A program made the translations under genes and the position numbers. From the NCBI RefSeq assembly GCF_007483665.1, contig NZ_ML660186.1, forward strand, positions 124,001 through 188,000: a DNA stretch of 64,000 nucleotides, in the 5' to 3' direction. How positions within the stretch are numbered: position 1 is the first letter of the stretch; each line of letters opens with the position of its first letter. The notes under the pieces are model-generated. The model did not search any database. It was not told the DNA's origin and was given only the letters and a program-made list of their open reading frames with translations. Source of the stretch: Catellatospora sichuanensis. GTDB lineage: Bacteria; Actinomycetota; Actinomycetes; Mycobacteriales; Micromonosporaceae. Positions 1-64,000 of this stretch are shown piece after piece.

Positions 1-2
1 AC

Positions 3-434
3 GCGGCCGGCGTCGCGGAGATGACCTTCGGCGCGGGTCGCGGCCGCAAGGGCGTCACGATCATGCTCACGCTGGGCACCGGCATCGGCAGTGCGGTCTT
101 CATCGACGACCGGCTCGTGCCGAACACCGAGTTCGGGCACCTGAAGATCAAGGGTGAGGACGCCGAGGAGCGGGCGTCGGCGCACGCGCGCGAGGTGGAC
201 AAGCTCGGCTGGAGCAAGTGGGCCAGGCACGTCGAGGAATACCTGCGCGAGATGGAGAACCTGTTCAATCCCGACCTGTTCATCATCGGCGGCGGCATCA
301 GCAAGAAGTCGGAGAAGTTCCTCCCGCTGATCGACATCCGGACCCCGGCGGTGCCCGCGGTCCTGCTCAACGAGGCCGGGATCGTCGGCGCGGCGCTCGC
401 CGCGGCCGGATCCGAGCCCGCCGGCGAGGCCTGA
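3..434 (+). CDS. ppgK: Polyphosphate glucokinase, C-terminal part
   Basis: Only the last 143 codons are in the window; the reading frame is already open at base 3 and the start lies upstream. The enzyme phosphorylates glucose in the cytosol using polyphosphate (and usually ATP). The ROK-family phosphate loop is seen as TLGTGIGSA, followed by the family's NTEFGHLKI segment and, near the end, the IIGGGISKK motif that closes the active site. This combination is typical of actinobacterial PpgK rather than of ROK repressors, which carry an N-terminal helix-turn-helix. A long hairpin follows the stop, so the gene ends its transcript here. Confidence 0.9.
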
Positions 435-461
435 CGGCCCGCGAGTCCACGCCTCGAAGTC

Positions 462-502
462 TCGTGTCGTGATCCGCGGTCCGAGCGCGGATCACGACAC
501 GA
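462..502 (+). terminator. Perfect 17-bp hairpin after ppgK
   Basis: TCGTGTCGTGATCCGCG at 462-478 pairs perfectly with its inverse at 486-502 around a 7-base loop. It lies 27 bases past the ppgK stop and has no T-run, the usual form of terminators in high-GC actinomycetes. Confidence 0.75.
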
Positions 503-570
503 AATGCCGATCTTGACGTATGCGGCAGCCGCACGTGGGCATGATGGCGGGGAGGAAGGGACGGTCGCGG

Positions 571-693
571 ATGCGCATCGGCAACACCGAGATCAGGCCG
601 CTCGGCGGGGCGTGGGGCTGCCTCGCCATGATCGCTGTTTCGATCCTGCTCTCCATCTTCTGCACGATCGGGCTCAATCTGATCGCCCGGTGA
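571..693 (+). CDS. Small single-span membrane protein (40 aa), unknown
   Basis: ATG at 571 opens a 40-codon frame ending in TGA. After a short polar N-terminus (RIGNTEIRP) residues 12-38 are almost wholly hydrophobic ([19 protein letters not shown] and on), predicting one membrane helix. A GGAGG stands 15 bases before the ATG; an in-frame ATG at 541 would give 50 residues but has no ribosome site. The next gene also encodes a small membrane protein in the same direction. No family is recognised; a chance frame is possible. Confidence 0.4.
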
Positions 694-787
694 CCGGAGT
701 ACGCATACCTGCCGCGCGCGGGGCCATCGCCGTTGGACAATGTGCGCAGCACCGGTGCCGTGCCGCCGGGCGAGGCGAGGAGTCGCG

Positions 788-1186
788 ATGGCTTTTCAGG
801 ACCGCATGACCCTGCGCAACATGTACCTGTACCTGGTCTGCCTGATCACCCTCGTGATTTCGATCTTCGCCGCGGTCAACCTGGTCCGCAGCACGGTCGA
901 GCTGCTCTACCCCGACCCGGGCTACTACGGATACGTGCCCCGCTGTGCGGAGAGCAAGCCCGGTCAGGCGTGCACGCCCGCGGAGGAGGCGGCGTTCGCC
1001 GTGGAGCAGAAGCGCATCGAGAAGCTCACCCGCGACTCGCAGCGCCGCCAGGCGGTGCTGAGCATCGTCGGCTCGGCGACCACGCTGGCCATCGCGGTGC
1101 CGGTCTACATCTACCACTGGAAGCGCATTCAGGACGAACTTCCGACGCGCGCCCAGGTGACCAGCGGGGAGCCGCCGACGGTGTGA
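788..1186 (+). CDS. Two-span membrane protein, unknown function
   Basis: The start at 788 is chosen because GAGGAG lies 5 bases upstream; the frame runs further up but without a ribosome site. The protein has 132 residues: a first membrane helix near residues 12-32 (YLYLVCLITLVISIFAAVNL), an outer stretch of about 45 residues with two cysteines (PRCAESKPGQAC) that could form a disulfide, a charged helix (EEAAFAVEQKRIEKLTRDSQRR) and a second membrane helix. No catalytic motif is seen and I do not recognise the family. It converges with the P450 gene, the stops being only 9 bases apart. Confidence 0.75.
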   Translation: MAFQDRMTLRNMYLYLVCLITLVISIFAAVNLVRSTVELLYPDPGYYGYVPRCAESKPGQACTPAEEAAFAVEQKRIEKLTRDSQRRQAVLSIVGSATTLAIAVPVYIYHWKRIQDELPTRAQVTSGEPPTV

Positions 1187-1195
1187 GCGGACTGC

Positions 1196-2422
1196 TCAGG
1201 CCAGGTTCAGCCAGAGCTGTTCGTGCCCGCGCAGCATCAGCTGCCGTGGCGTGCCGGGCGGCTCGGCCAGCCGGATGTCGCCGAAGCGGTCCAGCAGCAT
1301 GGCCAGGCCGCGCTGCCCCTCCAGCCGGGCCAGCGCCGCGCCGAGGCAGTAGTGCGCGCCCGCGCCGAAGCTGAGCGTGGACGTCTCGGTCCGGTCGGGG
1401 TCGAACACGTCCGGGTGCGCGAAGTGCGCCGGGTCGCGGTTGGCGGCCGCCAGCAGCACCAGCACCCAGCACCCGGCCGGGATCGGCACCCCGGCGACCT
1501 CGGTGTCCTGCGCCACCCAGCGCACCGAGAAGTGGGTGGGCACCTCGTAGCGGAGGATCTCCTCGACGTATCGCGGGGTCAGCGACAGGTCGGCGCGCAG
1601 CCGGGCCAGCGCCTCGGGCCGCTCCAGCAGCAGGGTGAGGCCGTTGCCGAGCAGGTGGGTGGTGGTGACGAAGCCGGCGTTGAACACCACGATCAGGTTG
1701 GCGGTCAGCTCCTCCTCGGACAGCTGCCCGCCGTCGGACTCCAGCGCCTGCACCAGTGCCGTGACCAGGTCGTCGCGCGGGTCCGCGCGCCGCCGCGCGG
1801 CCAGGTCGGCGAAGTATGCCGTGATCTGTTCGGCGGCGGTGTTCGCGGCGGCGGTGTTGTCGGCGGTCGCGCCGCCGAGTTCCAGGATCGCGCCCAGGGC
1901 CAGCGCCCGGGGGCGGTACCAGGCGCGGTCGGCCGCCGGCACACCGAGCAGCTCGCCGAGCACGTCGGCGGGCAGCGGGAAGGCGAACTCGCTCATGAAG
2001 TCGACCTTCGCGCCGCCGCCGGCCTGCTCGGCGAGGCGGTCGAGCAGGTCCGCGGTGAGCCGTTCGACCGCAGGGTCGAGCGCGTTGACCCGGCGCGGGG
2101 TGAACGCCTGGTTGAACATCTTGCGCATGCGGGTGTGCCGGGGCGCGTTGGTGAAGAAGACCGAGTTCATGAATACGGCGTGCGCCCGGTTGCCCTCCCA
2201 GGTGGGCTTCGCGCCGAGCAGCGTGGAGTCCATCACCTTGAAGGTCGCCGAGTCCCGCAGGACGTGTGCCGAGGCCTCGTACCCGTGCACGACGTAGCTG
2301 TACCGGTCGCCCGGCGCGACCTTGCAGACCGGGCCGTGGCGGTGCAGGTCCGCGTAGAACGGGTAGGGGTCGCGGCGTACCTCGTCGGTGTGCAGCGACG
2401 CCAGCGAGACTTCGGCGACCAC
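1196..2422 (-). CDS. Cytochrome P450 with altered I-helix
   Basis: A 408-residue bacterial class I P450. The haem-binding loop FGAGAHYCLG is at residues 352-361 with the thiolate ligand Cys359; the K-helix ExxR is E288-R291. The I-helix motif, normally AGxE/DTT, reads AGFVTT at 249-254: the acidic residue that helps proton delivery is valine, although the two threonines remain. Such changes occur in P450s with unusual chemistry, but substrate and reaction cannot be told. The start lies 2 bases after the stop of the secreted SGNH esterase gene, so both are probably co-transcribed. It needs a ferredoxin and reductase from elsewhere. Whether it belongs to the metabolite cluster is uncertain. Confidence 0.92.
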   Translation of the reverse strand: MVAEVSLASLHTDEVRRDPYPFYADLHRHGPVCKVAPGDRYSYVVHGYEASAHVLRDSATFKVMDSTLLGAKPTWEGNRAHAVFMNSVFFTNAPRHTRMRKMFNQAFTPRRVNALDPAVERLTADLLDRLAEQAGGGAKVDFMSEFAFPLPADVLGELLGVPAADRAWYRPRALALGAILELGGATADNTAAANTAAEQITAYFADLAARRRADPRDDLVTALVQALESDGGQLSEEELTANLIVVFNAGFVTTTHLLGNGLTLLLERPEALARLRADLSLTPRYVEEILRYEVPTHFSVRWVAQDTEVAGVPIPAGCWVLVLLAAANRDPAHFAHPDVFDPDRTETSTLSFGAGAHYCLGAALARLEGQRGLAMLLDRFGDIRLAEPPGTPRQLMLRGHEQLWLNLA

Positions 2423-2423
2423 G

Positions 2424-3719
2424 TCAGTCCTCGGCGGAGTCGTCGGCGAGGAGCAGGTCGAGCGGGATGGCCTTGGCCATCGCCTCGTTGCCGGCGTCGT
2501 TGGGGTGGATGTGGTCGCCGCTGTCCCACTCGGGGCGCAGCTTGGTCGGGTTGGCCGGGTCGCGCAGCGCGGCGTCGAAGTCGATGATCCCGTCGAACTC
2601 GGTGCTGGTGCGGAGGTACGAGTTCACCTGCAGGCGCACCGAGTCCAGCGTCGGGGTGTACGCGACCACGCCCGGCGCGGACTCGAAGGCGTTCCACGGG
2701 CTCAGCGTGCACACGATGACCTTCAACCCGGACTGCTTCGCCACCGACGCCATCTGCCGGATCCGCGCGATGATGTTGTCCGCGGTGTCCTGGCTGAGCC
2801 AGACGTCGTTGATGCCCAGGGCGAGGATGACCGTGCGCACCCCGGTCTGCCCGAGCACGTCGAAGTGGAACCGGGACGCGCCGTTCATGCCGAGTTCGTT
2901 GACGCCGAGGTCGGAGCCGTTGAGGGTGAGCCGGTTGCCGGACAGGCCCGCATTGAGGATGCCGGGCGCCCGGCCCTCGGGCGCCTCCTTGACCAGCCGC
3001 GCGCCGAGGTGGTCGGTCCACCGCCGGTCGGCGTTGACGGTCGTCTTCAGCCCGTCGGTGATCGAATCGCCGAGCACCACGATCGAGCCCTGCCCGGTGC
3101 GGTTGAGCACGTCGAGGCCGGTGAGGTAGTACCAGTTGTTGCGGGTCTCGGCGAGCTTCGCGCCGCTGGCGTCGCTCGCGTGGTCGCCCGCGCCGATGTA
3201 GGCGGTCTCGCGGGCGTACAGGTGCCAGGTCGCCGGCCCGGGTTTCTGCTCAGGCACGTAGAGGGTGACCGCGACGTCCTGCGCGGCGGGCACGTCCATC
3301 GGCACCGGGTCGCTCACCGCGCTGCCGCCGGACGGGATGGTCACCCACTTCTGCCCGTTGAACGTGGCATCCACCACCGAGCCGGGCTTCAGGTCGCCGG
3401 GACCGGCCTCGGGCCATGGCAGGGCGAGCGTGGCGCGGCCGATGGTGAGCGGCGCGGTGCCGTACCGGTTGGACAGCCGGATGCGGGCCTGGGTGCCGCC
3501 GACCGACGTGTGCACGAACATCCGGATGGTCTGGTCGGAGAAGCCGTCCTTGGACTTGCCCGACCCGGCCGGGGTCAACGCCGCGGACCACGAGCCTGTC
3601 CAGGCCTCGGGCTCGGGGGCGACGGCCTGGCTGTTCGCGGTGGCGACCAGCAGGGTCGAGCCGACGGTCACCAGGGTGACCAGGGCCATCAGGAATTGCC
3701 GTTGCCGGGGGCTGTTCAT
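2424..3719 (-). CDS. Secreted SGNH/GDSL esterase
   Basis: Start at 3719 is set by AGGAG eleven bases upstream and by the signal peptide that follows (MNSPRQRQFLMALVTLV, cleavage near ANSQA); the frame runs 134 codons further up without such support. The mature enzyme of about 400 residues has an N-terminal beta-sandwich-like part and then the SGNH blocks in order: GDSITDG (nucleophile Ser), GLSGNR, LGINDVW and DHIHPNDAGN with the Asp/His pair. It probably hydrolyses esters outside the cell; the substrate may be a polysaccharide ester or lipid. It is first in a two-gene unit with the P450. Confidence 0.9.
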   Translation of the reverse strand: MNSPRQRQFLMALVTLVTVGSTLLVATANSQAVAPEPEAWTGSWSAALTPAGSGKSKDGFSDQTIRMFVHTSVGGTQARIRLSNRYGTAPLTIGRATLALPWPEAGPGDLKPGSVVDATFNGQKWVTIPSGGSAVSDPVPMDVPAAQDVAVTLYVPEQKPGPATWHLYARETAYIGAGDHASDASGAKLAETRNNWYYLTGLDVLNRTGQGSIVVLGDSITDGLKTTVNADRRWTDHLGARLVKEAPEGRAPGILNAGLSGNRLTLNGSDLGVNELGMNGASRFHFDVLGQTGVRTVILALGINDVWLSQDTADNIIARIRQMASVAKQSGLKVIVCTLSPWNAFESAPGVVAYTPTLDSVRLQVNSYLRTSTEFDGIIDFDAALRDPANPTKLRPEWDSGDHIHPNDAGNEAMAKAIPLDLLLADDSAED

Positions 3720-4072
3720 CGGCGCGAAACTCCTCGGTCGCTGAGGGTGGTGTCGACCATCGATCACCGGAACCCGGGCATCGCTCGGTGCGCCGCGTGC
3801 GCGGCGAGCCGGGCTCGTGGTGTCAGGTCGGCAGTCTAAGCCGATCCGAGGGCCGTTGGCATCATCGGAATCGATGGACCGCCCACTCAAGACGTCTGCA
3901 TACGCAAATGTCCCGATTGGAAACTGACGTCTATACGAATCGACGACCCTAGGTGGTTCCTGATTCATCGCGGCGGCGGTAACGTCCTGCCCGTAGGCCG
4001 CTGCCACACACCCGGAACCGGCCTGCCACCAGCGAATCCGCTGCTTCCTGACCGAACTGGGGTGACTCGACC
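3720..4072. promoter_or_regulatory. Divergent promoter region with a direct repeat
   Basis: This 353-base gap lies between the outward-facing esterase and AMP-ligase genes. The stretch 3880-3960 is relatively AT-rich. GACGTCT occurs at 3891-3897 and again at 3926-3932, each followed within two bases by ATACG, a 35-base spacing (about three helical turns) that suits a dimeric regulator. No gene is seen in the gap. Confidence 0.35.
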
Positions 4073-5710
4073 GTGGGCGATAGGACATTCGATCCCGCAG
4101 CCAACTACGCCGCACAGGCATTGACGCTCTTCACCGGATACGGTGACGCCGAAGCGCTCGTCGCGGTCGACGGACGCCGCTACTCCTACACCGAGGTGCG
4201 CGCCGAGGTGATCGCGATGGCGGGGGCGTTGTGGGCCCACGGCATCCGCCCCGGGCACGCGCTGGGCGTGCTCGCCCGCAACCCCGCCGAGTCGATCTTC
4301 CTGCAGCTCGCGGCAGGGCTGATGGGCTGCCGTACCGCCTGGATCGCCAACAACGCCCCGCCGCGGTTCCGGCGCGGCTTCCTCGACCTGGCCGAGGTCG
4401 ACGCCTTCGTGTACGACGCCGGCAAGCTGCCGGAGATGGGCGCGGAGCTGGCCGCGCTGGCCGCTGGCGGGGAGTCCTCGGGGGTCCGCCGTCCAGGCGG
4501 GCCATCGGGACGGGCCACCAGCGGAGCGCCCCGGCCGGTGTTCTGCTTCGGGCCGGGCGGCGCGGGGCCGGATCTCACCGCCGCGCCGCGCGCGACGTCG
4601 CTGCCGTTCGACCCGGCCACCATCACCCACGAGCCGTCGTCGCTGTTCCAGACCGGCGGCACCACCGGCTCGCCGAAGCTGGTGCACCACGGGCACCGCT
4701 TCTTCGCCGCGCTGCACGCCCTGTCGGAGTACTACCTCGGCAGCGGCCAGCCCACCCTGCGGCACCTGCTGGTCGCCGGCACCTGGCACGTCAGCGCGCA
4801 GACGGCGGTGTTCATGACGCTGTTCACCGGCGGCACCGCGTTCCTGCACGACGGCCTCGAATACCCGCTGTTCTACGACACCATCGAACGCGAGCGCATC
4901 AACAGCACGCTGCTCGCCCCGCCGCTGCTCAACGTGCTGCTCGACGACCCGAAGTCGGCCGGGGTCGACTTCGGCAGCCTGCACACGCTGACCGTGTCCG
5001 GCGCGGCGGCCTCCCCGGCCCGGCTGACCCAGGCCATCGAGCGCTTCGGCCCGGTGCTGCGCATCGTGTACGGCATGAGCGAGTCCCCCTTCATCTCGGC
5101 GCTGCCCGAGCTGGACCATGACCCGGCGCACCCCGAGCGGCTGTCCTCGTGCGGCATCCCGTACGGCGACGTGCGCGTGCAGGTCCGGGGCGCGGGCGGG
5201 CAGGTGCTGCCGCCCGGCGAGGTCGGCGAGGTCTGGATAACCGGTTCGCTGATGATGCGCGGCTACTGGGGCATGCCCGAGCTGACCGCGCAGACGCTGG
5301 TGGACGGGTGGCTGCGCACCGGTGACGTGGGCCGGCTGGACGCCGACGGTTACCTGTACCTGCTGGACCGGGTCAAGGACATGATCGTGACCGGGTTGAG
5401 CAGCACCAACGTCTTCTGCCGCCCGATCGAGGACGCGCTGGCCGCCCATCCCGAGGTGCTGGCCGCGGCGGTCATCGGCGTGCCGCACGAGCTGGAGGGC
5501 GAGGCGGTGCACGCGTACGTGGTGCGCACGCCCGACGGCACGGTCACCGCGGCGGAACTGATCCGGCTCGCCACCGCCGAGCTCAACGCCATGTGGGCGC
5601 CGCAGCAGGTCGAGTTCATCGAGGAATTCCCGCTGACCGAATCCGGCAAGGTCGACAAGAAGGCACTGCGGGAGCGGTATGCCGCCCGCACCGGTACTGG
5701 AGGGCACTGA
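4073..5710 (+). CDS. AMP-dependent acyl/aryl ligase 1
   Basis: A 545-residue member of the ANL adenylating superfamily; it activates a carboxylic acid as acyl-AMP and passes it to CoA or a carrier protein. Visible core motifs: FQTGGTTGSPK at about 192-202 (phosphate loop), YGMSESP (A5), LRTGDVGRLDADGYLYLLDRVKDM broken here into A7 and A8 parts, and SGKVDKKAL near the end with the catalytic lysine. GTG start at 4073 with GGGGTGA upstream. An insert rich in Gly, Pro and Ser around residues 131-175 is not usual for the family. ATGA overlap with the MFS gene shows translational coupling. Substrate unknown; one of three such enzymes in the region. Confidence 0.9.
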   Translation: MGDRTFDPAANYAAQALTLFTGYGDAEALVAVDGRRYSYTEVRAEVIAMAGALWAHGIRPGHALGVLARNPAESIFLQLAAGLMGCRTAWIANNAPPRFRRGFLDLAEVDAFVYDAGKLPEMGAELAALAAGGESSGVRRPGGPSGRATSGAPRPVFCFGPGGAGPDLTAAPRATSLPFDPATITHEPSSLFQTGGTTGSPKLVHHGHRFFAALHALSEYYLGSGQPTLRHLLVAGTWHVSAQTAVFMTLFTGGTAFLHDGLEYPLFYDTIERERINSTLLAPPLLNVLLDDPKSAGVDFGSLHTLTVSGAAASPARLTQAIERFGPVLRIVYGMSESPFISALPELDHDPAHPERLSSCGIPYGDVRVQVRGAGGQVLPPGEVGEVWITGSLMMRGYWGMPELTAQTLVDGWLRTGDVGRLDADGYLYLLDRVKDMIVTGLSSTNVFCRPIEDALAAHPEVLAAAVIGVPHELEGEAVHAYVVRTPDGTVTAAELIRLATAELNAMWAPQQVEFIEEFPLTESGKVDKKALRERYAARTGTGGH

Positions 5711-7689
5711 TGACGATCCACGCCGCGCCCGCGGTCGGCGACCCGGTGCCGGAGCAGCCCGAGCAGGCCGCGGCGCTGCCGGTGCTGGCCGCCGAGGCGG
5801 TGTCGACCCTGGCCACCCGGATGTCGCTGCTGGTGGTGCCGTGGCTGATGCTGGCCGCGGACGCCGACTGGCGCGCGGTCGGGCTGGTCGCGGCGGTGCA
5901 GGTGCTGGCATACCTGCTGGCCGGGCCGGTGGGCGTGGCGCTGGCCGACCGGCTGCACCCGGTGCGGCTGGCCGTGTCGGCCGACCTGCTCAGCGTGCCG
6001 GCGCTGGCCGGGATCGCCTTCTTCGCGCTGCCCGACTCGGCCCTGGCCGCATCGTCGGGACTGCTCGGTGTCGCAGGGCTGGGCGGGCTGGCCGCATTGG
6101 CCGGTGCGCTGCGCGCGGTCGGCGACCGGGCCAGGAACGCCATACGCCGCGACGGCGGTGACGACGGCGCACGGCCACCGCGGTCCGGTGCGGTCCGTGC
6201 GCTGCAGGTGATCGTGGTCCTCGCCGGGGGTGCGGCGGCGGGCGTGCTGGCGGTGCGCCTCGGCCCGGCCGGGGTGCTGTGGCTCGACGCGGTGCTGTGC
6301 GCGCTCGGCGCGGCGATGCTGGTGCAGGCGGTCACCGTCCGGCCGCGGTCCGATGCCGCGTCGCCGCCGTCCGAAGTGCTCAGCGGCGAGGTGCTGCCCG
6401 CCGAATCCGGCGCGGCGGGCGACCCACGAGGTGCTGCCGCGACCCGATCCGATGACGAGACCCCGACAACCGACCACGACACCACGGCGACCGGGGACAC
6501 GGCTTCGGACGGCCGCGTCGCCGCGGCGGCCCGGCTCGCGGGCGGTCCACAGCTCAACGGCCGGGTTCCGGCCCCGTCAGGCAGCGACGACACCCCCGTC
6601 GCGGCCGATGACGACACCGCCGATCGGCCCGGTGAGGGCCCGGCCGCACGCGGACGGCACGCCGCGGCGGAACACCCGGCCGACGGCCGGCAGGCACCGC
6701 CGATCGCCCGTACCCGGGCGCGTGACCTGCGCCGCAATGCCATGGCCGAGCTGCGGGCCGACGGGCTGGTGCGCCGCCTGGCGGCCGTGCTGTTCGTGAC
6801 GAACCTGCTGGTACAGGCCGGTGCGGTGCTGCTGGTGGCGGCCTGGGTGGAGCATGTGCTGGGCGAGCCGGATCTGCTCGGCCTGGTCGGCGGTGCGTTC
6901 GCGCTCGGCGCGGTCACCGGGTCGGTCGTGCTGACCGGGTTGACCCCTGCGCCGTCGCGCCACCTGATGCCGGCGCTGGCCTTCCTCGCCGGTGGCGGGG
7001 CGGCCGCGGTCGTCGGCGGGCTGCCGCCCGTGCAGCTGATCGTCGCCGTCGTCGCCGCGGTGTGCGGGGCGACCATGTCGTCGGTGACACCTCCGCTGGG
7101 CATGCTGTTGTCGCAGCGGGTGCCGGTGCCCGTGCGCAGCCGCGTCGGCGGGTTCGCCTCCGGCATCGCCTACCTGGGCGTGCCGCTCGGCACGGCCGCC
7201 GCGGCCTGGGCGCTGCCCCGGCTGGAGCTGCCCTGGGCGCTGGCCGCCGCGGCCGGGGCATACCTGGTGGCGCTGCTGGCCCCGGTGTTCGCATATCGCA
7301 CCTGGCGGCAGCTGAGCGCCGGTGCGCCGGCCGTGCTGACCGGCGCGGCACGGCTGCCCGCGCGCCTTTCCGTGACACTGGCCTACGCCAACGGCCAGTG
7401 GCTGGTCGAGGTGCGCAAGGGCCGCGCCCTGCTGGGCTCGCGGCACCTGGTGAAGAGCGCCGAGGCGCTGAACATGCTGGCCCTGCTGGACGTCCCGGGT
7501 GTACGCCGCAGCGTCGAGGAGGCACTCGCGGTCGACCAGACCGAGGCGTCCCGGCAGGCCGAGCGCATGCGCAGCGAGCTGGCCGAGCTGGAGGCGAAGC
7601 TGGCCGGGCTGTCGGAGATGGCCGAGCTGAGCGAGGTCCGGCTGCCGGTGCAGCAGACGCCGAACAGCAAAGCGACCAGCCATGGCTGA
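5710..7689 (+). CDS. MFS exporter with long central loop and C-terminal extension
   Basis: A 659-residue major facilitator transporter, long for the family (about 400-450). Hydrophobic helices occupy roughly residues 20-205, then come about 125 polar residues (210-337) rich in Asp, Thr, Ala and Pro, probably a cytosolic loop between helices 6 and 7, then helices 7-12. After the last helix is a soluble tail of about 120 residues: a short beta-like part (VTLAYANGQWLVEVRKG), then a helical, coiled-coil-like part rich in Glu, Leu, Ala and Arg. The same tail occurs in the exporter at 23411-25003. It starts in the stop of the ligase gene and overlaps the SGNH gene. Likely exports the cluster product. 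Confidence 0.85.
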   Translation: MTIHAAPAVGDPVPEQPEQAAALPVLAAEAVSTLATRMSLLVVPWLMLAADADWRAVGLVAAVQVLAYLLAGPVGVALADRLHPVRLAVSADLLSVPALAGIAFFALPDSALAASSGLLGVAGLGGLAALAGALRAVGDRARNAIRRDGGDDGARPPRSGAVRALQVIVVLAGGAAAGVLAVRLGPAGVLWLDAVLCALGAAMLVQAVTVRPRSDAASPPSEVLSGEVLPAESGAAGDPRGAAATRSDDETPTTDHDTTATGDTASDGRVAAAARLAGGPQLNGRVPAPSGSDDTPVAADDDTADRPGEGPAARGRHAAAEHPADGRQAPPIARTRARDLRRNAMAELRADGLVRRLAAVLFVTNLLVQAGAVLLVAAWVEHVLGEPDLLGLVGGAFALGAVTGSVVLTGLTPAPSRHLMPALAFLAGGGAAAVVGGLPPVQLIVAVVAAVCGATMSSVTPPLGMLLSQRVPVPVRSRVGGFASGIAYLGVPLGTAAAAWALPRLELPWALAAAAGAYLVALLAPVFAYRTWRQLSAGAPAVLTGAARLPARLSVTLAYANGQWLVEVRKGRALLGSRHLVKSAEALNMLALLDVPGVRRSVEEALAVDQTEASRQAERMRSELAELEAKLAGLSEMAELSEVRLPVQQTPNSKATSHG

Positions 7690-8380
7690 CGGGTACGCCA
7701 CCACCCTGGAGGCGGCCGACCCGTACTGCCTGCGCCCCGGCGAGGCGGCCGCGCTGCTGGCCGGGCACCCGTGGAAACGCTTCGTGGTGCTGGGCGACAG
7801 CGTCGCCTCGGGCGTCGGCGATCCGGTGCCCGGTTACGTGTTGCAGGCCTGGTGCGACCGCATCAGCAGCGAGCTGGCCGAGCAGCAGCCGGACCTGCAT
7901 TACCTGAATCTGGGCGTGCGGGAACTGCGTGCCGTGGAGATCCGGGAGCAGCAGCTGGACCGGGCGCTGCGCTTCGCGCCGGACCTGGCGCTGATCTCGG
8001 CGGGCGGCAACGACGCGCTGCGGCGCTCGTACCAGCCGGAGGCGGTGGACGAAGAACTGGCCGCGATGATCACCGCGTTGCGCGCGGCGGGCGCGGAGGT
8101 CATCACGGTCGGCATGTTCGACGTGTCCTATGCGCCGTCGTTTCCGGAGCCCGTGAAGCAGCAGGTGGGGGAGCGGATGCGGATGCTGTCGGCGCGCACC
8201 GCGGCCCTGGCGGCCCGGCTCGGCGCGATCCACGTCAACTGCACCGGCCACCCCGCCGAGCGCGACCCGGGCAGCTACAGCGCCGACGGCGTACACGGCA
8301 ACCTGCGCAGCCACAGCATCTGCGCCGCGCTCACGGTGCGCCGCCTCGGCGCGCACCTGGGCCGCACGTCCCCGGTCTGA
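7682..8380 (+). CDS. Intracellular SGNH hydrolase
   Basis: A 232-residue SGNH hydrolase without a signal peptide, overlapping the exporter gene by 8 bases, third in the ligase-MFS-SGNH operon. Blocks seen: VVLGDSVASG (nucleophile Ser), NLGVREL in the place of block II, SAGGNDALRR (block III, Asn) and SYSADGVHGN (Asp and His of block V). Likely an esterase or thioesterase acting on an intermediate or removing a protecting or mis-loaded acyl group. Substrate unknown. Confidence 0.85.
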   Translation: MADGYATTLEAADPYCLRPGEAAALLAGHPWKRFVVLGDSVASGVGDPVPGYVLQAWCDRISSELAEQQPDLHYLNLGVRELRAVEIREQQLDRALRFAPDLALISAGGNDALRRSYQPEAVDEELAAMITALRAAGAEVITVGMFDVSYAPSFPEPVKQQVGERMRMLSARTAALAARLGAIHVNCTGHPAERDPGSYSADGVHGNLRSHSICAALTVRRLGAHLGRTSPV

Positions 8381-8386
8381 CGGTGG

Positions 8387-8875
8387 TCAGAGGTAGTCGG
8401 CGGTGGTACGGACCCGGCCGAAGCGGGGGAAGGTGCGGCGTACCGCCATCTCGTGTTCGTCGGTAGCCAGGCCGGACGTGGCGTCCTCAACGAATTCCAG
8501 GTCGTAGCCCATGTCACTGGCGGCTCGTGCGGTGGACTCCACGCCCATGGTGGTGACCAGGCCCGCGAGCACGAGCGTGGTCCCGCCCAGGCGCTGAAGC
8601 TGCTCGTGCAGGTCGGTGTTGTGGAACGCGCCGATGGTGCGTTTGACCACCAGCAGGTCACCGGGCTGGGCCAGGCCCTCCACCAGGTCGCTGCCGGGCG
8701 GCTGCGCGGCGACGTTGGGACGGTCGACCCGCACCAGCACCACGGGTCGCTCCGCGGCCCGGAACGCGGCGGCCAGTTGCGTGCACCGCCGCAGCACGTC
8801 CTCACCGGAGTGCGGTTCCACCGGCAGCGCCACGATGCGCGGCATCAGGTCGATCAGTACGAGAGCGGTGGTCAC
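8387..8875 (-). CDS. Isochorismatase-like hydrolase lacking the catalytic cysteine
   Basis: A 162-residue protein with the isochorismatase fold: LVLIDLMPRI with Asp9, VVKRTIGAFHNTDL with Lys78, and LAGLVTTMGVESTARAAS, where position 111, cysteine in the hydrolase subgroup, is glycine. Many annotated hydrolases share this GVESTAR form; their chemistry is unclear. A GTG start at 8875 comes 6 bases after a TAAGAT -10-like box, so the transcript may be leaderless. Converges with the SGNH gene with a 6-base gap. Probably a stand-alone gene. Confidence 0.85.
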   Translation of the reverse strand: MTTALVLIDLMPRIVALPVEPHSGEDVLRRCTQLAAAFRAAERPVVLVRVDRPNVAAQPPGSDLVEGLAQPGDLLVVKRTIGAFHNTDLHEQLQRLGGTTLVLAGLVTTMGVESTARAASDMGYDLEFVEDATSGLATDEHEMAVRRTFPRFGRVRTTADYL

Positions 8876-8881
8876 GAGTCG

Positions 8882-8918
8882 ATCTTACTCCGCCGTGCCG
8901 TGCCTAGATCGTTCTAGG
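8882..8918 (-). promoter_or_regulatory. Promoter and operator of the isochorismatase-like gene
   Basis: Read on the minus strand, TAAGAT (8887-8882) is a good -10 box six bases from the GTG start. The perfect inverted repeat CCTAGA-N4-TCTAGG (8903-8918) covers the place of the -35 box and could bind a repressor. The rest of the gap up to 9103 holds an AT-rich stretch (8965-9015) that probably carries the protease promoter. Confidence 0.4.
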
Positions 8919-9103
8919 TCGCGGCGGGACGTTCCTGGAGCCGTCGGGGTTCCACGCTGAGCATATTTGGCACATTCATCTAGCAAGCTAAATATTGAAG
9001 ATTCTTGCAAGGTTTGGCATCGTGTTCCAGGACCGAGCGCCCCAACCGGGCAACCCGGTCACCTCCGGCATGTCACCACATGCCATAACCCCGAGGAGGA
9101 ACC

Positions 9104-10165
9104 ATGCTCCACACCGGATCCCCGTTCCGGCGTATCGCCGTACGCGCGGCCGCTGCCACGCTGCTCGCCGCGGGTCTGCTGGTCCCGGCGACCGCCCAGG
9201 CCGCCCCCGTCGGCGGCACCGGGCCCGCGCTGACCGCCGACGCGGCAACCGCTCTCGCGGCCGAGATCGACTCGGCCGGCGTCTACCAGGACAACGCCGG
9301 CAAGATCGTCGTCACCGTCACCGACAGTGCCTCCGCCGACCGGGTCCGCGCCGCAGGCGGTGTCGCCCGCCTCGTCGCCCGCAGCGCCGCGCAGCTGACC
9401 GGCGCCACCGCCGAACTCGACCGGCTCGCCCGCATCTCCGGCACCTCCTGGTACACCGACCCGATCAGCAACCAGGTCGTGGTCACCGCCGACAGCACCG
9501 TCACCGGGTCGAAGCTGGCCAGGCTGAAGGCCGTCACCGACCGCCTCGGCGACACCGTACGGGTGGAGACCGTCGCCGGCACGCTGAGCCCGACGATCGC
9601 CGGTGGCCAGGCGATCTACGGCGGCGGCTCGCGCTGCTCGCTCGGCTTCAACGTGCGCAGCGCCAGCGGCGTCTACTACTTCCTCACCGCCGGGCACTGC
9701 ACCAACCTCGCCGCGAGCTGGTACGCCAACTCCGCCCGCACCCAGCTGATCGGCACGCGCACGGGCACCAGCTTCCCGGGCAACGACTACGGCATCGTGC
9801 GCTACGACAGCACGATCGCCCACCCCGGCAACGTCTACCTCTACAACGGCAGCTCGCAGGACATCACCAGCGCGGGCAACGCCGTGGTCAACCAGACCGT
9901 GTACCGCAGCGGCAGCACCACCGGCCTGCGCAGCGGCCGCGTGCTCGGCACCGGCGCGACCGTCAACTACCCGCAGGGCACCGTCACCGGCCTGATCCGC
10001 ACCAACGTCTGCGCCGAGGGCGGCGACAGCGGCGGCTCGCTGTTCGCGGGCACCGTCGCGCTGGGCCTGACCTCAGGCGGCAGCGGCAACTGCAGCTCCG
10101 GCGGCACGACCTACTTCCAGCCGGTCACCGAACCGCTCAGCGTCTACGGCGTGAGCGTCTACTGA
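9104..10165 (+). CDS. Secreted S1 serine protease, streptogrisin/alpha-lytic type
   Basis: A 353-residue preproenzyme. Signal peptide at 1-34 (ending ATAQA), an alpha-lytic-type pro-region to about residue 164, then the mature protease beginning near [12 protein letters not shown]. Catalytic triad: His in FLTAGHCTN (about 196), Asp in [10 protein letters not shown] (about 228), Ser in EGGDSGGS (about 309). Two Cys pairs fit the family disulfides. The start has a strong GAGGAGGA seven bases upstream. It lies inside the metabolite region but could be an independent extracellular protease; if it is part of the cluster it could trim the basic-residue-containing peptide. Specificity pocket not determined. 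Confidence 0.93.
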
Positions 10166-10182
10166 GCCTGCTCCTCAGGTAA

Positions 10183-10216
10183 GGCAGCCGCCGGGACCCC
10201 CCACCCGGCGGCTGCC
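10183..10216. terminator. Bidirectional terminator hairpin
   Basis: GGCAGCCGCCGGG (10183-10195) pairs perfectly with 10204-10216 around 8 bases. It lies between the ends of the converging protease and E1 beta genes. Confidence 0.75.
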
Positions 10217-10223
10217 GTTCCGG

Positions 10224-11198
10224 TCAGCGGCTGGACTTGCAGACCTCCTGCACGGCGGTGAGCAGCTGGTCCTGCTGCGGCTGGACGGCGAGGTCGAGCT
10301 CGCGGGCGAACGGCAGCACCGCGCCGTCGGGCCGGGTCACCCGCTTGGGCGGCACGGTCAGCCGCATCTGCTCGGCGGCGGTCGCCAGGATCTCCCCGGC
10401 GATGCCGCACATCCGGTTGGAGTCGTCGACCACCACGAGCCGCCCGGTCTTGGCCACCGAGGCCGCCAGCCCGTCCCAGTCGAACGGGTACAGCGAACGC
10501 GGGTCGAACACCTCCACCGAGAACTGGTCGGCGAGCTGCTCCGCGACACCCAGCGCGGCCTGCACCAGGTGCCCGACCGCGACCACCGTGACGTCCGTGC
10601 CCGCCCGGTGCACCCGGCCGACGCCCAGCGGCACCGGCCCGAGCGCGTCCAGGTCCACGTCGCCGCGCACCCCGAGCGCACCCGCGGGCGCGAAGAGCAC
10701 CACCGGGTCGTCGTCGCGGATCGCGGTGAGGAACAGCCCGTACGCGTCCTCCGGCGTCGCCGGCACCACCGTCTTCACCCCGACGTGCGCGAACAGCCCG
10801 TACGGATGGTCGGAGTGCTGGCCGGCCCAGCCGCTGCGGGAGCCCGAACCCGGCACGAAGTAGGTCACCGGCACCTTGGCCTGCCCGCCGGTCATCAGCG
10901 AGAACTTGTGCGCCTGGTTGGCGATCTGCTCGAAGACCAGGAAGAGCAGCGACGGGATCTGGAACTCGATGACCGGCCGCAGCCCGGCCAGCGCCGCGCC
11001 GGTCGCGAAGCTGGTGAAGGCCTGCTCGGACAGCGGGGTGTCGACGACGCGCGCGGGGCCGTGCTTGGCCAGCAGGCCGGTGGTGACGTTGTTGACGCCG
11101 ACGCCGATGTCCTCGCCGAGCACGCACACGCTGTCGTCGCGGGCCATCTCGTCGGCCAGCGCCCGCTGCAGGGCCTTGAGGTAGGACAGTCGTGCCAT
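10224..11198 (-). CDS. 2-oxoacid dehydrogenase E1 beta subunit
   Basis: A 324-residue E1 beta subunit, pairing with the E1 alpha encoded just upstream to form a thiamine-diphosphate-dependent decarboxylase heterotetramer. Typical segments: VCVLGEDIGVG, the cofactor-activating region VDTPLSEQAF, EFQIPSLLF, PGSGSRSGWAGQHSDH and EVFDPRSLYPFDWD in the C-terminal transketolase domain. Its ATG overlaps the alpha stop. There is no E2 or E3 gene nearby, so the acyl group may be passed to an acyl carrier protein or the housekeeping E2. Comparable free-standing E1 pairs serve phenylglycine and acyl-starter formation. Last gene of its operon. Confidence 0.9.
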   Translation of the reverse strand: MARLSYLKALQRALADEMARDDSVCVLGEDIGVGVNNVTTGLLAKHGPARVVDTPLSEQAFTSFATGAALAGLRPVIEFQIPSLLFLVFEQIANQAHKFSLMTGGQAKVPVTYFVPGSGSRSGWAGQHSDHPYGLFAHVGVKTVVPATPEDAYGLFLTAIRDDDPVVLFAPAGALGVRGDVDLDALGPVPLGVGRVHRAGTDVTVVAVGHLVQAALGVAEQLADQFSVEVFDPRSLYPFDWDGLAASVAKTGRLVVVDDSNRMCGIAGEILATAAEQMRLTVPPKRVTRPDGAVLPFARELDLAVQPQQDQLLTAVQEVCKSSR

Positions 11199-12196
11199 CA
11201 GCGCACCGCCGTGTCGAGGAGTCCGGTGCCGTCCCGGCCGCGCAGACCGGTGGCGTAGAGGTGGTCGAGCGCGCGGGCCGGGTCGGGGCGCGGGCTGTCC
11301 AGCGCGAACGCGACCGCCTCGGCGAGCGTCGCCTCCACCTGCGCGTCGAGTTCGGCGCGCACGCCCTCGGGCAGGCCTACGCCCAGGACGTCCAGCGGGT
11401 CGCGGGATCGGCCGGCCGCCACCTCCTCGTCGGCGCGGTAGCGCACCCGGGCCTTGTGCTCCCAGGTGTGGTGGGCGTCGAAGCGGTACGCGGTGGCCTC
11501 GAGGAAGCTCGGCCCGCCCCCGGCGCGGCCACGGGCCACGGCGTCACGGGCCGCGGTCAGCACCGCCACCGCGTCGGTTCCGTCCACGCTGACCGCAGGG
11601 ATGCCGAACGCCTCGGCGCGGGCCGTGATGGACCCGGCGACGGCCTGCGCCACGGTGAGGGTGGTGGCGTAGCCGTTGTTCTCACACACGAACAGCACCG
11701 GCAGCCGCCACAGCGCGGCCAGGTTGAACGTCTCCAGCAGCACGCCCTGGTTGACCGCGCCGTCGCCGAAGAAGCTGACCGCGACCCGGTCGCTGCCCTC
11801 CTTGACCGCGGCCCAGGCGGCCCCGGTGGCGATGGCCCCGCCCGCGCCGACGATGCCGTTCGCGCCGTAGATGCCCTTGCCGAAGTCCGCGGCGTGCATC
11901 GAGCCGCCCCGGCCCTGATTGAGGCCGGTGGCCCGGCCGGTCAGCTCGGCGAGCATGCGCACCGGGTCGGCGCCCTTGGCCAGCACGTGCCCGTGCCCGC
12001 GGTGGGTGCTGGTGATGACGTCGTCGTCGCGCAGAGCCGCGCAGACGCCCGCGGCGATGGCCTCCTGCCCGATGTACGGGTGGATCCCGCCGATGATCTC
12101 CCCGGCGTGGACCAGCTCGATCGCCCGCTCCTCGAACCGGCGGATCAACCGCATCGTCCGGTAGAGCCCGGTATCCATGTCGCCTCGCTCGCGCAT
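11198..12196 (-). CDS. 2-oxoacid dehydrogenase E1 alpha subunit
   Basis: Start at 12196 follows AAGGAGAGGGC; an ATG at 12178 is six codons later. 332 residues. The thiamine-diphosphate motif is seen as FFGDGAVNQG with the closing Asn in CENNGYATTL; STHRGHGHVLAKG and the phosphorylatable-loop equivalent around YRFDAHHTWEHKARVRYR are also present. It decarboxylates a 2-oxoacid and makes the acyl-thiamine intermediate. Given the neighbours, candidate substrates are phenylpyruvate-type or phenylglyoxylate-type acids (inference), or an ordinary branched-chain oxoacid. It is separated from the methyltransferase gene by a large hairpin repeat. Confidence 0.9.
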   Translation of the reverse strand: MRERGDMDTGLYRTMRLIRRFEERAIELVHAGEIIGGIHPYIGQEAIAAGVCAALRDDDVITSTHRGHGHVLAKGADPVRMLAELTGRATGLNQGRGGSMHAADFGKGIYGANGIVGAGGAIATGAAWAAVKEGSDRVAVSFFGDGAVNQGVLLETFNLAALWRLPVLFVCENNGYATTLTVAQAVAGSITARAEAFGIPAVSVDGTDAVAVLTAARDAVARGRAGGGPSFLEATAYRFDAHHTWEHKARVRYRADEEVAAGRSRDPLDVLGVGLPEGVRAELDAQVEATLAEAVAFALDSPRPDPARALDHLYATGLRGRDGTGLLDTAVR

Positions 12197-12210
12197 GCCC
12201 TCTCCTTTCT

Positions 12211-12291
12211 CAAGATCGCTCGACTTGCCAGGCAGGTGGGTGAAAGCGGGCTCAAGATACGCACAGGTGCCGGGCAAGTCCGGCGATCTTG
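12211..12291. repeat. Structured dispersed repeat, copy 1, in an 81-base hairpin
   Basis: Arms of 24 bases (12211-12234 and 12268-12291) pair with three mismatches; their outer ends read AAGATCGC and GCGATCTT. The inner 60 bases (12222-12281) match 39693-39752 at 52 of 60 positions, with the 14-base blocks GACTTGCCAGGCAG and CAAGATACGCACAG identical. Both copies lie between two minus-strand genes, in the same orientation. It separates the E1 genes from the methyltransferase and may act as attenuator, RNA-processing site or inactive repeat. Confidence 0.8.
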
Positions 12292-12301
12292 GGAGGTCCG
12301 C

Positions 12302-13294
12302 TCATGCGACCCGGGCCTCCAGGACCCCCGCGCGCGCCTCGACGACCTCGAACCCGGCCTTGCCGAGCAGCTCCCGGTATTCGTGCTCGGTGCGGTCGCG
12401 GCCCTCCAGGGTGACCAGCATGAGCAGGTCGACGAGCCCGGCCGCGGAACGGCCCGCCGGGTCGGCCTCCTCGGGCAGGAACTCCTCCAGCACGATCACG
12501 CGCCCGTGCGGGGGCAGCACCGCGTGCACCCGGCGCAGGATCGCGATCGCGTTGTCGTCGTTCCAGTTGTGCAGCACCCGGGCCAGCGTGTAGACGTCGG
12601 CGCCGTCGGGCACGCCGTCGAAGAAGCTGCCCTCCACACACGCGGAGCGCCCGGCCAGGCCGGCCTCGGCGAGCTTGGCGCGGGCGGAAGCCGCCGCGTC
12701 GGGCAGTTCCAGCAGCACACCCTGCAGGTTCGGATAGCGCTCCAGCAACTCGACGAGCAGGCTGCCGTTGCCGCCGCCGACGTCGACCACGATGCGGGCC
12801 GCGCTCAGATCGCAGGAGGCGAGCGCCTCCGGCGGGCGCTGGTCGCCCATGGACTCGTTGAACACCGCCGCGGCCTCGGGGTTGTCGCCGAGGTAGTCGT
12901 AGAACGGCCGGCCGTACACCGCTTCGAAGGCGGGGCGTCCGGTGCGCAGCGTGTGCATGATCTCGGCGAACGAGCGGAACACCTCGTCGCCCTGCATCAG
13001 CGCGTTGAGGCGCACCGAGCCGGGCACGTCGGCGCGCAGCAGTTCGGTGGTGGGGGTGAGCCCGTAGGTGTCCGGGGCGGGGCGGGTGAACAGGCCCGCC
13101 AGGGCCAGCGCCCGCAGCAGGCGGCCCAGTGCGCGGGGGTCCGCGCCGCACCGGTGGGCCAGGTCGCCGACGTGCACCGGACCGTCCGCCATCAGGTCCG
13201 GAACACCGAGCCGGACCAGCGCGTACACGCCCTGGGCGACCCAGCTGCCGGAGAGGATGCCGAGGAGTTTGCGTCGGGCCAGTGCTTCGTTCAT
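12302..13294 (-). CDS. SAM-dependent O-methyltransferase
   Basis: A 330-residue enzyme of the plant-type/antibiotic O-methyltransferase family (acetylserotonin O-methyltransferase-like). Residues 1-100 form the helical dimerisation domain with a winged-helix fold (GDLAHRCGADPRALGRLLRA); the SAM site is VVDVGGGNGSL at 169-179; LHNWNDD at 241-247 carries His242, the family's catalytic base next to the acceptor hydroxyl. An aromatic hydroxyl such as that of a hydroxyphenylglycine derivative would be a fitting acceptor, but this is inference. Downstream of the DUF3050 gene in the same direction, after a hairpin. Confidence 0.9.
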   Translation of the reverse strand: MNEALARRKLLGILSGSWVAQGVYALVRLGVPDLMADGPVHVGDLAHRCGADPRALGRLLRALALAGLFTRPAPDTYGLTPTTELLRADVPGSVRLNALMQGDEVFRSFAEIMHTLRTGRPAFEAVYGRPFYDYLGDNPEAAAVFNESMGDQRPPEALASCDLSAARIVVDVGGGNGSLLVELLERYPNLQGVLLELPDAAASARAKLAEAGLAGRSACVEGSFFDGVPDGADVYTLARVLHNWNDDNAIAILRRVHAVLPPHGRVIVLEEFLPEEADPAGRSAAGLVDLLMLVTLEGRDRTEHEYRELLGKAGFEVVEARAGVLEARVA

Positions 13295-13328
13295 GTCGCT
13301 CTCCGAGCCGGGGTGGGGGTGTGCCGAA

Positions 13329-13370
13329 GTCGCGGCTCACAAGCGGGCGACGCCGGTTGTGAGCCGCGAC
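13329..13370 (-). terminator. Intercistronic hairpin between DUF3050 and methyltransferase genes
   Basis: GTCGCGGCTCACAA (13329-13342) pairs perfectly over 14 bp with 13357-13370 around a 14-base loop. It may end or attenuate transcription after the oxygenase-type genes. Confidence 0.6.
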
Positions 13371-13388
13371 CGAAAAAAGAGAGGCCGA

Positions 13389-14177
13389 TCAGCCCGCGTC
13401 GATCGCGGCGAGGATGCCGGTCCACAGCTTCTGCCGGGCGGCCAGTGCCGCGTTGACCGTCTGCGCCGCCTGCGCCCACTTCTCGTCGTCGTCGCCGCAC
13501 AGGTCGGTGACCATCTGCATGGCCATCGGCGTGTGGAACTCGCCGTCGACCTCGATGTGGCGGGCCAGGTAGTCGACGAAGGTGTCGAGCTTGCCGCCCT
13601 CCTGGTTGACCTTGATGACCTGCTGGAACATGTCCGGGATCAGGTCCTCGCGGCCGAACGCGAACGCCGCGGCCTGGCAGTGGATCGGCAGCGTGTCGAT
13701 GAAGCGGAAGGTGGTGCGTACGAACTCCGCCGAGACCGGGTTGACGTTCGCCCCGGTCAGCGCCTGCTCCACGGTGCTGCCTTCGCCCAGCAGCTTGATC
13801 AGGTGGTTGATGACGCCGGTGTCCGCGCCGGCCTGGTCCATGCCGCCGATGTACAGCTCGAAGTGACTGGTGAAGCCGCCCTGCAGCTCGTCACTCTCCT
13901 CGACCAGCACGATGTCGTTGATCAGCCGTCGGCTGCCGGTCGGGCCGCTCGGGATCCACGGCACGTCGACGCTGGTCAGGTGGCGCTGCAGCGACTTCAG
14001 CAGGGACATGAAGTCCCACACCGCGAAGACGTGGTGCTCCATGAACGTGACGATGGCCTCGTGGTTGTCCAGCGCGGCGTACAGCGGGTGGCTGACGACC
14101 GCGTTGCGGGCCTCGCCGACCGCGTCCTCCAGCCGGGTGATGCCCGGATGCGTCTGACCCCAGTCGTAACGCGACAT
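13389..14177 (-). CDS. DUF3050 protein, haem-oxygenase-like fold
   Basis: A 262-residue DUF3050 protein recognised by the segment FMEHHVFAVWDFMSLLK (45-61), PWIPSG and the C-terminal DGEFHTPMAM. The family is predicted to have the haem-oxygenase-like helical fold; several relatives bind two irons and perform oxidations of small amino or fatty acids. Candidate metal ligands here are Glu47, His48/49, Glu93/94, His105, His207, Asp211 and His215; I cannot say which are used. Between an Fe(II)/2-oxoglutarate oxygenase and a methyltransferase, it is likely a tailoring oxidase of the cluster. The exact reaction is unknown. Confidence 0.85.
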   Translation of the reverse strand: MSRYDWGQTHPGITRLEDAVGEARNAVVSHPLYAALDNHEAIVTFMEHHVFAVWDFMSLLKSLQRHLTSVDVPWIPSGPTGSRRLINDIVLVEESDELQGGFTSHFELYIGGMDQAGADTGVINHLIKLLGEGSTVEQALTGANVNPVSAEFVRTTFRFIDTLPIHCQAAAFAFGREDLIPDMFQQVIKVNQEGGKLDTFVDYLARHIEVDGEFHTPMAMQMVTDLCGDDDEKWAQAAQTVNAALAARQKLWTGILAAIDAG

Positions 14178-14207
14178 TGCTCTCTCCTTGGTGATCGGGG
14201 TGGTCGT

Positions 14208-15137
14208 TCAGTGCTGAGCCGAGGTCCAGAGCACCGGGCAGTAGTCGGGGTCGGCGTAATCGGGGCGGCCGTCGGGCGTACGGCGTACCAGTTCGTCGTG
14301 GTTGTAGCCGACGACGGTGCCGTCGCTGAGCGGGTACGGGCGGTACTGGTTCTCGCCGTCCTGCAGGTGGAGGGAGACCGCGCGGCGGGGACGATCGCTG
14401 CGGTTGCCTGCACTGCCGTGGTAGGTGCGGCAGTGGTGGAAGCTCATGTGGCCCTTGGGGATGACCATCGGCACCTTGGTGACCTGGGTGCCGTTGAACT
14501 CCGCGTTGCGGGTCAGCAGGACCTCCAGGTCCTCCCGGTCCCGCTCGGCGAAGTGCTTGGCGGTGGAGTCGTCGTTGCCGATCTCCTGCCAGACGTGGCT
14601 GCCGTCGACCATGGTGATGGTGCCCATCTCCTCGCCGCAGTCGTGGAAGGGGATGAACGCGGTGAGCATGCGCTCCGAGGTCGACGACGCCCAGTAGTGC
14701 CGGTCGAAGTGCCACGGCACCACGTTGGTCGGCTCCTCCGGGCGCGGCGGCTTGTAGATCAGGGTCGACTGGAAGATCCGGATCTCGTCCGCCTGGGCCA
14801 GCCGGGCGGCGACGGCGCCGATCAGCGGCTTGCGCAGCAGCTTGGCCAGGCCGTCGTGCTCGTAGTGCACGTAGTCGTTGTGCCGCTGCACGTCGCCGTG
14901 CTGCGGCTCCCAGTAGGCCAGGCGGCGCGGCCGCAGGGGCAGGGAGCGGCTGCGCTCCCCGGCGTAGAAGCGCTCGCTGGCCTCGACCAGCTCGTCGACC
15001 TCGGCGTCGGTGAACAGCTTCTTCGTCAGGTACCAGCCGTGCGCGGCGTAGAACGCGACGTCCTCGTCGGACGGGAGCAGCTCGCGCTCCTCGTCGGTCA
15101 GGTTGCTCGGCTCGTTGCAAAGACGCTGTTCAGCCAT
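14208..15137 (-). CDS. Fe(II)/2-oxoglutarate oxygenase, PhyH family
   Basis: Start at 15137 has AGGAG six bases upstream; the frame continues 15 codons up. 309 residues of the phytanoyl-CoA dioxygenase family: the facial triad is His143 and Asp145 in PWHFDRHYW with distal His240 in TYHGSAGNRS, and Arg251/252 in the following strand is suited to hold 2-oxoglutarate. It should hydroxylate (or in related cases desaturate or halogenate; Asp is present, so not halogenation) a cluster intermediate. It lies directly downstream of hydroxymandelate synthase, with a 60-base gap. Confidence 0.9.
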   Translation of the reverse strand: MAEQRLCNEPSNLTDEERELLPSDEDVAFYAAHGWYLTKKLFTDAEVDELVEASERFYAGERSRSLPLRPRRLAYWEPQHGDVQRHNDYVHYEHDGLAKLLRKPLIGAVAARLAQADEIRIFQSTLIYKPPRPEEPTNVVPWHFDRHYWASSTSERMLTAFIPFHDCGEEMGTITMVDGSHVWQEIGNDDSTAKHFAERDREDLEVLLTRNAEFNGTQVTKVPMVIPKGHMSFHHCRTYHGSAGNRSDRPRRAVSLHLQDGENQYRPYPLSDGTVVGYNHDELVRRTPDGRPDYADPDYCPVLWTSAQH

Positions 15138-15197
15138 GGCAGAACTCCTCGCCTGGGTGGGGGTGGATGCGGTGTGGCGCACGGGGGTGTCCCGGTC

Positions 15198-16319
15198 TCA
15201 GGCGGTGGCCAGGCCGGCCGGGCGGGCGTCCTGCGGTTGCACGGGCACCGCCTCGGCGGGGGCCGCCAGCTCACGCTCCTTGGCCTCGTACAGCGCCTTG
15301 ATGTTGCTGCTGCCGAAGGTCAGCGCGCCGTGTCGCTCGATCAGCTCCAGGAACAGCGTCCGGCGCACGTGCATGGACTGCGTGAAGATCTGGTACAGCT
15401 CGCCGTAGTGGTCGGTGTCGACCAGCACCCCGAGCCGGCGCAGCTCCGCGATGGGCAGGTCGACGCTGCCCAGGCGCTGCTCCAGCGCGTCGAAGTAGGT
15501 GCCCGGCGTGCTGAGGAAGCCCACCCCCCGCTCGGCGAAGGTGCGCACCGCGGTGACGATGTCGTTGGTGCGGAACGCCACGTGCTGCACCCCGGCGCCG
15601 GCGTGCCATGACAGGAAGTCGTCGATCTGGCCGGGGCGGCGGGACAGGTCCGGCTCGAACAGCGTGAACGTCACCTGCCGCGACGGGCTCTGCACCACCT
15701 TCGAGTCCATGCCCTGGCCGCCGATCTCGATGTACTCCTCGAAGATCTCGGCGAAGCCGAAGACGTCCTGGTAGTAGCGCGAGGTGGCGGCGATCTCCCC
15801 GGCCGGCACGCAGATCGCGCAGTGGTCGATGACCTGTAGCGGGTCGTCGGCGTACGACTGCTCGGGCACCGTCATCTCGATGGTGCCGGGCAGGAACTCC
15901 CAGCGGGAGCCGTGCCGCTCGACGAGGCGGTGGGTGACGTCGCCGAAGCCCGAGACGCTCGCCTCGACCACCCGGCCCGCGCCGTTCTCGTGCACGGCCG
16001 GTGCGCCCAGCGCGGCGGCCCCGCGTCCGACGACGTGGTCGTACAGCCGGGCGGCGTCGTCGGTCTCGAAGGCGATGACGGCCACGCCGTCGCCGTGGCG
16101 GCCGACGTAGAGCGTGGCCGGGTGGTCGGCGACCAGGCCGGAGGTGAGCACGATGCGGATGTCCCCGTGCTGCAGCAGCAGCGAGCGCTGCCCGGCCAGG
16201 CCCGTCTGCGGCCCGCCCTGCCCGCATATCCGGAACCCGAATGCCGTGCACAGATAGTAGGCCGTCTGACGGGCGTCACCGACGTAGAACTCCAGGTGGT
16301 CGATGCCGAGAATGTTCAT
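15198..16319 (-). CDS. hmaS: 4-hydroxymandelate synthase (HPPD-like)
   Basis: 373 residues with two glyoxalase-fold halves. Iron ligands are His166, His246 and Glu325 (DHCAIC, VQHVAF, FLELIERHG), five residues offset from those of the vancomycin-producer HmaS (161/241/320). The enzyme converts 4-hydroxyphenylpyruvate, O2 and its own oxo side chain to 4-hydroxymandelate. I prefer HmaS over the tyrosine-catabolic HPPD because of FTLFEPD (HPPD has NEP here), MDSK with Ser206 at the HmaS-specific position, and because a hydroxymandelate oxidase and a matching aminotransferase are encoded at 29226-31668. Probably first gene of the operon running to 10224. An HPPD role is not excluded. Confidence 0.85.
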   Translation of the reverse strand: MNILGIDHLEFYVGDARQTAYYLCTAFGFRICGQGGPQTGLAGQRSLLLQHGDIRIVLTSGLVADHPATLYVGRHGDGVAVIAFETDDAARLYDHVVGRGAAALGAPAVHENGAGRVVEASVSGFGDVTHRLVERHGSRWEFLPGTIEMTVPEQSYADDPLQVIDHCAICVPAGEIAATSRYYQDVFGFAEIFEEYIEIGGQGMDSKVVQSPSRQVTFTLFEPDLSRRPGQIDDFLSWHAGAGVQHVAFRTNDIVTAVRTFAERGVGFLSTPGTYFDALEQRLGSVDLPIAELRRLGVLVDTDHYGELYQIFTQSMHVRRTLFLELIERHGALTFGSSNIKALYEAKERELAAPAEAVPVQPQDARPAGLATA

Positions 16320-16510
16320 TTGCTACCTACCCTTGGCGTACGATGTCCTGTTTTGCACTGACTGCTAGGACTCGCTCCTCGCCAGGTGGGGGCGCGGAAC
16401 GGGTCACGGATCATGACTCGTCCCGGCGCCGCCGCTTTCGCGGCGCACGCCAAACGAACTCACCACGCTCCGATTGGCCGTCGTGCCCCTGTGACGTCCG
16501 TAGTTCGCGA

Positions 16511-16543
16511 CCCTCCCGCCGGAGCCGAACGCTCCGGCGAGGG
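16511..16543. terminator. Hairpin ending the ketosynthase operon
   Basis: CCCTC-CC-GCCGGAGC pairs with GCTCCGGCGAGGG over 13 bp with a two-base bulge. It lies in the 332-base gap 16320-16651. Between it and the ketosynthase stop is an unusually AT-rich stretch (16580-16625); between it and hmaS is room for the hmaS promoter. No gene is seen in this gap. Confidence 0.6.
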
Positions 16544-16651
16544 CCGCCTGACTGTCACGCTAGCTGGTTATGCTGATGTCCCTCAATACCTAACTACGCA
16601 AATATTTAATTGCGACAGTATGTTGCGCGCGGCAAACGATTCGGTGACACC

Positions 16652-17920
16652 TCACTCAGCAAAACGGCTGAGTCGCGTGGTGGGTCGACCCAGGACAAGG
16701 CTCACATTATGTCCGCCGAATCCGAATGAATTGGACAGTGCAAAACCGATGGGACTTTGCCGAGCCTTGCCGCGAATATGGTCGAGATCGCACGCGGGAT
16801 CGGGGTCTTCGAGGTTGACCGTCGGTGGCAGCAGCCCGTGCCCGAGCGCCATCACCGTCGCCGCGGCCTCGATCACCCCGGACGCGCCGAGCATGTGCCC
16901 GGTGACGCCCTTGTTCGAACTGACCGGCGGCATGGCCGAGGCGAACACCGTGTTGACCGCCAGCGACTCCGCCACGTCGCCCAACTTGGTGCTGGTCGCG
17001 TGGGCGTTGAGGTAGCCGATGTCGGCCGGCGACAGCCCCGCGTCGGCCAGCGCCCGGCGCATGCACTCGGCCTGGCCCTCGCCGTCGGGCCGGGGCGTGG
17101 TCGGGTGGTGGGCGTCGGTGGTCGCGCCCCAGCCGTGCAGCGTCGCGTACGCCGGACGACCCCGCGCGTCCGCGTCCGCGGCCCGCTCCAGCACCAACAC
17201 GCCTGCCCCTTCGGCCAGGACGAGGCCGTTGCGCCGGGTGTCGAACGGGCGGCTGGCCGCGGCCGGGTCCGCAGCCCAGCCCTTGGCCAGCGCGCGGGTG
17301 TTGCCGAAGGTGTCGGCCAGGGTCGGGAACAGCGGCGCCTCGCCGCAGCCCACCAGCACCACGTCCGCCTCGCCGTACCGCAGGATGCGCATGCCCTCGG
17401 CGATGGACTGCGCCCCCGCCGCGCACGCGGTGCCGATGGAGGAGCTGTAGCCGCGCAGGTCGTACTTGATGGCGATGCGCGCGGTGGCCATGTTCGGCAG
17501 CATCCCGGGCAGCAGGTACGGGCTCACCCCCAACCGGCCCTTCCGGGTACGGGTGATCACCTGCGCCTCCAGGGTGGCCAGTCCGCCCGTGCCGGACACC
17601 ACCGTGGCGGCCCGATACGGGTCCACGTCGCGGCCCACCACCAGGTCGGCGTCGGCCACCGCCCGGGCCGCGGCGACCAGCGCGTGCACGATGTACCGGT
17701 CCAGCGTGCGCGCCTCCGGGCCGGGCAGCACACTGGCCGCCTCGATGTCCGGGCCCTTGCCCATCACCTCCAGAGACCCCTGCGCGGCGTGCCCCTCGGG
17801 GGTGGCGATGATCCCGGACCGGCCGGTGCACAGGGCGTCGAAGATGTCGTCGAGATCCTGTCCGACCGGGGTGACCAGGCCGATGCCCGTGACGACGATG
17901 TCGGGACGAGGGCTCTTCAT
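16652..17920 (-). CDS. Beta-ketoacyl synthase A
   Basis: A complete 422-residue FabF/type II PKS-like ketosynthase. The triad is present: nucleophile Cys in IGTACAAGAQS, His in NAHATSTKLGD and His in SNKGVTGHMLGA. Closing motif SFGFGGHN. It condenses an acyl-primed enzyme with malonyl-ACP or a similar extender. The start overlaps the stop of AMP-ligase 2 (ATGA). It is the last gene of the operon that also carries a second ketosynthase, a half-ketosynthase and two ACPs; no ketoreductase or dehydratase is present, so chain reduction, if any, would borrow fatty-acid enzymes. Confidence 0.92.
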   Translation of the reverse strand: MKSPRPDIVVTGIGLVTPVGQDLDDIFDALCTGRSGIIATPEGHAAQGSLEVMGKGPDIEAASVLPGPEARTLDRYIVHALVAAARAVADADLVVGRDVDPYRAATVVSGTGGLATLEAQVITRTRKGRLGVSPYLLPGMLPNMATARIAIKYDLRGYSSSIGTACAAGAQSIAEGMRILRYGEADVVLVGCGEAPLFPTLADTFGNTRALAKGWAADPAAASRPFDTRRNGLVLAEGAGVLVLERAADADARGRPAYATLHGWGATTDAHHPTTPRPDGEGQAECMRRALADAGLSPADIGYLNAHATSTKLGDVAESLAVNTVFASAMPPVSSNKGVTGHMLGASGVIEAAATVMALGHGLLPPTVNLEDPDPACDLDHIRGKARQSPIGFALSNSFGFGGHNVSLVLGRPTTRLSRFAE

Positions 17921-19533
17921 CGCGACACACCTGCCAGGGCGCGCTCGCGCAGCACCAGCTTGCGCACCTTGCCGGTGGCGCCGGTGGGGATGTCTTCGTC
18001 GTGCACCGCGTTGACGTCGCGCAGCGTCGGCGCGGCGTGCCCGCCCAGCGCGGCGACGACGGCGTCCCGGCGGTCGGCCGCGGCGTCGGCCCCGGCCTTG
18101 AGCACCAGCAGCACGTCGGTGACCACGCGGCCCTCCTCGCGCACCGCCACGACGGTGCAGTCGAGCACGTCGGGGCAGCTCGCCAGGATCTTCTCCTCGG
18201 TCAGCGAGGTGTGCAGCCACTGGCCGCCGTCCAGCACGACCGAGTCCACCGCCCGGTCCACGTGGTAGTAGTAGCCGTCCTCGTCGTAGTAGACGAGGTC
18301 GCCGGTCAGGTAGTAACCCGACTGGCGGGTGCGGAACTCGGTCACCGAGTCGTTCCAGTACATCAGTTTCACCGTCGGCGACTTGAGCCCCAGGTGTCCG
18401 ACCACGCCCGCACCCACCGGCTCGCCGGCCTCGTCCAGCACCGCCACCTCGGCGAACACGTGCGGGCGGCCGATGCAGCGGTCGTAGCGCTCGGTGTCCA
18501 CCCGGTGGGTGATGTGGAACGCGGAGTGGCCCATCTCGGTCGAGCCGATGCCGTCGATGAACATCGAGCCCGTCACCCGGGTCACGCCCTCCCGGGTGAC
18601 GGTGTTGCGGCTGCCGACCGCGACCAGCGGCCGGATGTGCGCCTCGTGCGCGCAGTCGCCGGTGTTGAACCAGATCGCCACCGAGTCCAGGGCGCGCTTG
18701 CTCAGGTCGTGGCGGGCCATGTCGGCCCAGGTCACCGCGAAGCCGAAGACGCCGGTCGGCTTGAACCGCTCGATTGCGTCGAGCACGTAGTCGCCCCGCT
18801 GCGAGGACAGGAACACCAGCTCGGCACGGTTGCACAGGGCCTGGTTGATGGACAGGATGCCTGCGGTGTGCGCCGAGGGCAGCGCACACACCACCCGCTC
18901 GGTGCCCTGCGCCCGCGGGCCGGACAGCCGGATGCGGCGGGTGGCCTCGAACAGCGTGGTGTGCGAGTGCACGATCGCCTTGGGCAGGCCCGTCGTGCCG
19001 GAGGAGTGCGTGATGGAGATGGGGTCGTCCCGGTGGTGCCGGTACGGCTCCGGTGCCTGGGCCGGGTCCGCCGAGCCCATCTCGGTGATGTCGCCGAGCA
19101 GGCGCGAGCCGAAGTCACGGCCCTCCAGCAGGGCGGCGTGCTTCGGGTCGGTCAGCACCGCCTCGGCCCGCAACCGGCGGATGTACTCGGCCGCGATCTC
19201 GCCACTGAGGTTGCCGTTGAGCAGCGCCGGAATCGCCCCGACGCGGTTCAGCGCGAGGAACGACAGGATGACGTCGGCGGACGTGCTGGCGTACACGGCG
19301 ACCGGGTCGCGCCAGCCGATGCCGCGCTGGTGCAGCCACGCGGCACGGGCCGCGACCCGCTCGTCGAGCTGCCCCAGCGTGAGTGGCTCCCACGCGGGGT
19401 GGCCGTCAACGTCCACGTCGAAGGTCAGGCCAGGGCCGGACGGATCGGCGCCGTGCGCCAGCAGCCGGGTGATGACATTGCCCGCGCCGAGGTCGGCGTC
19501 GGCGGCGAGGATCGCCCGCAGATTGGTTCCCAT
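17917..19533 (-). CDS. AMP-dependent acyl/aryl ligase 2
   Basis: 538 residues of the ANL superfamily. ITHSSGTTGLPKAIVHSH is the phosphate loop, GIGSTEMG the A5 motif, LTGDLVYYDEDGYYYHVDR A7/A8 and TGATGKVRKLVL the C-terminal lysine motif. The distribution of motifs fits an acyl-CoA or acyl-ACP ligase. Substrate unknown; by context it may load a starter acid on one of the two ACPs. Six bases separate its start from the half-ketosynthase stop, so the two are co-transcribed. Confidence 0.9.
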   Translation of the reverse strand: MGTNLRAILAADADLGAGNVITRLLAHGADPSGPGLTFDVDVDGHPAWEPLTLGQLDERVAARAAWLHQRGIGWRDPVAVYASTSADVILSFLALNRVGAIPALLNGNLSGEIAAEYIRRLRAEAVLTDPKHAALLEGRDFGSRLLGDITEMGSADPAQAPEPYRHHRDDPISITHSSGTTGLPKAIVHSHTTLFEATRRIRLSGPRAQGTERVVCALPSAHTAGILSINQALCNRAELVFLSSQRGDYVLDAIERFKPTGVFGFAVTWADMARHDLSKRALDSVAIWFNTGDCAHEAHIRPLVAVGSRNTVTREGVTRVTGSMFIDGIGSTEMGHSAFHITHRVDTERYDRCIGRPHVFAEVAVLDEAGEPVGAGVVGHLGLKSPTVKLMYWNDSVTEFRTRQSGYYLTGDLVYYDEDGYYYHVDRAVDSVVLDGGQWLHTSLTEEKILASCPDVLDCTVVAVREEGRVVTDVLLVLKAGADAAADRRDAVVAALGGHAAPTLRDVNAVHDEDIPTGATGKVRKLVLRERALAGVSR

Positions 19534-19538
19534 AGCTG

Positions 19539-20087
19539 CTACTCCTTCGGTCGGTTCACTTCGCTGTTGCGTACGAGCACGGCCAGCGCGCGGTCGCGCT
19601 CACCGGTGGCCAAGGCCTGCTCGGCCACCACGATCAGGGCCTCGTCGGCGTCGCCGTCGCGGATCAGCAGCGACGCCATCGCCAGGCCCTCGGCCAGGGA
19701 CGCCCCGACGGGGTCGGCGCCGCCGCCGGGGCTCAGCGAGACCACGGGCCCGCCCAGCTCCCACCGCGCCGCCACGTAACCGGCCACCGCGTTGGGCACG
19801 GCCTGGAAGAACAGCAGCGGCCCCAGCCGCCGCCGGCCGTCGACCGCCGATGCAACCTCGGCTGCGGTCGTGGCGTCGCCGGTCGCCGAAGAGATGATCA
19901 CTGCGGTACGCAGCCCGCGGTCCGCCGCGACGGGCGGCTGCCCATGCGCGCGGCTCAGACAGCGCCTGGCCGCCTCCGCCACCAGTGGGCTGAACGTCGA
20001 CATCACGAACCCGGCCAGCACCGGCGGCTCCGCATCCGCCTCGGACTCCGGCCATGCCCCCCGCGCGACCTCCACGAGAGTGCTCAT
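19539..20087 (-). CDS. Half-length ketosynthase-like protein without active cysteine
   Basis: Only 182 residues, matching the N-terminal half of the ketosynthase fold. FFQAVPNAVAGYVAARW followed by LGGPVVSLSPGGGADPVG is the region that in true ketosynthases holds the cysteine; here it is Gly/Pro-rich with no Cys. It resembles the short KS-like proteins (Ketoacyl-synt_2 type) that accompany type II systems such as aryl polyenes. Likely a structural or chain-length partner of ketosynthase A or B. It overlaps ketosynthase B by ATGA, and the frame ends normally, so it is not an obvious frameshift remnant. Confidence 0.75.
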   Translation of the reverse strand: MSTLVEVARGAWPESEADAEPPVLAGFVMSTFSPLVAEAARRCLSRAHGQPPVAADRGLRTAVIISSATGDATTAAEVASAVDGRRRLGPLLFFQAVPNAVAGYVAARWELGGPVVSLSPGGGADPVGASLAEGLAMASLLIRDGDADEALIVVAEQALATGERDRALAVLVRNSEVNRPKE

Positions 20088-21226
20088 GCCGCACCGACCA
20101 CTAGGGCGGTGTTCGCGCCGCCGAAGGCGGCGTTGAGGCTGAGGGCGTAGTCCGGTCCGGCAGTAGTCGTCTCGGTGAGTACGCGCAGGGGGCAGTCCGG
20201 GTCGGGGCCGAGGTAGCCGGCGTTGACCGGCAGGAAGCCCTCGCGCAGCGACAACACCGTGGCGACCAGTTCCAGCAGCGGTGAGGCTTCGAGTGCCTGC
20301 CCGTGCAGCGACTTGGTCGAACTGATCGGCACCACCAACGCGTGCGCGCCGAGGGTGCGCAGCAGTGCGGCGGACTCGGCGGCGTCGCTCTGCGCGGAGC
20401 CCGAGCCGTGCGCGTTGACATAGCCGATCTGTTCGGTGGCCAGCCCGGCGCGGCCGAGCGCGGCCTCGATCGCCCGGGCCAGGCCCGTGCCGTCGGGTCG
20501 CGGCTGCACCACGTGGTAGCCGTCTCCGGCGCGGCCCCAGCCGAGCAGCCGGGCCAGCGGTGTCGCGCCCCGGGACTGCGCGGCGCGGGCCGACTCCACC
20601 ACGACCGCGGCCACGCCGTCGCCGAGCAGCAGGCCCTTGCGTCCCGCGCTGAACGGGCGTACGGCGCCGTCGGCCGCGAGCGCCCGGCCCGCGTCGAACA
20701 GCGCGAACTGGTCCGCCTCGACCAGGTATCCGGCGGCCACCAGCAGCCGGTCGGCGTCGCCCGCGGCCACCGCGGCGGCGGCGTCGGCGACCGCGGTGCT
20801 GGCCGCGACGCAGGCACTGGTGTACGTGCGCACCGCCCCGGACAGGCCCGCCTTCTCCGCGACGGACAGCGTGAACGCGCCGGTGCGGCCGGGCCGGTCG
20901 GGCAGGCCGCGGGCCCCGTCGGGCTCGCCGTGCACGGCCAGCAGCAGGGGAGTCGTGGCCCGGAGCGCCGCGGACAGCCCGGCCGACGCGGCTGCCTCGT
21001 CCACCACCGCGAGCAGTTCGTCGAGCAGTACGGGCGCGCCGGGCAGCAGCGCGCCGACGCCCACCCGCCGGGCACTCACGTCGAAGCGGGTGACCGGCGC
21101 GAACGCCGGCCGCCCCGATCGCAACCCGGCCGACAGCGCCGCGGCGCCCCGGCCGTACGCGCTGACCGCCGACAACCCGGTGACCACGACCTGCGCGCGG
21201 TCCCCGGCGGGGCGGGGTTCAGTCAC
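20084..21226 (-). CDS. Beta-ketoacyl synthase B
   Basis: 380 residues. GTG at 21226 is taken as start: GGAG is eight bases upstream and it overlaps the ACP stop as GTGACTGA. The triad is Cys in TYTSACVAAST, His in NAHGSGSAQSD and His in SSTKSLHGQALEA, so it should be active and is not a classical chain-length factor, in which Cys becomes Gln. The N-terminal third is shorter and more divergent than in ketosynthase A. The pair A/B may form a heterodimer or act on different steps. Confidence 0.88.
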   Translation of the reverse strand: MTEPRPAGDRAQVVVTGLSAVSAYGRGAAALSAGLRSGRPAFAPVTRFDVSARRVGVGALLPGAPVLLDELLAVVDEAAASAGLSAALRATTPLLLAVHGEPDGARGLPDRPGRTGAFTLSVAEKAGLSGAVRTYTSACVAASTAVADAAAAVAAGDADRLLVAAGYLVEADQFALFDAGRALAADGAVRPFSAGRKGLLLGDGVAAVVVESARAAQSRGATPLARLLGWGRAGDGYHVVQPRPDGTGLARAIEAALGRAGLATEQIGYVNAHGSGSAQSDAAESAALLRTLGAHALVVPISSTKSLHGQALEASPLLELVATVLSLREGFLPVNAGYLGPDPDCPLRVLTETTTAGPDYALSLNAAFGGANTALVVGAA

Positions 21227-21509
21227 CGGCAGGCTCCGCCAGCACCTCGGCAAGCGCCTCGACCGCGCCGGTCACCGTCGTCATCCGCATGAGCACGTCG
21301 TCGTCGAGGTCGAGCATCCGCCCGTGGCGCTGCTCGACCTGGTGCACCAGCCACGCCAGCTCCAGCGAGTCGATGCGCTCGCGCACCTGCTCCGGGCTGC
21401 GCTCGCCGTAACCGGCCAGCATCGCGACGACCTCGGCCCGGTCCGGGGAGGCCGGTTCACGCCGGCGCGGCACGCCGAGGGACCCGGCGGCCGCAACAGG
21501 GGCGTCCAT
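21219..21509 (-). CDS. Acyl carrier protein 1
   Basis: 96 residues. RIDSLELAWLVHQVEQRHG holds the DSL site whose Ser receives phosphopantetheine, followed by the acidic helix II. An N-terminal extension of about 25 residues precedes the four-helix domain. The ATG shares a base with the stop of ACP 2. Carries acyl intermediates for the ketosynthases or, possibly, the product of the E1 pair. Confidence 0.85.
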   Translation of the reverse strand: MDAPVAAAGSLGVPRRREPASPDRAEVVAMLAGYGERSPEQVRERIDSLELAWLVHQVEQRHGRMLDLDDDVLMRMTTVTGAVEALAEVLAEPAGD

Positions 21510-21766
21510 CACGCGCTCGCCAGGTTGCCGCGCTCGCGGACGGCGTCGGCGAACTCGCCGACCGTCATGGCCGCCATCTGCTCGGCCTCCTCGTCGCTGA
21601 ACTTCACGCCGTAGGTGTCCTCCACCCGCACCGCAAGCTCGGCGACGGCCAGCGACTCCAGGTCCACGCCCGCCGAACCCAGCGGCGTGTCGGCGTCGAC
21701 GCCGTCGATCGGGTAGTTCATGTCCGCGATCGCGTCGATGATGAACTGGCGTACGTCGGTGCTCAT
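21509..21766 (-). CDS. Acyl carrier protein 2
   Basis: 85 residues, start at 21766 with AAGGAAG six bases upstream. The carrier site is GVDLESLAVAELAVRVED: the modified Ser follows Glu rather than Asp, as in a known subgroup of free-standing ACPs. Helix II and III are acidic (FSDEEAEQMAAMTVGEF). Two different ACPs side by side suggest separate starter and chain carriers. Confidence 0.88.
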   Translation of the reverse strand: MSTDVRQFIIDAIADMNYPIDGVDADTPLGSAGVDLESLAVAELAVRVEDTYGVKFSDEEAEQMAAMTVGEFADAVRERGNLASA

Positions 21767-21841
21767 GTTGACTTCCTTCCATGGTGGACGGCCCAACGGG
21801 CCCGGATCGGGGTGGCAGTCGGGGGGAGTGCGGTACGGCCG

Positions 21842-23254
21842 TCAGGAAGCCGGGCGCGGGTCCGCCGTACGCAGCACCGCGCGGTCGCGGACGAGCTTGC
21901 CCGTCGCGGTGCGGGGCAGCTGCTCGACGATGTGCAGCACACGCGGCCGTTTGTAGGGGGCAAGCCGCACGGCCAGCTCACCTTCGAGCGCCGCTGCCGC
22001 GGCCGGATCGGGCACCACGGCGAAGGCCTCGATGCCGCTGTCGAAGACGACGACCGCGCCCTCGACGCCGGGCAGGGCCGCCAGCGTGTGCTCCACCTCG
22101 GTCAGGTCCACCTTGAGCCCGCCGACCGACACCTGCGAGTCCAGCCGCCCGAGCACCGTCATCAGGCCGGTCGCCGGGTCGACCCGGCCCGCGTCCTTGG
22201 TGTGCAGCCAGCCGTCGACCCAGCGGGTCGGGTCCGACAGCCCGATGTACGGGCTCGCCGGTGTCGCGATCAGCAGCTCGCCGTCCTGCTCCCGGACGGT
22301 GATGCCGGGGGCGGGCAGAAGCGAGGGCCGGTGCTCGCCGAACAGGTCGGTGGCGATGACCCCGACCTCGGTCATGCCGTACATGTTGCCCAGCACGACG
22401 CCGTAGCGGTCGGTGAAACGCTGCGCCACCTCGGCGCGCACCAGCTCGCCGCCGGTGGTCATGCGCTTGAGCTGCGGCAGCTTCGGCGGGTTCGGGTTGG
22501 AGGCCAGCAGCTCGGTGTGGAACGGCACGCCCAGCAACGTGGTCGGCGCTTCTCCGGCGGCCACGGCGCGCAGTACGGCGTCGACGGTCAGCCGCTCCGG
22601 CAGCACCAGCTCGACGCCCGCGTGCAGGCAGTAGAGCAGGCCGCCGACCAGGCCCAGCACGTGCACCACGGAGGCCAGCAGCACCACCCGCTCGCCGGGC
22701 AGCGGCACCCCGTCGATGCGGGTGTACCGGTCGATCTCGGCGACCAACTGCTCGACGGTACGCGCGATGACCTTGGAGGGGCCGGTGGAGCCGGAACTGA
22801 GCTGCACCACGGCATGCCCGGTGTCGGCGGGACGGCCCTCGCGAGCCTCGGCGACGTCGGCGACCTCGTAGAAGGCACGCAACCCGCCCGGCAGCGTGCC
22901 GGTGCAGCTCACCACGACCTGCGGTTGCAACCGGTCCAGGGCACGATCGGTCTCGTACGCGGTCAGCCGGTGATCCAGCAGTGCGACCTGCGCGCCGATC
23001 CGCCACGCGGCCAGCAGGTTCGCCGCGTACGCCAGCGACGGCGGCAGCCGCAGCGCGACCGAGCCGCCCCGGGCCAGCCCCAGCCGGCGCAGCGTGTCCT
23101 CCCGGTCGGCGACGGCGTGGCGCAGGGCCGCCCGGTCGACGGGGGATCCGAAGTGGAGGCAGACGTCCCGGTCTTCGCCGGCGAGCAGGAGCTCGTCCAC
23201 CCAGTCGGGGGTCGCCGCCAAGGGCGCGCCGGTCGCCCAGCCCGTGTTGCTCAT
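21842..23254 (-). CDS. AMP-dependent ligase 3
   Basis: 470 residues; start at 23254 has GGAG seven bases upstream, an alternative ATG 15 codons up does not. Motifs: VQLSSGSTGPSKVIART, NMYGMTEVG, LHTKDAGRVDPATGLMTVLGR (A7/A8) and TATGKLVRDRA with the lysine. The N-terminal domain is short. Similar to the acyl-ACP ligases found with type II PKS genes. It is the first gene of the ACP/ketosynthase operon. Confidence 0.88.
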   Translation of the reverse strand: MSNTGWATGAPLAATPDWVDELLLAGEDRDVCLHFGSPVDRAALRHAVADREDTLRRLGLARGGSVALRLPPSLAYAANLLAAWRIGAQVALLDHRLTAYETDRALDRLQPQVVVSCTGTLPGGLRAFYEVADVAEAREGRPADTGHAVVQLSSGSTGPSKVIARTVEQLVAEIDRYTRIDGVPLPGERVVLLASVVHVLGLVGGLLYCLHAGVELVLPERLTVDAVLRAVAAGEAPTTLLGVPFHTELLASNPNPPKLPQLKRMTTGGELVRAEVAQRFTDRYGVVLGNMYGMTEVGVIATDLFGEHRPSLLPAPGITVREQDGELLIATPASPYIGLSDPTRWVDGWLHTKDAGRVDPATGLMTVLGRLDSQVSVGGLKVDLTEVEHTLAALPGVEGAVVVFDSGIEAFAVVPDPAAAAALEGELAVRLAPYKRPRVLHIVEQLPRTATGKLVRDRAVLRTADPRPAS

Positions 23255-23410
23255 GAATGCTCCGCCAGGTGTCGCAAAGGATGCTGGAACCTGGGTCATG
23301 CGCCCCCGACGGACCCGGTGAATCCGGAGACTAGCAAGGGGATCGATGTACTTGCAATGTTAACGTTAAGTCTGTCGATACGTGAATGGACCAGCCAAAA
23401 TTCGGGCTTT
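23255..23410 (-). promoter_or_regulatory. Promoter region of the ACP/ketosynthase operon
   Basis: Read on the minus strand, this gap lies between the MFS stop and ligase 3. It is locally AT-rich and holds the palindrome TTAACGTTAA (23360-23369), about 105 bases before the ligase start. No terminator-like hairpin is seen, so read-through from the MFS gene is possible. Confidence 0.3.
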
Positions 23411-25003
23411 TCATGGCAGATGAGAGGGCCGCAATCCGACATCAATCTGACTCATCGCGAATTCCATCCGGGCGATTTCCGCCCGCAGTCGGGCCACCTC
23501 GCGCCCCGCTCCGCCGTGCTCGCGCCGGGCCAGTTCCCGCACCGCCTGATGCACGGCGGGCGCGTCGAGTTGCGCCAGCGCGTGGGCCGCGGTCTTGGCG
23601 CGCAGCACCCGCCGCGGGGCCAGCCGGCGCAGCCCCGACCTGGCCCGCAGCGTCCACTCGCCGTCGGCGTAGCGCAACGTGACCCGGGGGCCGAGCGTGG
23701 TCGCGGCCAGCCCGTACCCGCGCGGCAGTGCCGCCGCCGGGTCGGCGGTCGGACCGCGGGCCCCGACGTCGTTGAGCTCACGCCAGACCCGGTGCCGGAC
23801 GACCGGGGTCAGGGTGACGGCGAAGTACAGCAGCGAGGACAGCAGCACGCCGTTGACGAAGCCCAACTGCTCCACGACCAGGCCGGCCAGCACGCCGCCG
23901 AGCGGGATGCCGGCCATGGCCACGGCCATGATGATGCCGCCCGCACGGGCCAGCATCGGGCTGGGCACCCGCTGGTAGATGACCGCGCCGATGGTCGGGT
24001 TCACCGAGCACATCGCCATGCCGCTGATGAACGTCACCACGACGATCACGGTCAGGTCGTCGGTGAGCGCGAAGACCAGGAAGCGGGGGGCGCCGCCCAC
24101 GAAGTAGCCGAAGACCAGCGCGCTGTAGCGCGGCAGGTACGGGGCCAGCGTCGCGAACACGACACTGCCCGCGATCATCCCCACGGCGTACGCCGCCGAG
24201 ACCGATCCGAGTGCGACCGGCGAGTGCAGCACCGTGAGCACCCACAAGGGCACGAACACCACGGCGCTGGCCTGGTTGAACAGGTTGGTGAAGAACAGCA
24301 TCCCGGTGACCGCCCGCAGCAGCGGCTCCGAGGTGAAGTACACGAAGCCGCCGTGCAGCGCGGTCAGGTACGGCTCGGCCGGGGCGGGTCTGGGCGGCTC
24401 GTCGGACTGCCGGGCCGGGTCCGGCACGAAGAACGCCACCAGCGCCGCGCCGATCAGGAAGCTCGCCGCGTCGACCCAGATCGCCCCGATCGCGCCGAAC
24501 GCGGCGATGGCGACGCCGCCCACCGAGGCCCCGATCAGCCCGGAGGTACGCAGCACGCCCTCACGGGCCGCCGACACCCGGGTGAAGTCCGTGCCCGCGG
24601 CATCCATCAGCGGCTTGAGCAGGTTGTTCTTGGACCGGTCGGCCTGCGCCCGGAGCACCCCGGCCAGGCTGGACAGCACGATCAGCACGCCGAAGCCGAG
24701 CTGCCCGGTCAGCGCGATCGCGCCCATCACCACCGCGCTGCCCGCGTCGGACAGCAGCGAGGTCGCGCGGGAGCCGATCCGGTCCTGCAGCGGGGCGGCC
24801 AGCACCCCGCTCAGCACGTACGCCAGCGTCTCCGCGCCCGCCACCACGCCGACCTTCACCGGGCTGCCGGTGGTGACCAGCACCAGCCAGGGAATGGCGA
24901 GGAAGGACATCCGGCCGCCGATGACCGAGATCGCCTCCGCGGCGACCAGGCCGGGGATGGCGGCTCTACGGCGCCAGGGCGACTGCGGCGTCGCGATGGA
25001 CAA
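23411..25003 (-). CDS. MFS exporter 2 with the same C-terminal extension
   Basis: 530 residues with twelve predicted membrane helices in about residues 15-410, resembling drug-efflux MFS proteins of the enterobactin-exporter type. After the last helix comes a soluble tail of about 110 residues: VTLRYADGEWTLRARSG, then AAHALAQLDAPAVHQAVREL and an Arg/Glu/Ala-rich helix (REVARLRAEIARMEFAMSQ). This tail aligns with that of the exporter at 5710-7689, although the membrane domains differ and this one lacks the long central loop. It diverges from the ATP-grasp gene. Confidence 0.88.
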   Translation of the reverse strand: MSIATPQSPWRRRAAIPGLVAAEAISVIGGRMSFLAIPWLVLVTTGSPVKVGVVAGAETLAYVLSGVLAAPLQDRIGSRATSLLSDAGSAVVMGAIALTGQLGFGVLIVLSSLAGVLRAQADRSKNNLLKPLMDAAGTDFTRVSAAREGVLRTSGLIGASVGGVAIAAFGAIGAIWVDAASFLIGAALVAFFVPDPARQSDEPPRPAPAEPYLTALHGGFVYFTSEPLLRAVTGMLFFTNLFNQASAVVFVPLWVLTVLHSPVALGSVSAAYAVGMIAGSVVFATLAPYLPRYSALVFGYFVGGAPRFLVFALTDDLTVIVVVTFISGMAMCSVNPTIGAVIYQRVPSPMLARAGGIIMAVAMAGIPLGGVLAGLVVEQLGFVNGVLLSSLLYFAVTLTPVVRHRVWRELNDVGARGPTADPAAALPRGYGLAATTLGPRVTLRYADGEWTLRARSGLRRLAPRRVLRAKTAAHALAQLDAPAVHQAVRELARREHGGAGREVARLRAEIARMEFAMSQIDVGLRPSHLP

Positions 25004-25031
25004 CGGAACTCCTTCTCAAGCCGGTCGGGTT

Positions 25032-25050
25032 CTTTGTACCAGCAACAAAG
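25032..25050. promoter_or_regulatory. Inverted repeat in the MFS/ATP-grasp divergent promoter
   Basis: CTTTGT-N7-ACAAAG, perfect six-base arms, sits 29 bases before the MFS start and 130 before the ATP-grasp start. A shared operator is plausible; no cluster-encoded regulator with a matching site is known. Confidence 0.3.
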
Positions 25051-25179
25051 GCGGACATTGAAGTATCCGTAGGTATCGAGTGGTGCCGCTCTGGACACGT
25101 ACCGTCGCCGTCGATACGGTGACCTTCGATCCGTCGGGCGGTCAGCCCCGGTCCGTCGGCGTGGAGAGGCGGTCGGTCG

Positions 25180-26469
25180 ATGCGGTTGCTCATGGTCGGA
25201 GCGGACCTGCCCGCCCTGGCGGCGGCCGCGCCCGATGTCGAGGTGACCGTGCTGCTCGGCGCGACCACGAAGGACGGCTGGCTGCCGCTGCCCGCCGGGG
25301 TGCGCACCGTCTTCGTCGACGACCACAAGAGCATCGACGCCGCCGTCAACGGCCTGCTGCGCGCCGGGTTCGGCCCCGGCTCGTTCGACGCGGTCTACGC
25401 CTACGACGACCCCGCGCTGATGACGGCCGCGGCGCTGGCCGCCATGCTCGGCGCCCGTGGCATCCCGCCGCGCACGGTGGCCCTGTTCCGCGACAAGTAC
25501 CTGCAGAAGCAGGCGCTGCGCGCGGCCGGGCTGCCGGTGACCGCATGCACGGTCGTCGAGGACATCCGCGACCTGCCCGCCGGATACCGGCTGCCGTATT
25601 CCAAGGCCGTGGTCAAGCCGGTGGCCGGGATGGCGACGCAGTCCACGTTCGTGGTCTCCGGCGACGCCGAGCTGGCCCGGATCAGCGCCCAGTGCCGCGC
25701 GAACAACACCGCCGCACGCACCTTCGTGATCGAGGAGTTCGTCACGGGCGAGGAGTGGTTCGCCGACGGTTACCTGTCCGAAGGGGAGCTGCGCTTCCTG
25801 AGCCTGGGCCGGTATGCCCAGCCCTGCCTGAGCGCGGTGCTGGAGAAGGCGCCGGTGCAGACGTACTGCCTCGACCCGGTGGCGGACAAGGGGGCGTACG
25901 ACCTGGCGGCGCCACTGGTCACCGACGCACTGCGGGTGCTGGGCCTGGCCGACGGCGTCTTCCACATGGAGCTGTTCCACCGGCCCGACACGGGCCGCCT
26001 GGTGTTCAGCGAGTGCGCGGCGCGCCGCGCGGGCGGCCCGATCAGCGACCAGATCCGCTACAAGTACGGCGTGGACCTGGCCGCCGACGGGGTGCGCGCC
26101 CTCCTGGAGCCGGTGGGCGAACCGGACGTGCGGGTCCGCGAGGGCGTGGTCGCCTCCACGTTCCTGCCGCTGCGGCCCGGCGTCGTGCTCGGTTACCCGA
26201 CCGCCGAGCAGGTGCTGGCGCAGCCCGACGTGGTGCACGCCCGGCTCTTCGTGCCCAAGGGCATGCGCGTGCAGGGCGGTGCGGCGAACACCTTCGCCCG
26301 CATGGGCGAGGTCACCGTGCACACCCCCGACGTGGCGACCGCTCAGCGGCGGCTCACCGAACTGGCCGACTGGTTCCGGCAGCACATCGAGGTGCTGCCG
26401 CTGGCCCCGACGCTGCGGGAGCTGTTCGCCGACCCCCGCAACGCCGACTTCGTCCACGCGGCCGGCTGA
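25180..26469 (+). CDS. ATP-grasp amide/peptide ligase
   Basis: 429 residues of the carboxylate-amine ligase type. N-terminal domain to about residue 100 (pre-ATP-grasp), then FRDKYLQKQALRAAGLPV with Lys106, AVVKPVAG with Lys146 (ATP phosphates), VIEEFVTGEEW with the adenine-hinge Glu185-Phe187, and the Mg-binding strand pair FHMELFHRP (Glu264) and FSECAARRAGG (Glu278, Arg282/283). Such enzymes activate a carboxylate as acyl phosphate and join it to an amine. In pheganomycin biosynthesis an enzyme of this type joins a phenylglycine-derived acid to a ribosomal peptide; here phenylglycine genes and a repetitive peptide lie 4-7 kb away. Followed by an esterase after 31 bases. Confidence 0.88.
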   Translation: MRLLMVGADLPALAAAAPDVEVTVLLGATTKDGWLPLPAGVRTVFVDDHKSIDAAVNGLLRAGFGPGSFDAVYAYDDPALMTAAALAAMLGARGIPPRTVALFRDKYLQKQALRAAGLPVTACTVVEDIRDLPAGYRLPYSKAVVKPVAGMATQSTFVVSGDAELARISAQCRANNTAARTFVIEEFVTGEEWFADGYLSEGELRFLSLGRYAQPCLSAVLEKAPVQTYCLDPVADKGAYDLAAPLVTDALRVLGLADGVFHMELFHRPDTGRLVFSECAARRAGGPISDQIRYKYGVDLAADGVRALLEPVGEPDVRVREGVVASTFLPLRPGVVLGYPTAEQVLAQPDVVHARLFVPKGMRVQGGAANTFARMGEVTVHTPDVATAQRRLTELADWFRQHIEVLPLAPTLRELFADPRNADFVHAAG

Positions 26470-26500
26470 CCGCCGCAGGTCGTCAGATCAGGAGAGTGTG

Positions 26501-27436
26501 ATGCCACTCCACCAGCAGGTCCAGGCGATGCGCGCACGTCGCGAAGCCAGCGGCACCCCGCAGCTGTACACGCTGTCGGTGGCGGAGGCCCGCGCCGCAG
26601 ACCTCGCCTCGATCCAGGCGTCCGGGGGCGACCCCGAGCCGGTCGCCGAGGTCGTCGACCGCGAGATCGAGGGTCCCGGCGGGCCGCTGCCGATCCGGAT
26701 CTACCGTCCCGTGCTCGGCGGCGAGCTGCCGGTGCTGGTCTACTTCTTCGGCGGCGGCTGGACGCTGGGCACCATCGACACCTCCGACGCGGTGTGCCGC
26801 AGCCTCGCCAACGCCGCCGGCTGCCTGGTCGTCGCCGCGGGTTACCGCCTCGCCCCGGAGCACAAGTTCCCCGCCGCGGTGCACGACTGCCACGCCGCGG
26901 TCCGCTGGGTCGCCGCGAACGCCGCCGCCATCGGCGCGGACCCGGCCCGCATCGCCGTCGGCGGCGACAGCGCGGGCGGCAACCTGGCCGCCGCGGTGAC
27001 CCTGCTGGCCCGCGAGGACGGCGACCTGCCGCTGGCCGGGCAGCTGCTGGTGTATCCGAACACCGACCACCGCTCGCACACCGCCTCGCTGCGCGAGGGC
27101 ACCGACCCCTACCTGTTCAACGCCACCTCGGTCGCCTGGTACTGGGCCAACTACCTGGCCACACCCGAGGACGGGCTGAACCCGCTGGCCTCGCCGCTGC
27201 GCGCGGAAAGCCTGGCCGGCCTGCCCTCGGCCCTGATCGTCACCGCCGAGTACGACCCGCTGCGCGACCAGGCCGAGGAGTACGCCCGCCGCCTCGGGCG
27301 CGACGGCGTGCCGGTGACGCTGACCCGATACGACGGCATGGTCCACGGCTTCTTCTGCATGGGCGGCGAACTCGACGCCGGCCGCCGCGCCCTCGCCCAG
27401 GCCGCCGACCAGCTCCGCAAGTGGTTCACCACCTGA
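26501..27436 (+). CDS. Alpha/beta hydrolase, HSL family, with FGGG oxyanion motif
   Basis: 311 residues. Nucleophile Ser in GGDSAGGN, acid in EYDPLRDQ, His in MVHGFF. The motif before the first core helix, HGGGW in the hormone-sensitive-lipase family, reads FFGGGW: His becomes Phe while the glycines that form the oxyanion hole remain. ATG at 26501 with GGAG ten bases before. Same operon as the ATP-grasp ligase; it may remove an ester or N-acyl group from an intermediate. No signal peptide. Confidence 0.88.
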   Translation: MPLHQQVQAMRARREASGTPQLYTLSVAEARAADLASIQASGGDPEPVAEVVDREIEGPGGPLPIRIYRPVLGGELPVLVYFFGGGWTLGTIDTSDAVCRSLANAAGCLVVAAGYRLAPEHKFPAAVHDCHAAVRWVAANAAAIGADPARIAVGGDSAGGNLAAAVTLLAREDGDLPLAGQLLVYPNTDHRSHTASLREGTDPYLFNATSVAWYWANYLATPEDGLNPLASPLRAESLAGLPSALIVTAEYDPLRDQAEEYARRLGRDGVPVTLTRYDGMVHGFFCMGGELDAGRRALAQAADQLRKWFTT

Positions 27437-27471
27437 CCCCGCCGCGCACCCGCCCCGTCCCCGGCGCTTCG

Positions 27472-27562
27472 CACCCCGCTTTACATCGACGCTGGCCTAT
27501 CACATCGAGAATGATCTCTCAAAAGTCGATGTAATAGGCCAGCGTCGATCAAAAGTGGGGTG
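27472..27562. terminator. Long nested hairpin between converging genes
   Basis: Outer arms of about 29 bases (27472-27500 and 27534-27562) pair with three mismatches, the inner 16 bases ATCGACGCTGGCCTAT perfectly. Inside, ACATCGA (27502-27508) pairs with TCGATGT (27526-27532). It lies between the esterase and SRPBCC stops and can serve both. Confidence 0.75.
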
Positions 27563-27567
27563 GGCTG

Positions 27568-28281
27568 TCAGGCGTAGACGGCCTGCAGCCAGTCCTCGAG
27601 GGACTTCTGCTCGGCGGCGGCGTCGGCGTTCGCGTCGAAGTGGTGCACGGCCACGCCGACCGGCGCGCCGAACGCGTTGCGGCCGAAGAAGCGGTACAGC
27701 GCGTCGTGGGTGCGCAGCCCGACGAAGTTCGGGTGCAGGTAGTCGACGACCGCCTCGGTCTGCCCGCCCGGCAGCGCGACCCGGACCGTGTCGTCCTGCT
27801 TGCTCTGCCCGGTCAGGCCGAGCGCGCCGCGCAGCGTGGTGAAGCCGTCGGGCGAGTTCGACGCCGCCGGGGCGTCGGCCGACAGGTAGACGACCGGGCG
27901 GCGGCTGAAGTGGGCCAGGTACTGCCCGAGGGTGTGCAGGTAGAAGTCGGTGTGCTGGTCGGCGCCGTCGTACTGGTTGTCCCAGTCGTCGGTGAACACG
28001 CCGCTGTGCACGTACCGGAACCAGGTCTTGCCGCCGTCACGGCCCTCGACGGTGTGCTCGACCTGGTTGAACCAGCCGTTGTCGCCGTCCATCCGGGAGG
28101 CGAGGCGGTGCGGCGGGTCCCACTCGGCGACGGTGCCGCCGAACGCGGCCGCCCCGCCGACGCGCGGCTCGAACTCCATCGGCCACAGCCAGCCGCCGTT
28201 GCCGGTGGTGACGGCGTCCCAGTATTCCTCCGGGGTGGTCCGCAGCTCGCCCTCGCGAACGATCTCGAACTTCTTGCCCAT
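27568..28281 (-). CDS. SRPBCC (AHSA1-like) domain protein
   Basis: 237 residues. The first 140 residues fit the START-like SRPBCC fold as found in AHSA1 proteins (YWDAVTTGNGGWLWPMEFE, WDPPHRLASRM); the C-terminal part is a variable second half. Function unknown; such proteins bind small hydrophobic ligands and are very often encoded with an ArsR regulator, as here. The regulator stop is 5 bases upstream, so it is one operon. Not obviously tied to the metabolite cluster. Confidence 0.85.
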   Translation of the reverse strand: MGKKFEIVREGELRTTPEEYWDAVTTGNGGWLWPMEFEPRVGGAAAFGGTVAEWDPPHRLASRMDGDNGWFNQVEHTVEGRDGGKTWFRYVHSGVFTDDWDNQYDGADQHTDFYLHTLGQYLAHFSRRPVVYLSADAPAASNSPDGFTTLRGALGLTGQSKQDDTVRVALPGGQTEAVVDYLHPNFVGLRTHDALYRFFGRNAFGAPVGVAVHHFDANADAAAEQKSLEDWLQAVYA

Positions 28282-28285
28282 GGTG

Positions 28286-28915
28286 CTACTCCTTCTCGGT
28301 GTCTTGCTCAGTCAGTGGGGTGCCGTCCGCGCGCGGCAGCAGCAGGCTCGGGTGCAGCCCGACGACCAGCCGGTGCCGGCGGCCGCCGGTGGCGCTCCCG
28401 TCGTGATAACGGCTGACCAGGGCGGCCAGGGTCTCGGTCAGCTCGGCCGCGAACGCGGCCCGGTCGCCCGCCGAGGCGAAACGGATCTCGCTGTCCACCG
28501 CGAACGTGGCCAGCGGCCGCCGCGCGGCCCGCGCCCCCGTGATCAGCTCGCCGACCTCACGCACCAGCCGCGACGCCAGCGCCAGCAGCCAGCGAGCCGA
28601 CTGCTGGTCGGGCGAGCGCTCCGGATCGGGCGCCACGGCCGCGAACGCCGCAGGCGAGATCACGTAGGACGCCGCGGTCGCCCGCAGCACCCGCTCCGTG
28701 CAGTTGCCCTTCCGCCGCTCCTCGACCAGTTCGATGAGCCCATGGCTCTCCAGCGTCCGCAGGTGGTGGTTGACCTTCTGCCGGGTGAGCCCCGCCTGCG
28801 CGGCCAGCGTGGTCGCCGACCCCGGCACAGCCAGCGCAGCCAGCAACCGGGCCCGGACGGGGTCGAGCGACACCTCGGCCACGGCCGGGTCGTCGATCAC
28901 GGCGACTTCGAACAT
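28286..28915 (-). CDS. ArsR-type HTH regulator
   Basis: 209 residues; start at 28915 preceded by GGAGGGTGGGGGC. N-terminal winged helix-turn-helix: DPVRARLLAALAVPGSATTLAAQAGLTRQKVNHHLRTLESHGLIE in outline, recognition helix around TRQKVNHHLRTL. The rest is an alpha/beta ligand domain without cysteine metal sites. It probably represses itself and the SRPBCC gene through the GACAAC repeat just upstream. Frames reading further up lack a ribosome site. Confidence 0.88.
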   Translation of the reverse strand: MFEVAVIDDPAVAEVSLDPVRARLLAALAVPGSATTLAAQAGLTRQKVNHHLRTLESHGLIELVEERRKGNCTERVLRATAASYVISPAAFAAVAPDPERSPDQQSARWLLALASRLVREVGELITGARAARRPLATFAVDSEIRFASAGDRAAFAAELTETLAALVSRYHDGSATGGRRHRLVVGLHPSLLLPRADGTPLTEQDTEKE

Positions 28916-28932
28916 GCCCCCACCCTCCCACC

Positions 28933-28948
28933 GACAACAAAAGTTGTC
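28933..28948 (-). promoter_or_regulatory. Probable ArsR operator
   Basis: GACAAC-AAAA-GTTGTC is a perfect inverted repeat 18 bases upstream of the ArsR start. On the minus strand it follows TTGACA, a consensus -35 box that overlaps it, which is ideal for autorepression. Confidence 0.6.
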
Positions 28949-28986
28949 AAGGAGGGTAACGCGGTCGGTGGCGGCCGCGACGGTCC

Positions 28987-29007
28987 TGCACTTTCCCGGA
29001 AAGTGCA
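28987..29007. promoter_or_regulatory. 21-base perfect palindrome upstream of the ArsR gene
   Basis: TGCACTTTCC-C-GGAAAGTGCA. Part of it (GCACTTTCCCCG) recurs 30 bases away at 29029-29040. It could be an operator or end the aminotransferase transcript. The 310-base gap 28916-29225 holds this, the ArsR operator and the tandem repeat, and no gene that I can support. Confidence 0.4.
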
Positions 29008-29051
29008 CGAATCAGCCTCGCCAAAGCCGCACTTTCCCCGAAACTGCAGCC

Positions 29052-29110
29052 GGACACGGACACGGACACGGACGCGGACACGGACGCGGACACGGACACG
29101 GACACGGACA
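29052..29110. repeat. Hexanucleotide tandem repeat (GGACAC)n
   Basis: Nine full GGACAC units, two of them changed to GGACGC, plus a partial tenth, in the intergenic gap after the aminotransferase gene. Likely variable in length between strains. Too short and too uniform for a CRISPR array. Confidence 0.9.
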
Positions 29111-29225
29111 GCTCGCGTTCCGGTGTGCTGGCCTTCGTGGGCGGCGTCGGCGGCCGGGTGCGTGGCATGAGCGCCCCGTTCGCGGGCGCGGGCCGGGCGC
29201 GGGCCGGGCGCGTGGGGGAGCAGGG

Positions 29226-30566
29226 TCAGGCGATGGACTCGCGGAGGAGGGTGGCCAGGCGGCGTACGCCCTCTTCGAGGGTGTCGGGGTCGAGGCCGCT
29301 GCAGGACAGGCGTAGCGAGTGGGTGCCGCCGTCGGTGTAGAAGAAGCTCATGGGGGTCCACAGGACGCCGTGGCGCGAGGCGGAGACCTCCAGGAGCTTC
29401 TCGTCGGCGGCGATGGGCACGTCGACCACCGCGAAGAAGCCGCCGGCGGGCAGGTTCCAGGAGATGCCGGCCTCGTCGCGCCACGGGGCGGGCAGGTGTC
29501 GGTCGAGGGCGTCGAGCAGGCGCAGCAGGTTCCGCCGGTAGAACGCGATCTTGTCCACATTGGCGGCCTTGAGGCTGCAGCCCGACTCCACCAGCAGGCC
29601 GCCTACCACGGCCTGCGCGATGGGGGACGTGTTGACCGTGATCATGCTCTTGATCGCGGACAGTTCCTCGGCCAGCAGGGTGCGGTGCCCAGTCGCGTCG
29701 ACGACGGTCTGGTCGGCGACCAGGAAGCCGATGCGCGCGCCCGGGAAGCACGACTTGGCGAACGAGCCCAGGTAGATCACGCGCTGTTCGCGGTCGAGGG
29801 ACTTCAGCCGGGGCCGGGGCCGGTCGTCGAGCCCGAACAGGCCGTACGGGTCGTCCTCCAGGATCAGCAGATCCTCGGCGGCGGCGACGTCGAGCAGCGC
29901 GTGCCGGGCGGGCAGGTCCAGGCAGCGGCCGGACGGGTTGGCGAAGTCGGGCACCAGGTACAGCGCGCGGGGGTGGCGGCCCTGGGCGCGCACCGCGCGG
30001 GCGACCTCGGCGACCCGGGCCGGGTCCAGGCCGTCCGGCCCCTCCGGCACCGGCACCACGTCGATGTTCAGCACCCGCGCCGCGCCGGTGATGCCGACGT
30101 AGCACGGCTCGGCGGCCAGCAGCACGTCGTCGGGGCCCGCACACAGGCCGCGCAGCGCCATGACCATCGCCTCCTGGCAGCCCGCCGTCACCGAGATGGC
30201 CTCGGCGGGCACCTCGATGCCCTCGTCGACGGCGAGCATGCGGGCGATGAGCCCGTGGATCTGGCCGTTGGTGCGGCCGTACTGCATCAGCGCACGGCGG
30301 ATCTGGTCCGGGGTGCTGCCCTGATCGCCCAGATACGCGACGTACACGTCGAGGTAGCGGGCGATGTCGGCGGTGTCGTAGAAGCCCTCGTACGGCCGCC
30401 CGGCGGCCAGCGAGATCGCGTCGGGGTAGCGCCCGGCGACCTCGTTGAGGAAGTTCATCGAGGCGGCGACGGGGTCGCTGACCGAGGCGTGCATCGCCTC
30501 CTTGACCAGCTCCACCGGTCTGCCGTCAGTTCGCGACTGCGGGGCTCGCTCCGCTCGCTTCACCAT
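29226..30566 (-). CDS. hpgT: PLP aminotransferase, hydroxyphenylglycine type
   Basis: 446 residues, start at 30566 with GGAG nine bases before. A fold-type I aminotransferase of the MocR-like/2-aminoadipate class: NPSGRC, DDPYGLFGL and the Schiff-base lysine in GSFAKSCFPGARIG. The N-terminal region (AISLAAGRPYEGFYDT) fits the phenylglycine aminotransferases of glycopeptide clusters, which convert 4-hydroxyphenylglyoxylate to 4-hydroxyphenylglycine using tyrosine as amino donor. The assignment rests on its place 14 bases after the oxidase that makes this oxoacid and on hmaS in the same region. It could also act on another aromatic oxoacid. Confidence 0.8.
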   Translation of the reverse strand: MVKRAERAPQSRTDGRPVELVKEAMHASVSDPVAASMNFLNEVAGRYPDAISLAAGRPYEGFYDTADIARYLDVYVAYLGDQGSTPDQIRRALMQYGRTNGQIHGLIARMLAVDEGIEVPAEAISVTAGCQEAMVMALRGLCAGPDDVLLAAEPCYVGITGAARVLNIDVVPVPEGPDGLDPARVAEVARAVRAQGRHPRALYLVPDFANPSGRCLDLPARHALLDVAAAEDLLILEDDPYGLFGLDDRPRPRLKSLDREQRVIYLGSFAKSCFPGARIGFLVADQTVVDATGHRTLLAEELSAIKSMITVNTSPIAQAVVGGLLVESGCSLKAANVDKIAFYRRNLLRLLDALDRHLPAPWRDEAGISWNLPAGGFFAVVDVPIAADEKLLEVSASRHGVLWTPMSFFYTDGGTHSLRLSCSGLDPDTLEEGVRRLATLLRESIA

Positions 30567-30579
30567 GGGCCAACTCCGT

Positions 30580-31668
30580 TCAGGCGTCGCGGCGGTCGGG
30601 CAGGAGCACCGCATCACGGCCGATGTCGGCCAGTCGCGGCCGCCCGGCCAGCGCCATCGTGTGTTCCAGCTCGCCGGTGAGCATGGTCAGCAGCCCGGCC
30701 ACGCCGTCGGCGCCGTCGACCGCGAGCGCCCACAGCGCCGGGCGGCCGACGAGCACCGCGCTCGCGCCGAGGGCCAGCGCCACGAAGACGTCGCGGCCGT
30801 GGCGTACGCCCCCGTCGAGCAGCACCGGGCAGCGGCCCGCGACCGCCGCGACCACCTCGGGCAGCGCGCGCAGTGCGGGCACCGCGCCGTCGAGCTGGCG
30901 TCCGCCGTGGTTGGACACGATGAGCGCGTCGACGCCGTGCTCGACGGCGCGGTCGGCGTCCTCGGCGGTGAGCACTCCCTTGAGCACCAGCGGCAGGTCG
31001 GTGCGGCCGCGCAGCCAGGCCAGGTCGGCCCAGGTGACGGTCTGGTCGAAGGTCTGCGCGGCGTGCGCGGCGATGGCGGAGGCACCCTCGCGGTGTTCGT
31101 GCGTGGTGGCCATGAGCGCGTCGTCGAGGTTGACCGCCCGTACCTCGGGGTCGACGGCGAAGCCGTTGCGCTGGTCGCGCAGCCGTTGCCCGATGCGTGG
31201 CGCGTCGACGGTCAGCACCAGCGCCCGGTAGCCGGCGTCCTGGGCCCGGCGGGCCAGCTCGGCGAGCACGGCGCGGCGGCGCAGCCAGTACAGCTGCAGC
31301 CAGAGCGGGCCGGCCGCGGCCGCGGCGATGTCCTCCAGGCTGCGGCTGGCGAAGATGCTCACCACGAACAGCGCGCCGTGGGCGCCGCGGGCCGTGGCGA
31401 CCTCGCCGTCGGGATGGGCCAGCCGGTGGTACGCCGTCGGCGCGATGCCGACCGGTGTGGCCAGCGAGTCGCCGAGCAGTTTGCCGGCCGTGTCGCAGAC
31501 CGAGACGTCGACGAGCACCCGGGGCCGCAGCTCGGCGCGGTCGAACAGCCTGCGGCCGGCGCTCAGGGTGAGCTCCGCGCCGCTGCCGCCGTCGATGTAG
31601 TCCCAGACGTCCGCGGGCAGCCGGGGCCGGGCGAGGGCGCGGTAGTCGTCGGTGCACAGGATCGGCAA
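30580..31668 (-). CDS. hmo: 4-hydroxymandelate oxidase (FMN-dependent)
   Basis: 362 residues from a TTG at 31668 that has GGAGG four bases upstream; an ATG at 31824 would add 52 residues encoded by AT-rich, promoter-like DNA and is unlikely. FMN alpha-hydroxyacid dehydrogenase family: WLQLYWL, LVLTVDAPRIGQRLRDQRNGF, LVLKGVL (Lys), IVSNHGGRQLDG (catalytic His and Arg) and VLLDGGVRHG. These closely follow the hydroxymandelate oxidases of glycopeptide clusters. It oxidises 4-hydroxymandelate to 4-hydroxyphenylglyoxylate with O2. First gene of a two-gene operon with the aminotransferase, diverging from the small peptide gene. Confidence 0.88.
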   Translation of the reverse strand: MPILCTDDYRALARPRLPADVWDYIDGGSGAELTLSAGRRLFDRAELRPRVLVDVSVCDTAGKLLGDSLATPVGIAPTAYHRLAHPDGEVATARGAHGALFVVSIFASRSLEDIAAAAAGPLWLQLYWLRRRAVLAELARRAQDAGYRALVLTVDAPRIGQRLRDQRNGFAVDPEVRAVNLDDALMATTHEHREGASAIAAHAAQTFDQTVTWADLAWLRGRTDLPLVLKGVLTAEDADRAVEHGVDALIVSNHGGRQLDGAVPALRALPEVVAAVAGRCPVLLDGGVRHGRDVFVALALGASAVLVGRPALWALAVDGADGVAGLLTMLTGELEHTMALAGRPRLADIGRDAVLLPDRRDA

Positions 31669-32007
31669 CGGACCTCCACAGCTTCGTACCCGTCCGCGGC
31701 CCACGCTAAAGGAATCGATCGACGCCGCACAATACTCAGCGATCTTTATGAAGTGATTGTCGTAAGAATGATTTAGGTACCGATTTCGATGGGTGACATC
31801 CACGATGTGTCGGCACCGCGACACTCATAGCCGTCTATTGGGACAGTTCACGACGAGTTTTCGGAAGATCAATATTGAGGGACTTCACTGCCGAGTCAAC
31901 AATCGCTACAGTCGCTAACGCGCCACTCGAGCGCTTCGGTGACAGACCATGCAGGCATCGGAGCGCGCTGTGCCGTGCCCTTCAAGGTCCGAGGAGGAGG
32001 TGTGATC
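31669..32007. promoter_or_regulatory. Divergent promoter region, hmo / peptide gene
   Basis: 339 bases. The stretch 31700-31910 is much richer in A+T than the surroundings and can hold promoters in both directions. For the peptide gene, the only strong ribosome site is GGAGGAGG at 31993-32000. The peptide frame is open back to 31879 and contains GTG codons at 31939 and 31975, but neither has a ribosome site. Confidence 0.45.
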
Positions 32008-32094
32008 ATGGAGGTTTCGAAGAAGGAGGTTGCCAAGCGCGAGGTTGCCAAGCGCGAGGTAGCCCAGCGTGAGGTCGACGGCGTGGTCGCCTGA
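32008..32094 (+). CDS. Repetitive 28-residue peptide, candidate multi-core precursor
   Basis: ATG at 32008, seven bases after GGAGGAGG; TGA at 32092. After the Met the peptide is five units in a row: EVSKK, EVAKR, EVAKR, EVAQR and a final EVDGVVA. The 15-base DNA unit GAGGTTGCCAAGCGC occurs twice exactly, the others vary at third positions as well as in sense. Four units end in a basic residue, which would suit cleavage between them. A period of five puts the valines all round a helix, so it is not an amphipathic helix. Its own hairpin terminator follows at once. In the pheganomycin pathway a precursor with short repeated cores ends in a longer one in the same way. No leader is seen. Too short for gene-finders; expression unproven, a regulatory peptide or chance frame is possible. 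Confidence 0.6.
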   Translation: MEVSKKEVAKREVAKREVAQREVDGVVA

Positions 32095-32107
32095 CCCGCC
32101 CCATGAA

Positions 32108-32136
32108 CCGGGGCGCGGCCTCGCGCCGCGCCCCGG
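32108..32136 (+). terminator. Hairpin terminator of the peptide gene
   Basis: CCGGGGCGCGG (32108-32118) pairs perfectly with 32126-32136 around 7 bases, 13 bases past the peptide stop. It makes the peptide gene a single-gene transcript and isolates it from the sensor kinase downstream. Confidence 0.7.
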
Positions 32137-32201
32137 CCCCGCGGCCGCTGCCCCTGGCGGCCGCGGCATACCACGTCGTGCAGCGGCTACGCTCTGACGC
32201 C

Positions 32202-33512
32202 ATGAGCAGGGCGGGACGCGGGCAGGACGCGCTGACGCTGCTGCGCCGCGCCGAGCACGTGCTCTTCGCCGCGCTGCTGGCGATCGGCGCCGGCGAGGCG
32301 TGGGCCGATGGTGGGCAGCGCGCAACGGTGCTGCTCACGACACTCGCGGTCGCCGTGTGGTACGCCGTGGGCATGGCGCTGTCGCGCCGCGCCGCCGGAG
32401 TCCGGATGGCGCTGCTGTGGCTCGTCGTGCTGACGGCCGGCTGGACCGTGCTGATCGCACTGTCGCTGTCGTTCGTCTGGCTCGCGTTCGCGCTGTACCT
32501 ACTCTGCCTGCAGCTTCTGCCACCGCGGGCCGGCCTGCCCGGAGTGGCCGCGCTGACCGCGATCGCCGTCGCCGCGGCGGGCGCGCACCGCGGCGTCCTG
32601 GACTCCGGCACCGTGCTCGGCCCGGTCTTCGGGGCCGCCGTCGCGATCGTGATCACCGCGGTCTACCGGCGGCTGCGCCGGGAGAGCGAGGCACGCGCCG
32701 AGCTGGTCCGCGAGCTGACCGAAGCGCAGGAGCGGCTGGCCGCGACCGAGCGCCGCGAAGGCATCCTCGCCGAGCGCGAGCGCCTCGCCCGGGAGATCCA
32801 CGACACCGTCGCGCAGAACCTGTCCAGCATCATCCTGCTGCTGCGATCGGCCCGCGACGCCGCCGACGCCGGTCCGCAACTGGAGATCGCCGAGCACGCC
32901 GCCCGGGGCGCGCTGGAAGACACCCGGCGGCTGGTGCGCGCGCTGGCCCCTGCCGAGCTGACCGGCCGCTCGCTGCCCGAGGCGCTCGAACGGGCCGTCG
33001 CCGACGCCCGCCACTTCGGCGTCGAGGCCCGGTTCGTGGTCGACGGCGAGACCGGCCCGCTGCCCACCCCGGTGGCCGTCGCGCTGCTGCGGGTCACCCA
33101 GGCCGCACTGGCCAACGTGCGAGCGCATGCCCGCGCGGCCACCGTCGTGGTCACCCTCGCCTTCCAACCCGCGGCGGTACGCGTGGACGTCGCCGACGAC
33201 GGCGTCGGCTTCGACCCGCGGCACCCGGCCGCGTCGCCGTCCTCGGGCACCGGCCTGGGCCTGTCGGCGATGAGCAGCCGCCTCGCCGAGGTCGGCGGCG
33301 TGCTGGTGGTGGAATCGACCCCAGGCGAGGGCACCGCCATCAGCGCCACCGTTCCTCTGCCGGCTCCGGATCGCTCGGCCGGCGTGTCACCGGCCTCCGG
33401 CCGGGCCGGCGCGGTGCCGGTTGACGCGGTGCCCGCCGACGTGACGCAGGCCGGGGAGACGGCCCGGATGCCTGGCCCGCCACCCGTCGTCGCGGGGGAG
33501 GCCAGGCCGTGA
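32202..33512 (+). CDS. Sensor histidine kinase, NarL-type partner
   Basis: 436 residues from ATG 32202; the frame is open upstream through the terminator, so the longer version is rejected. About five membrane helices in residues 15-165, then a HisKA_3 dimerisation helix with the phosphorylated His in REIHDTVAQNLSS, and an HATPase domain with VDVADDGVGFDPR and GTGLGLSAMSS. About 50 Ala/Pro-rich residues follow. No extracellular sensing domain, so it likely senses something in or at the membrane. GTGA overlap with the regulator gene. Its place behind the peptide gene makes a role in controlling the cluster possible but unproven. Confidence 0.92.
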   Translation: MSRAGRGQDALTLLRRAEHVLFAALLAIGAGEAWADGGQRATVLLTTLAVAVWYAVGMALSRRAAGVRMALLWLVVLTAGWTVLIALSLSFVWLAFALYLLCLQLLPPRAGLPGVAALTAIAVAAAGAHRGVLDSGTVLGPVFGAAVAIVITAVYRRLRRESEARAELVRELTEAQERLAATERREGILAERERLAREIHDTVAQNLSSIILLLRSARDAADAGPQLEIAEHAARGALEDTRRLVRALAPAELTGRSLPEALERAVADARHFGVEARFVVDGETGPLPTPVAVALLRVTQAALANVRAHARAATVVVTLAFQPAAVRVDVADDGVGFDPRHPAASPSSGTGLGLSAMSSRLAEVGGVLVVESTPGEGTAISATVPLPAPDRSAGVSPASGRAGAVPVDAVPADVTQAGETARMPGPPPVVAGEARP

Positions 33513-34129
33513 TCAGCGTGCTGCTGGTGGACGACCACCCGATCGTGCGGGCCGGGTTGCGCGCGGCGCTGGACGCCGATCCCGGGCTGCGCGTGGTCGG
33601 CGAGGCGTCCGGCGGCGACGAGGCGGTGCGCCTGGCCAGGGAGCTGCACCCCGATGTGGTGCTGATGGATCTGCAGCTCGGTCCGGGCATCGACGGCGCG
33701 GCGGCCACTGCCCGGGTACGCGAACTGCCCGAGCCGCCCCGGGTGCTGATCCTGACGACATACGACAGTGACGCCGACATTCTGCGGGCGATCGAGGCGG
33801 GTGCGATCGGCTACCTGCTCAAGGACGCCGAACCGGCGGACCTGCTGCGGGGGCTGCGCGCCGCGGCGGCGGGGGAGACGGTGCTGGCCCCGTCGGTGGC
33901 GACGCGGCTGGTGTCGCGCGAGCGCGCCCCGGGGATCAGCCTGACCCCGCGCGAGGCCCAGGTGCTGCAACTGGTGGCGGGCGGCCACTCCAACTCCGCG
34001 ATCGCCCGCCAGCTGTTCATCAGCGAGGCCACCGTCAAGTCCCACCTGGTGCAGGTCTTCGCCAAGCTGGGCGTGGACAACCGTACGGCCGCCACCGCCG
34101 AGGGCCGCCGACGCGGCGTCATCCGCTGA
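33509..34129 (+). CDS. NarL/LuxR-type response regulator
   Basis: 206 residues. Receiver domain with acidic pocket (LLVDDHPIV), phosphorylated Asp in DVVLMDLQLG and Lys in YLLKDAEPADL; C-terminal LuxR helix-turn-helix LTPREAQVLQLVAGGHSNSAIA and SEATVKSHLVQVFAKLGV. GTG start overlapping the kinase stop. Partner of the kinase; targets unknown. Confidence 0.94.
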   Translation: MISVLLVDDHPIVRAGLRAALDADPGLRVVGEASGGDEAVRLARELHPDVVLMDLQLGPGIDGAAATARVRELPEPPRVLILTTYDSDADILRAIEAGAIGYLLKDAEPADLLRGLRAAAAGETVLAPSVATRLVSRERAPGISLTPREAQVLQLVAGGHSNSAIARQLFISEATVKSHLVQVFAKLGVDNRTAATAEGRRRGVIR

Positions 34130-34267
34130 GCCCGCCGTGCCAGGCCGCGGCGCGGACCCGACGACGAGTCGCGGCGCGGCTGTCGGCAGCCCCTGTCACG
34201 TGGATCGTTTCCGGTTCGATACGTGCGCGGTGTTGCCGCGCCGCCGGACCGGCCGCACAGTGACGCC

Positions 34268-35128
34268 ATGCGATGGGCACGGGTGGCGCTGACGCTGTTG
34301 CTGGTGGGTGGGCTGGCGGCCTGCCGGTTGTCGGGCGAGCCTGTGACCTACGAGGTGACCGGGGTCAAGAACGGTGGCCGGGAGCTGGTCGCCGTGTACG
34401 TGGAGAGCAGCCGGGCTGACCGCAGCGGGTGGTGGAACGTCGACCACGACGGGCGCATCGAGGGGATGGCCGAGCGGGTCTTCCTGATCCGGCCGGTGCC
34501 CGCCGACTGCGCGGTGCAGGTGTGCTACCGCGTGTCGCCCGGCCTGCTGCGGGTGGAGTCGGGCGGCGACGACACCGGCTGGACCACCGCGTGGGAGATC
34601 ACCGGTGCCGACTACGACCAGCTCGCCGCGGGCTACCCGGCGCTGGGGGACCGGGCCGAGCACCTGTCGTCGAGGTCGATCGTGGTGCGGGAGGTCACCG
34701 GCGGCCACGTGGTCTTCGTCGCCAACGGCCGCGACGGGCTGCTCTACCGCTCGGTCAACGGGGTCTGGCACCGCCTGGGCATCCCGAGGGGCGGCGAGGG
34801 CTGGTATTTCGAGGAGCCGTCGCGCCTGGCCTCCGAGCCGCCGCCGGCCGATCCGTCCTGGATCGTGGCCGTGCTCGTGGCCGCCGTGCTCGGTGTTGCC
34901 GGCGTGCTCATGATGGCGGTCCGGCGGATGCGGCGCGCGTCCGACGTCAGGCTGACCGTGGGCACGGCGGTGGGCGGCGGGCTGCTGTCGTACGGCGCCT
35001 GCCTGGTTCCCGGCGCGGGCATGTTCCCGTCCGCGATGTACGCCATGATGTTGATCGCCATGATCGTCACGGTCGGCCTGCTGGTCGTGCTGCTGGGTGT
35101 CGGCCGGGGAGCGCCGCTGCGCCGGTGA
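34268..35128 (+). CDS. Lipoprotein-like membrane protein, unknown
   Basis: 286 residues. The N-terminus MRWARVALTLLLVGGLAAC ends in a lipobox cysteine, so the protein is probably a lipoprotein with its outer part at residues 20-195, which contains a Cys pair (PADCAVQVCY). Then follow about three membrane helices (IVAVLVAAVLGVAGVLMMAV, and two more near the end) with a basic stretch RRMRRASDVR between. No family recognised. It stands alone between the two-component genes and the PP2C-like gene. Confidence 0.75.
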   Translation: MRWARVALTLLLVGGLAACRLSGEPVTYEVTGVKNGGRELVAVYVESSRADRSGWWNVDHDGRIEGMAERVFLIRPVPADCAVQVCYRVSPGLLRVESGGDDTGWTTAWEITGADYDQLAAGYPALGDRAEHLSSRSIVVREVTGGHVVFVANGRDGLLYRSVNGVWHRLGIPRGGEGWYFEEPSRLASEPPPADPSWIVAVLVAAVLGVAGVLMMAVRRMRRASDVRLTVGTAVGGGLLSYGACLVPGAGMFPSAMYAMMLIAMIVTVGLLVVLLGVGRGAPLRR

Positions 35129-35338
35129 TCCCGGCGGTGCGGTCGGCGGCGTGCCACCGACCGCACCGGCGTCATGGCAGGTCGGTCTGCGCCGCCACGT
35201 CGCCATGTGTTCTCCCCGTTCCCATGCCTCCAGGACGCTCCGGTGGTGCCCGGAGGTAACACCCGGTGCGCCCGGATCGGCCGATCATGGAAGGGTGGAC
35301 CTGCGGCGGCGACCTCGCGGCCGGGAACGGAGCGGAAC

Positions 35339-36151
35339 ATGCGGGTCAGTATCGCCAGCGAACCGTCCATGCCGGGCGCGGTCAACCTGGACTGGGCCGG
35401 GGCGCATCCGCGGCTCGCCGTGGTGCTCGACGGGCTGACCGAGAGCCCGCAGACCGGCTGCGCCCACGGCACCGCCTGGTACGTGGCCCGCCTCGGCGCG
35501 CGGCTGCTGCGCCGGCTCGACGGACCGACACCACTGGCCGACGGCCTCGCCCTGGCCGTCGAGGAGGTGGCCGCCGAGCATCCGCGCTGCGATCTGCGGC
35601 ATCCGGGCTCACCCGGCTCGACCGTGTCGATCGTGCGGCAGACGCCGCAGGGCGCGGAGTATCTGGTGCTCGCCGACTCCCCGGTGGTGCTGGACGCCGA
35701 GGACGGCCCGGTCGCCGTCATCGACGACTCGTGGAAGGCGCTGGCGACGCCCGACCTGGCCGCCGCGGCCGAGCGCGGCACCCGTGCCGACCTGGCCCGT
35801 TTCATCGCCGACCAGCAGTCCCAGCGCAACACTCCGGGCGGTTACTGGATCGCCCGCACCGAGCCGGAGGCGGCCGGGTACGCGCTCACCGGCATGGTTC
35901 CCGGCGTACGCGGCGCGGTGCTGGCCTCCGACGGCGGGGCCCCGCTCGTCACGGACTACGGCCTGCTGGACTGGCGTGGTTATCTTGATCTCGGCTACCG
36001 GGAGGGCCCGGCAGGGATCATCGCGGCGACTCGCACCGCCGAGCGCGGCGACCCCGACCGGATCCGCTGGCCACGCCAGAAGGTCAGCGACGACGCCACC
36101 GCCGCGGTATGCCTGTTCGACACCACCAGGGAGGAAGGGACAGTGTCATGA
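35339..36151 (+). CDS. PP2C-like protein
   Basis: 270 residues; ATG at 35339 with GGAG seven bases upstream. The layout resembles a PP2C phosphatase fold: VNLDWAGAHPRLAVVLDGLTES for the first metal strand, GSPGSTVSIVRQ, VLASDGGAPLV and DDATAAVCLFD at the end (the last Asp pattern of PP2C). The first metal motif is altered (LDG instead of DGH/DGMG), so activity is uncertain. It is translationally coupled to a 60-residue protein, suggesting the two work together. Confidence 0.65.
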   Translation: MRVSIASEPSMPGAVNLDWAGAHPRLAVVLDGLTESPQTGCAHGTAWYVARLGARLLRRLDGPTPLADGLALAVEEVAAEHPRCDLRHPGSPGSTVSIVRQTPQGAEYLVLADSPVVLDAEDGPVAVIDDSWKALATPDLAAAAERGTRADLARFIADQQSQRNTPGGYWIARTEPEAAGYALTGMVPGVRGAVLASDGGAPLVTDYGLLDWRGYLDLGYREGPAGIIAATRTAERGDPDRIRWPRQKVSDDATAAVCLFDTTREEGTVS

Positions 36152-36330
36152 CCGAGAGCCTGTACTCGGGCGAGAGGTTCACCGACGAGGAGTCGGCCTT
36201 CCTGCGCCACGTCAGATTCGGCGAACTCCCCGTCCGCCCCGCCCCCGAGGACCTCGTCGCCGAAACCGAGTCCGAAACCGACCCCCGCCCCGACACCCCA
36301 CCCACCGTGAACCCCGCCATCCAGGGCTGA
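36148..36330 (+). CDS. Small acidic protein (60 aa) coupled to the PP2C-like gene
   Basis: The ATG lies within the PP2C-like stop (ATGA), with GGAGGAAGGG eight bases upstream, a strong reason to accept it. Sequence has an ordered-looking first half (RFTDEESAFLRHVRFGELP) and an acidic, Pro/Thr-rich tail (ETESETDPRPDTPPTV). No family recognised. It could be a regulator or a substrate of its partner; a peptide precursor is a less likely option. Confidence 0.65.
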   Translation: MTESLYSGERFTDEESAFLRHVRFGELPVRPAPEDLVAETESETDPRPDTPPTVNPAIQG

Positions 36331-36347
36331 CCCCGCCGGCGCGGGCG

Positions 36348-37586
36348 TCAGCGGCCGTGGGAGGTGCGGGAGCGCTGGACGAGGGCGTCGATGACCACGG
36401 CGGCGAGCAGGACGGTGCCGGTGACGATGAGGCGTACGTCGGAGGACAGGCTCAGCAGTTCCAGGCCGTTGGCGATCGAGCCGATGACGAGTGCGCCGAG
36501 CAGGGGGGCGTAACGGCGGGTGCGGCCGCCGAACAGGCTGGTGCCGCCGATCACGGCGGCGGCGATCGCGTTGATCAGCGTCTCGCCGCTGCCGGACTGC
36601 TGGTTGGCGAAGCCGAGCCGCATCGCCGCGACCACGCCGCTGACCGCTGCGAGGGTGCTGCACAGTGCGAACACCGAGATGCGGATCCAGTCGACGTTGA
36701 TGCCGGCGCGGCGGGCCGCCTCGATGTTGCCGCCCACGGCGAAGATCTTGCGCCCGTACGCCGTCCGTCGCAGCAGCCAGTCGAAGAAGACCACGACCAG
36801 CACCATGAACACGAAGGTCCACGGCACCCCGCGGTCCAGGTAGAGCTTCGCGACGATGAGCTGGAGCAGCACGAACAGGATCACCGCGACCGCGATCGGC
36901 AGCCACAGCGGGATGACGGGCAGCTCGGCGGCGGCCCGGCGACGCCGGGTCAGCAGGCTGAACAGCAGGTACAGCACCGGCACCAGGGCGGCCAGCCCGA
37001 TGGCCAGCCAGCCCGGTACGAAGGAGAACTGCGCCCAGCGTACGAGCGTGCCGGCCGGGGGCAGGTTGATGGTGCCCTGCTCACCGAGCACACGCAGCTG
37101 CACGCCCTGCCAGATGAGCAGGCCGGCCAGCGTGACGATGAACGACGGTACGCCGATCTTGGCGAAGATGGAGCCCTGGATCGTGCCGACCAGCGTGCCG
37201 ACGAGTACCGCGACCAGCACCGCCAACAGCGGCCCGAAGCCGTGGTCGACGTGGGTGACCAGCAGTACGGCCGCGGCCAGCCCGCTCACCGAGCCGATGG
37301 ACAGGTCGATCTCGCCGAGCATCAGCACCAGCGTGATGCCGGTGGCCATGATGCCCAGCGCGGCGATCTGCAGGCACAGGTTGACCAGATTGAACGCGTT
37401 GAGGAAGGTCGGGTTGAGGCTCTGGAACACGATCACGATGAGGATCAGCCCGATGATGATCGGCAGCGAGCCGATGTCTCCGGTACGCAGCGTCTGCAGC
37501 CAGCCGCCGACCGCCTCCTTCGGGGTGCTCAGCTCCGTCGCCGGGGTCGGCGGCGGCACCGCCGGTTCCGTCACGGGGTCCGTCAT
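36348..37586 (-). CDS. Sugar ABC transporter permease
   Basis: 412 residues with about ten membrane helices of the ribose/xylose permease type (BPD_transp_2): ALGIMATGITLVLMLGEIDLS and GGNIEAARRAGINVDWIRI are the family signature, GGTSLFGGR near the end. It works with the ATPase and the lipid-anchored binding protein encoded upstream to import a pentose or similar sugar. Its ATG overlaps the ATPase stop. Confidence 0.92.
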   Translation of the reverse strand: MTDPVTEPAVPPPTPATELSTPKEAVGGWLQTLRTGDIGSLPIIIGLILIVIVFQSLNPTFLNAFNLVNLCLQIAALGIMATGITLVLMLGEIDLSIGSVSGLAAAVLLVTHVDHGFGPLLAVLVAVLVGTLVGTIQGSIFAKIGVPSFIVTLAGLLIWQGVQLRVLGEQGTINLPPAGTLVRWAQFSFVPGWLAIGLAALVPVLYLLFSLLTRRRRAAAELPVIPLWLPIAVAVILFVLLQLIVAKLYLDRGVPWTFVFMVLVVVFFDWLLRRTAYGRKIFAVGGNIEAARRAGINVDWIRISVFALCSTLAAVSGVVAAMRLGFANQQSGSGETLINAIAAAVIGGTSLFGGRTRRYAPLLGALVIGSIANGLELLSLSSDVRLIVTGTVLLAAVVIDALVQRSRTSHGR

Positions 37587-38413
37587 CAGGCGCCGCCCTC
37601 CGCCGAGCCGGCCGCCAGCGGGTCGTCGCCGGCGGACTGCTCGCGCAGCCGGGCCACCCGCTCGGAGACCACGTTCTGGGTCGCTCCGGTGATCGCGGCG
37701 ATGATCTGCTCGTTGGTGACCTCGTGGATGCGGAACTCGCCGTTGTTGCGACCGAGCCGCAGCACCGCCACCCGGTCCGCGACCGCGCGCACGTCGACCA
37801 TGTTGTGGCTGATCAGCACCACGCCCAGGCCGCGGTCGCGCAGCCGCTCGATGAGGTTGAGCACCTGCGCGGTCTGCGCCACGCCGAGCGCCGCGGTGGG
37901 CTCGTCGAGCAGCACCACCTTCGGGTCGCCCAGCAGCGATCGGGAGATCGCCACCGTCTGCCGCTGCCCGCCGGACAGCGACGCGACGGGCAGCCGCACG
38001 CTGGGGATGCGCGCGGCCAGCTCGCGCAGCAGCTTGCCGCTGCGCCGCTCCATCTCGACCTCGTCGAGCGCCGCGCCACGCCGCAGCTCCCGCCCGAGGA
38101 ACAGGTTGTTGACCACGTCCAGGTTGTCGCAGAGCGCCAGATCCTGGAACACCGTCGCGATCCCGAGCTCCTGCGCCGCATGCGGCGACTCGACGCGCAC
38201 CTCGCGCCCCGCGAACGTGACCGTGCCGGTGTCCGGCGGGCTCACCCCGCAGATCGCCTTGACCAGTGTGGACTTGCCCGCCCCGTTGTCCCCGACGAGC
38301 GCGACCACCTCACCCGCGTACACATCCAGATCCACCTCGGTCAGCGCCTGCACCGCACCGAACCGCTTGCTGATGCTCCGCATCGCCAGGATCGGCTCCC
38401 TGACCCCACTCAC
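37586..38413 (-). CDS. Sugar ABC transporter ATPase
   Basis: 275 residues from GTG 38413 (AGGGGG upstream; a TTG five codons further up is possible). One nucleotide-binding domain: Walker A VGDNGAGKST, signature LSGGQRQ, Walker B VVLLDEP, switch His in ISHN. Most ribose-type systems have two fused domains; the single-domain form is the FrcA-like variety, working as a dimer. A repeat hairpin separates it from the binding-protein gene. Confidence 0.92.
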   Translation of the reverse strand: MSGVREPILAMRSISKRFGAVQALTEVDLDVYAGEVVALVGDNGAGKSTLVKAICGVSPPDTGTVTFAGREVRVESPHAAQELGIATVFQDLALCDNLDVVNNLFLGRELRRGAALDEVEMERRSGKLLRELAARIPSVRLPVASLSGGQRQTVAISRSLLGDPKVVLLDEPTAALGVAQTAQVLNLIERLRDRGLGVVLISHNMVDVRAVADRVAVLRLGRNNGEFRIHEVTNEQIIAAITGATQNVVSERVARLREQSAGDDPLAAGSAEGGA

Positions 38414-38433
38414 CGCCCACCCCCTCAAGAAAG

Positions 38434-38477
38434 GAAGGGCACCTTCACATCGCTATGCGTAGAGGAAGGTGCCCTTC
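38434..38477. repeat. AAGGGCACC-type hairpin between binding protein and ATPase genes
   Basis: GAAGGGCACCTTC (38434-38446) and GAAGGTGCCCTTC (38465-38477) pair over 13 bp; each arm is also nearly self-complementary. A related pair of arms occurs at 46049-46127. Such a hairpin after a binding-protein gene commonly lowers expression of the genes that follow. I recall similar dispersed hairpins in Micromonosporaceae. Confidence 0.75.
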
Positions 38478-38487
38478 TTAACGCTTG

Positions 38488-39573
38488 TCAGGTCAGGCCG
38501 GCGGCCTGGCAGGCGGCGGAGTACGACGAGGTGCAGATCTGCTCGATGGTGTAGAGGTTGTCGGCGACCACGGTCTCCTTGACGTTCTCCTTGGTCACCG
38601 CCTGCGGCTCGAGCAGGAACGACGGCACGTCGACCGCGCCGTTGTTGACGGTCCGGTCGGTGCTCGGCTTCTCGCCCTTGACCAGCGCGACCGCCAGTTC
38701 GGCGGCCTGGTCGGCCTCGGGCTTGAACGCCTTGTAGACGGTCATGTACTGGTCGCCGCCAATGATGCGCTGGATCGCGGCGAGCTCGGCGTCCTGGCCG
38801 GTGGTGGGCGGCACGGGGGTGATGCCCGCGGCCCGCATCGCCGAGATCGCGCCACCGGCGGTGCCGTCGTTGGCGGCGTACACCCCGACGAACCCGTCCT
38901 TGCCGAGCTGCGCGATCTGCCCCTCCATGAACTTCTGCGCGTTCTCGGGCTTCCACTCGGGCGTGAAGAAGTCGGGCGTCGGCACGGTCTTGAAGCCGGA
39001 GTTGTCCAGCGCCGAGTGCGCGCCCTTGTTGAACAGCTTCGCGTTGTTGTCCGTCGGCGATCCGTTGATCATCACGATGTCGCCGGAGGTCTTGCCCAGC
39101 TCCTTGAGCCGGTTGACCAGCGTCTCGCCCTGCAGTTGGCCGACGCGCTCGTTGTCGAAGGAGATGTAGTAGTCGACCGGCGCGTTCTGGATGAGCCGGT
39201 CGTACGAGATCACCGGCACGTTCTTCGCCTTCGCCAGCGACACGATGGTCGCCGCCGCCGCGCCGTCGACCGGGTCGAGCACCAGCACCTGTGCGCCGTT
39301 GTTGAGCGCGGCTTCGGCCTGCTGCTGCTGGCGGCTCTGGTCCTGCTGGGCGTTGCTGTAGATGATTTCGCAGTCCGCGCACAACTCCTTGACCTTGGCC
39401 TCGAACAACGGCCGGTCGTGCTGCTCGTACCGGGTGGTCTGCGACTCGGGCAGGAGCAGCGCGATCTTGCCGCCGCTCGCCGTGCCACCGGAGTCGCCGC
39501 TCTCGCAGGCGGCGGCGCCGACGGTGAGCAGGAGTGCTGTGGTGATGGCGACTGCCAGGCGCCGCGAGGACAT
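38488..39573 (-). CDS. Sugar-binding lipoprotein of ABC transporter
   Basis: 361 residues from ATG 39573 (GGAGG seven bases upstream). Lipoprotein signal ending TVGAAAC. Two-lobed periplasmic-binding-protein fold of the xylose/ribose class (IALLLPESQTTRYEQHDRP, VPVISYDRLI, GVYAANDGTAGG). It captures the sugar outside the membrane for the permease and ATPase downstream. First gene of the operon. Confidence 0.92.
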   Translation of the reverse strand: MSSRRLAVAITTALLLTVGAAACESGDSGGTASGGKIALLLPESQTTRYEQHDRPLFEAKVKELCADCEIIYSNAQQDQSRQQQQAEAALNNGAQVLVLDPVDGAAAATIVSLAKAKNVPVISYDRLIQNAPVDYYISFDNERVGQLQGETLVNRLKELGKTSGDIVMINGSPTDNNAKLFNKGAHSALDNSGFKTVPTPDFFTPEWKPENAQKFMEGQIAQLGKDGFVGVYAANDGTAGGAISAMRAAGITPVPPTTGQDAELAAIQRIIGGDQYMTVYKAFKPEADQAAELAVALVKGEKPSTDRTVNNGAVDVPSFLLEPQAVTKENVKETVVADNLYTIEQICTSSYSAACQAAGLT

Positions 39574-39692
39574 GCGAACCTCCTTCACGGCCGGCTCGCC
39601 GGGCGTGTCGGCACGGATAGGCGAATACGAGAGATCCTATAACTCACCTATTCCGTATATGTCCCAGTTCGCGAATTCTCAGCCGATCGTCA

Positions 39693-39752
39693 GACTTGCC
39701 AGGCAGATGGGCGAAAGTGCGCCCAAGATACGCACAGCTGCCTGGCAACTCC
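39693..39752. repeat. Structured dispersed repeat, copy 2
   Basis: GACTTGCCAGGCAG pairs with CTGCCTGGCAACTC at the two ends; 52 of 60 positions equal those of copy 1 at 12222-12281. The inner GGGC/GCCC stem is kept in copy 1 through G-T pairs when read on the plus strand. It lies in the 263-base gap between the sugar-binding and MerR genes. Confidence 0.8.
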
Positions 39753-39836
39753 GACGTTCACGGCGCTCCGCGCCCGCCCGTCAGGCGGGCGCGCCCGACG
39801 GAGGCGATCGGCCAGGAGGGCGCGAGCGGCTGGCCG

Positions 39837-40655
39837 TCAGGCGGTGGTGACCTCGATCTGGAGTTCGGTCACGCCGTTCTCCGGGTTGTCCGGGAGGTAG
39901 TCGAGGTAGACCTCGCGGTGGTAGCCGACGGGCCGGTAGCCGTTGCTCTCGATCCACTCGGCTATGACCTGCAAACTTGCCATGACGTCGTCCATCGGCC
40001 CGCGGTGGATCAGCGTGGCGGCCTGGATCTCGGGCAGGTCCACGACGGCGAAGTCCGCGCCGGGCCGCGGGCCGTCGGCCACCGGCATGGCCGCGTGCAC
40101 GACGACGGCGTCACCGTCGGCCTCGTAGTACGCAACGGCCGGCCCGCCGACCGGCACGACCCCGGCCTCGTCGAGACGGAGCATCAGCTCGGGGTAGAGC
40201 GGTGAGATCACCGGTCCGATCTGCTCTGGACCGTATCCCTCGGCGAGGCCGGTGAGCTCGGCGACCCGGATCGGGGCGATCTGCTTGACGGTGACGTCCT
40301 GGGTGGCCATGTGGCCCTCCTTCTCGATCATCCGGAGCCTCGCCTCGACCATGGCCAGCCGCGCGGTGTCCGCCGCGACCTGCGCGGCGAGTTCCTCGCG
40401 GCGCAAGCGCAGCATCCCGCGCAGCTCCGCGACCGGGACCTGGTCATCCAGGATCGTCTGCACCTGCTGCAGGGTGAAGCCGAGGCCCTTCAGCGCGACC
40501 AGCTTGTTGAGCCGCCACAGCTGGTCGGCGCGGTAGAGCCGGTATCCGCTGACCGGGTCGACGGAAGCGGGCGGCAGCAGCCCGAGCGCGTCGTAGTGGC
40601 GCAGCATGCGGACCGACACACCGCCGAGTTTGGCGAAGTCTCCGATGGTGAACAT
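39837..40655 (-). CDS. MerR-family regulator with GyrI-like ligand domain
   Basis: 272 residues from ATG 40655 (an ATG nine codons up lies within the operator). Helix-turn-helix FTIGDFAKLGGVSVRMLRHYDALGLL, MerR wing YRLYRADQLWRLNKL, a coiled-coil dimer helix around residues 78-118 and a C-terminal GyrI-like domain for bulky, often cationic or aromatic drugs. No target gene is adjacent, so it may control itself and distant genes. Confidence 0.9.
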   Translation of the reverse strand: MFTIGDFAKLGGVSVRMLRHYDALGLLPPASVDPVSGYRLYRADQLWRLNKLVALKGLGFTLQQVQTILDDQVPVAELRGMLRLRREELAAQVAADTARLAMVEARLRMIEKEGHMATQDVTVKQIAPIRVAELTGLAEGYGPEQIGPVISPLYPELMLRLDEAGVVPVGGPAVAYYEADGDAVVVHAAMPVADGPRPGADFAVVDLPEIQAATLIHRGPMDDVMASLQVIAEWIESNGYRPVGYHREVYLDYLPDNPENGVTELQIEVTTA

Positions 40656-40675
40656 GTCGAGAACCACCCTGGGGG

Positions 40676-40696
40676 CTGACATCGTGTCAGGGTCAA
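40676..40696 (-). promoter_or_regulatory. MerR-type operator with -35 box
   Basis: Read on the minus strand: TTGACC (40696-40691) directly followed by the palindrome CTGACA-CGA-TGTCAG (40690-40676), which lies in the spacer where MerR proteins bind and twist the promoter. It precedes the MerR gene, indicating self-regulation. Confidence 0.6.
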
Positions 40697-40771
40697 GCCC
40701 ATCCTGTCCCAACCGCCGGACGGCAGGTCGGACGAACGGTCCGCCGGAGCGGGCGGCGTACCCCGAACAGG

Positions 40772-40807
40772 CGAGTGGCCCGGATCAGCGATGATCCGGG
40801 CCACTCG
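40772..40807. terminator. Terminator hairpin after the M23 peptidase
   Basis: CGAGTGGCCCGGATCA (40772-40787) pairs perfectly over 16 bp with 40792-40807 around GCGA, 60 bases past the peptidase stop. Confidence 0.8.
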
Positions 40808-40866
40808 TCGGGGGAGGGATGGGGGTATGGGGATGGGTGGTGCGCCGCCCGCCGGGCGGGCGGGTC

Positions 40867-41733
40867 TCAGCAGGAGGTCTGGATCCCGCGGTCGGCCAGC
40901 CAGCCGTCCGGGTTGATCTGGTTCCACATGCCCTTGTGCACCTCGAAGTGCAGGTGCGGGCCGGTGGAGTCGCCGGTGGAGCCCTCCAGGCCGAGGACGT
41001 CGCCAGCCTTGACCTTGTCACCGACCGACACCTTGTCCTGCGACATGTGGGCGTAGTGGGTGAGGTAGCCGTTGTGGTGGTCGACCACGACCGAGATGCC
41101 GTATCCGCTGTACGCCCAGCCGGTGCTGACCACGGTGCCGGCGCCGACGGCGCGGATCGGGGTGCCGTTCGGCATGGCGAAGTCGATGCCGGCGTGCAGC
41201 ACACCCCAGCGCTGGCCGAAGCAGGACGTCACCTGGGCGCCCTTCATCGGGCTCAGCCACGCCGGCCGGGGGGCGGCGGCGGGCTTCGGCGCGGCCTTGA
41301 CGGTGGCCGGCTGCGGCTTGGTCACGGTCGGCTTCTTGGGCGGTGTGGTGGCGGGCTTGGTCGTGGTGGTGCCCGCCGGGGGGGTGGAGCGCTGGGATCG
41401 GCTCGCATCGTCGGCGACGGCCTGCCGCTCGGCGAGCGCGTCGAAGGACGCCACGCTGGTGATCGCCTTCGCGGCGTCCGCCGGCGTGGGGTCGTTGTCG
41501 CTGGCGTTGGCAGCGCCGCTGATCAGGCCGAAGGCGCTGACACCCGCGAGTGCGGTGACGGCCAGTGCCTGGCGGGAGTGCCGGGCGAGGCCTCCGCGAA
41601 CCATTCCGCCGGTCTGGGCGAGGCGGTCACGGCTCTTGTCGAGGGTGCCGGGGACGCTGTGCTTGCCACGTTTGAAGTAAGTCACGGGGGTTGGGGGCCT
41701 TTCCGTCATCACCTTTGATTCGGGATCGCCCAT
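40867..41733 (-). CDS. M23 metallopeptidase, cell-wall hydrolase
   Basis: 288 residues from ATG 41733; ATG 41709 (AAAGGTG just upstream) is an equally good start. A membrane/secretion segment is at about 44-78 (VRGGLARHSRQALAVTALAGV), then a Pro/Thr/Lys-rich linker, then the LytM domain with Zn ligands in HAGIDFA and HLHFEVHKG and a catalytic His in YAHMSQD. It cuts peptidoglycan cross-links during growth. A Crp-type site lies upstream. Confidence 0.92.
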   Translation of the reverse strand: MGDPESKVMTERPPTPVTYFKRGKHSVPGTLDKSRDRLAQTGGMVRGGLARHSRQALAVTALAGVSAFGLISGAANASDNDPTPADAAKAITSVASFDALAERQAVADDASRSQRSTPPAGTTTTKPATTPPKKPTVTKPQPATVKAAPKPAAAPRPAWLSPMKGAQVTSCFGQRWGVLHAGIDFAMPNGTPIRAVGAGTVVSTGWAYSGYGISVVVDHHNGYLTHYAHMSQDKVSVGDKVKAGDVLGLEGSTGDSTGPHLHFEVHKGMWNQINPDGWLADRGIQTSC

Positions 41734-41847
41734 ACTGCCTGCTCAGTGACTGGACTCACCAGCGCAGCCAGGAATCATCTGCCCTGATGGGTGAACTTTC
41801 CTCCCCTTCTGGAGGCTTACTGGCCGGTTCATCACGTCTTGCGACTC

Positions 41848-41863
41848 TGTGATCTGCATCACA
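41848..41863 (-). promoter_or_regulatory. Crp/GlxR-type binding site
   Basis: TGTGA-N6-TCACA, the perfect consensus of Crp-family regulators, 115 bases before the M23 start. In mycobacteria and corynebacteria Crp/GlxR controls resuscitation and wall-hydrolase genes, so cAMP control of this peptidase is plausible. Confidence 0.55.
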
Positions 41864-41926
41864 CCATGTCCGAATTGCTGGCATTTTCCCCTACGGGATC
41901 GCCTCAGGGAGGTGTTGTTTTATCCC

Positions 41927-41975
41927 ATCAAAGCTCCATCCAGAGGACTAAATCGCCACTAAATGGAGCTTTGAT
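41927..41975. terminator. Hairpin after the second P450 gene
   Basis: ATCAAAGCTCCAT (41927-41939) pairs perfectly with 41963-41975 around 23 bases. It begins 13 bases beyond the P450 stop, and sits upstream of the M23 promoter. The gap 41734-41988 holds this and the Crp site, no gene. Confidence 0.65.
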
Positions 41976-41988
41976 CTTGGGGGAATTT

Positions 41989-43170
41989 TCAGGCCAGCAT
42001 GACCGGCAGCTGATCGAGACCGCGTAGCAGCGCTCCGGGACGCCAGATCAGCTCGTCCAGCGGCTGCGCGGCGCGCAGCTTCGGGAAGCGGTCCAGCAGG
42101 CCGTTGAACGCGATCTCCCCCTCCAGCCGGGCCAGCGGCGCGCCGAGGCAGTAGTGGATGCCGTGGCCGAACGCCAGGTGCTGGTTGTCGGCCCGGGCCG
42201 GGTCGAAGCGCTCGGGGTCGGCGAAGGTCTGCGGGTCGTGGTTGGCCGACAGCAGGCTGACCATGACGATCGCCCCGGCCGGCACGGTCACGCCGTCGAA
42301 CTCCACCGGCTCGGTGGCCAGCCGGAAGGTCGCGGTCTTGACCGGGCTCTCGTAGCGCAGGAACTCCTCGATCGCGGGGGAGACCAGTTTGCGGTCCGCG
42401 CGCAGCCGCGCCAGTTGCTCAGGGTGGCTCAGCAGCAGGTAGACCCCGTTGCCGATGAGGTTGACGGTGGTCTCGTGCCCGGCGATGAGCAGCAGGAACA
42501 CCAGTGAGGTCAGCTCGTCCTCGGTCAGCCGGTCGCCCTCGTCGGCCGCGGTGACCAGCGCGGACAGCAGTGCGGAGTCCGGCTCGGCGCGCTTGCGCGC
42601 CACCAGCGAGCGCACGTACGCGTTCATCGCCGTCGCGGCCGCCAGCGGATCGCCCTGCACGAGCGCCCCGGCGATGATCGTGTTGGACCACTCCCGGAAG
42701 CTGTCCCGGTCGTCCATGGGCACCCCGAGCAGCTCGCAGATGACCTGCAGGGGCAGCGGGAAGGCGTACTCGCCGATCAGGTCGACCTCGTCGCGCCCGG
42801 CCAGTCCGTCGAGCAGTTGGTCGGAGATGCGCTGCACGTCGGGGCGCAGGTCGGCGATGCGCCGGGCGGTGAACACCGAGGAGACCAGGCGGCGCAGGCG
42901 AGTGTGCGCCGGCGGGTCGTTGCTGAGCATGTGCGAGTCCATCGCGGCCCGCAGTTCGTCCGGCCAGCCGCTGCTGGACCGGATGGGGTTCCCCCTCATG
43001 TTCTTGCTCAGGCGCGGGTCGTTCAGGGCCCGGCGGGCGTCGTCGTACCGGGTGATCAGCCAGGCGGTGAGGTTCTCGGCCAGCTGGATCTCGTGCGCGG
43101 GGCTCTCCTCGCGCAGCCGTGCGTAGACCGGGTGGGGGGTGGACGTCGCTTCAGGACCGAACGGATGCAT
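41989..43170 (-). CDS. Cytochrome P450, CYP105/107-like
   Basis: 393 residues with all standard motifs: AGHETT at 230-235 (acid-alcohol pair intact), ExxR at 269-272, haem loop FGHGIHYCLG at 334-343 with Cys341. Actinobacterial class I P450 of the type that oxidises macrolides, terpenoids or drugs. It stands alone, with no ferredoxin gene next to it; no link to the metabolite region 10 kb away can be shown. Confidence 0.92.
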   Translation of the reverse strand: MHPFGPEATSTPHPVYARLREESPAHEIQLAENLTAWLITRYDDARRALNDPRLSKNMRGNPIRSSSGWPDELRAAMDSHMLSNDPPAHTRLRRLVSSVFTARRIADLRPDVQRISDQLLDGLAGRDEVDLIGEYAFPLPLQVICELLGVPMDDRDSFREWSNTIIAGALVQGDPLAAATAMNAYVRSLVARKRAEPDSALLSALVTAADEGDRLTEDELTSLVFLLLIAGHETTVNLIGNGVYLLLSHPEQLARLRADRKLVSPAIEEFLRYESPVKTATFRLATEPVEFDGVTVPAGAIVMVSLLSANHDPQTFADPERFDPARADNQHLAFGHGIHYCLGAPLARLEGEIAFNGLLDRFPKLRAAQPLDELIWRPGALLRGLDQLPVMLA

Positions 43171-43406
43171 GGGTCGAACGTTAGCAATCTATGTCCGTTT
43201 CGGCGGTCCCTTTCGGGTCTCGCCGAATGTCGCCCGTTCGTGGCGGGATGCGCGGTCCTGCGCGTGGGAACGCTCCCCGAAAACCGTGCGAACGGCACAA
43301 CTGTCGATACCTGTGCCATACGTCACCAGCTCCTCCTAAATTCCCTGAGCGGCCGTTAAGGTCCCGCGCAAGACTGGTTGTCGAGGTCACTACGCGGGAG
43401 GTCGCA

Positions 43407-46034
<2,628 letters not shown>

Positions 46035-46048
46035 CCTCCAGCCCGAGG

Positions 46049-46127
46049 GGAAGGGCACCTTCTGCAACGGTTGGCGATGTGCCGAGCCGCTGCTCGTCTC
46101 GCCGACGCGGGCCGACGGTGCCCTTCC
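46049..46127 (+). terminator. AAGGGCACC-type nested hairpin after ppdK
   Basis: GGAAGGGCACC (46049-46059) pairs with GGTGCCCTTCC (46117-46127); inside, GTTGGCGA pairs with TCGCCGAC. The outer arms are those of the hairpin at 38434-38477. Confidence 0.65.
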
Positions 46128-46216
46128 TTTCTGTCGTGCGGGTTTACAGGTGGTGGCAGACGGGAATCGGGGGGCGTACGCTTTCGGCACTCTGTCCACA
46201 CCGGCAGGAGGCGGCG

Positions 46217-46564
46217 ATGGGGCTGCGCTGGCATGGCACCGCAGTGGACGCCGGAGATCCGGCGCGGCTGGCTCGCTGGTGGGCTGAGGTCCTCCACTTC
46301 CAGATACTGGAGGAGCGGCCCGACGCGGTGGCGATCGCGCCCGACCAGGCGACTTATCCGGGCATGCTGTTCGTGCGCGCGCCCGCGGCGAAAGTCGGCC
46401 GCAACCGGCTGCAGGTGGAGCTGGACTGCGACGACCTGACCGCCGACATCGAGCGGCTGATGGACATGGGTGCACGCCATGTGCCGGTGGAGGCGTCGAG
46501 CACGCCGTGGACCCTGCTGGCCGACCCGGAGGGCAACGAGTTCCGGCTGCGCCCCCGGCCGTGA
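46217..46564 (+). CDS. Glyoxalase-like (VOC) domain protein
   Basis: 115 residues, ATG 46217 with AGGAGG five bases before. One VOC domain of the glyoxalase-like type frequent in actinobacteria: DAGDPARLARWWAEVL, RLQVELDCDDL, LADPEGNEFRLRP. Possible metal ligands are Glu in QVELD and NEFRL. Substrate unknown; such proteins often confer resistance to, or detoxify, small molecules. Confidence 0.88.
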   Translation: MGLRWHGTAVDAGDPARLARWWAEVLHFQILEERPDAVAIAPDQATYPGMLFVRAPAAKVGRNRLQVELDCDDLTADIERLMDMGARHVPVEASSTPWTLLADPEGNEFRLRPRP

Positions 46565-46602
46565 TTCCCGAGCGCTGAAAGTTCCATCGCGATGAGTCGA
46601 TA

Positions 46603-46616
46603 TGGGAGCGTTTCCA
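46603..46616 (+). promoter_or_regulatory. LacI-type operator 1 upstream of cellulase
   Basis: TGGGAGCGTTTCCA, a near-match to the CebR-type cellobiose operator TGGGAGCGCTCCCA, 230 bases before the cellulase start. Confidence 0.5.
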
Positions 46617-46631
46617 TGGGTCATCGGGTAA

Positions 46632-49676
<3,045 letters not shown>

Positions 49677-49685
49677 CGTCCTCCG

Positions 49686-49722
49686 GCCCGCGCCGCCGCC
49701 AGGGGGTGGCGGCGGCGCGGGC
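49686..49722 (+). terminator. Terminator hairpin after the cellulase
   Basis: GCCCGCGCCGCCGCC pairs perfectly over 15 bp with 49708-49722 around 7 bases, 10 bases past the stop. Confidence 0.8.
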
Positions 49723-49819
49723 ACACCGGTCCGACCATGCCGGCGGCCATCGGGGTCTGGCCGCCCGGGGCTGCTGTCCGCCCCGGCCGCTGCCTGAGCC
49801 CTGAGCCCTGAGCCAGCGA

Positions 49820-49850
49820 AAGGGGGCACGCGGCGGTCGCGTGCCCCCTT
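49820..49850. terminator. Terminator hairpin of the DUF1996 operon
   Basis: AAGGGGGCACGCG pairs over 13 bp with CGCGTGCCCCCTT around GCGGT, 15 bases from the DUF1996 stop. Just before it, CTGAGCC is repeated in tandem three times (49795-49815). Confidence 0.75.
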
Positions 49851-49864
49851 CGTTCGGTTCCGCG

Positions 49865-50992
49865 TCAGCAGCGGCGTCCGCGGTTGATGCAGTCGGTCGC
49901 GAACGTGATCAGCTGCGCGGGCATCACGTTGACGAAGTCGGCGTGGTCGGTGAGCGGGTTGTGGTTCTGCTCGGGGAAGGTGTCCAGCGCGAACGTCCGT
50001 CCGCGCGGCACGCTGTAGGTCAGCGTCATACGCAACTGGGCGATCGGCTTGGTGCCCTCCGGGCAGCGCCCGTCCGAGGCGGGGAAGAGCACGTGCGCGC
50101 GGTGGTTGGCACTGTCGGTGTTGACGCCGTCCCAGCAGCTCGGGAAGTCCAGGATGCGCTGCACCTGGCTGCCCCGCGGGCACAGCGGGTACTTCGTGAC
50201 GCGGCGGTTGGTGAAGCCGGTGCAGGTCCACTGCGCCTTGGCGTTGGCCGGGCCGTTGGTGACGGCCTTCGCATCACCGGTGATCAGCCGGATGAACTCC
50301 GGCATCGGGGAGACCTTCGCGAACCGGTTGCCGCGGAACTCCAGCCGCACCGACGCCGGACGCAGGATGCGGCCGATGTTGCCGTCGTTGCCGCCGCCGT
50401 CGGCGGTCGCGTCGTTGCCCACCGTGCCACGCTGGCGCAGCACCGGCCAGTAGTAGGTGGAGCGGTCGTTCCGCTGGCAGGTGGTGCCCGCCGCGGCGAG
50501 GCTCTCGTTGGTGGAGTTGCCGTCGGCGGACAGGTTGCCGACATAGTCGTGCGTGTGGTGGGCGCCGTTGAACACACCCGGCGCGACGATGAAGTTGTCA
50601 GGGTTGCGGTGGTCGTTGAGGTTGCGGCCGCACAGCGAGGTGAACGTGCCCGCCGAGCCCGTCGCGGTCGCCCGGCGCTCGCGCACGTTGGGCTCGACCG
50701 AGCGGATGTCGACGAAGTCGCCGGCGACGGGTGGGCCGGTCGGGGCGTGGCAGCGTGCGGGCGCGCGCGGCTTCGTGCACTCGGCGTCGGGGCCCTGGTC
50801 GTTCGGGATGCGGGCGGCCGCCGCGAGCGCCGCCGGGACCTCGGCGGCGGGTTTGGCGCCGTCGCCCGTCGCGGCCTGCGAGACCTGGCTGATGGTGGCC
50901 AGCACGGTCGCGGCGATCAGCACGATCACCGCGGCCAGTAATCGCACCGCGCGAGGTTCCATCCGGTGCCGGGGGGAGTGAGTGCGTGCCAT
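49865..50992 (-). CDS. Secreted DUF1996 protein
   Basis: 375 residues; ATG 50992 with GGAAGG upstream. Signal/anchor helix at about 14-40 (AVRLLAAVIVLIAATVLATI). The rest fits DUF1996: HHTHDYVGN, STYYWPVL, FPSCWDGVN, HVLFPASDGRCPEGT. The His pairs and Cys residues (SCWDG, RCPEG) are conserved in the family. Such proteins occur in cellulolytic actinomycetes and fungi next to carbohydrate genes; the function is unknown. Downstream of the DUF4142 gene. Confidence 0.88.
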   Translation of the reverse strand: MARTHSPRHRMEPRAVRLLAAVIVLIAATVLATISQVSQAATGDGAKPAAEVPAALAAAARIPNDQGPDAECTKPRAPARCHAPTGPPVAGDFVDIRSVEPNVRERRATATGSAGTFTSLCGRNLNDHRNPDNFIVAPGVFNGAHHTHDYVGNLSADGNSTNESLAAAGTTCQRNDRSTYYWPVLRQRGTVGNDATADGGGNDGNIGRILRPASVRLEFRGNRFAKVSPMPEFIRLITGDAKAVTNGPANAKAQWTCTGFTNRRVTKYPLCPRGSQVQRILDFPSCWDGVNTDSANHRAHVLFPASDGRCPEGTKPIAQLRMTLTYSVPRGRTFALDTFPEQNHNPLTDHADFVNVMPAQLITFATDCINRGRRC

Positions 50993-51053
50993 GGCGTGTC
51001 CTTCCGAAAGGGTGGGTTCCGGGTGCGCCGCTGTCGGCGGCGGCCGCACCGGG

Positions 51054-51764
51054 TCAGCGGGGGTGCCGGATGCGGGCCGCGGTGACCGCGCCGACGGCCA
51101 GGGCGGCCGCCAGGATCAGCCAGATCAGCGGGGCGGGCGGGCCGCCGGTGCGGCGGGCCGCGGCGGCGACGGGTGTCGGCGGCGCGGGCAGGGACGTGTA
51201 GTCGACCAGTCCGGTGCTCTCCAGGTACGACATGTGCCGCATCACGATCGTCACGGCCTGCTCGGCGAACTCGCGGATCACCTCGTTGCGGGTGCCCGCG
51301 CGGACCGCCGCGACAACGCTGAAGACCTTGCCGTGCGCGACGCGCAGGCGGGCGGTGAAGACGTTGTCCCACGCCGCACCGCGCAGCCCGTTCAGCTCGT
51401 CGAGCCAGCTCTGCTGCTCGGCGTTGGGCCGGTCGGGCAGCGGCACCCCCAGCCGGTCGGCGACCTTGAGCACCTCGGCATCCAGCGCGATGTGCTCGCC
51501 ACTGATGTGGTGGCCGACCTCCTTGACCTTCGCGCTGCGGGCGCGGTCCTGGGCCTGCTTGCCGGCGGGGGCCTCCCAGAGCCCGGCGAGGCGCACGCGG
51601 ACCAGCAGGTCCCGGTCGGCGGGACCGAGTGGCCCGAACTCGGTGACGGTCCAGCCGGGTTCGAGGCTCTCGGCATGCGCGGCCGGCGGCGGGGTGAGCA
51701 CCACCGCGACGGCGAGGGCCGCGAGCGCTGTGACCGCCGCGGTCCGGGCGAGGCGAATGTCCAT
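51054..51764 (-). CDS. DUF4142 exported protein with C-terminal anchor
   Basis: 236 residues. Signal peptide at 1-31 (ending AAHAE), a ferritin-like four-helix DUF4142 domain (DRDLLVRVRLAGLWE, KEVGHHISGEHIALDAEV, MRHMSYLESTGLV), a Pro/Ala-rich linker and a C-terminal membrane helix (LIWLILAAALAVGAVTAA) with basic end. Function unknown. 61 bases upstream of the DUF1996 gene, likely the same transcript. Confidence 0.85.
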   Translation of the reverse strand: MDIRLARTAAVTALAALAVAVVLTPPPAAHAESLEPGWTVTEFGPLGPADRDLLVRVRLAGLWEAPAGKQAQDRARSAKVKEVGHHISGEHIALDAEVLKVADRLGVPLPDRPNAEQQSWLDELNGLRGAAWDNVFTARLRVAHGKVFSVVAAVRAGTRNEVIREFAEQAVTIVMRHMSYLESTGLVDYTSLPAPPTPVAAAARRTGGPPAPLIWLILAAALAVGAVTAARIRHPR

Positions 51765-52056
51765 CAGACACCTTTCCGTGTTCGCCCGAATACTTGATGC
51801 GACTACCTATTGGTAGCGACAGGAGCGTAGGCGTGACACGGGCTCCGGAGTCAATCCCCGGAGGCTTTGTTAAGCCGTTTTTAGGGTCCGCATAGGACGG
51901 ACCTAAATTAGTGTGCCCAGTTCGCACAGGGCGTCCGCGATGTGGTCCCAGGCATTGACATTGCGTCGCAAAGGGTTGAAGGTGTCGTCCCAAAGGGATC
52001 GTGTAACTAATTCACGGTGCCATTCACGCTTATTCGAGCAGAGTAGCGGGACGGTT
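51765..52056. promoter_or_regulatory. Divergent promoter region with two inverted repeats
   Basis: CTACC-TATT-GGTAG (51803-51816) lies 39 bases before the DUF4142 start. TTTAGGGTCCG (51880-51890) pairs with CGGACCTAAA (51898-51907) with one bulged G. Both could be operators of the facing operons. No gene is seen in these 292 bases. Confidence 0.4.
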
Positions 52057-53055
52057 ATGGAGAGTGCTCATGTCATCGCCGCGACGGTGGGATTCACCTC
52101 GTTCGGGCTGCTCTGGCTGGCTGTGCTCGGCGGCGTCGCGTTGCGCAACGGATGGGGTCTGAGCCGGATCCGCCGATCCGTGGCGTACGCCGCCCATCAG
52201 GGCATCGCCCTGATCGGGTTGACGCTGGGCCTGGTGCACGGGATCGCCCAGCTCGCCGTGCCGAACGGCACCATCAGCGTGGTCGAGGTCATCGTGCCGT
52301 TCGTGGACACGCACGACCCGATCGGCATCGGCGCCGGCGTGCTGGGCCTGGAGCTGGTGCTGGCCGGCGCGATCTCGATCGTGATCCAGCGCAGGCTCGG
52401 GTTCAGCCGGTGGCGCGCCGTGCACATGGCTACCTACGTCGGGTTCTCGCTGGTCTCGGCACACGTGCTGATCTCCGGCACGGACACCGGCCCGGCCTGG
52501 GTCTGGGGTCCGGTCTACACCGCCTGGCTGGCGACGGTCGCGCTGTGGTTCACCACCTGGCCGCGCCGCAACCGCCGGGTCGAGGCCGACAACGTGCTGG
52601 CCACGATGCGGGCCGAGCAGCCGCGCGACAGCCTGGTGGTGGACGTGGACCCGGTGCGCTGCGCCCGGTTCGGCTTCTGCGAGCAGGAGTCGCCCGAGGT
52701 GTTCAGCCTGCGCAGTGACGGGCGGCTCGACTACACCGCGGCCCCGCCCGCATACCGCCTGGAGGAGGTGGTCCGCGCGGTCGAGGTGTGCCCGGCACGG
52801 GCGATCAGCGTCCGGCGTCCGGCCGGGACCGCCCCGGCCGCGCCCCCGGCACCGGTGACCCCGCTCATCACGCGCCAGCGCGAGCGCGCCGCCACGCCAC
52901 CTGCCGACTACGACGACGACGATCGCCGCCCGGCCTTCGAGCCCGCCACCGAACTCGACGAGTTCCGGCAGCGGGCACGGCACAGCCGGGCCCAGCACCG
53001 TACGGCCCGCGACCGATTCCACGTCGGCGACCTGACCAGCGAGGAGCAGCCGTGA
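52057..53055 (+). CDS. Membrane protein fused to a 3Fe-4S-type ferredoxin
   Basis: 332 residues from ATG 52057. Residues 1-175 contain five or six membrane helices of the ferric-reductase-like type with His residues suited to bind haem (YAAHQGIALIG, LVHGIAQL, AVHMATYV, SAHVLISG). Residues 195-260 are a single-cluster ferredoxin: DVDPVRCARFGFCEQESPEVF and EVCPARAI supply three cysteines, typical of a 3Fe-4S cluster. A charged tail follows. It probably moves electrons between the FAD reductase encoded downstream and the membrane. Coupled by overlap to a 34-residue frame. Confidence 0.85.
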   Translation: MESAHVIAATVGFTSFGLLWLAVLGGVALRNGWGLSRIRRSVAYAAHQGIALIGLTLGLVHGIAQLAVPNGTISVVEVIVPFVDTHDPIGIGAGVLGLELVLAGAISIVIQRRLGFSRWRAVHMATYVGFSLVSAHVLISGTDTGPAWVWGPVYTAWLATVALWFTTWPRRNRRVEADNVLATMRAEQPRDSLVVDVDPVRCARFGFCEQESPEVFSLRSDGRLDYTAAPPAYRLEEVVRAVEVCPARAISVRRPAGTAPAAPPAPVTPLITRQRERAATPPADYDDDDRRPAFEPATELDEFRQRARHSRAQHRTARDRFHVGDLTSEEQP

Positions 53056-53159
53056 TGGAGCGGTCCGAGGAACCTGACGAACGGGGAGTCGACGGGGACA
53101 GGCGAACCGTGTGGCCCGGTGGCCATGTCGGTGCCGAGTTGAGCGAGGAGCAGGCATGA
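53055..53159 (+). CDS. 34-residue acidic frame linking two electron-transfer genes
   Basis: ATG at 53055 overlaps the TGA of the ferredoxin fusion, and its own TGA overlaps the ATG of the FAD reductase (ATGA). GAGGAGCAG lies 5-13 bases before it. The peptide is acidic and Gly-rich (ERSEEPDERGVDGDRR). It may be a real small protein or a frame kept only to couple translation. Confidence 0.45.
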   Translation: MERSEEPDERGVDGDRRTVWPGGHVGAELSEEQA

Positions 53160-54421
53160 GGCACCGCACATCCGACCTGGACCGGATCGTCGTCGTCGGC
53201 GGCGGTCGCGCCGCGGTGGCGGCGGTGGAGGAGCTGGAGCGGCTCGGGTTCACCGGCGCGGTCACCGTGCTGGCCGGCGAGGCGCGACTGCCGTACCACC
53301 GGCCCGCCTGCTCGAAAGGCCTGCTCACCGGGCAGCGGCCCGCCGACGTGCAGTTGGCCACCACCACCACCGCCTCCGCACGTTGGCTGACGGGCCGGGT
53401 CGCTGCCGAACTCGACGCCAAGCGCCAGATCGTCTACGCCCAGACCGGCGAGATGTACGTGTACGACGCTCTTGTCGTCGCGACCGGCGCCCGACCGGTG
53501 ATGCCGGACGGCTGGCCGGTCGGCGAGCCCGGCCTGCACAGCCTGCACAGCATCGACGACGCGCTCAGCCTGGCCGCCGACCTGCGCCGTGCTCAGCGGG
53601 TCGCCGTCGTCGGCGCCGGACTGACCGGGTGCGAGGCCGCCTACGTGGTGCGCTCGCTCGCCCGCGAGTGCATCATGATCGACTCAAATCCGCAGGTCAT
53701 GACACGCGCCGTCGGGTCCGTGACGGGCGGGCTGATCGCCGACACGATGCGCCACGAAGGCGTGCGTATGCGCCTCGGCCGCCGGGTCAAGAACCTGTCC
53801 CGGGGCCGCCGCGGCTGGCGGCTCGACCTCGACGACGGCTCGCACGTCGACGCCGACCTGGTCATCGCCACGCTGGGGGAGCGGCCCGACACCGACTGGT
53901 TCACCGCCCGCCATGCCGACACCAGCGATGGCCTGCTCTGCGACGAGAGCCTGCGGGTGCAGGGCGTGGACCAGGTGGTCGCCGCCGGTGCGGTGGCCCG
54001 CTGGCCCAACGCCTGGTACGGCGACAAGCCCGCCCGCGTCGACCAGTGGATCGCCGCCATGGAGCTGGGCCAGGCCGCCGCCCGCACGCTGCTGTCCGGG
54101 TCGCGCGCCGCGCCCGCCGTCGGGGTCCTGCCGCGTTACTGGTCCGACCTGTTCGGGTTGCGCATCCAGGTCTGCGGCCGCATCGACCAGGCCGAGGAGG
54201 TCGCCGTCACCGAACTGCGCCCCGGCCGCCGCGACATCGCCCGCGGCGGGGTGCTCGCCGCCCACCGCCGGGGCGGGGTGACCTCAGGAGTGGTCGCGGT
54301 CAACGCGCCGCGGCAGTTCACCACGCTCGCCCGCGCGATGCGGGAGGCGGGCCCGGCCCGCCCGCTCGTGTCGCTGCCCGCCGTCATCCCGAACCAGCGC
54401 CGTCTGAGCCTGGTCGGTTGA
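53156..54421 (+). CDS. FAD/NAD(P)H ferredoxin reductase
   Basis: 421 residues; ATG 53156 with GAGGAG about nine bases before. FAD-binding IVVVGGGRAAVAAVEEL, LPYHRPACSKGLL (family signature), ATGARPVMPDG, NAD(P)-binding VAVVGAGLTGCEAAYVV, and a final FAD segment VAAGAVARWPN. Similar to rubredoxin/ferredoxin reductases of P450 and dioxygenase systems. It likely reduces the fused ferredoxin encoded just upstream. Confidence 0.9.
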   Translation: MRHRTSDLDRIVVVGGGRAAVAAVEELERLGFTGAVTVLAGEARLPYHRPACSKGLLTGQRPADVQLATTTTASARWLTGRVAAELDAKRQIVYAQTGEMYVYDALVVATGARPVMPDGWPVGEPGLHSLHSIDDALSLAADLRRAQRVAVVGAGLTGCEAAYVVRSLARECIMIDSNPQVMTRAVGSVTGGLIADTMRHEGVRMRLGRRVKNLSRGRRGWRLDLDDGSHVDADLVIATLGERPDTDWFTARHADTSDGLLCDESLRVQGVDQVVAAGAVARWPNAWYGDKPARVDQWIAAMELGQAAARTLLSGSRAAPAVGVLPRYWSDLFGLRIQVCGRIDQAEEVAVTELRPGRRDIARGGVLAAHRRGGVTSGVVAVNAPRQFTTLARAMREAGPARPLVSLPAVIPNQRRLSLVG

Positions 54422-54444
54422 GCCGAGAGAAGGGAAGTCTTCCG

Positions 54445-55098
54445 ATGCTTCGAAGTGTTCGTGTCGTACTCGCCGCCACGCTGCTGCTGGCCCCGATGGG
54501 TGCGATGGCGGCATGTGCGGGCCTGCGCGACGGGCCTGCTCCGATCAACCAGCCCGCACCGTCACCGCTCGGGCCGGCGGAGAACGAGCCCGCCGCCGAA
54601 GTGGCCGTTGCCGTCGGCAGCCCGACCGCCGAGCTGCGCGCCAAGAAGATCCCGAAGATGGGCGACATCGTCACCGACGCCGACGGCTTCGTGCTCTACC
54701 GGTTCGACAAGGACACCGCCGATCCGCCCGCCAGCAACTGCTCGGGCGACTGCGCCGCGGTCTGGCCGCCGGTGCTGGTCGACGAGAACCTGAAACTGAC
54801 CGGGCTCGACGCCAAACTCGTCGGCACGGTCGAGCGGGAGGACGGCGCCACCCAGGTCACCCTGGCAGGCTGGCCGCTCTACCGCTACCTGGGCGACAAG
54901 AAGGCCGGGCAGTGGAAGGGCCAGGCCGTCGGCGGAGTCTGGTTCGTCGTCGCGCCGACCGGCAAGAAGAACCTGTCCTGCCTGCCGACGGCGACCCCGG
55001 TACCGGTGCCCCCGCCGGGCACGGCGGCGTCCCCGGCCGCGGCTCCGCCCGCCTCGTCCGCCGCTTCACCGACCGCCGACGAGACATACACCTACTGA
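54445..55098 (+). CDS. Lipoprotein with COG4315-type repeats
   Basis: 217 residues, ATG 54445. Signal peptide with lipobox AMAAC. The body has two copies of the secreted-lipoprotein repeat: GFVLYRFDKDTADPPASNCSGDCAAVWPPVL and WPLYRYLGDKKAGQWKGQ in outline, each with the L-Y-x-[FY] core, and a Cys pair in NCSGDC. A Pro/Ala/Ser-rich tail follows. Members of this family occur with membrane redox operons; function unknown. Last gene of the operon. Confidence 0.88.
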   Translation: MLRSVRVVLAATLLLAPMGAMAACAGLRDGPAPINQPAPSPLGPAENEPAAEVAVAVGSPTAELRAKKIPKMGDIVTDADGFVLYRFDKDTADPPASNCSGDCAAVWPPVLVDENLKLTGLDAKLVGTVEREDGATQVTLAGWPLYRYLGDKKAGQWKGQAVGGVWFVVAPTGKKNLSCLPTATPVPVPPPGTAASPAAAPPASSAASPTADETYTY

Positions 55099-55116
55099 CC
55101 CGGGTTTACGCGGTGC

Positions 55117-55150
55117 GGCGGGAGGGGCGGCGGTTGCCGCCCCTCCCGCC
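55117..55150. terminator. Bidirectional terminator hairpin
   Basis: GGCGGGAGGGGCGGC pairs perfectly over 15 bp with 55136-55150 around GGTT, between the converging lipoprotein and glucanase genes. Confidence 0.8.
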
Positions 55151-55176
55151 GACCACACCGGGCAGGGTCTGCCGGA

Positions 55177-56580
55177 TCAGCGCCGGAACCGGAACCAGTC
55201 GATGTTGACGTAGTCGTTGGGCTGCCCGCTGGTGAAGGTGAGGTAGACCGTGTGCGTACCGGTCACCGAGCCCACGTTCGCGGGTATCTCCCGCCAACTG
55301 GTCCAGCCGCCGGTGTTGGCGATGGCGAAACTGCCGATCGGCGCGTTGGACAGGCTGTCCAGGCGCACCTCGACCAACCCGCTGATGCCGCCCGCCGCAC
55401 CCGAGGCGGCCCGTGCGACGAAGTCCCGCGCTGTCGGCGAACCGAAGTTCACGCCGTCGAACCGCAGGTTGTCGCCGTTGCCGATGCTGCCGACGTAGTA
55501 GCCCTCGTAGATCGTGGTGCCGGCCTGGGCGTTGCGGCTCTCGGCCTGGATGTTGGCGTACGCGTCACGGTTGCCCCCGCCCGGCGGCGGCGACTGCGGC
55601 GGGCTGGCCGGCGGCGACGACGGCGGCGTGGTGCCGCCCGTGGTCTGGTAGACGGCCACGTAGTCGACCCGCATCGGCTGGCCCGAGACGGTGCTGCCGG
55701 TCGGCGTCGCGGAGCCCGCCACGCCGTTCGGGAACGCGCCGCCCATCGCCACGTTGAGCAGCAGGAAGTAACCGGCGTGCGAGGTCATCTGGGACCAGTA
55801 CGAGCCGACCTGGCTCTGGTTCACGGTGTGGTAGAGCGTGCCGTCGACATACCAGCGCAGTTGCTGGGCGTTCTCGTTGGTGCGGTCCCACTCGAACCGG
55901 TAGGTGTGGAACGCCGACTGGCAGGTGCTGCCCGGGCAGGCCCGGCTCGCGCCGATGCCGTTGAACTCGTTGCACGGCCCGCCGGGTGCGACGCCGCAGT
56001 GCAGCACGCCCCACACCGAGTTGATGCCGTTGACGTTCTCCATGATGTCGAACTCGCCGACGCCCGGCCAGTTCTGGTAGTTGCCCCGGTAGGGGGCGCC
56101 CAGCGCCCAGAACGCGGGCCAGTAGCCGGCGGCGGCGGCCCCGGTGACGTTGGGCATCTGGATGCGGCCCTCGATGCGCAGGACGCGCCCGGCCGCGGGC
56201 TTGAAGTCCGTGCGGACCGTCTCGATGCGGGACGAGGTCCAGCTGGAGCCGTTGCGGATCGGCGTGATCAGCAGGTTGCCCGCGCCGTCCTGGCGGACGT
56301 TGTTGGTGCTGTTGGTATAGGTCTGGATCTCACCGGTGCCCCAGTTGGCGGGGCCGCCGGGGTAGGAGGTGCCGGTGTCGATGATCCAGTTGCTGGACGA
56401 GGGCAGCGTGTTGTTCGCGCCGTTGAAGTCGTCGCTCCACACCAGCTGCCAGCCCGAGGGCGTGCCGGGCAGCGAGGCGTGCGCGGGGATCGCGTTGACC
56501 GCGGCGGCCGCCGCAGCGACCAGGACGGCCAGACCGGCGGCGAAGGTCGCCGTGCGGCGTTTGGAGAATCGCGTGCTCAT
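55177..56580 (-). CDS. Secreted GH16 beta-glucanase with CBM6-like domain
   Basis: 467 residues; ATG 56580 with AGGAGG upstream. Signal peptide to about 35 (ending IPAHA). GH16 domain with the catalytic GEFDIMEN (nucleophile and acid Glu, near 175-182), WPAFWALG and the final MRVDYVAVYQ. Pro-rich linker (PPSSPPASPPQSPPP), then a CBM6/35-like domain (YANIQAESRNAQAG, GYVG, WFRFRR end). Acts on beta-1,3 or mixed glucans outside the cell. A LacI-type operator stands upstream. Confidence 0.93.
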   Translation of the reverse strand: MSTRFSKRRTATFAAGLAVLVAAAAAAVNAIPAHASLPGTPSGWQLVWSDDFNGANNTLPSSSNWIIDTGTSYPGGPANWGTGEIQTYTNSTNNVRQDGAGNLLITPIRNGSSWTSSRIETVRTDFKPAAGRVLRIEGRIQMPNVTGAAAAGYWPAFWALGAPYRGNYQNWPGVGEFDIMENVNGINSVWGVLHCGVAPGGPCNEFNGIGASRACPGSTCQSAFHTYRFEWDRTNENAQQLRWYVDGTLYHTVNQSQVGSYWSQMTSHAGYFLLLNVAMGGAFPNGVAGSATPTGSTVSGQPMRVDYVAVYQTTGGTTPPSSPPASPPQSPPPGGGNRDAYANIQAESRNAQAGTTIYEGYYVGSIGNGDNLRFDGVNFGSPTARDFVARAASGAAGGISGLVEVRLDSLSNAPIGSFAIANTGGWTSWREIPANVGSVTGTHTVYLTFTSGQPNDYVNIDWFRFRR

Positions 56581-56665
56581 CAGGGCTTTCTCCTCCTGGG
56601 GCAGAGGGTGGTCCGCACGCCGGGGGCTCGGCATGGGCGGCGGACCGGGTCCGTGGACAGGTTGT

Positions 56666-56677
56666 GAGAGCGCTCTC
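56666..56677 (-). promoter_or_regulatory. LacI-type operator of the GH16 gene
   Basis: GAGAGCGCTCTC, a perfect 12-base palindrome with the GAGCGCTC core of the cellulase sites, 86 bases before the GH16 start. Confidence 0.55.
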
Positions 56678-56806
56678 TTGACTCACCACTTAACGTGCCC
56701 GCAACATGAATGTCAATAACCATCGATGCCAACGTGGAGGGTGCCGGTCGGCTGACGTTCACCGCGCGTGCGCGATAAAGGGGAGTGAGGTCAGTAGTCT
56801 TGGTTG

Positions 56807-58018
56807 ATGGTCGATCCCAGCGAGCGGTTCATCCCCGAGCCTTCGAAGGACACCGGCTTCGGCCGTAGCCCGTACGAGCGCGACCGGGCACGGGTGCTGC
56901 ATTCGGCCGGGTTCCGGCGGTTGGCCGCCAAGACCCAGGTGCACACCGCGGGCAGCGGCGACTTCCTGCGTACGCGGTTGACGCACTCGATCGAGGTGGC
57001 GCAGATCGCCCGCGAGATGGGTGCCCGGCTGGGCTGCGACCCGGATGTCGTCGACGTCGCCGGGCTCGCCCATGACCTGGGGCATCCTCCCTTCGGGCAC
57101 AACGGTGAGGACGCGCTCGACGAGGTCAGCCGGGCCTGGGGCGGGTTCGAGGGCAACGCGCAGACGCTGCGGGTGGTCACCCGGTTGGAGGCCAAGGTGG
57201 AGGGCGCGGGGCTCAACCTGACCCGGGCCTCGCTGGACGCCACCTGCAAGTATCCGTGGCCGCGGCGGGAGGGCACCCGCAAGTTCGGCGTGTACGCCGA
57301 CGACCGCCCGGTCTTCGACTGGGTGCGCATGGGTGCGCCCGACGACGACCGGCGCTGCCTTGAGGCGCAGGTCATGGACTGGTCGGACGACGTCGCCTAC
57401 TCGGTGCACGACGTCGAGGACGGCCTCTACTCCGGGTTCATCGAGCTGCCGCCGCTGCTGATCGACGCCGACGAGCGGGCTGCGTTGTGCGCGGACGTGG
57501 CACAGGTGTACTCATCGGAGTCGCCGGCGCTGCTGCACGAGGCCCTGATCGAGCTGCTGGCCGATCCCGTCGTCGCGCCGCTGGCCGGATACGACGGCTC
57601 GTTCAAGGCCCAGCTGGCGCTCAAGCGCTGCACCAGCGTCCTGACCGGACGGTTCGTCGCCGCCGCGGTCGACGCCACCCGGGAGAAGTACGGCGACGGC
57701 ACGCTGCGCCGCTACGACGCCGACCTGATCGTGCCGCCCGCCGCCCGCATCCGCTGCGCCCTGCTCAAGGGCATCGCCCTGCGGTACGTGATGCGCCGCC
57801 GCGGTATGGAGCCGTGGTACGACGAGCAGCGCCAGATCCTGCGTGACCTGGTGCGGGTGCTGGCCGAGCGGGCCCCGGACGAGCTGGACCCGGTCTTCGC
57901 CCCGCTGTGGCGGGAGGCCGCCGACGACACGGCGCGCTGCCGCGTCGTCGTGGACCAGGTCGCGTCGCTCACCGACACCGCCGCCCAGGCCTGGCATCAG
58001 CGGCTGACCGGCGCCTGA
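56807..58018 (+). CDS. dgt: dGTPase-type deoxynucleoside triphosphate triphosphohydrolase
   Basis: 403 residues from ATG 56807. HD-domain metal ligands in RTRLTHSIEVAQIARE (His), GLAHDLGHPPFGHNGEDAL (HD pair and downstream His) and DWSDDVAYSVHDVED (Asp). GFRRLAAKTQV near the N-terminus is the family signature. It cleaves dNTPs to deoxynucleoside and triphosphate and helps control dNTP pools; its place before dnaG is conserved in actinobacteria. Confidence 0.95.
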   Translation: MVDPSERFIPEPSKDTGFGRSPYERDRARVLHSAGFRRLAAKTQVHTAGSGDFLRTRLTHSIEVAQIAREMGARLGCDPDVVDVAGLAHDLGHPPFGHNGEDALDEVSRAWGGFEGNAQTLRVVTRLEAKVEGAGLNLTRASLDATCKYPWPRREGTRKFGVYADDRPVFDWVRMGAPDDDRRCLEAQVMDWSDDVAYSVHDVEDGLYSGFIELPPLLIDADERAALCADVAQVYSSESPALLHEALIELLADPVVAPLAGYDGSFKAQLALKRCTSVLTGRFVAAAVDATREKYGDGTLRRYDADLIVPPAARIRCALLKGIALRYVMRRRGMEPWYDEQRQILRDLVRVLAERAPDELDPVFAPLWREAADDTARCRVVVDQVASLTDTAAQAWHQRLTGA

Positions 58019-58039
58019 CCACTCGCCAGAGGCGTTCAT

Positions 58040-58100
58040 GATCGCTGTCTCTGGTCGGAATGTGCGGTTGGACCGCAGTTTCCGACCGGAGACAGCGATC
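58040..58100. repeat. 61-base GATCGC-bounded hairpin
   Basis: Arms 58040-58060 and 58080-58100 pair over 21 bp with a single G-T; inside, TGCGGT pairs with ACCGCA. Outer ends GATCGCTGT and ACAGCGATC. It separates converging genes and can act as terminator in both directions. Confidence 0.8.
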
Positions 58101-58106
58101 TTCGCG

Positions 58107-58820
58107 TTACAGGGTCGGCTCTGCGGCGGACTGATGGGGTATTTCGGGCAGGGGGGAGCGGGTGGTGAGGAGGTGGGTGTTGGCGGCGGCGTTGGCGCGG
58201 ACGGTGCGGGTGACCCACCAGAGGTGGACGGATGCGGCGGCGGCGAAGAGCACGAGAGCGAGCAGGACCACGGCCCAGCCGGGTAGCCGGGCGGCGGCGG
58301 CGAGCAGGCCGCCCCCCATCGCGAGCAGTGCGCTGTTGACCAGGCCGATGGTGGCGGCCAGGCCGACCGCGTCACGCAGGCGGAGCTGGTAGCGGCCGGC
58401 CGGGGGCGGGAACAGCCCGGGGTCGTCGAGGGTGGGCAGCAGGACGAACGGGGCCACCTGCGGGGCGCGCCGCACCAGGTAGGTGCGCAGCGTCTGCTCG
58501 GCCAGACCGTAGCGCTGGGAGGCGCCGGTGTAGCGCAGTTGGCGCAGGAACACCGCCGGGCCCATCAGCAGCACCAGGGTGCCGAGCGCTGCCACGGCGC
58601 CGACCTTCACGTTGTCGTCGATGTTGCTGCCGAGCAGGCCGGCCGAGACCGCGGCCACTGCGGTGGCGATGACCAGGAAGAAGTTGTACCGGTTGTGGGC
58701 CTGGTCGCTGACCGCCCGGCGCATTTCGAGGATCTTGGTGTACTCGGCGAGCGCGACGGTGAGCTCGATGTCGTCGGCGGCGCGGCGGGCAGCGTCGGGT
58801 GCGGAGGTGGGATGGGCCAC
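58107..58820 (-). CDS. Membrane protein, four predicted helices, unknown
   Basis: 237 residues from GTG 58820; upstream frame without ribosome site is ignored. Helices near residues 47-66 (FFLVIATAVAAVSAGLL), 75-93 (VGAVAALGTLVLLMGPAVF), and two near 165-205. N-terminal 40 residues form a polar helix (DIELTVALAEYTKILEMRRAV). Resembles small RipA/Caps-related membrane proteins only in layout; family not recognised. Faces dnaG across a 55-base gap. Confidence 0.75.
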   Translation of the reverse strand: MAHPTSAPDAARRAADDIELTVALAEYTKILEMRRAVSDQAHNRYNFFLVIATAVAAVSAGLLGSNIDDNVKVGAVAALGTLVLLMGPAVFLRQLRYTGASQRYGLAEQTLRTYLVRRAPQVAPFVLLPTLDDPGLFPPPAGRYQLRLRDAVGLAATIGLVNSALLAMGGGLLAAAARLPGWAVVLLALVLFAAAASVHLWWVTRTVRANAAANTHLLTTRSPLPEIPHQSAAEPTL

Positions 58821-58875
58821 GATCGAACGGTATCGGCTGTGCGCCCGTGTGGCGTCCCCTGGCAGGATGTACCGC

Positions 58876-60720
58876 ATGGCCGGGGGTCGGATCCGTGATG
58901 AGGACATCGCGCTCGTACGCGAGCGCAGCTCGATCGTGGACGTCGCCGGTGAGCAGGTCACCCTGAAGAACGCGGGCGGCGGCAACCTCAAGGGGCTGTG
59001 CCCGTTCCACGACGAGAAGACCCCGTCGTTCACCGTCTCCCAGGCCCGCAACGTGTGGTTCTGCCACGGCTGCGGCGAGGGCGGCGACGTGATCAACTTC
59101 GTGCAGAAGATCGATCACCTGAGTTTCATCGAGTCGGTGGAGCGCCTGGCCGACCGGGCGGGCATCCAGCTGCGCCGGATCGAGGGCGGCCCGGCGATGG
59201 AGCGCCCGCAGCACGGCCAGCGCCAGCGCCTGGTCGCCGCGCACGCCGCGGCCCAGGAGTTCTACGCCGAGCAGCTGCTCACGCCGGGTGCGCGGGCGGC
59301 CCGGGAGTTCCTCGCCCAGCGGGGCTTCGACCGGGACGCGGCCCAGCGCTACGGCTGCGGGTTCGCCCCCGCGGAGTGGGACCTGCTGGTCAAGCACCTG
59401 CGCGGGCTCGGCTTCACCACGGCGGAGATGGAGACCGCGGGCCTGGCCCGGGCCGCCCGGTCGGGCAGCCTGGTGGACCGGTTCCGCCGCCGCCTGCTGT
59501 GGCCGATCAGGGACGTCTCCGGCGACGTGATCGGCTTCGGGGCGCGCAAGCTGTTCGACGACGACGACGGCCCGAAGTACCTGAACACCCCCGAGACGCC
59601 GCTGTACAAGAAGTCGCACGTGCTCTACGGCATCGACCAGGCCAAGCGTGAGATCGCCAAGCAGGGCCGGGCGGTGATCGTCGAGGGGTACACCGACGTG
59701 ATGGCCTGCCACCTGGCCGGGGTGACCACGGCCGTGGCGACCTGCGGCACCTCGTTCGGCACGGACCACATCGGGGTGCTGCGGCGGCTGCTGCTGGACA
59801 CCGACGCGTACGCCGGGGAGATCATCTTCACCTTCGACGGCGACGCCGCGGGGCAGAAGGCGGCGCTGCGCGCGTTCGGCGACGACCAGCGCTTCGTCGG
59901 GCAGACGTTCATCGCGGTCAGCCCGGACGGCATGGACCCCTGCGAGCTGCGCCTGGCCCGGGGCGACCTGGCCGTGCGCGACCTGGTGGCCCGGCGGGAG
60001 CCGCTGATCGCGTTCGCGCTGCGCTCCACGCTGGCCCGCTACGACCTGGACACGGTCGAGGGCCGGGTGGCCGCGCTGCGGACCACCGCGCCCATGGTCG
60101 CGAAGATCAAGGACCGTTCCCTGCTCACCGGGTACGCACAGAAGCTCGCCGGGGACCTCGGCGTCGACGTCGACCAGGTACGCACGGCGATCCGCACCGC
60201 CGACGGCGCGAACGTGCCCGCACCCCGGCCCGCCGCGGCCGCTCCGGACAGTCCGCGGCTGGTGGTCGAGCGGGAGGCGCTGAAGCTGGCGATCCAGCAG
60301 CCGGTGCTGGCCGGGCCGGTGTTCGACGCGGTGGACGAAACCCTGTACGCGCACCCGCCGTACCGGGACATCCGGGTGGCGATCGCCGCGGCCGGCGGGG
60401 CCTGCGCCGGGGTGGCCGGGGCCGGCTGGGTCAACAGCGTGCGCGACGCCTGCACGGATCTGGCCGCGCAGATGCTGGTCCTGGAGCTGGCGGTGGAGCC
60501 GGTACGGTACGACGGCGAGCCGGACTCGGGCTACCTGCACGTGGTCCTGGCCCGGCTGCAGCTCGCCGGCCTCAACCAGCGCATCGGTGAGGTGAAGTCG
60601 CGGCTGCAGCGCATCAACCCGGTGACCGAGTCCGACGAGTACCGGGCGCGCTTCACCGAACTCGTCGCCCTGGAGCAGCACTCCCGGGCGCTCAAGGAGA
60701 AGGCCGCCGGAGGGCTCTGA
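58876..60720 (+). CDS. dnaG: DNA primase
   Basis: 614 residues. ATG 58876 has AGGA nine bases before; ATG 58867 is possible. N-terminal zinc domain CPFHDEKTPSF and FCHGCGEGGD, RNA-polymerase core, TOPRIM with VIVEGYTDVMA (Glu) and FTFDGDAAGQKA (Asp pair), and a C-terminal helicase-binding region. Makes RNA primers at the fork. Followed without gap by a conserved small gene. Confidence 0.97.
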   Translation: MAGGRIRDEDIALVRERSSIVDVAGEQVTLKNAGGGNLKGLCPFHDEKTPSFTVSQARNVWFCHGCGEGGDVINFVQKIDHLSFIESVERLADRAGIQLRRIEGGPAMERPQHGQRQRLVAAHAAAQEFYAEQLLTPGARAAREFLAQRGFDRDAAQRYGCGFAPAEWDLLVKHLRGLGFTTAEMETAGLARAARSGSLVDRFRRRLLWPIRDVSGDVIGFGARKLFDDDDGPKYLNTPETPLYKKSHVLYGIDQAKREIAKQGRAVIVEGYTDVMACHLAGVTTAVATCGTSFGTDHIGVLRRLLLDTDAYAGEIIFTFDGDAAGQKAALRAFGDDQRFVGQTFIAVSPDGMDPCELRLARGDLAVRDLVARREPLIAFALRSTLARYDLDTVEGRVAALRTTAPMVAKIKDRSLLTGYAQKLAGDLGVDVDQVRTAIRTADGANVPAPRPAAAAPDSPRLVVEREALKLAIQQPVLAGPVFDAVDETLYAHPPYRDIRVAIAAAGGACAGVAGAGWVNSVRDACTDLAAQMLVLELAVEPVRYDGEPDSGYLHVVLARLQLAGLNQRIGEVKSRLQRINPVTESDEYRARFTELVALEQHSRALKEKAAGGL

Positions 60721-61238
60721 TGAAGTTTTCACTGTTCGGCGGGCGGCGCGTGCTGCCCGTGGAGCGCCGCCCGGAGCTGGCCGCCGACGAGCGGGTGCTG
60801 GCCTGGGCCCCGTCGGGCGACGACACGGTCATCGCGACCAACCTCGGGCTGTGGTGGGACGAGCAGCGCACCGGCTGGCACCGCATCGACAAGGCGGTCT
60901 GGGACGGTGAGGCGCTGGTGGTCACCCCGGCCGAGGTCGTCGCGGAGCGCACCGGCTACGAGGTGGTCGCCGACGGCACGCCGGTGCGCCGCAAGCTCAC
61001 CGACCCGCACCACCTGCCGCACCAGGTGCGCCTGCGGGTGACCAGCTCGGTGCAGCAGCCGCAGCACCACGAGCTGCCCGGCGGCGGCGCCTGGATCTTC
61101 GCCCGGCGGGTGCCGGGCGTCGACGGCCTGGCCTGGACCGTCCGCTACGACCAGGGCACCGACGGGGAAGACCCGGCCGTCATCGCCGCGACCGACCAGC
61201 TGATCGCGGCCGCCCAGGGCGACCTCGGCGACCTCTGA
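60720..61238 (+). CDS. Conserved hypothetical next to dnaG
   Basis: 172 residues; ATG overlaps the dnaG stop (TGATG), so it is coupled. All-soluble, with alternating strand pattern (VLAWAPSGDDTVIATNLGLWW, WDGEALVVTPAEVV) like a PH/GRAM-type beta fold, then RVTSSVQQPQHH and a short helical end. Actinobacteria commonly carry such a gene after dnaG. Function unknown. Confidence 0.85.
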   Translation: MKFSLFGGRRVLPVERRPELAADERVLAWAPSGDDTVIATNLGLWWDEQRTGWHRIDKAVWDGEALVVTPAEVVAERTGYEVVADGTPVRRKLTDPHHLPHQVRLRVTSSVQQPQHHELPGGGAWIFARRVPGVDGLAWTVRYDQGTDGEDPAVIAATDQLIAAAQGDLGDL

Positions 61239-61308
61239 CCAACCCCTGCCCACGCACCTGACCGGCACCCGCAGCCGCCAGGTCGCTGCGCGCGTGCACG
61301 GCTGCCGA

Positions 61309-61369
61309 GATCGCCGTTTGGTGTCAGGATCTGCGCTCAAACCGCAGATCCTGGCACCGAACAGCGATC
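61309..61369. repeat. Second 61-base GATCGC-bounded hairpin
   Basis: Arms 61309-61335 and 61343-61369 pair over 27 positions with one mismatch and two G-T pairs around CTCAAAC. Same length and same ends as the hairpin at 58040, but a different stem. Lies in the 215-base gap before the ABC exporter. Confidence 0.8.
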
Positions 61370-61453
61370 ACGGCCGAGGTCGGCCAGCGGGATTGATCGA
61401 TAAATCGGGTAAAAGGCCGCGAGATTGTCGGAGCGCGGGGATAGGGTCGCCGC

Positions 61454-62389
61454 GTGAGCGACCAACGACCCCCGATGATCTATGCCCGTGGCCTGGTCAA
61501 GCGGTTCGGCGACTTCACCGCGGTGGACGGCATCGACCTGGAGGTCGCACCGGGCGAGGCGTTCGGCTTCCTGGGCCCCAACGGCGCCGGCAAGTCCTCC
61601 ACCATGCGCATGATCGGCTGCGTCTCCACGCCGACCGCCGGTGAGCTGCGCATCCTGGGCATGGACCCGGTGCGGGAAGGCCCCGCGATCCGGGCCCGGC
61701 TGGGGGTGTGCCCGCAGACCGACAACCTCGACCCCGACCTCACCGTGTTCGAGAACCTGACCACGTATGCGCGCTACTTCGGCATCCCGCGTGCCGAGGG
61801 CCGCCGCCGCGCCGCCGAGCTGCTGGAGTTCGTGCAGCTCACGGAGAAGTCCGGCAGCACCGTGGACCCGCTGTCGGGCGGCATGAAGCGCCGGCTCTCC
61901 ATCGCCCGCGCCATGATCAACGAGCCGGATCTGGTGCTGCTCGACGAGCCCACCACCGGCCTCGACCCGCAGGCCCGCCACCTGCTGTGGGAACGGCTGT
62001 TCCGGCTCAAGCAGCGCGGCGTCACACTCGTGTTGACCACGCACTACATGGACGAGGCCGAGCAGCTCTGCGACCGGCTGGTCGTGATGGACGCCGGCAA
62101 GATCGTCGCCGACGGCTCGCCGCGCCACCTCATCGAGACGTACTCCACCCGCGAGGTCGTCGAGCTGCGCTTCGGCGACGACGCCCCGGCGACGTACGTG
62201 GAGAAGCTCGCGGGCATCGGCGAGCGCCTCGATCCGCTGCCGGACCGGCTGCTGCTCTACAGCGCCGACGGCGACGCGGCCGTCAACGAGGTGCACCGGC
62301 GCGGGTTCACCCCGTCGAGCGTGCTGGTGCGCCGCTCGACCCTGGAGGACGTGTTCCTGATCCTCACCGGCCGGACGCTGGTCGACTGA
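61454..62389 (+). CDS. ABC-2 exporter ATPase, DrrA/NodI type
   Basis: 311 residues, GTG start. Walker A GPNGAGKSST, signature LSGGMKRRLS, Walker B LVLLDEPTTGLD, switch His in LTTHYMDEAEQ. The C-terminal 80 residues are typical of drug/lipid exporters (STLEDVFLILTGR). It energises the two permeases downstream. Start of next gene overlaps its stop. Confidence 0.94.
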   Translation: MSDQRPPMIYARGLVKRFGDFTAVDGIDLEVAPGEAFGFLGPNGAGKSSTMRMIGCVSTPTAGELRILGMDPVREGPAIRARLGVCPQTDNLDPDLTVFENLTTYARYFGIPRAEGRRRAAELLEFVQLTEKSGSTVDPLSGGMKRRLSIARAMINEPDLVLLDEPTTGLDPQARHLLWERLFRLKQRGVTLVLTTHYMDEAEQLCDRLVVMDAGKIVADGSPRHLIETYSTREVVELRFGDDAPATYVEKLAGIGERLDPLPDRLLLYSADGDAAVNEVHRRGFTPSSVLVRRSTLEDVFLILTGRTLVD

Positions 62390-63144
62390 TGGACGGGACT
62401 CTGGCGGTCTTCAACCGCGCGATCGTCTCGTACCGGCGGCTCTGGCAGGCCTCGGTCTTCTCGTCGTTCATCCTCCCGGTGCTGTTCGTGCTCAGCATCG
62501 GCATCGGGGTGGGCGGCTACATCAGCGGCGTCGACGGCGTCAGCTACCTGGACTGGATCGTGCCCGGCGTGCTCGCCTCGACCGCGTTCCAGATGGCGGT
62601 GGGGGAGTCCACCTTCCCGGTGCTGGGCGACTTCAAGTGGGTCCGCGGCTACCACGCCATGCGGGCCACCCCGGTACGCATCGCCGACATGATCGCCGGA
62701 TACCAGCTCTACATCATGTTCCGGGTGCTCATCGCCGCGGTGGTGTTCCTCGGGGTCAGCGCGCTGTTCGGGGCGATCCACTCGCCCTGGGTGGTGTTCA
62801 CGCCGTTCGTCTGCGCGCTGCTCGGGGTGGCGGTCTCCGCGCCGACCTCGGCGTTCGCGGCGACGATCGAGAACGACAGCTACTTCGCGCTGCTGTTCCG
62901 CTTCCTGGTGATCCCGTCGACGCTGTTCGCCGGGGTGTTCTTCCCGGTGTCGCAGCTGCCGGAGCTGCTGCGGCCGCTGGCGTACGCGTCGCCGCTGTGG
63001 CACGCGGTGGAGCTGTGCCGCGCGGCCACGCTGGGCGTTGCGCCGCCCTGGCCCGCCGCCGCGCACGTGGCCTACCTGCTGGCCTGGGCCGGGCTGGGTT
63101 ACCTGCTGGCGCTGCGCGCCTTCCGCCGACGGCTCTCGGACTGA
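62389..63144 (+). CDS. ABC-2 exporter permease 1
   Basis: 251 residues with six membrane helices of the ABC-2 type; FLVIPSTLFAGVFFPVSQLPE and YASPLWHAVELCR form the family signature. Forms a heterodimer with permease 2. Substrate (drug, lipid or oligosaccharide) not known. Confidence 0.92.
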   Translation: MDGTLAVFNRAIVSYRRLWQASVFSSFILPVLFVLSIGIGVGGYISGVDGVSYLDWIVPGVLASTAFQMAVGESTFPVLGDFKWVRGYHAMRATPVRIADMIAGYQLYIMFRVLIAAVVFLGVSALFGAIHSPWVVFTPFVCALLGVAVSAPTSAFAATIENDSYFALLFRFLVIPSTLFAGVFFPVSQLPELLRPLAYASPLWHAVELCRAATLGVAPPWPAAAHVAYLLAWAGLGYLLALRAFRRRLSD

Positions 63145-63155
63145 GGGGACTGACC

Positions 63156-63977
63156 ATGGTCACCACGTACGCCGTCACGCGGGTCGCCCGCGGCAACCGG
63201 CTCTCACCCGCCCGGGTGGGTGCGGTCATCAACCGCAACGTCGGGGCGCTGCGCTCCGGCCCCGCGTACTGGCTGGTCCTGGCCTCGGGCTTCTTCGAGC
63301 CGGTGCTCTACCTGCTGTCCATCGGAGTCGGGGTCGGCGCGCTCGTCGGCGACCTGACCCTGCAGAACGGCGAGGTCCTGCCGTACGCCAACTTCGTCGC
63401 CCCGGCCATGCTGGCGGTCTCGGCGATGTCCGGCGCGCTGGCCGAGACGACCTTCAACTTCTTCTTCAAGTTCAAGTACGTCAAGACGTACGACGCGATG
63501 CTGGCCACCCCGCTGCGCCCGATGGAGATCGCGGCCGGCGAGCTGACCTGGGCGATGATCCGCGGCTCGCTCTACACCGGAGCGTTCCTGATCGTCATGG
63601 TGGCGCTGGGCCTGACCACGCCCGGCTGGGCACTGCTGGCCTTCCCCGCGACCTGGCTGGTGGGCCTGGCTTTCGGCGCGGTCGGCATGGCGGTGAGCAC
63701 CTACATCCGCGGCTGGCAGGACTTCGACCTGATCAGCACCGGGCAGTTCGCGCTGTTCCTGTTCTCCGGCACCTTCTCGCCGGTGCAGGACTACCCGGTG
63801 CCGGTCGAGATCCTGATCGCGATCACCCCGCTCTACCACGCGGTGGAGCTGATCCGGGGCATCACCACCGGGATGCTCAGCTGGTCGATGCTCGGCAACG
63901 TGGCATATCTGCTGGTCATGCTGGCCGTCGGCCTGTACGTGGCGAGCCGCCGCCTTACCTCGGTGCTCTGCCGTTAA
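63156..63977 (+). CDS. ABC-2 exporter permease 2
   Basis: 273 residues, ATG 63156 with AGGGGA upstream. Six helices, signature FALFLFSGTFSPVQDYP and ITPLYHAVELIRG. Clearly related to permease 1 (LYHAVEL against LWHAVEL), so the pair arose by duplication. Stop TAA is in the window; the operon may go on beyond it. Confidence 0.92.
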   Translation: MVTTYAVTRVARGNRLSPARVGAVINRNVGALRSGPAYWLVLASGFFEPVLYLLSIGVGVGALVGDLTLQNGEVLPYANFVAPAMLAVSAMSGALAETTFNFFFKFKYVKTYDAMLATPLRPMEIAAGELTWAMIRGSLYTGAFLIVMVALGLTTPGWALLAFPATWLVGLAFGAVGMAVSTYIRGWQDFDLISTGQFALFLFSGTFSPVQDYPVPVEILIAITPLYHAVELIRGITTGMLSWSMLGNVAYLLVMLAVGLYVASRRLTSVLCR

Positions 63978-64000
63978 ACCTGTTCGGGCGTGAATGAGCG

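Follow-up and report, generated by a model that had tools for sequence, protein, structure and literature searches.

The analysed window comprises 64,000 nt of Catellatospora sichuanensis (GCF_007483665.1, NZ_ML660186.1 positions 124,001-188,000, forward strand), and all coordinates given here are window positions. A short frame at 32008-32094 (+), which translates as MEVSKKEVAKREVAKREVAQREVDGVVA followed by a stop codon, lies among the features listed in Table 1. The initial annotation had described this frame as having 28 residues, a strong ribosome site, its own terminator and five Glu-Val units, EVSKK, EVAKR, EVAKR, EVAQR and EVDGVVA. The frame, the ribosome site and all five units are present, and a terminator-like GC hairpin without a T run lies 3' of the gene. 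A similar hairpin is found in all 11 Catellatospora genomes examined, with one compensatory change in L033.

Table 1. Features of the EV-repeat peptide locus, in window positions
Feature	Position	Strand	Basis or remark
Probable 2-oxoacid dehydrogenase E1 beta	10224..11198	-	Name from context beside E1 alpha; gene conserved
2-oxoacid dehydrogenase E1 alpha	11198..12277	-	Family match
O-methyltransferase	12302..13294	-	Family match
DUF3050, haem-oxygenase-like	13389..14177	-	Family match
PhyH-type dioxygenase	14208..15182	-	Family match
HmaS, 4-hydroxymandelate synthase	15198..16319	-	PDB and family matches
Ketosynthase, 422 aa frame	16652..17920	-	Name from similarity to other ketosynthases
Acyl-AMP ligase	17917..19533	-	Family match
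Short ketosynthase-like/chain-length-factor-like protein	19539..20087	-	Family match
Ketosynthase	20084..21253	-	Family match
Acyl carrier protein	21509..21796	-	By position and annotation at same place in related plasmid cluster
Acyl-AMP ligase, loading enzyme by context	21842..23299	-	Family match; role from context
MFS transporter	23411..25003	-	In genus; absent at same place in Rhizocola
ATP-grasp ligase, L-amino acid ligase type	25180..26469	+	ATP-grasp_4; LAL_C2 below cut-off
Alpha/beta hydrolase (LipP1/HSL family)	26501..27436	+	Adjoins or near ligase; also in G019
Class I/II aminotransferase, HpgT-type	29226..30617	-	HpgT label by context
Hmo-like FMN 2-hydroxyacid oxidase	30580..31824	-	Family match; first start codon of frame probably too far upstream
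Promoter-like block TTCACT-17 bp-TACAGT	31884..31912	+	By eye from alignment; spacing constant in 11/11 Catellatospora
Shine-Dalgarno AGGAGGAGG	31992..32000	+	Sequence and alignment; conserved
EV-repeat peptide gene	32008..32094	+	28 aa, five units starting Glu-Val
Terminator-like hairpin	32108..32136	+	12-bp GC stem in window, without T run

The window contains a single run of at least four tandem EV units, and 60 first-order shuffles gave none. A more general pattern of five tandem 5-mers with two fixed residues matched the EV frame and one frame antisense to it, and was absent from 30 shuffles. Pooled over six genomes (the window and L024-L028), pS was 0.106 against a pN of 0.029, and comparison of these genomes with L029 gave a pS of 0.30-0.34 and a pN of 0.08-0.09; the contrast was weaker between two distant species, L031 and L033 (pS 0.21 versus pN 0.10, with 3 and 5 changes). 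By these sequence comparisons, the frame is a real gene. Precursor genes of this kind, with 21-50 codons, may well be skipped by gene finders.

As suggested in the initial annotation, related genomes were searched for repeat frames beside hmo and aminotransferase homologues, and such frames were found in 10 other Catellatospora and in five genomes of four other genera (Rhizocola hellebori, G028, G019, G049 and G070). In every one of the resulting 16 genomes, the window included, the EV peptide adjoins Hmo or the Hmo-paired aminotransferase. The peptides consist of about 4 to 6 units each, all starting with E-V except for one G019 unit that starts with EI, and the G049 peptide can be parsed into units in more than one way. 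The units range in length from 4 (EVAK) to 12 residues (EVDPSGALTKFS), and the tails differ (EVDGVVA, EVDGIVAN, EVATSLE, EVEVGL and EVEPQAAL). Glu, one per unit, is among the most constant residues, and Val is conserved as strictly. Variable unit lengths and tails behind a constant E-V start are expected if recognition is limited to the N-terminus of the core. This combination of fixed start and varying unit number, length and tail is what a precursor with several cores would be expected to show, and we consider it very probable that the EV peptide is one. The earlier proposal of a ribosomal precursor with several cores, kept with phenylglycine-type genes, is supported, its processing being a prediction. 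Searched up to E=1, one EV profile (A3) matched 99 of 300 genomes (12 at E<=1e-3) and missed Rhizocola; another (A4) found Rhizocola and left the EV peptide of 7 of 8 close Catellatospora unreported at E<=0.1 though it is present. Absence in such profile searches is, therefore, weak evidence.

The hydroxymandelate oxidase and phenylglycine-type aminotransferase genes noted earlier beside the peptide are both there, as is hmaS further on; the HpgT label comes from context, and no family model assigns it. Matches of the aminotransferase were to the class I/II family, with no equivalog above cut-off among the 25 of 46 matches listed, and its PDB matches were generic. For the Hmo-like protein, lactate oxidase 7f22 was the top PDB match (314.4 bits), with Hmo 5zzp among the top matches at 312.1 bits. 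HmaS matched 2r5v best (311 bits), ahead of two entries labelled HPPD (285-287 bits) and HPPD 1t47 (239 bits). All eight of eight genomes carry a second homologue, at 36-47%, in addition to the cluster copy, and by these results the cluster HmaS is distinct from housekeeping HPPD. The best match of HmaS, and Hmo among the top matches of the oxidase, recall the hydroxyphenylglycine supply of glycopeptide clusters; unlike those clusters, a ketosynthase/carrier set is found here, and a Pfam scan of 20 region proteins found no NRPS. The same scan, which covered 2424-31824 apart from E1 beta, the carrier protein and the ketosynthase at 16652-17920, found no type III PKS or amidinotransferase. On the ketosynthase side, the cluster was read in 13 genomes (the window, seven named Catellatospora, Rhizocola, G028, G019, G049 and G070, leaving G002, G006 and G007 unread there), and each of the 13 has both the EV peptide and the ketosynthase set. 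As the cluster also encodes ketosynthases, a carrier protein and acyl-AMP ligases, an acid other than hydroxyphenylglycine may be the one that is joined. No protease was identified as common to the clusters.

An ATP-grasp ligase gene lies about 5.5 kb from the EV peptide gene, as first described, and such a gene is found inside the cluster in 15 of the 16 EV-peptide genomes. A relationship of this ligase to PGM1 is not supported. A profile of 11 orthologues of the window ligase found RizA and BL00235 but left PGM1 (3wvq, in the same database) unmatched up to E=10, and hhalign of the window ligase with a PGM1-type protein gave a probability of 0.3%. PGM1_C was absent in 12 of 13 cluster genomes tested (the 11 Catellatospora and Rhizocola; G019, G049 and G070 were outside this test), and in G028 it is on a contig other than the cluster's. 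By these three results, the ligase is not a relative of PGM1. In sequence and profile searches, the window ligase instead groups with the L-amino acid ligases RizA (4wd3) and BL00235 (3vot), its nearest solved enzymes, with an LAL_C2 score of 27.6 bits, below the cut-off of 29.4. The AlphaFold model of the ligase has a mean pLDDT of 61.3. Seven Streptomyces homologues (41-44%) had no Hmo and no EV peptide within the 16-20 kb read, and both were likewise absent from the loci read around more distant homologues at L056-L064. The exceptional genome, G019, retains the cluster and EV peptide but has a 327-base gap without an ATP-grasp gene between the acyl-AMP ligase and hydrolase genes; no match to the window ligase was found genome-wide at E<=1e-20, and two ligases of a second type (53%) are located elsewhere.

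This second ATP-grasp subfamily has BL00235 and BacD (3vmm) as its nearest structures and is distantly related to the first (hhalign, 99.4%). RimK/LysX-type chains gave far weaker structure matches to both ligases than did L-amino acid ligases, which join free amino acids to small partners; unlike RizA, BL00235 and BacD, the ligases described here are accompanied by ribosomal repeat peptides. In G070 and G049, EV peptide genes lie between the aminotransferase gene and a second-subfamily ATP-grasp gene within the same cluster. Three Catellatospora have a second EV peptide directly upstream of a second-type ATP-grasp gene at another locus, and G049 and G070 have Glu-rich repeat peptides (MREVEPQIKDLGF..., MRIEIEPQVKD...) in this position again. 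Recurrent accompaniment of such peptides by ATP-grasp ligases is, thus, seen both in the clusters and at second-type loci. Second-type ligases form a broad family, with some match at E<=1e-15 in 92 of 160 family genomes, and a repeat peptide was present in 5 of 20 second-type ligase regions, three of these five having been chosen after the peptide had already been seen.

The in-cluster ligase in nearly all genomes and the second ligase beside repeat peptides make the logic proposed earlier, of ribosomal cores joined to a cluster-made acid, the best reading. It has limits, in that the ligase does not belong with PGM1, G019 has no in-cluster ligase and the acid is not necessarily hydroxyphenylglycine. 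We assign a probability of about 0.5 to the following scheme as a whole. The 28-residue product would be a ribosomal precursor that carries several cores and no long leader, and would be cleaved before each Glu-Val into short EVAKR-like cores and a longer last core, EVDGVVA. A non-proteinogenic acid made by the cluster would have its carboxylate converted to an acyl phosphate by the ATP-grasp enzyme, which would then couple the acid to the Glu at the N-terminus of every core; in known L-amino acid ligases, the partner that is activated is the N-terminal one. The acid would come from the HmaS/Hmo/aminotransferase branch, either as 4-hydroxyphenylglycine or as a derivative that the ketosynthase/acyl-carrier set assembles from it. 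That the EV peptide is the substrate of an ATP-grasp ligase is somewhat probable, the chances of N-terminal capping with a cluster-made acid are even, and plain 4-hydroxyphenylglycine seems unlikely to be that acid.

It is also possible, with a lower but appreciable likelihood, that the EV peptide is a multi-core precursor for which the cluster ATP-grasp is not the partner. The ligase might make a dipeptide elsewhere in the pathway, with the peptide being acylated or cross-linked by the acyl-AMP ligase/carrier protein, hydrolase, DUF3050 protein or PhyH oxygenase. G019 retains the set minus the ligase, the peptide in four genomes (the window, Rhizocola, G028 and G019) is next to Hmo/aminotransferase rather than the ligase, and acyl-AMP ligase, carrier protein and ketosynthases are present in each cluster type read; on the other side, several loci inside and outside the cluster have repeat peptides next to second-type ATP-grasps. 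A carrier or side-chain role is improbable. The repeated Glu side chains might serve as acceptor sites, in the way that LysX uses the C-terminal Glu of LysW, or might be cross-linked to Lys or Ser as in graspetides. The constancy of one Glu per unit is consistent with such a role, and ATP-grasp enzymes of other families perform both chemistries (for graspetides, PMC8939145). Against this, Val is kept as strictly as Glu, a leader is absent, the ligases match L-amino acid ligases best, and no cross-link acceptor (Lys, Ser, Thr or Cys) occurs in MEVAQREVAREVAREVAREVAREVAREVAR, the peptide at the second locus of G007; in the last three respects, the system differs from graspetides.

The sensor kinase and response regulator genes directly after the peptide gene in the window raise the question of whether the peptide acts in regulation, as a leader peptide or a small signalling protein for this two-component system. 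We regard this as very improbable because a separate hairpin lies between the peptide and kinase genes, three distant Catellatospora have about 2.3 kb, including an ABC-transporter match, between them, no homologue of the kinase was found near the peptide in the stretches read of Rhizocola, G028 and G019, and peptides of this type are found again next to ligases at other loci. Nearly as improbable is that two pathways are co-located, one in which the hydroxyphenylglycine genes supply a type II PKS-like aryl chain and another that includes the EV peptide. A plasmid of Streptomyces sp. NBC_00335 carries a 58.7% acyl-AMP ligase homologue with two carrier proteins, a ketosynthase, a chain-length factor and a ketosynthase, beside pabB and a class IV aminotransferase gene, suggesting an aromatic starter unit; the co-occurrence of peptide and ketosynthase set in every genome read on that side argues against this view.

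In an antibiotic-type gene cluster of this soil actinomycete and in its relatives, the Glu-Val repeat gene and the mostly co-kept amino-acid-joining enzyme point to a new natural product made in part by the ribosome and in part by a peptide ligase, likely through a new, non-homologous variant of ribosome-plus-ligase peptide synthesis. More tentatively, they may define a new Micromonosporaceae class with leaderless tandem Glu-Val (or Glu-rich) cores of 4 to 12 residues, hypervariable behind the motif and capped by at least two L-amino-acid-ligase-type subfamilies. If so, ribosome-plus-ligase synthesis would have arisen with a ligase family unrelated to PGM1 at the sequence level and would be used with several acid pathways, in hydroxyphenylglycine/ketosynthase clusters, acyl-AMP-ligase loci and SGNH-hydrolase/MFS loci. 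To our knowledge, few pathways join a ribosomal peptide to a non-proteinogenic acid by a stand-alone ligase. A second non-homologous ligase family acting on naturally variable cores would show this strategy to be more general and would yield new N-terminal peptide-capping enzymes; their products would be new Glu-Val peptides capped with hydroxyphenylglycine or an aryl-polyketide.

Pheganomycin of Streptomyces cirratus is reportedly (Noike, 2015) made by the PGM1 ligase from a precursor with several cores. A tandem NVKDR pattern, taken as its presumed core, matched 0 of 392 Streptomyces genomes, which says little as this core may be wrong. The pathway with its PGM1 ligase is described in the available parts of PMC8939145 and PMC8359417, the former giving a type III PKS and amino- and amidinotransferases as its acid genes. 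As far as these accounts go, both systems have a ribosomal precursor with short cores, a phenylglycine-type acid pathway and an ATP-grasp ligase; they differ in ligase family (ATP-grasp_4/LAL_C2 here versus PreAtp-grasp/PGM1_C), in acid genes (HmaS/Hmo/aminotransferase and ketosynthases here) and in the Glu-Val start of the cores. Literature on pheganomycin/PGM1, L-amino acid ligases, hydroxyphenylglycine and RiPPs, subscription papers being outside the scope, gave no account of an EV-repeat system among the matches listed. Hydroxymandelate combined with ATP-grasp returned nothing in the literature searched, and L-amino acid ligases of ribosomally synthesized peptides returned matches on Bacillus, by title. 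Bacterial ATP-grasp genes with small precursor genes have been published, in the portions available, as decRiPPter candidate RiPP families with ATP-grasp enzymes dissimilar to PGM1 (PMC7794033) and as Pgm1-biarylitide hybrids (PMC13417212), so the general idea is in print; these portions, compared by description only, mention no Glu-Val repeat precursor or hydroxyphenylglycine cluster. Unlike fungal Kex2-processed precursors, the EV system is bacterial, and with Phe, Ser or Leu as the usual last residue of units in G070 and G049, no basic site is common to all; the Catellatospora peptides resemble the fungal precursors (PMC7329392) in having tandem cores parted by basic residues.

The most economical account of this cluster, drawn by analogy with pheganomycin biosynthesis, is that the EV peptide, a ribosomal product of tandem units starting Glu-Val, serves as a multi-core precursor and that an acid made by the cluster caps its cores. 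The precursor would be processed into cores, the cluster would supply the acid, and an ATP-grasp enzyme of the L-amino acid ligase type would join the two, following the same logic as in pheganomycin but with a different ligase family. The window ligase matches ATP-grasp_4, with LAL_C2 below the cut-off, and the PDB entries RizA (4wd3), BL00235 (3vot) and 30vh. By these tests it falls outside the family of PGM1, the pheganomycin peptide ligase: 3wvq (PGM1) is unmatched up to E=10, though present in the database searched, and a PGM1-type protein gives no match when profiles are compared. Of the outcomes that the initial annotation named as refuting it, one is in part seen, since the ligase groups away from PGM1, and another is not, since every related cluster found keeps the repeat frame. 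ATP-grasp enzymes unlike PGM1 have already been described, in general terms, in candidate RiPP families (PMC7794033).

Coordinates of the cluster, the repeat peptides and neighboring features (window positions unless a locus, L, is given)
Feature	Position	Details
EV peptide gene	32008-32094 (+)	28 codons; product MEVSKKEVAKREVAKREVAQREVDGVVA
Ribosome site		AGGAGGAGG; ends seven bases 5' of EV peptide ATG
Promoter-like block	31884-31912	TTCACT-17-TACAGT
Window ligase	25180-26469 (+)	ATP-grasp
Window cluster, first half	10224-31824 (both halves)	E1 beta, E1 alpha, O-methyltransferase, DUF3050, PhyH, HmaS, ketosynthase, acyl-AMP ligase, short ketosynthase-like protein
Window cluster, second half		ketosynthase, carrier protein, acyl-AMP ligase, MFS, ATP-grasp, alpha/beta hydrolase, AHSA1-like, HTH, aminotransferase, Hmo; EV peptide next
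DUF3050 protein	13389-14177	
Acyl-AMP ligase	4073-5710	
Second-locus EV peptide, G009	L150:4299-4370	
Second-locus EV peptide, G008	L163 about 1500	
Second-locus EV peptide, G007	L214:10676-10765	
Glu-rich repeat peptides	L201:10559-10678 and 11012-11107; L197:10618-10725	EVEPQIKD type; hairpin-like sequence after stop
Penicillin-amidase-type protein	L147:4949-8254	~1100 residues
11-codon frame	L208 about 10590 (-)	MDYEEIAADKA
DIGWPxP repeat frames	L106:909-1139; L105 near 8330; L104 near 14711	

The EV peptide gene carries conserved signals in all 11 Catellatospora. A common upstream block, with the form TTTCCT-17-TACGCT in the three distant species, is read from its sequence as a promoter, and a strong GC hairpin stands shortly 3' of the stop codon, with one compensatory change (A-T for G-C, in L033) and no T run after it. 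Among the close species compared, changes in the gene, counted per site, are mostly synonymous. Tandem EV units in such number appeared in 0 of 60 shuffles of the window. Frames with at least four EV units occurred 25 times in 126 sequences (1.23 Mb, overlapping, centred on ATP-grasp or cluster genes); all are Hmo-locus copies of the EV peptide gene. A scan of 66 loci (1.31 Mb, overlapping and similarly biased toward ATP-grasp or cluster loci) gave 144 frames that are intergenic, span 20-80 codons and have an ATG and a ribosome site; 24 were internally repetitive, a count that omits at least three peptides (L024, unlisted though its repeat score passes, and L123 and L197, with scores <6). Among these 24 rows, 20, from 19 different genes, are peptides of EV type or rich in Glu that sit at Hmo/aminotransferase or ATP-grasp genes, and the other four are at L061, L106, L215 and L216. 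The EV-peptide profile matched 12 of 300 family genomes at E<=1e-3, always at the Hmo locus; one further Catellatospora (G010) reached 0.0044, and the profile did not pick up Rhizocola. With the limit relaxed to E=1, matches came from 99 of the 300 genomes, the weaker ones often inside long frames, and these look like chance; the second-locus EV peptide of G009 is one of them, at 0.033.

The EV peptide is present in all 16 genomes with the cluster, from five genera, and an in-cluster ATP-grasp in 15 (13 of window type and 2 of a distantly related second type), counting G028, although its ligase and peptide stand on different contigs. Relatives of the window ligase with at least 55% identity occur in 13 of 300 family genomes, all among these 16; the next relative has 44%. 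HmaS-to-Hmo gene order is identical in seven named Catellatospora, except that HTH was not found in L068; within Catellatospora, the E1-to-PhyH part was read for the window only. Rhizocola hellebori carries the set except for the MFS, AHSA1-like and HTH genes, and its Hmo and aminotransferase genes are inverted; the EV peptide, MSEVAKEVAKEVAREVATSLE, has shifted together with Hmo, from which it still diverges. In G028, one contig carries ATP-grasp, hydrolase, acyl-AMP ligases, ketosynthases, HmaS, PhyH and O-methyltransferase, with no DUF3050 or E1 genes found there, and another carries Hmo, aminotransferase and the EV peptide MAEVEKEVSREVEKREVEVGL. The clusters of G070 and G049, from one further genus (two peptides or one per cluster: MARREVTPGSFELNFEVNPGTFDVNFEVSGSVALNFEVEPQAAL and MARFEVDPSGALTKFSEVDPSGALTKFSEVDPSGALTKFSEVSPGRTLSL; MTRREVDPSTSDAKFEVEVREVAFEVEVREVAL), hold Hmo, aminotransferase, second-type ATP-grasp, hydrolase, acyl-AMP ligases, carrier protein and ketosynthases; HmaS lies inside the fetched G070 stretch and just beyond that of G049.

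The strongest point against ligase capping is G019, where E1 beta through Hmo and the EV peptide MEVAKEVAKEVARREVEGAVLAVREIEGAVQ are present and the cluster has no ATP-grasp; our guess is that its role could fall to a second-type ligase encoded at another place in the genome. This type is found in all 11 Catellatospora, Rhizocola, G028, G019, G070 and G049, and its wider family is common (a match at E<=1e-15 in 92 of 160 genomes). It is 26% identical to the window ligase over about half of the length (BLASTP; hhalign, 99.4%), and its top PDB matches, among the best 60 of 175, are the L-amino acid ligases BL00235 and BacD. In the three distant Catellatospora, a second EV peptide (MEVAQREVAREVAREVAREVAAL and variants) lies directly 5' of the second-type ligase, with an SGNH hydrolase upstream and, in G009 and G007, an MFS transporter nearby; the remaining eight have the ligase and no EV peptide in the stretch scanned. 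In G049 and G070, a further second-type copy lies downstream of repeat peptides rich in Glu (MREVEPQIKDLGFREVEPQVKDLGFEMEPQLKDAPLPEAR with a sister peptide; MRIEIEPQVKDAGFRIEDEPQIKFESEPQVKEAAAA), and an acyl-AMP ligase nearby is related to the one at 4073-5710 of the window. Repeat peptides occur at 5 of the 20 second-type regions fetched, a biased rate, as three of the five were picked because a peptide had already been seen there. In G019, an 11-codon frame with a strong ribosome site lies 5' of a second-type ATP-grasp.

EV units begin Glu-Val, and exceptions are rare: one unit of G019 starts with Glu-Ile, and the second-locus copy of G008 contains a degenerate stretch, REIEAAREV. The units vary in number and length (EVAK, EVAKR, EVSGSVALNF, EVDPSGALTKFS). 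Constant starts and variable ends are as expected if the ligase must recognise the N terminus of a released core. The final unit differs from the rest in its tail, which is mostly non-basic. In Catellatospora, Rhizocola and G028, all units that precede the last one end in Lys or Arg, and such ends could be cleavable by a trypsin-like enzyme; in G070 and G049, most of them have Phe, Ser or Leu at the end. No protease shared by the clusters was found. Near the G070 cluster is a trypsin-like protein with a P domain, and a penicillin-amidase-type protein adjoins the G019 EV peptide; neither was noticed at other clusters.

As to the acid, the window HmaS best matches the glycopeptide HmaS 2r5v, with the motif TLFEP against TLIEP in 2r5v and PINEP in the HPPD 1t47. 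By itself a TLIEP-type motif is not decisive, because two entries labelled HPPD, 7yvv and 3zgj (the latter presumably a hydroxymandelate synthase variant), have it too. In all eight genomes tested, the cluster HmaS stands apart from a second, less closely related copy, which in G028 is split into two pieces. For Hmo, a lactate-oxidase entry scores almost the same as the Hmo entries, and the aminotransferase gives generic matches. On a Streptomyces plasmid, a ketosynthase/carrier/acyl-AMP ligase set (acyl-AMP ligase 58.7% identical) adjoins pabB and a class IV aminotransferase, of p-aminobenzoate type, which suggests that the set takes an aromatic starter. Therefore, the ligase may use hydroxyphenylglycine directly as its acid, or this compound may beforehand be incorporated into an aryl chain. 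DUF3050 is also found, as mgoB, in the mangotoxin mgo operon (PMC3298696); the sole PDB match of the window protein, 9vwb, is labelled only as a DUF3050 domain-containing protein. In the Streptomyces plasmid cluster L215 (NZ_CP108007.1), the acyl-AMP ligase/carrier/ketosynthase set is joined to YcaO-TfuA and pabB genes.

At three of seven Streptomyces loci with a window-ligase homologue, a frame that has a hydrophobic stretch and in which DIGWPxP recurs two or three times ends ~60 bases 5' of an ATP-grasp-like frame; it is possibly another repeat precursor.
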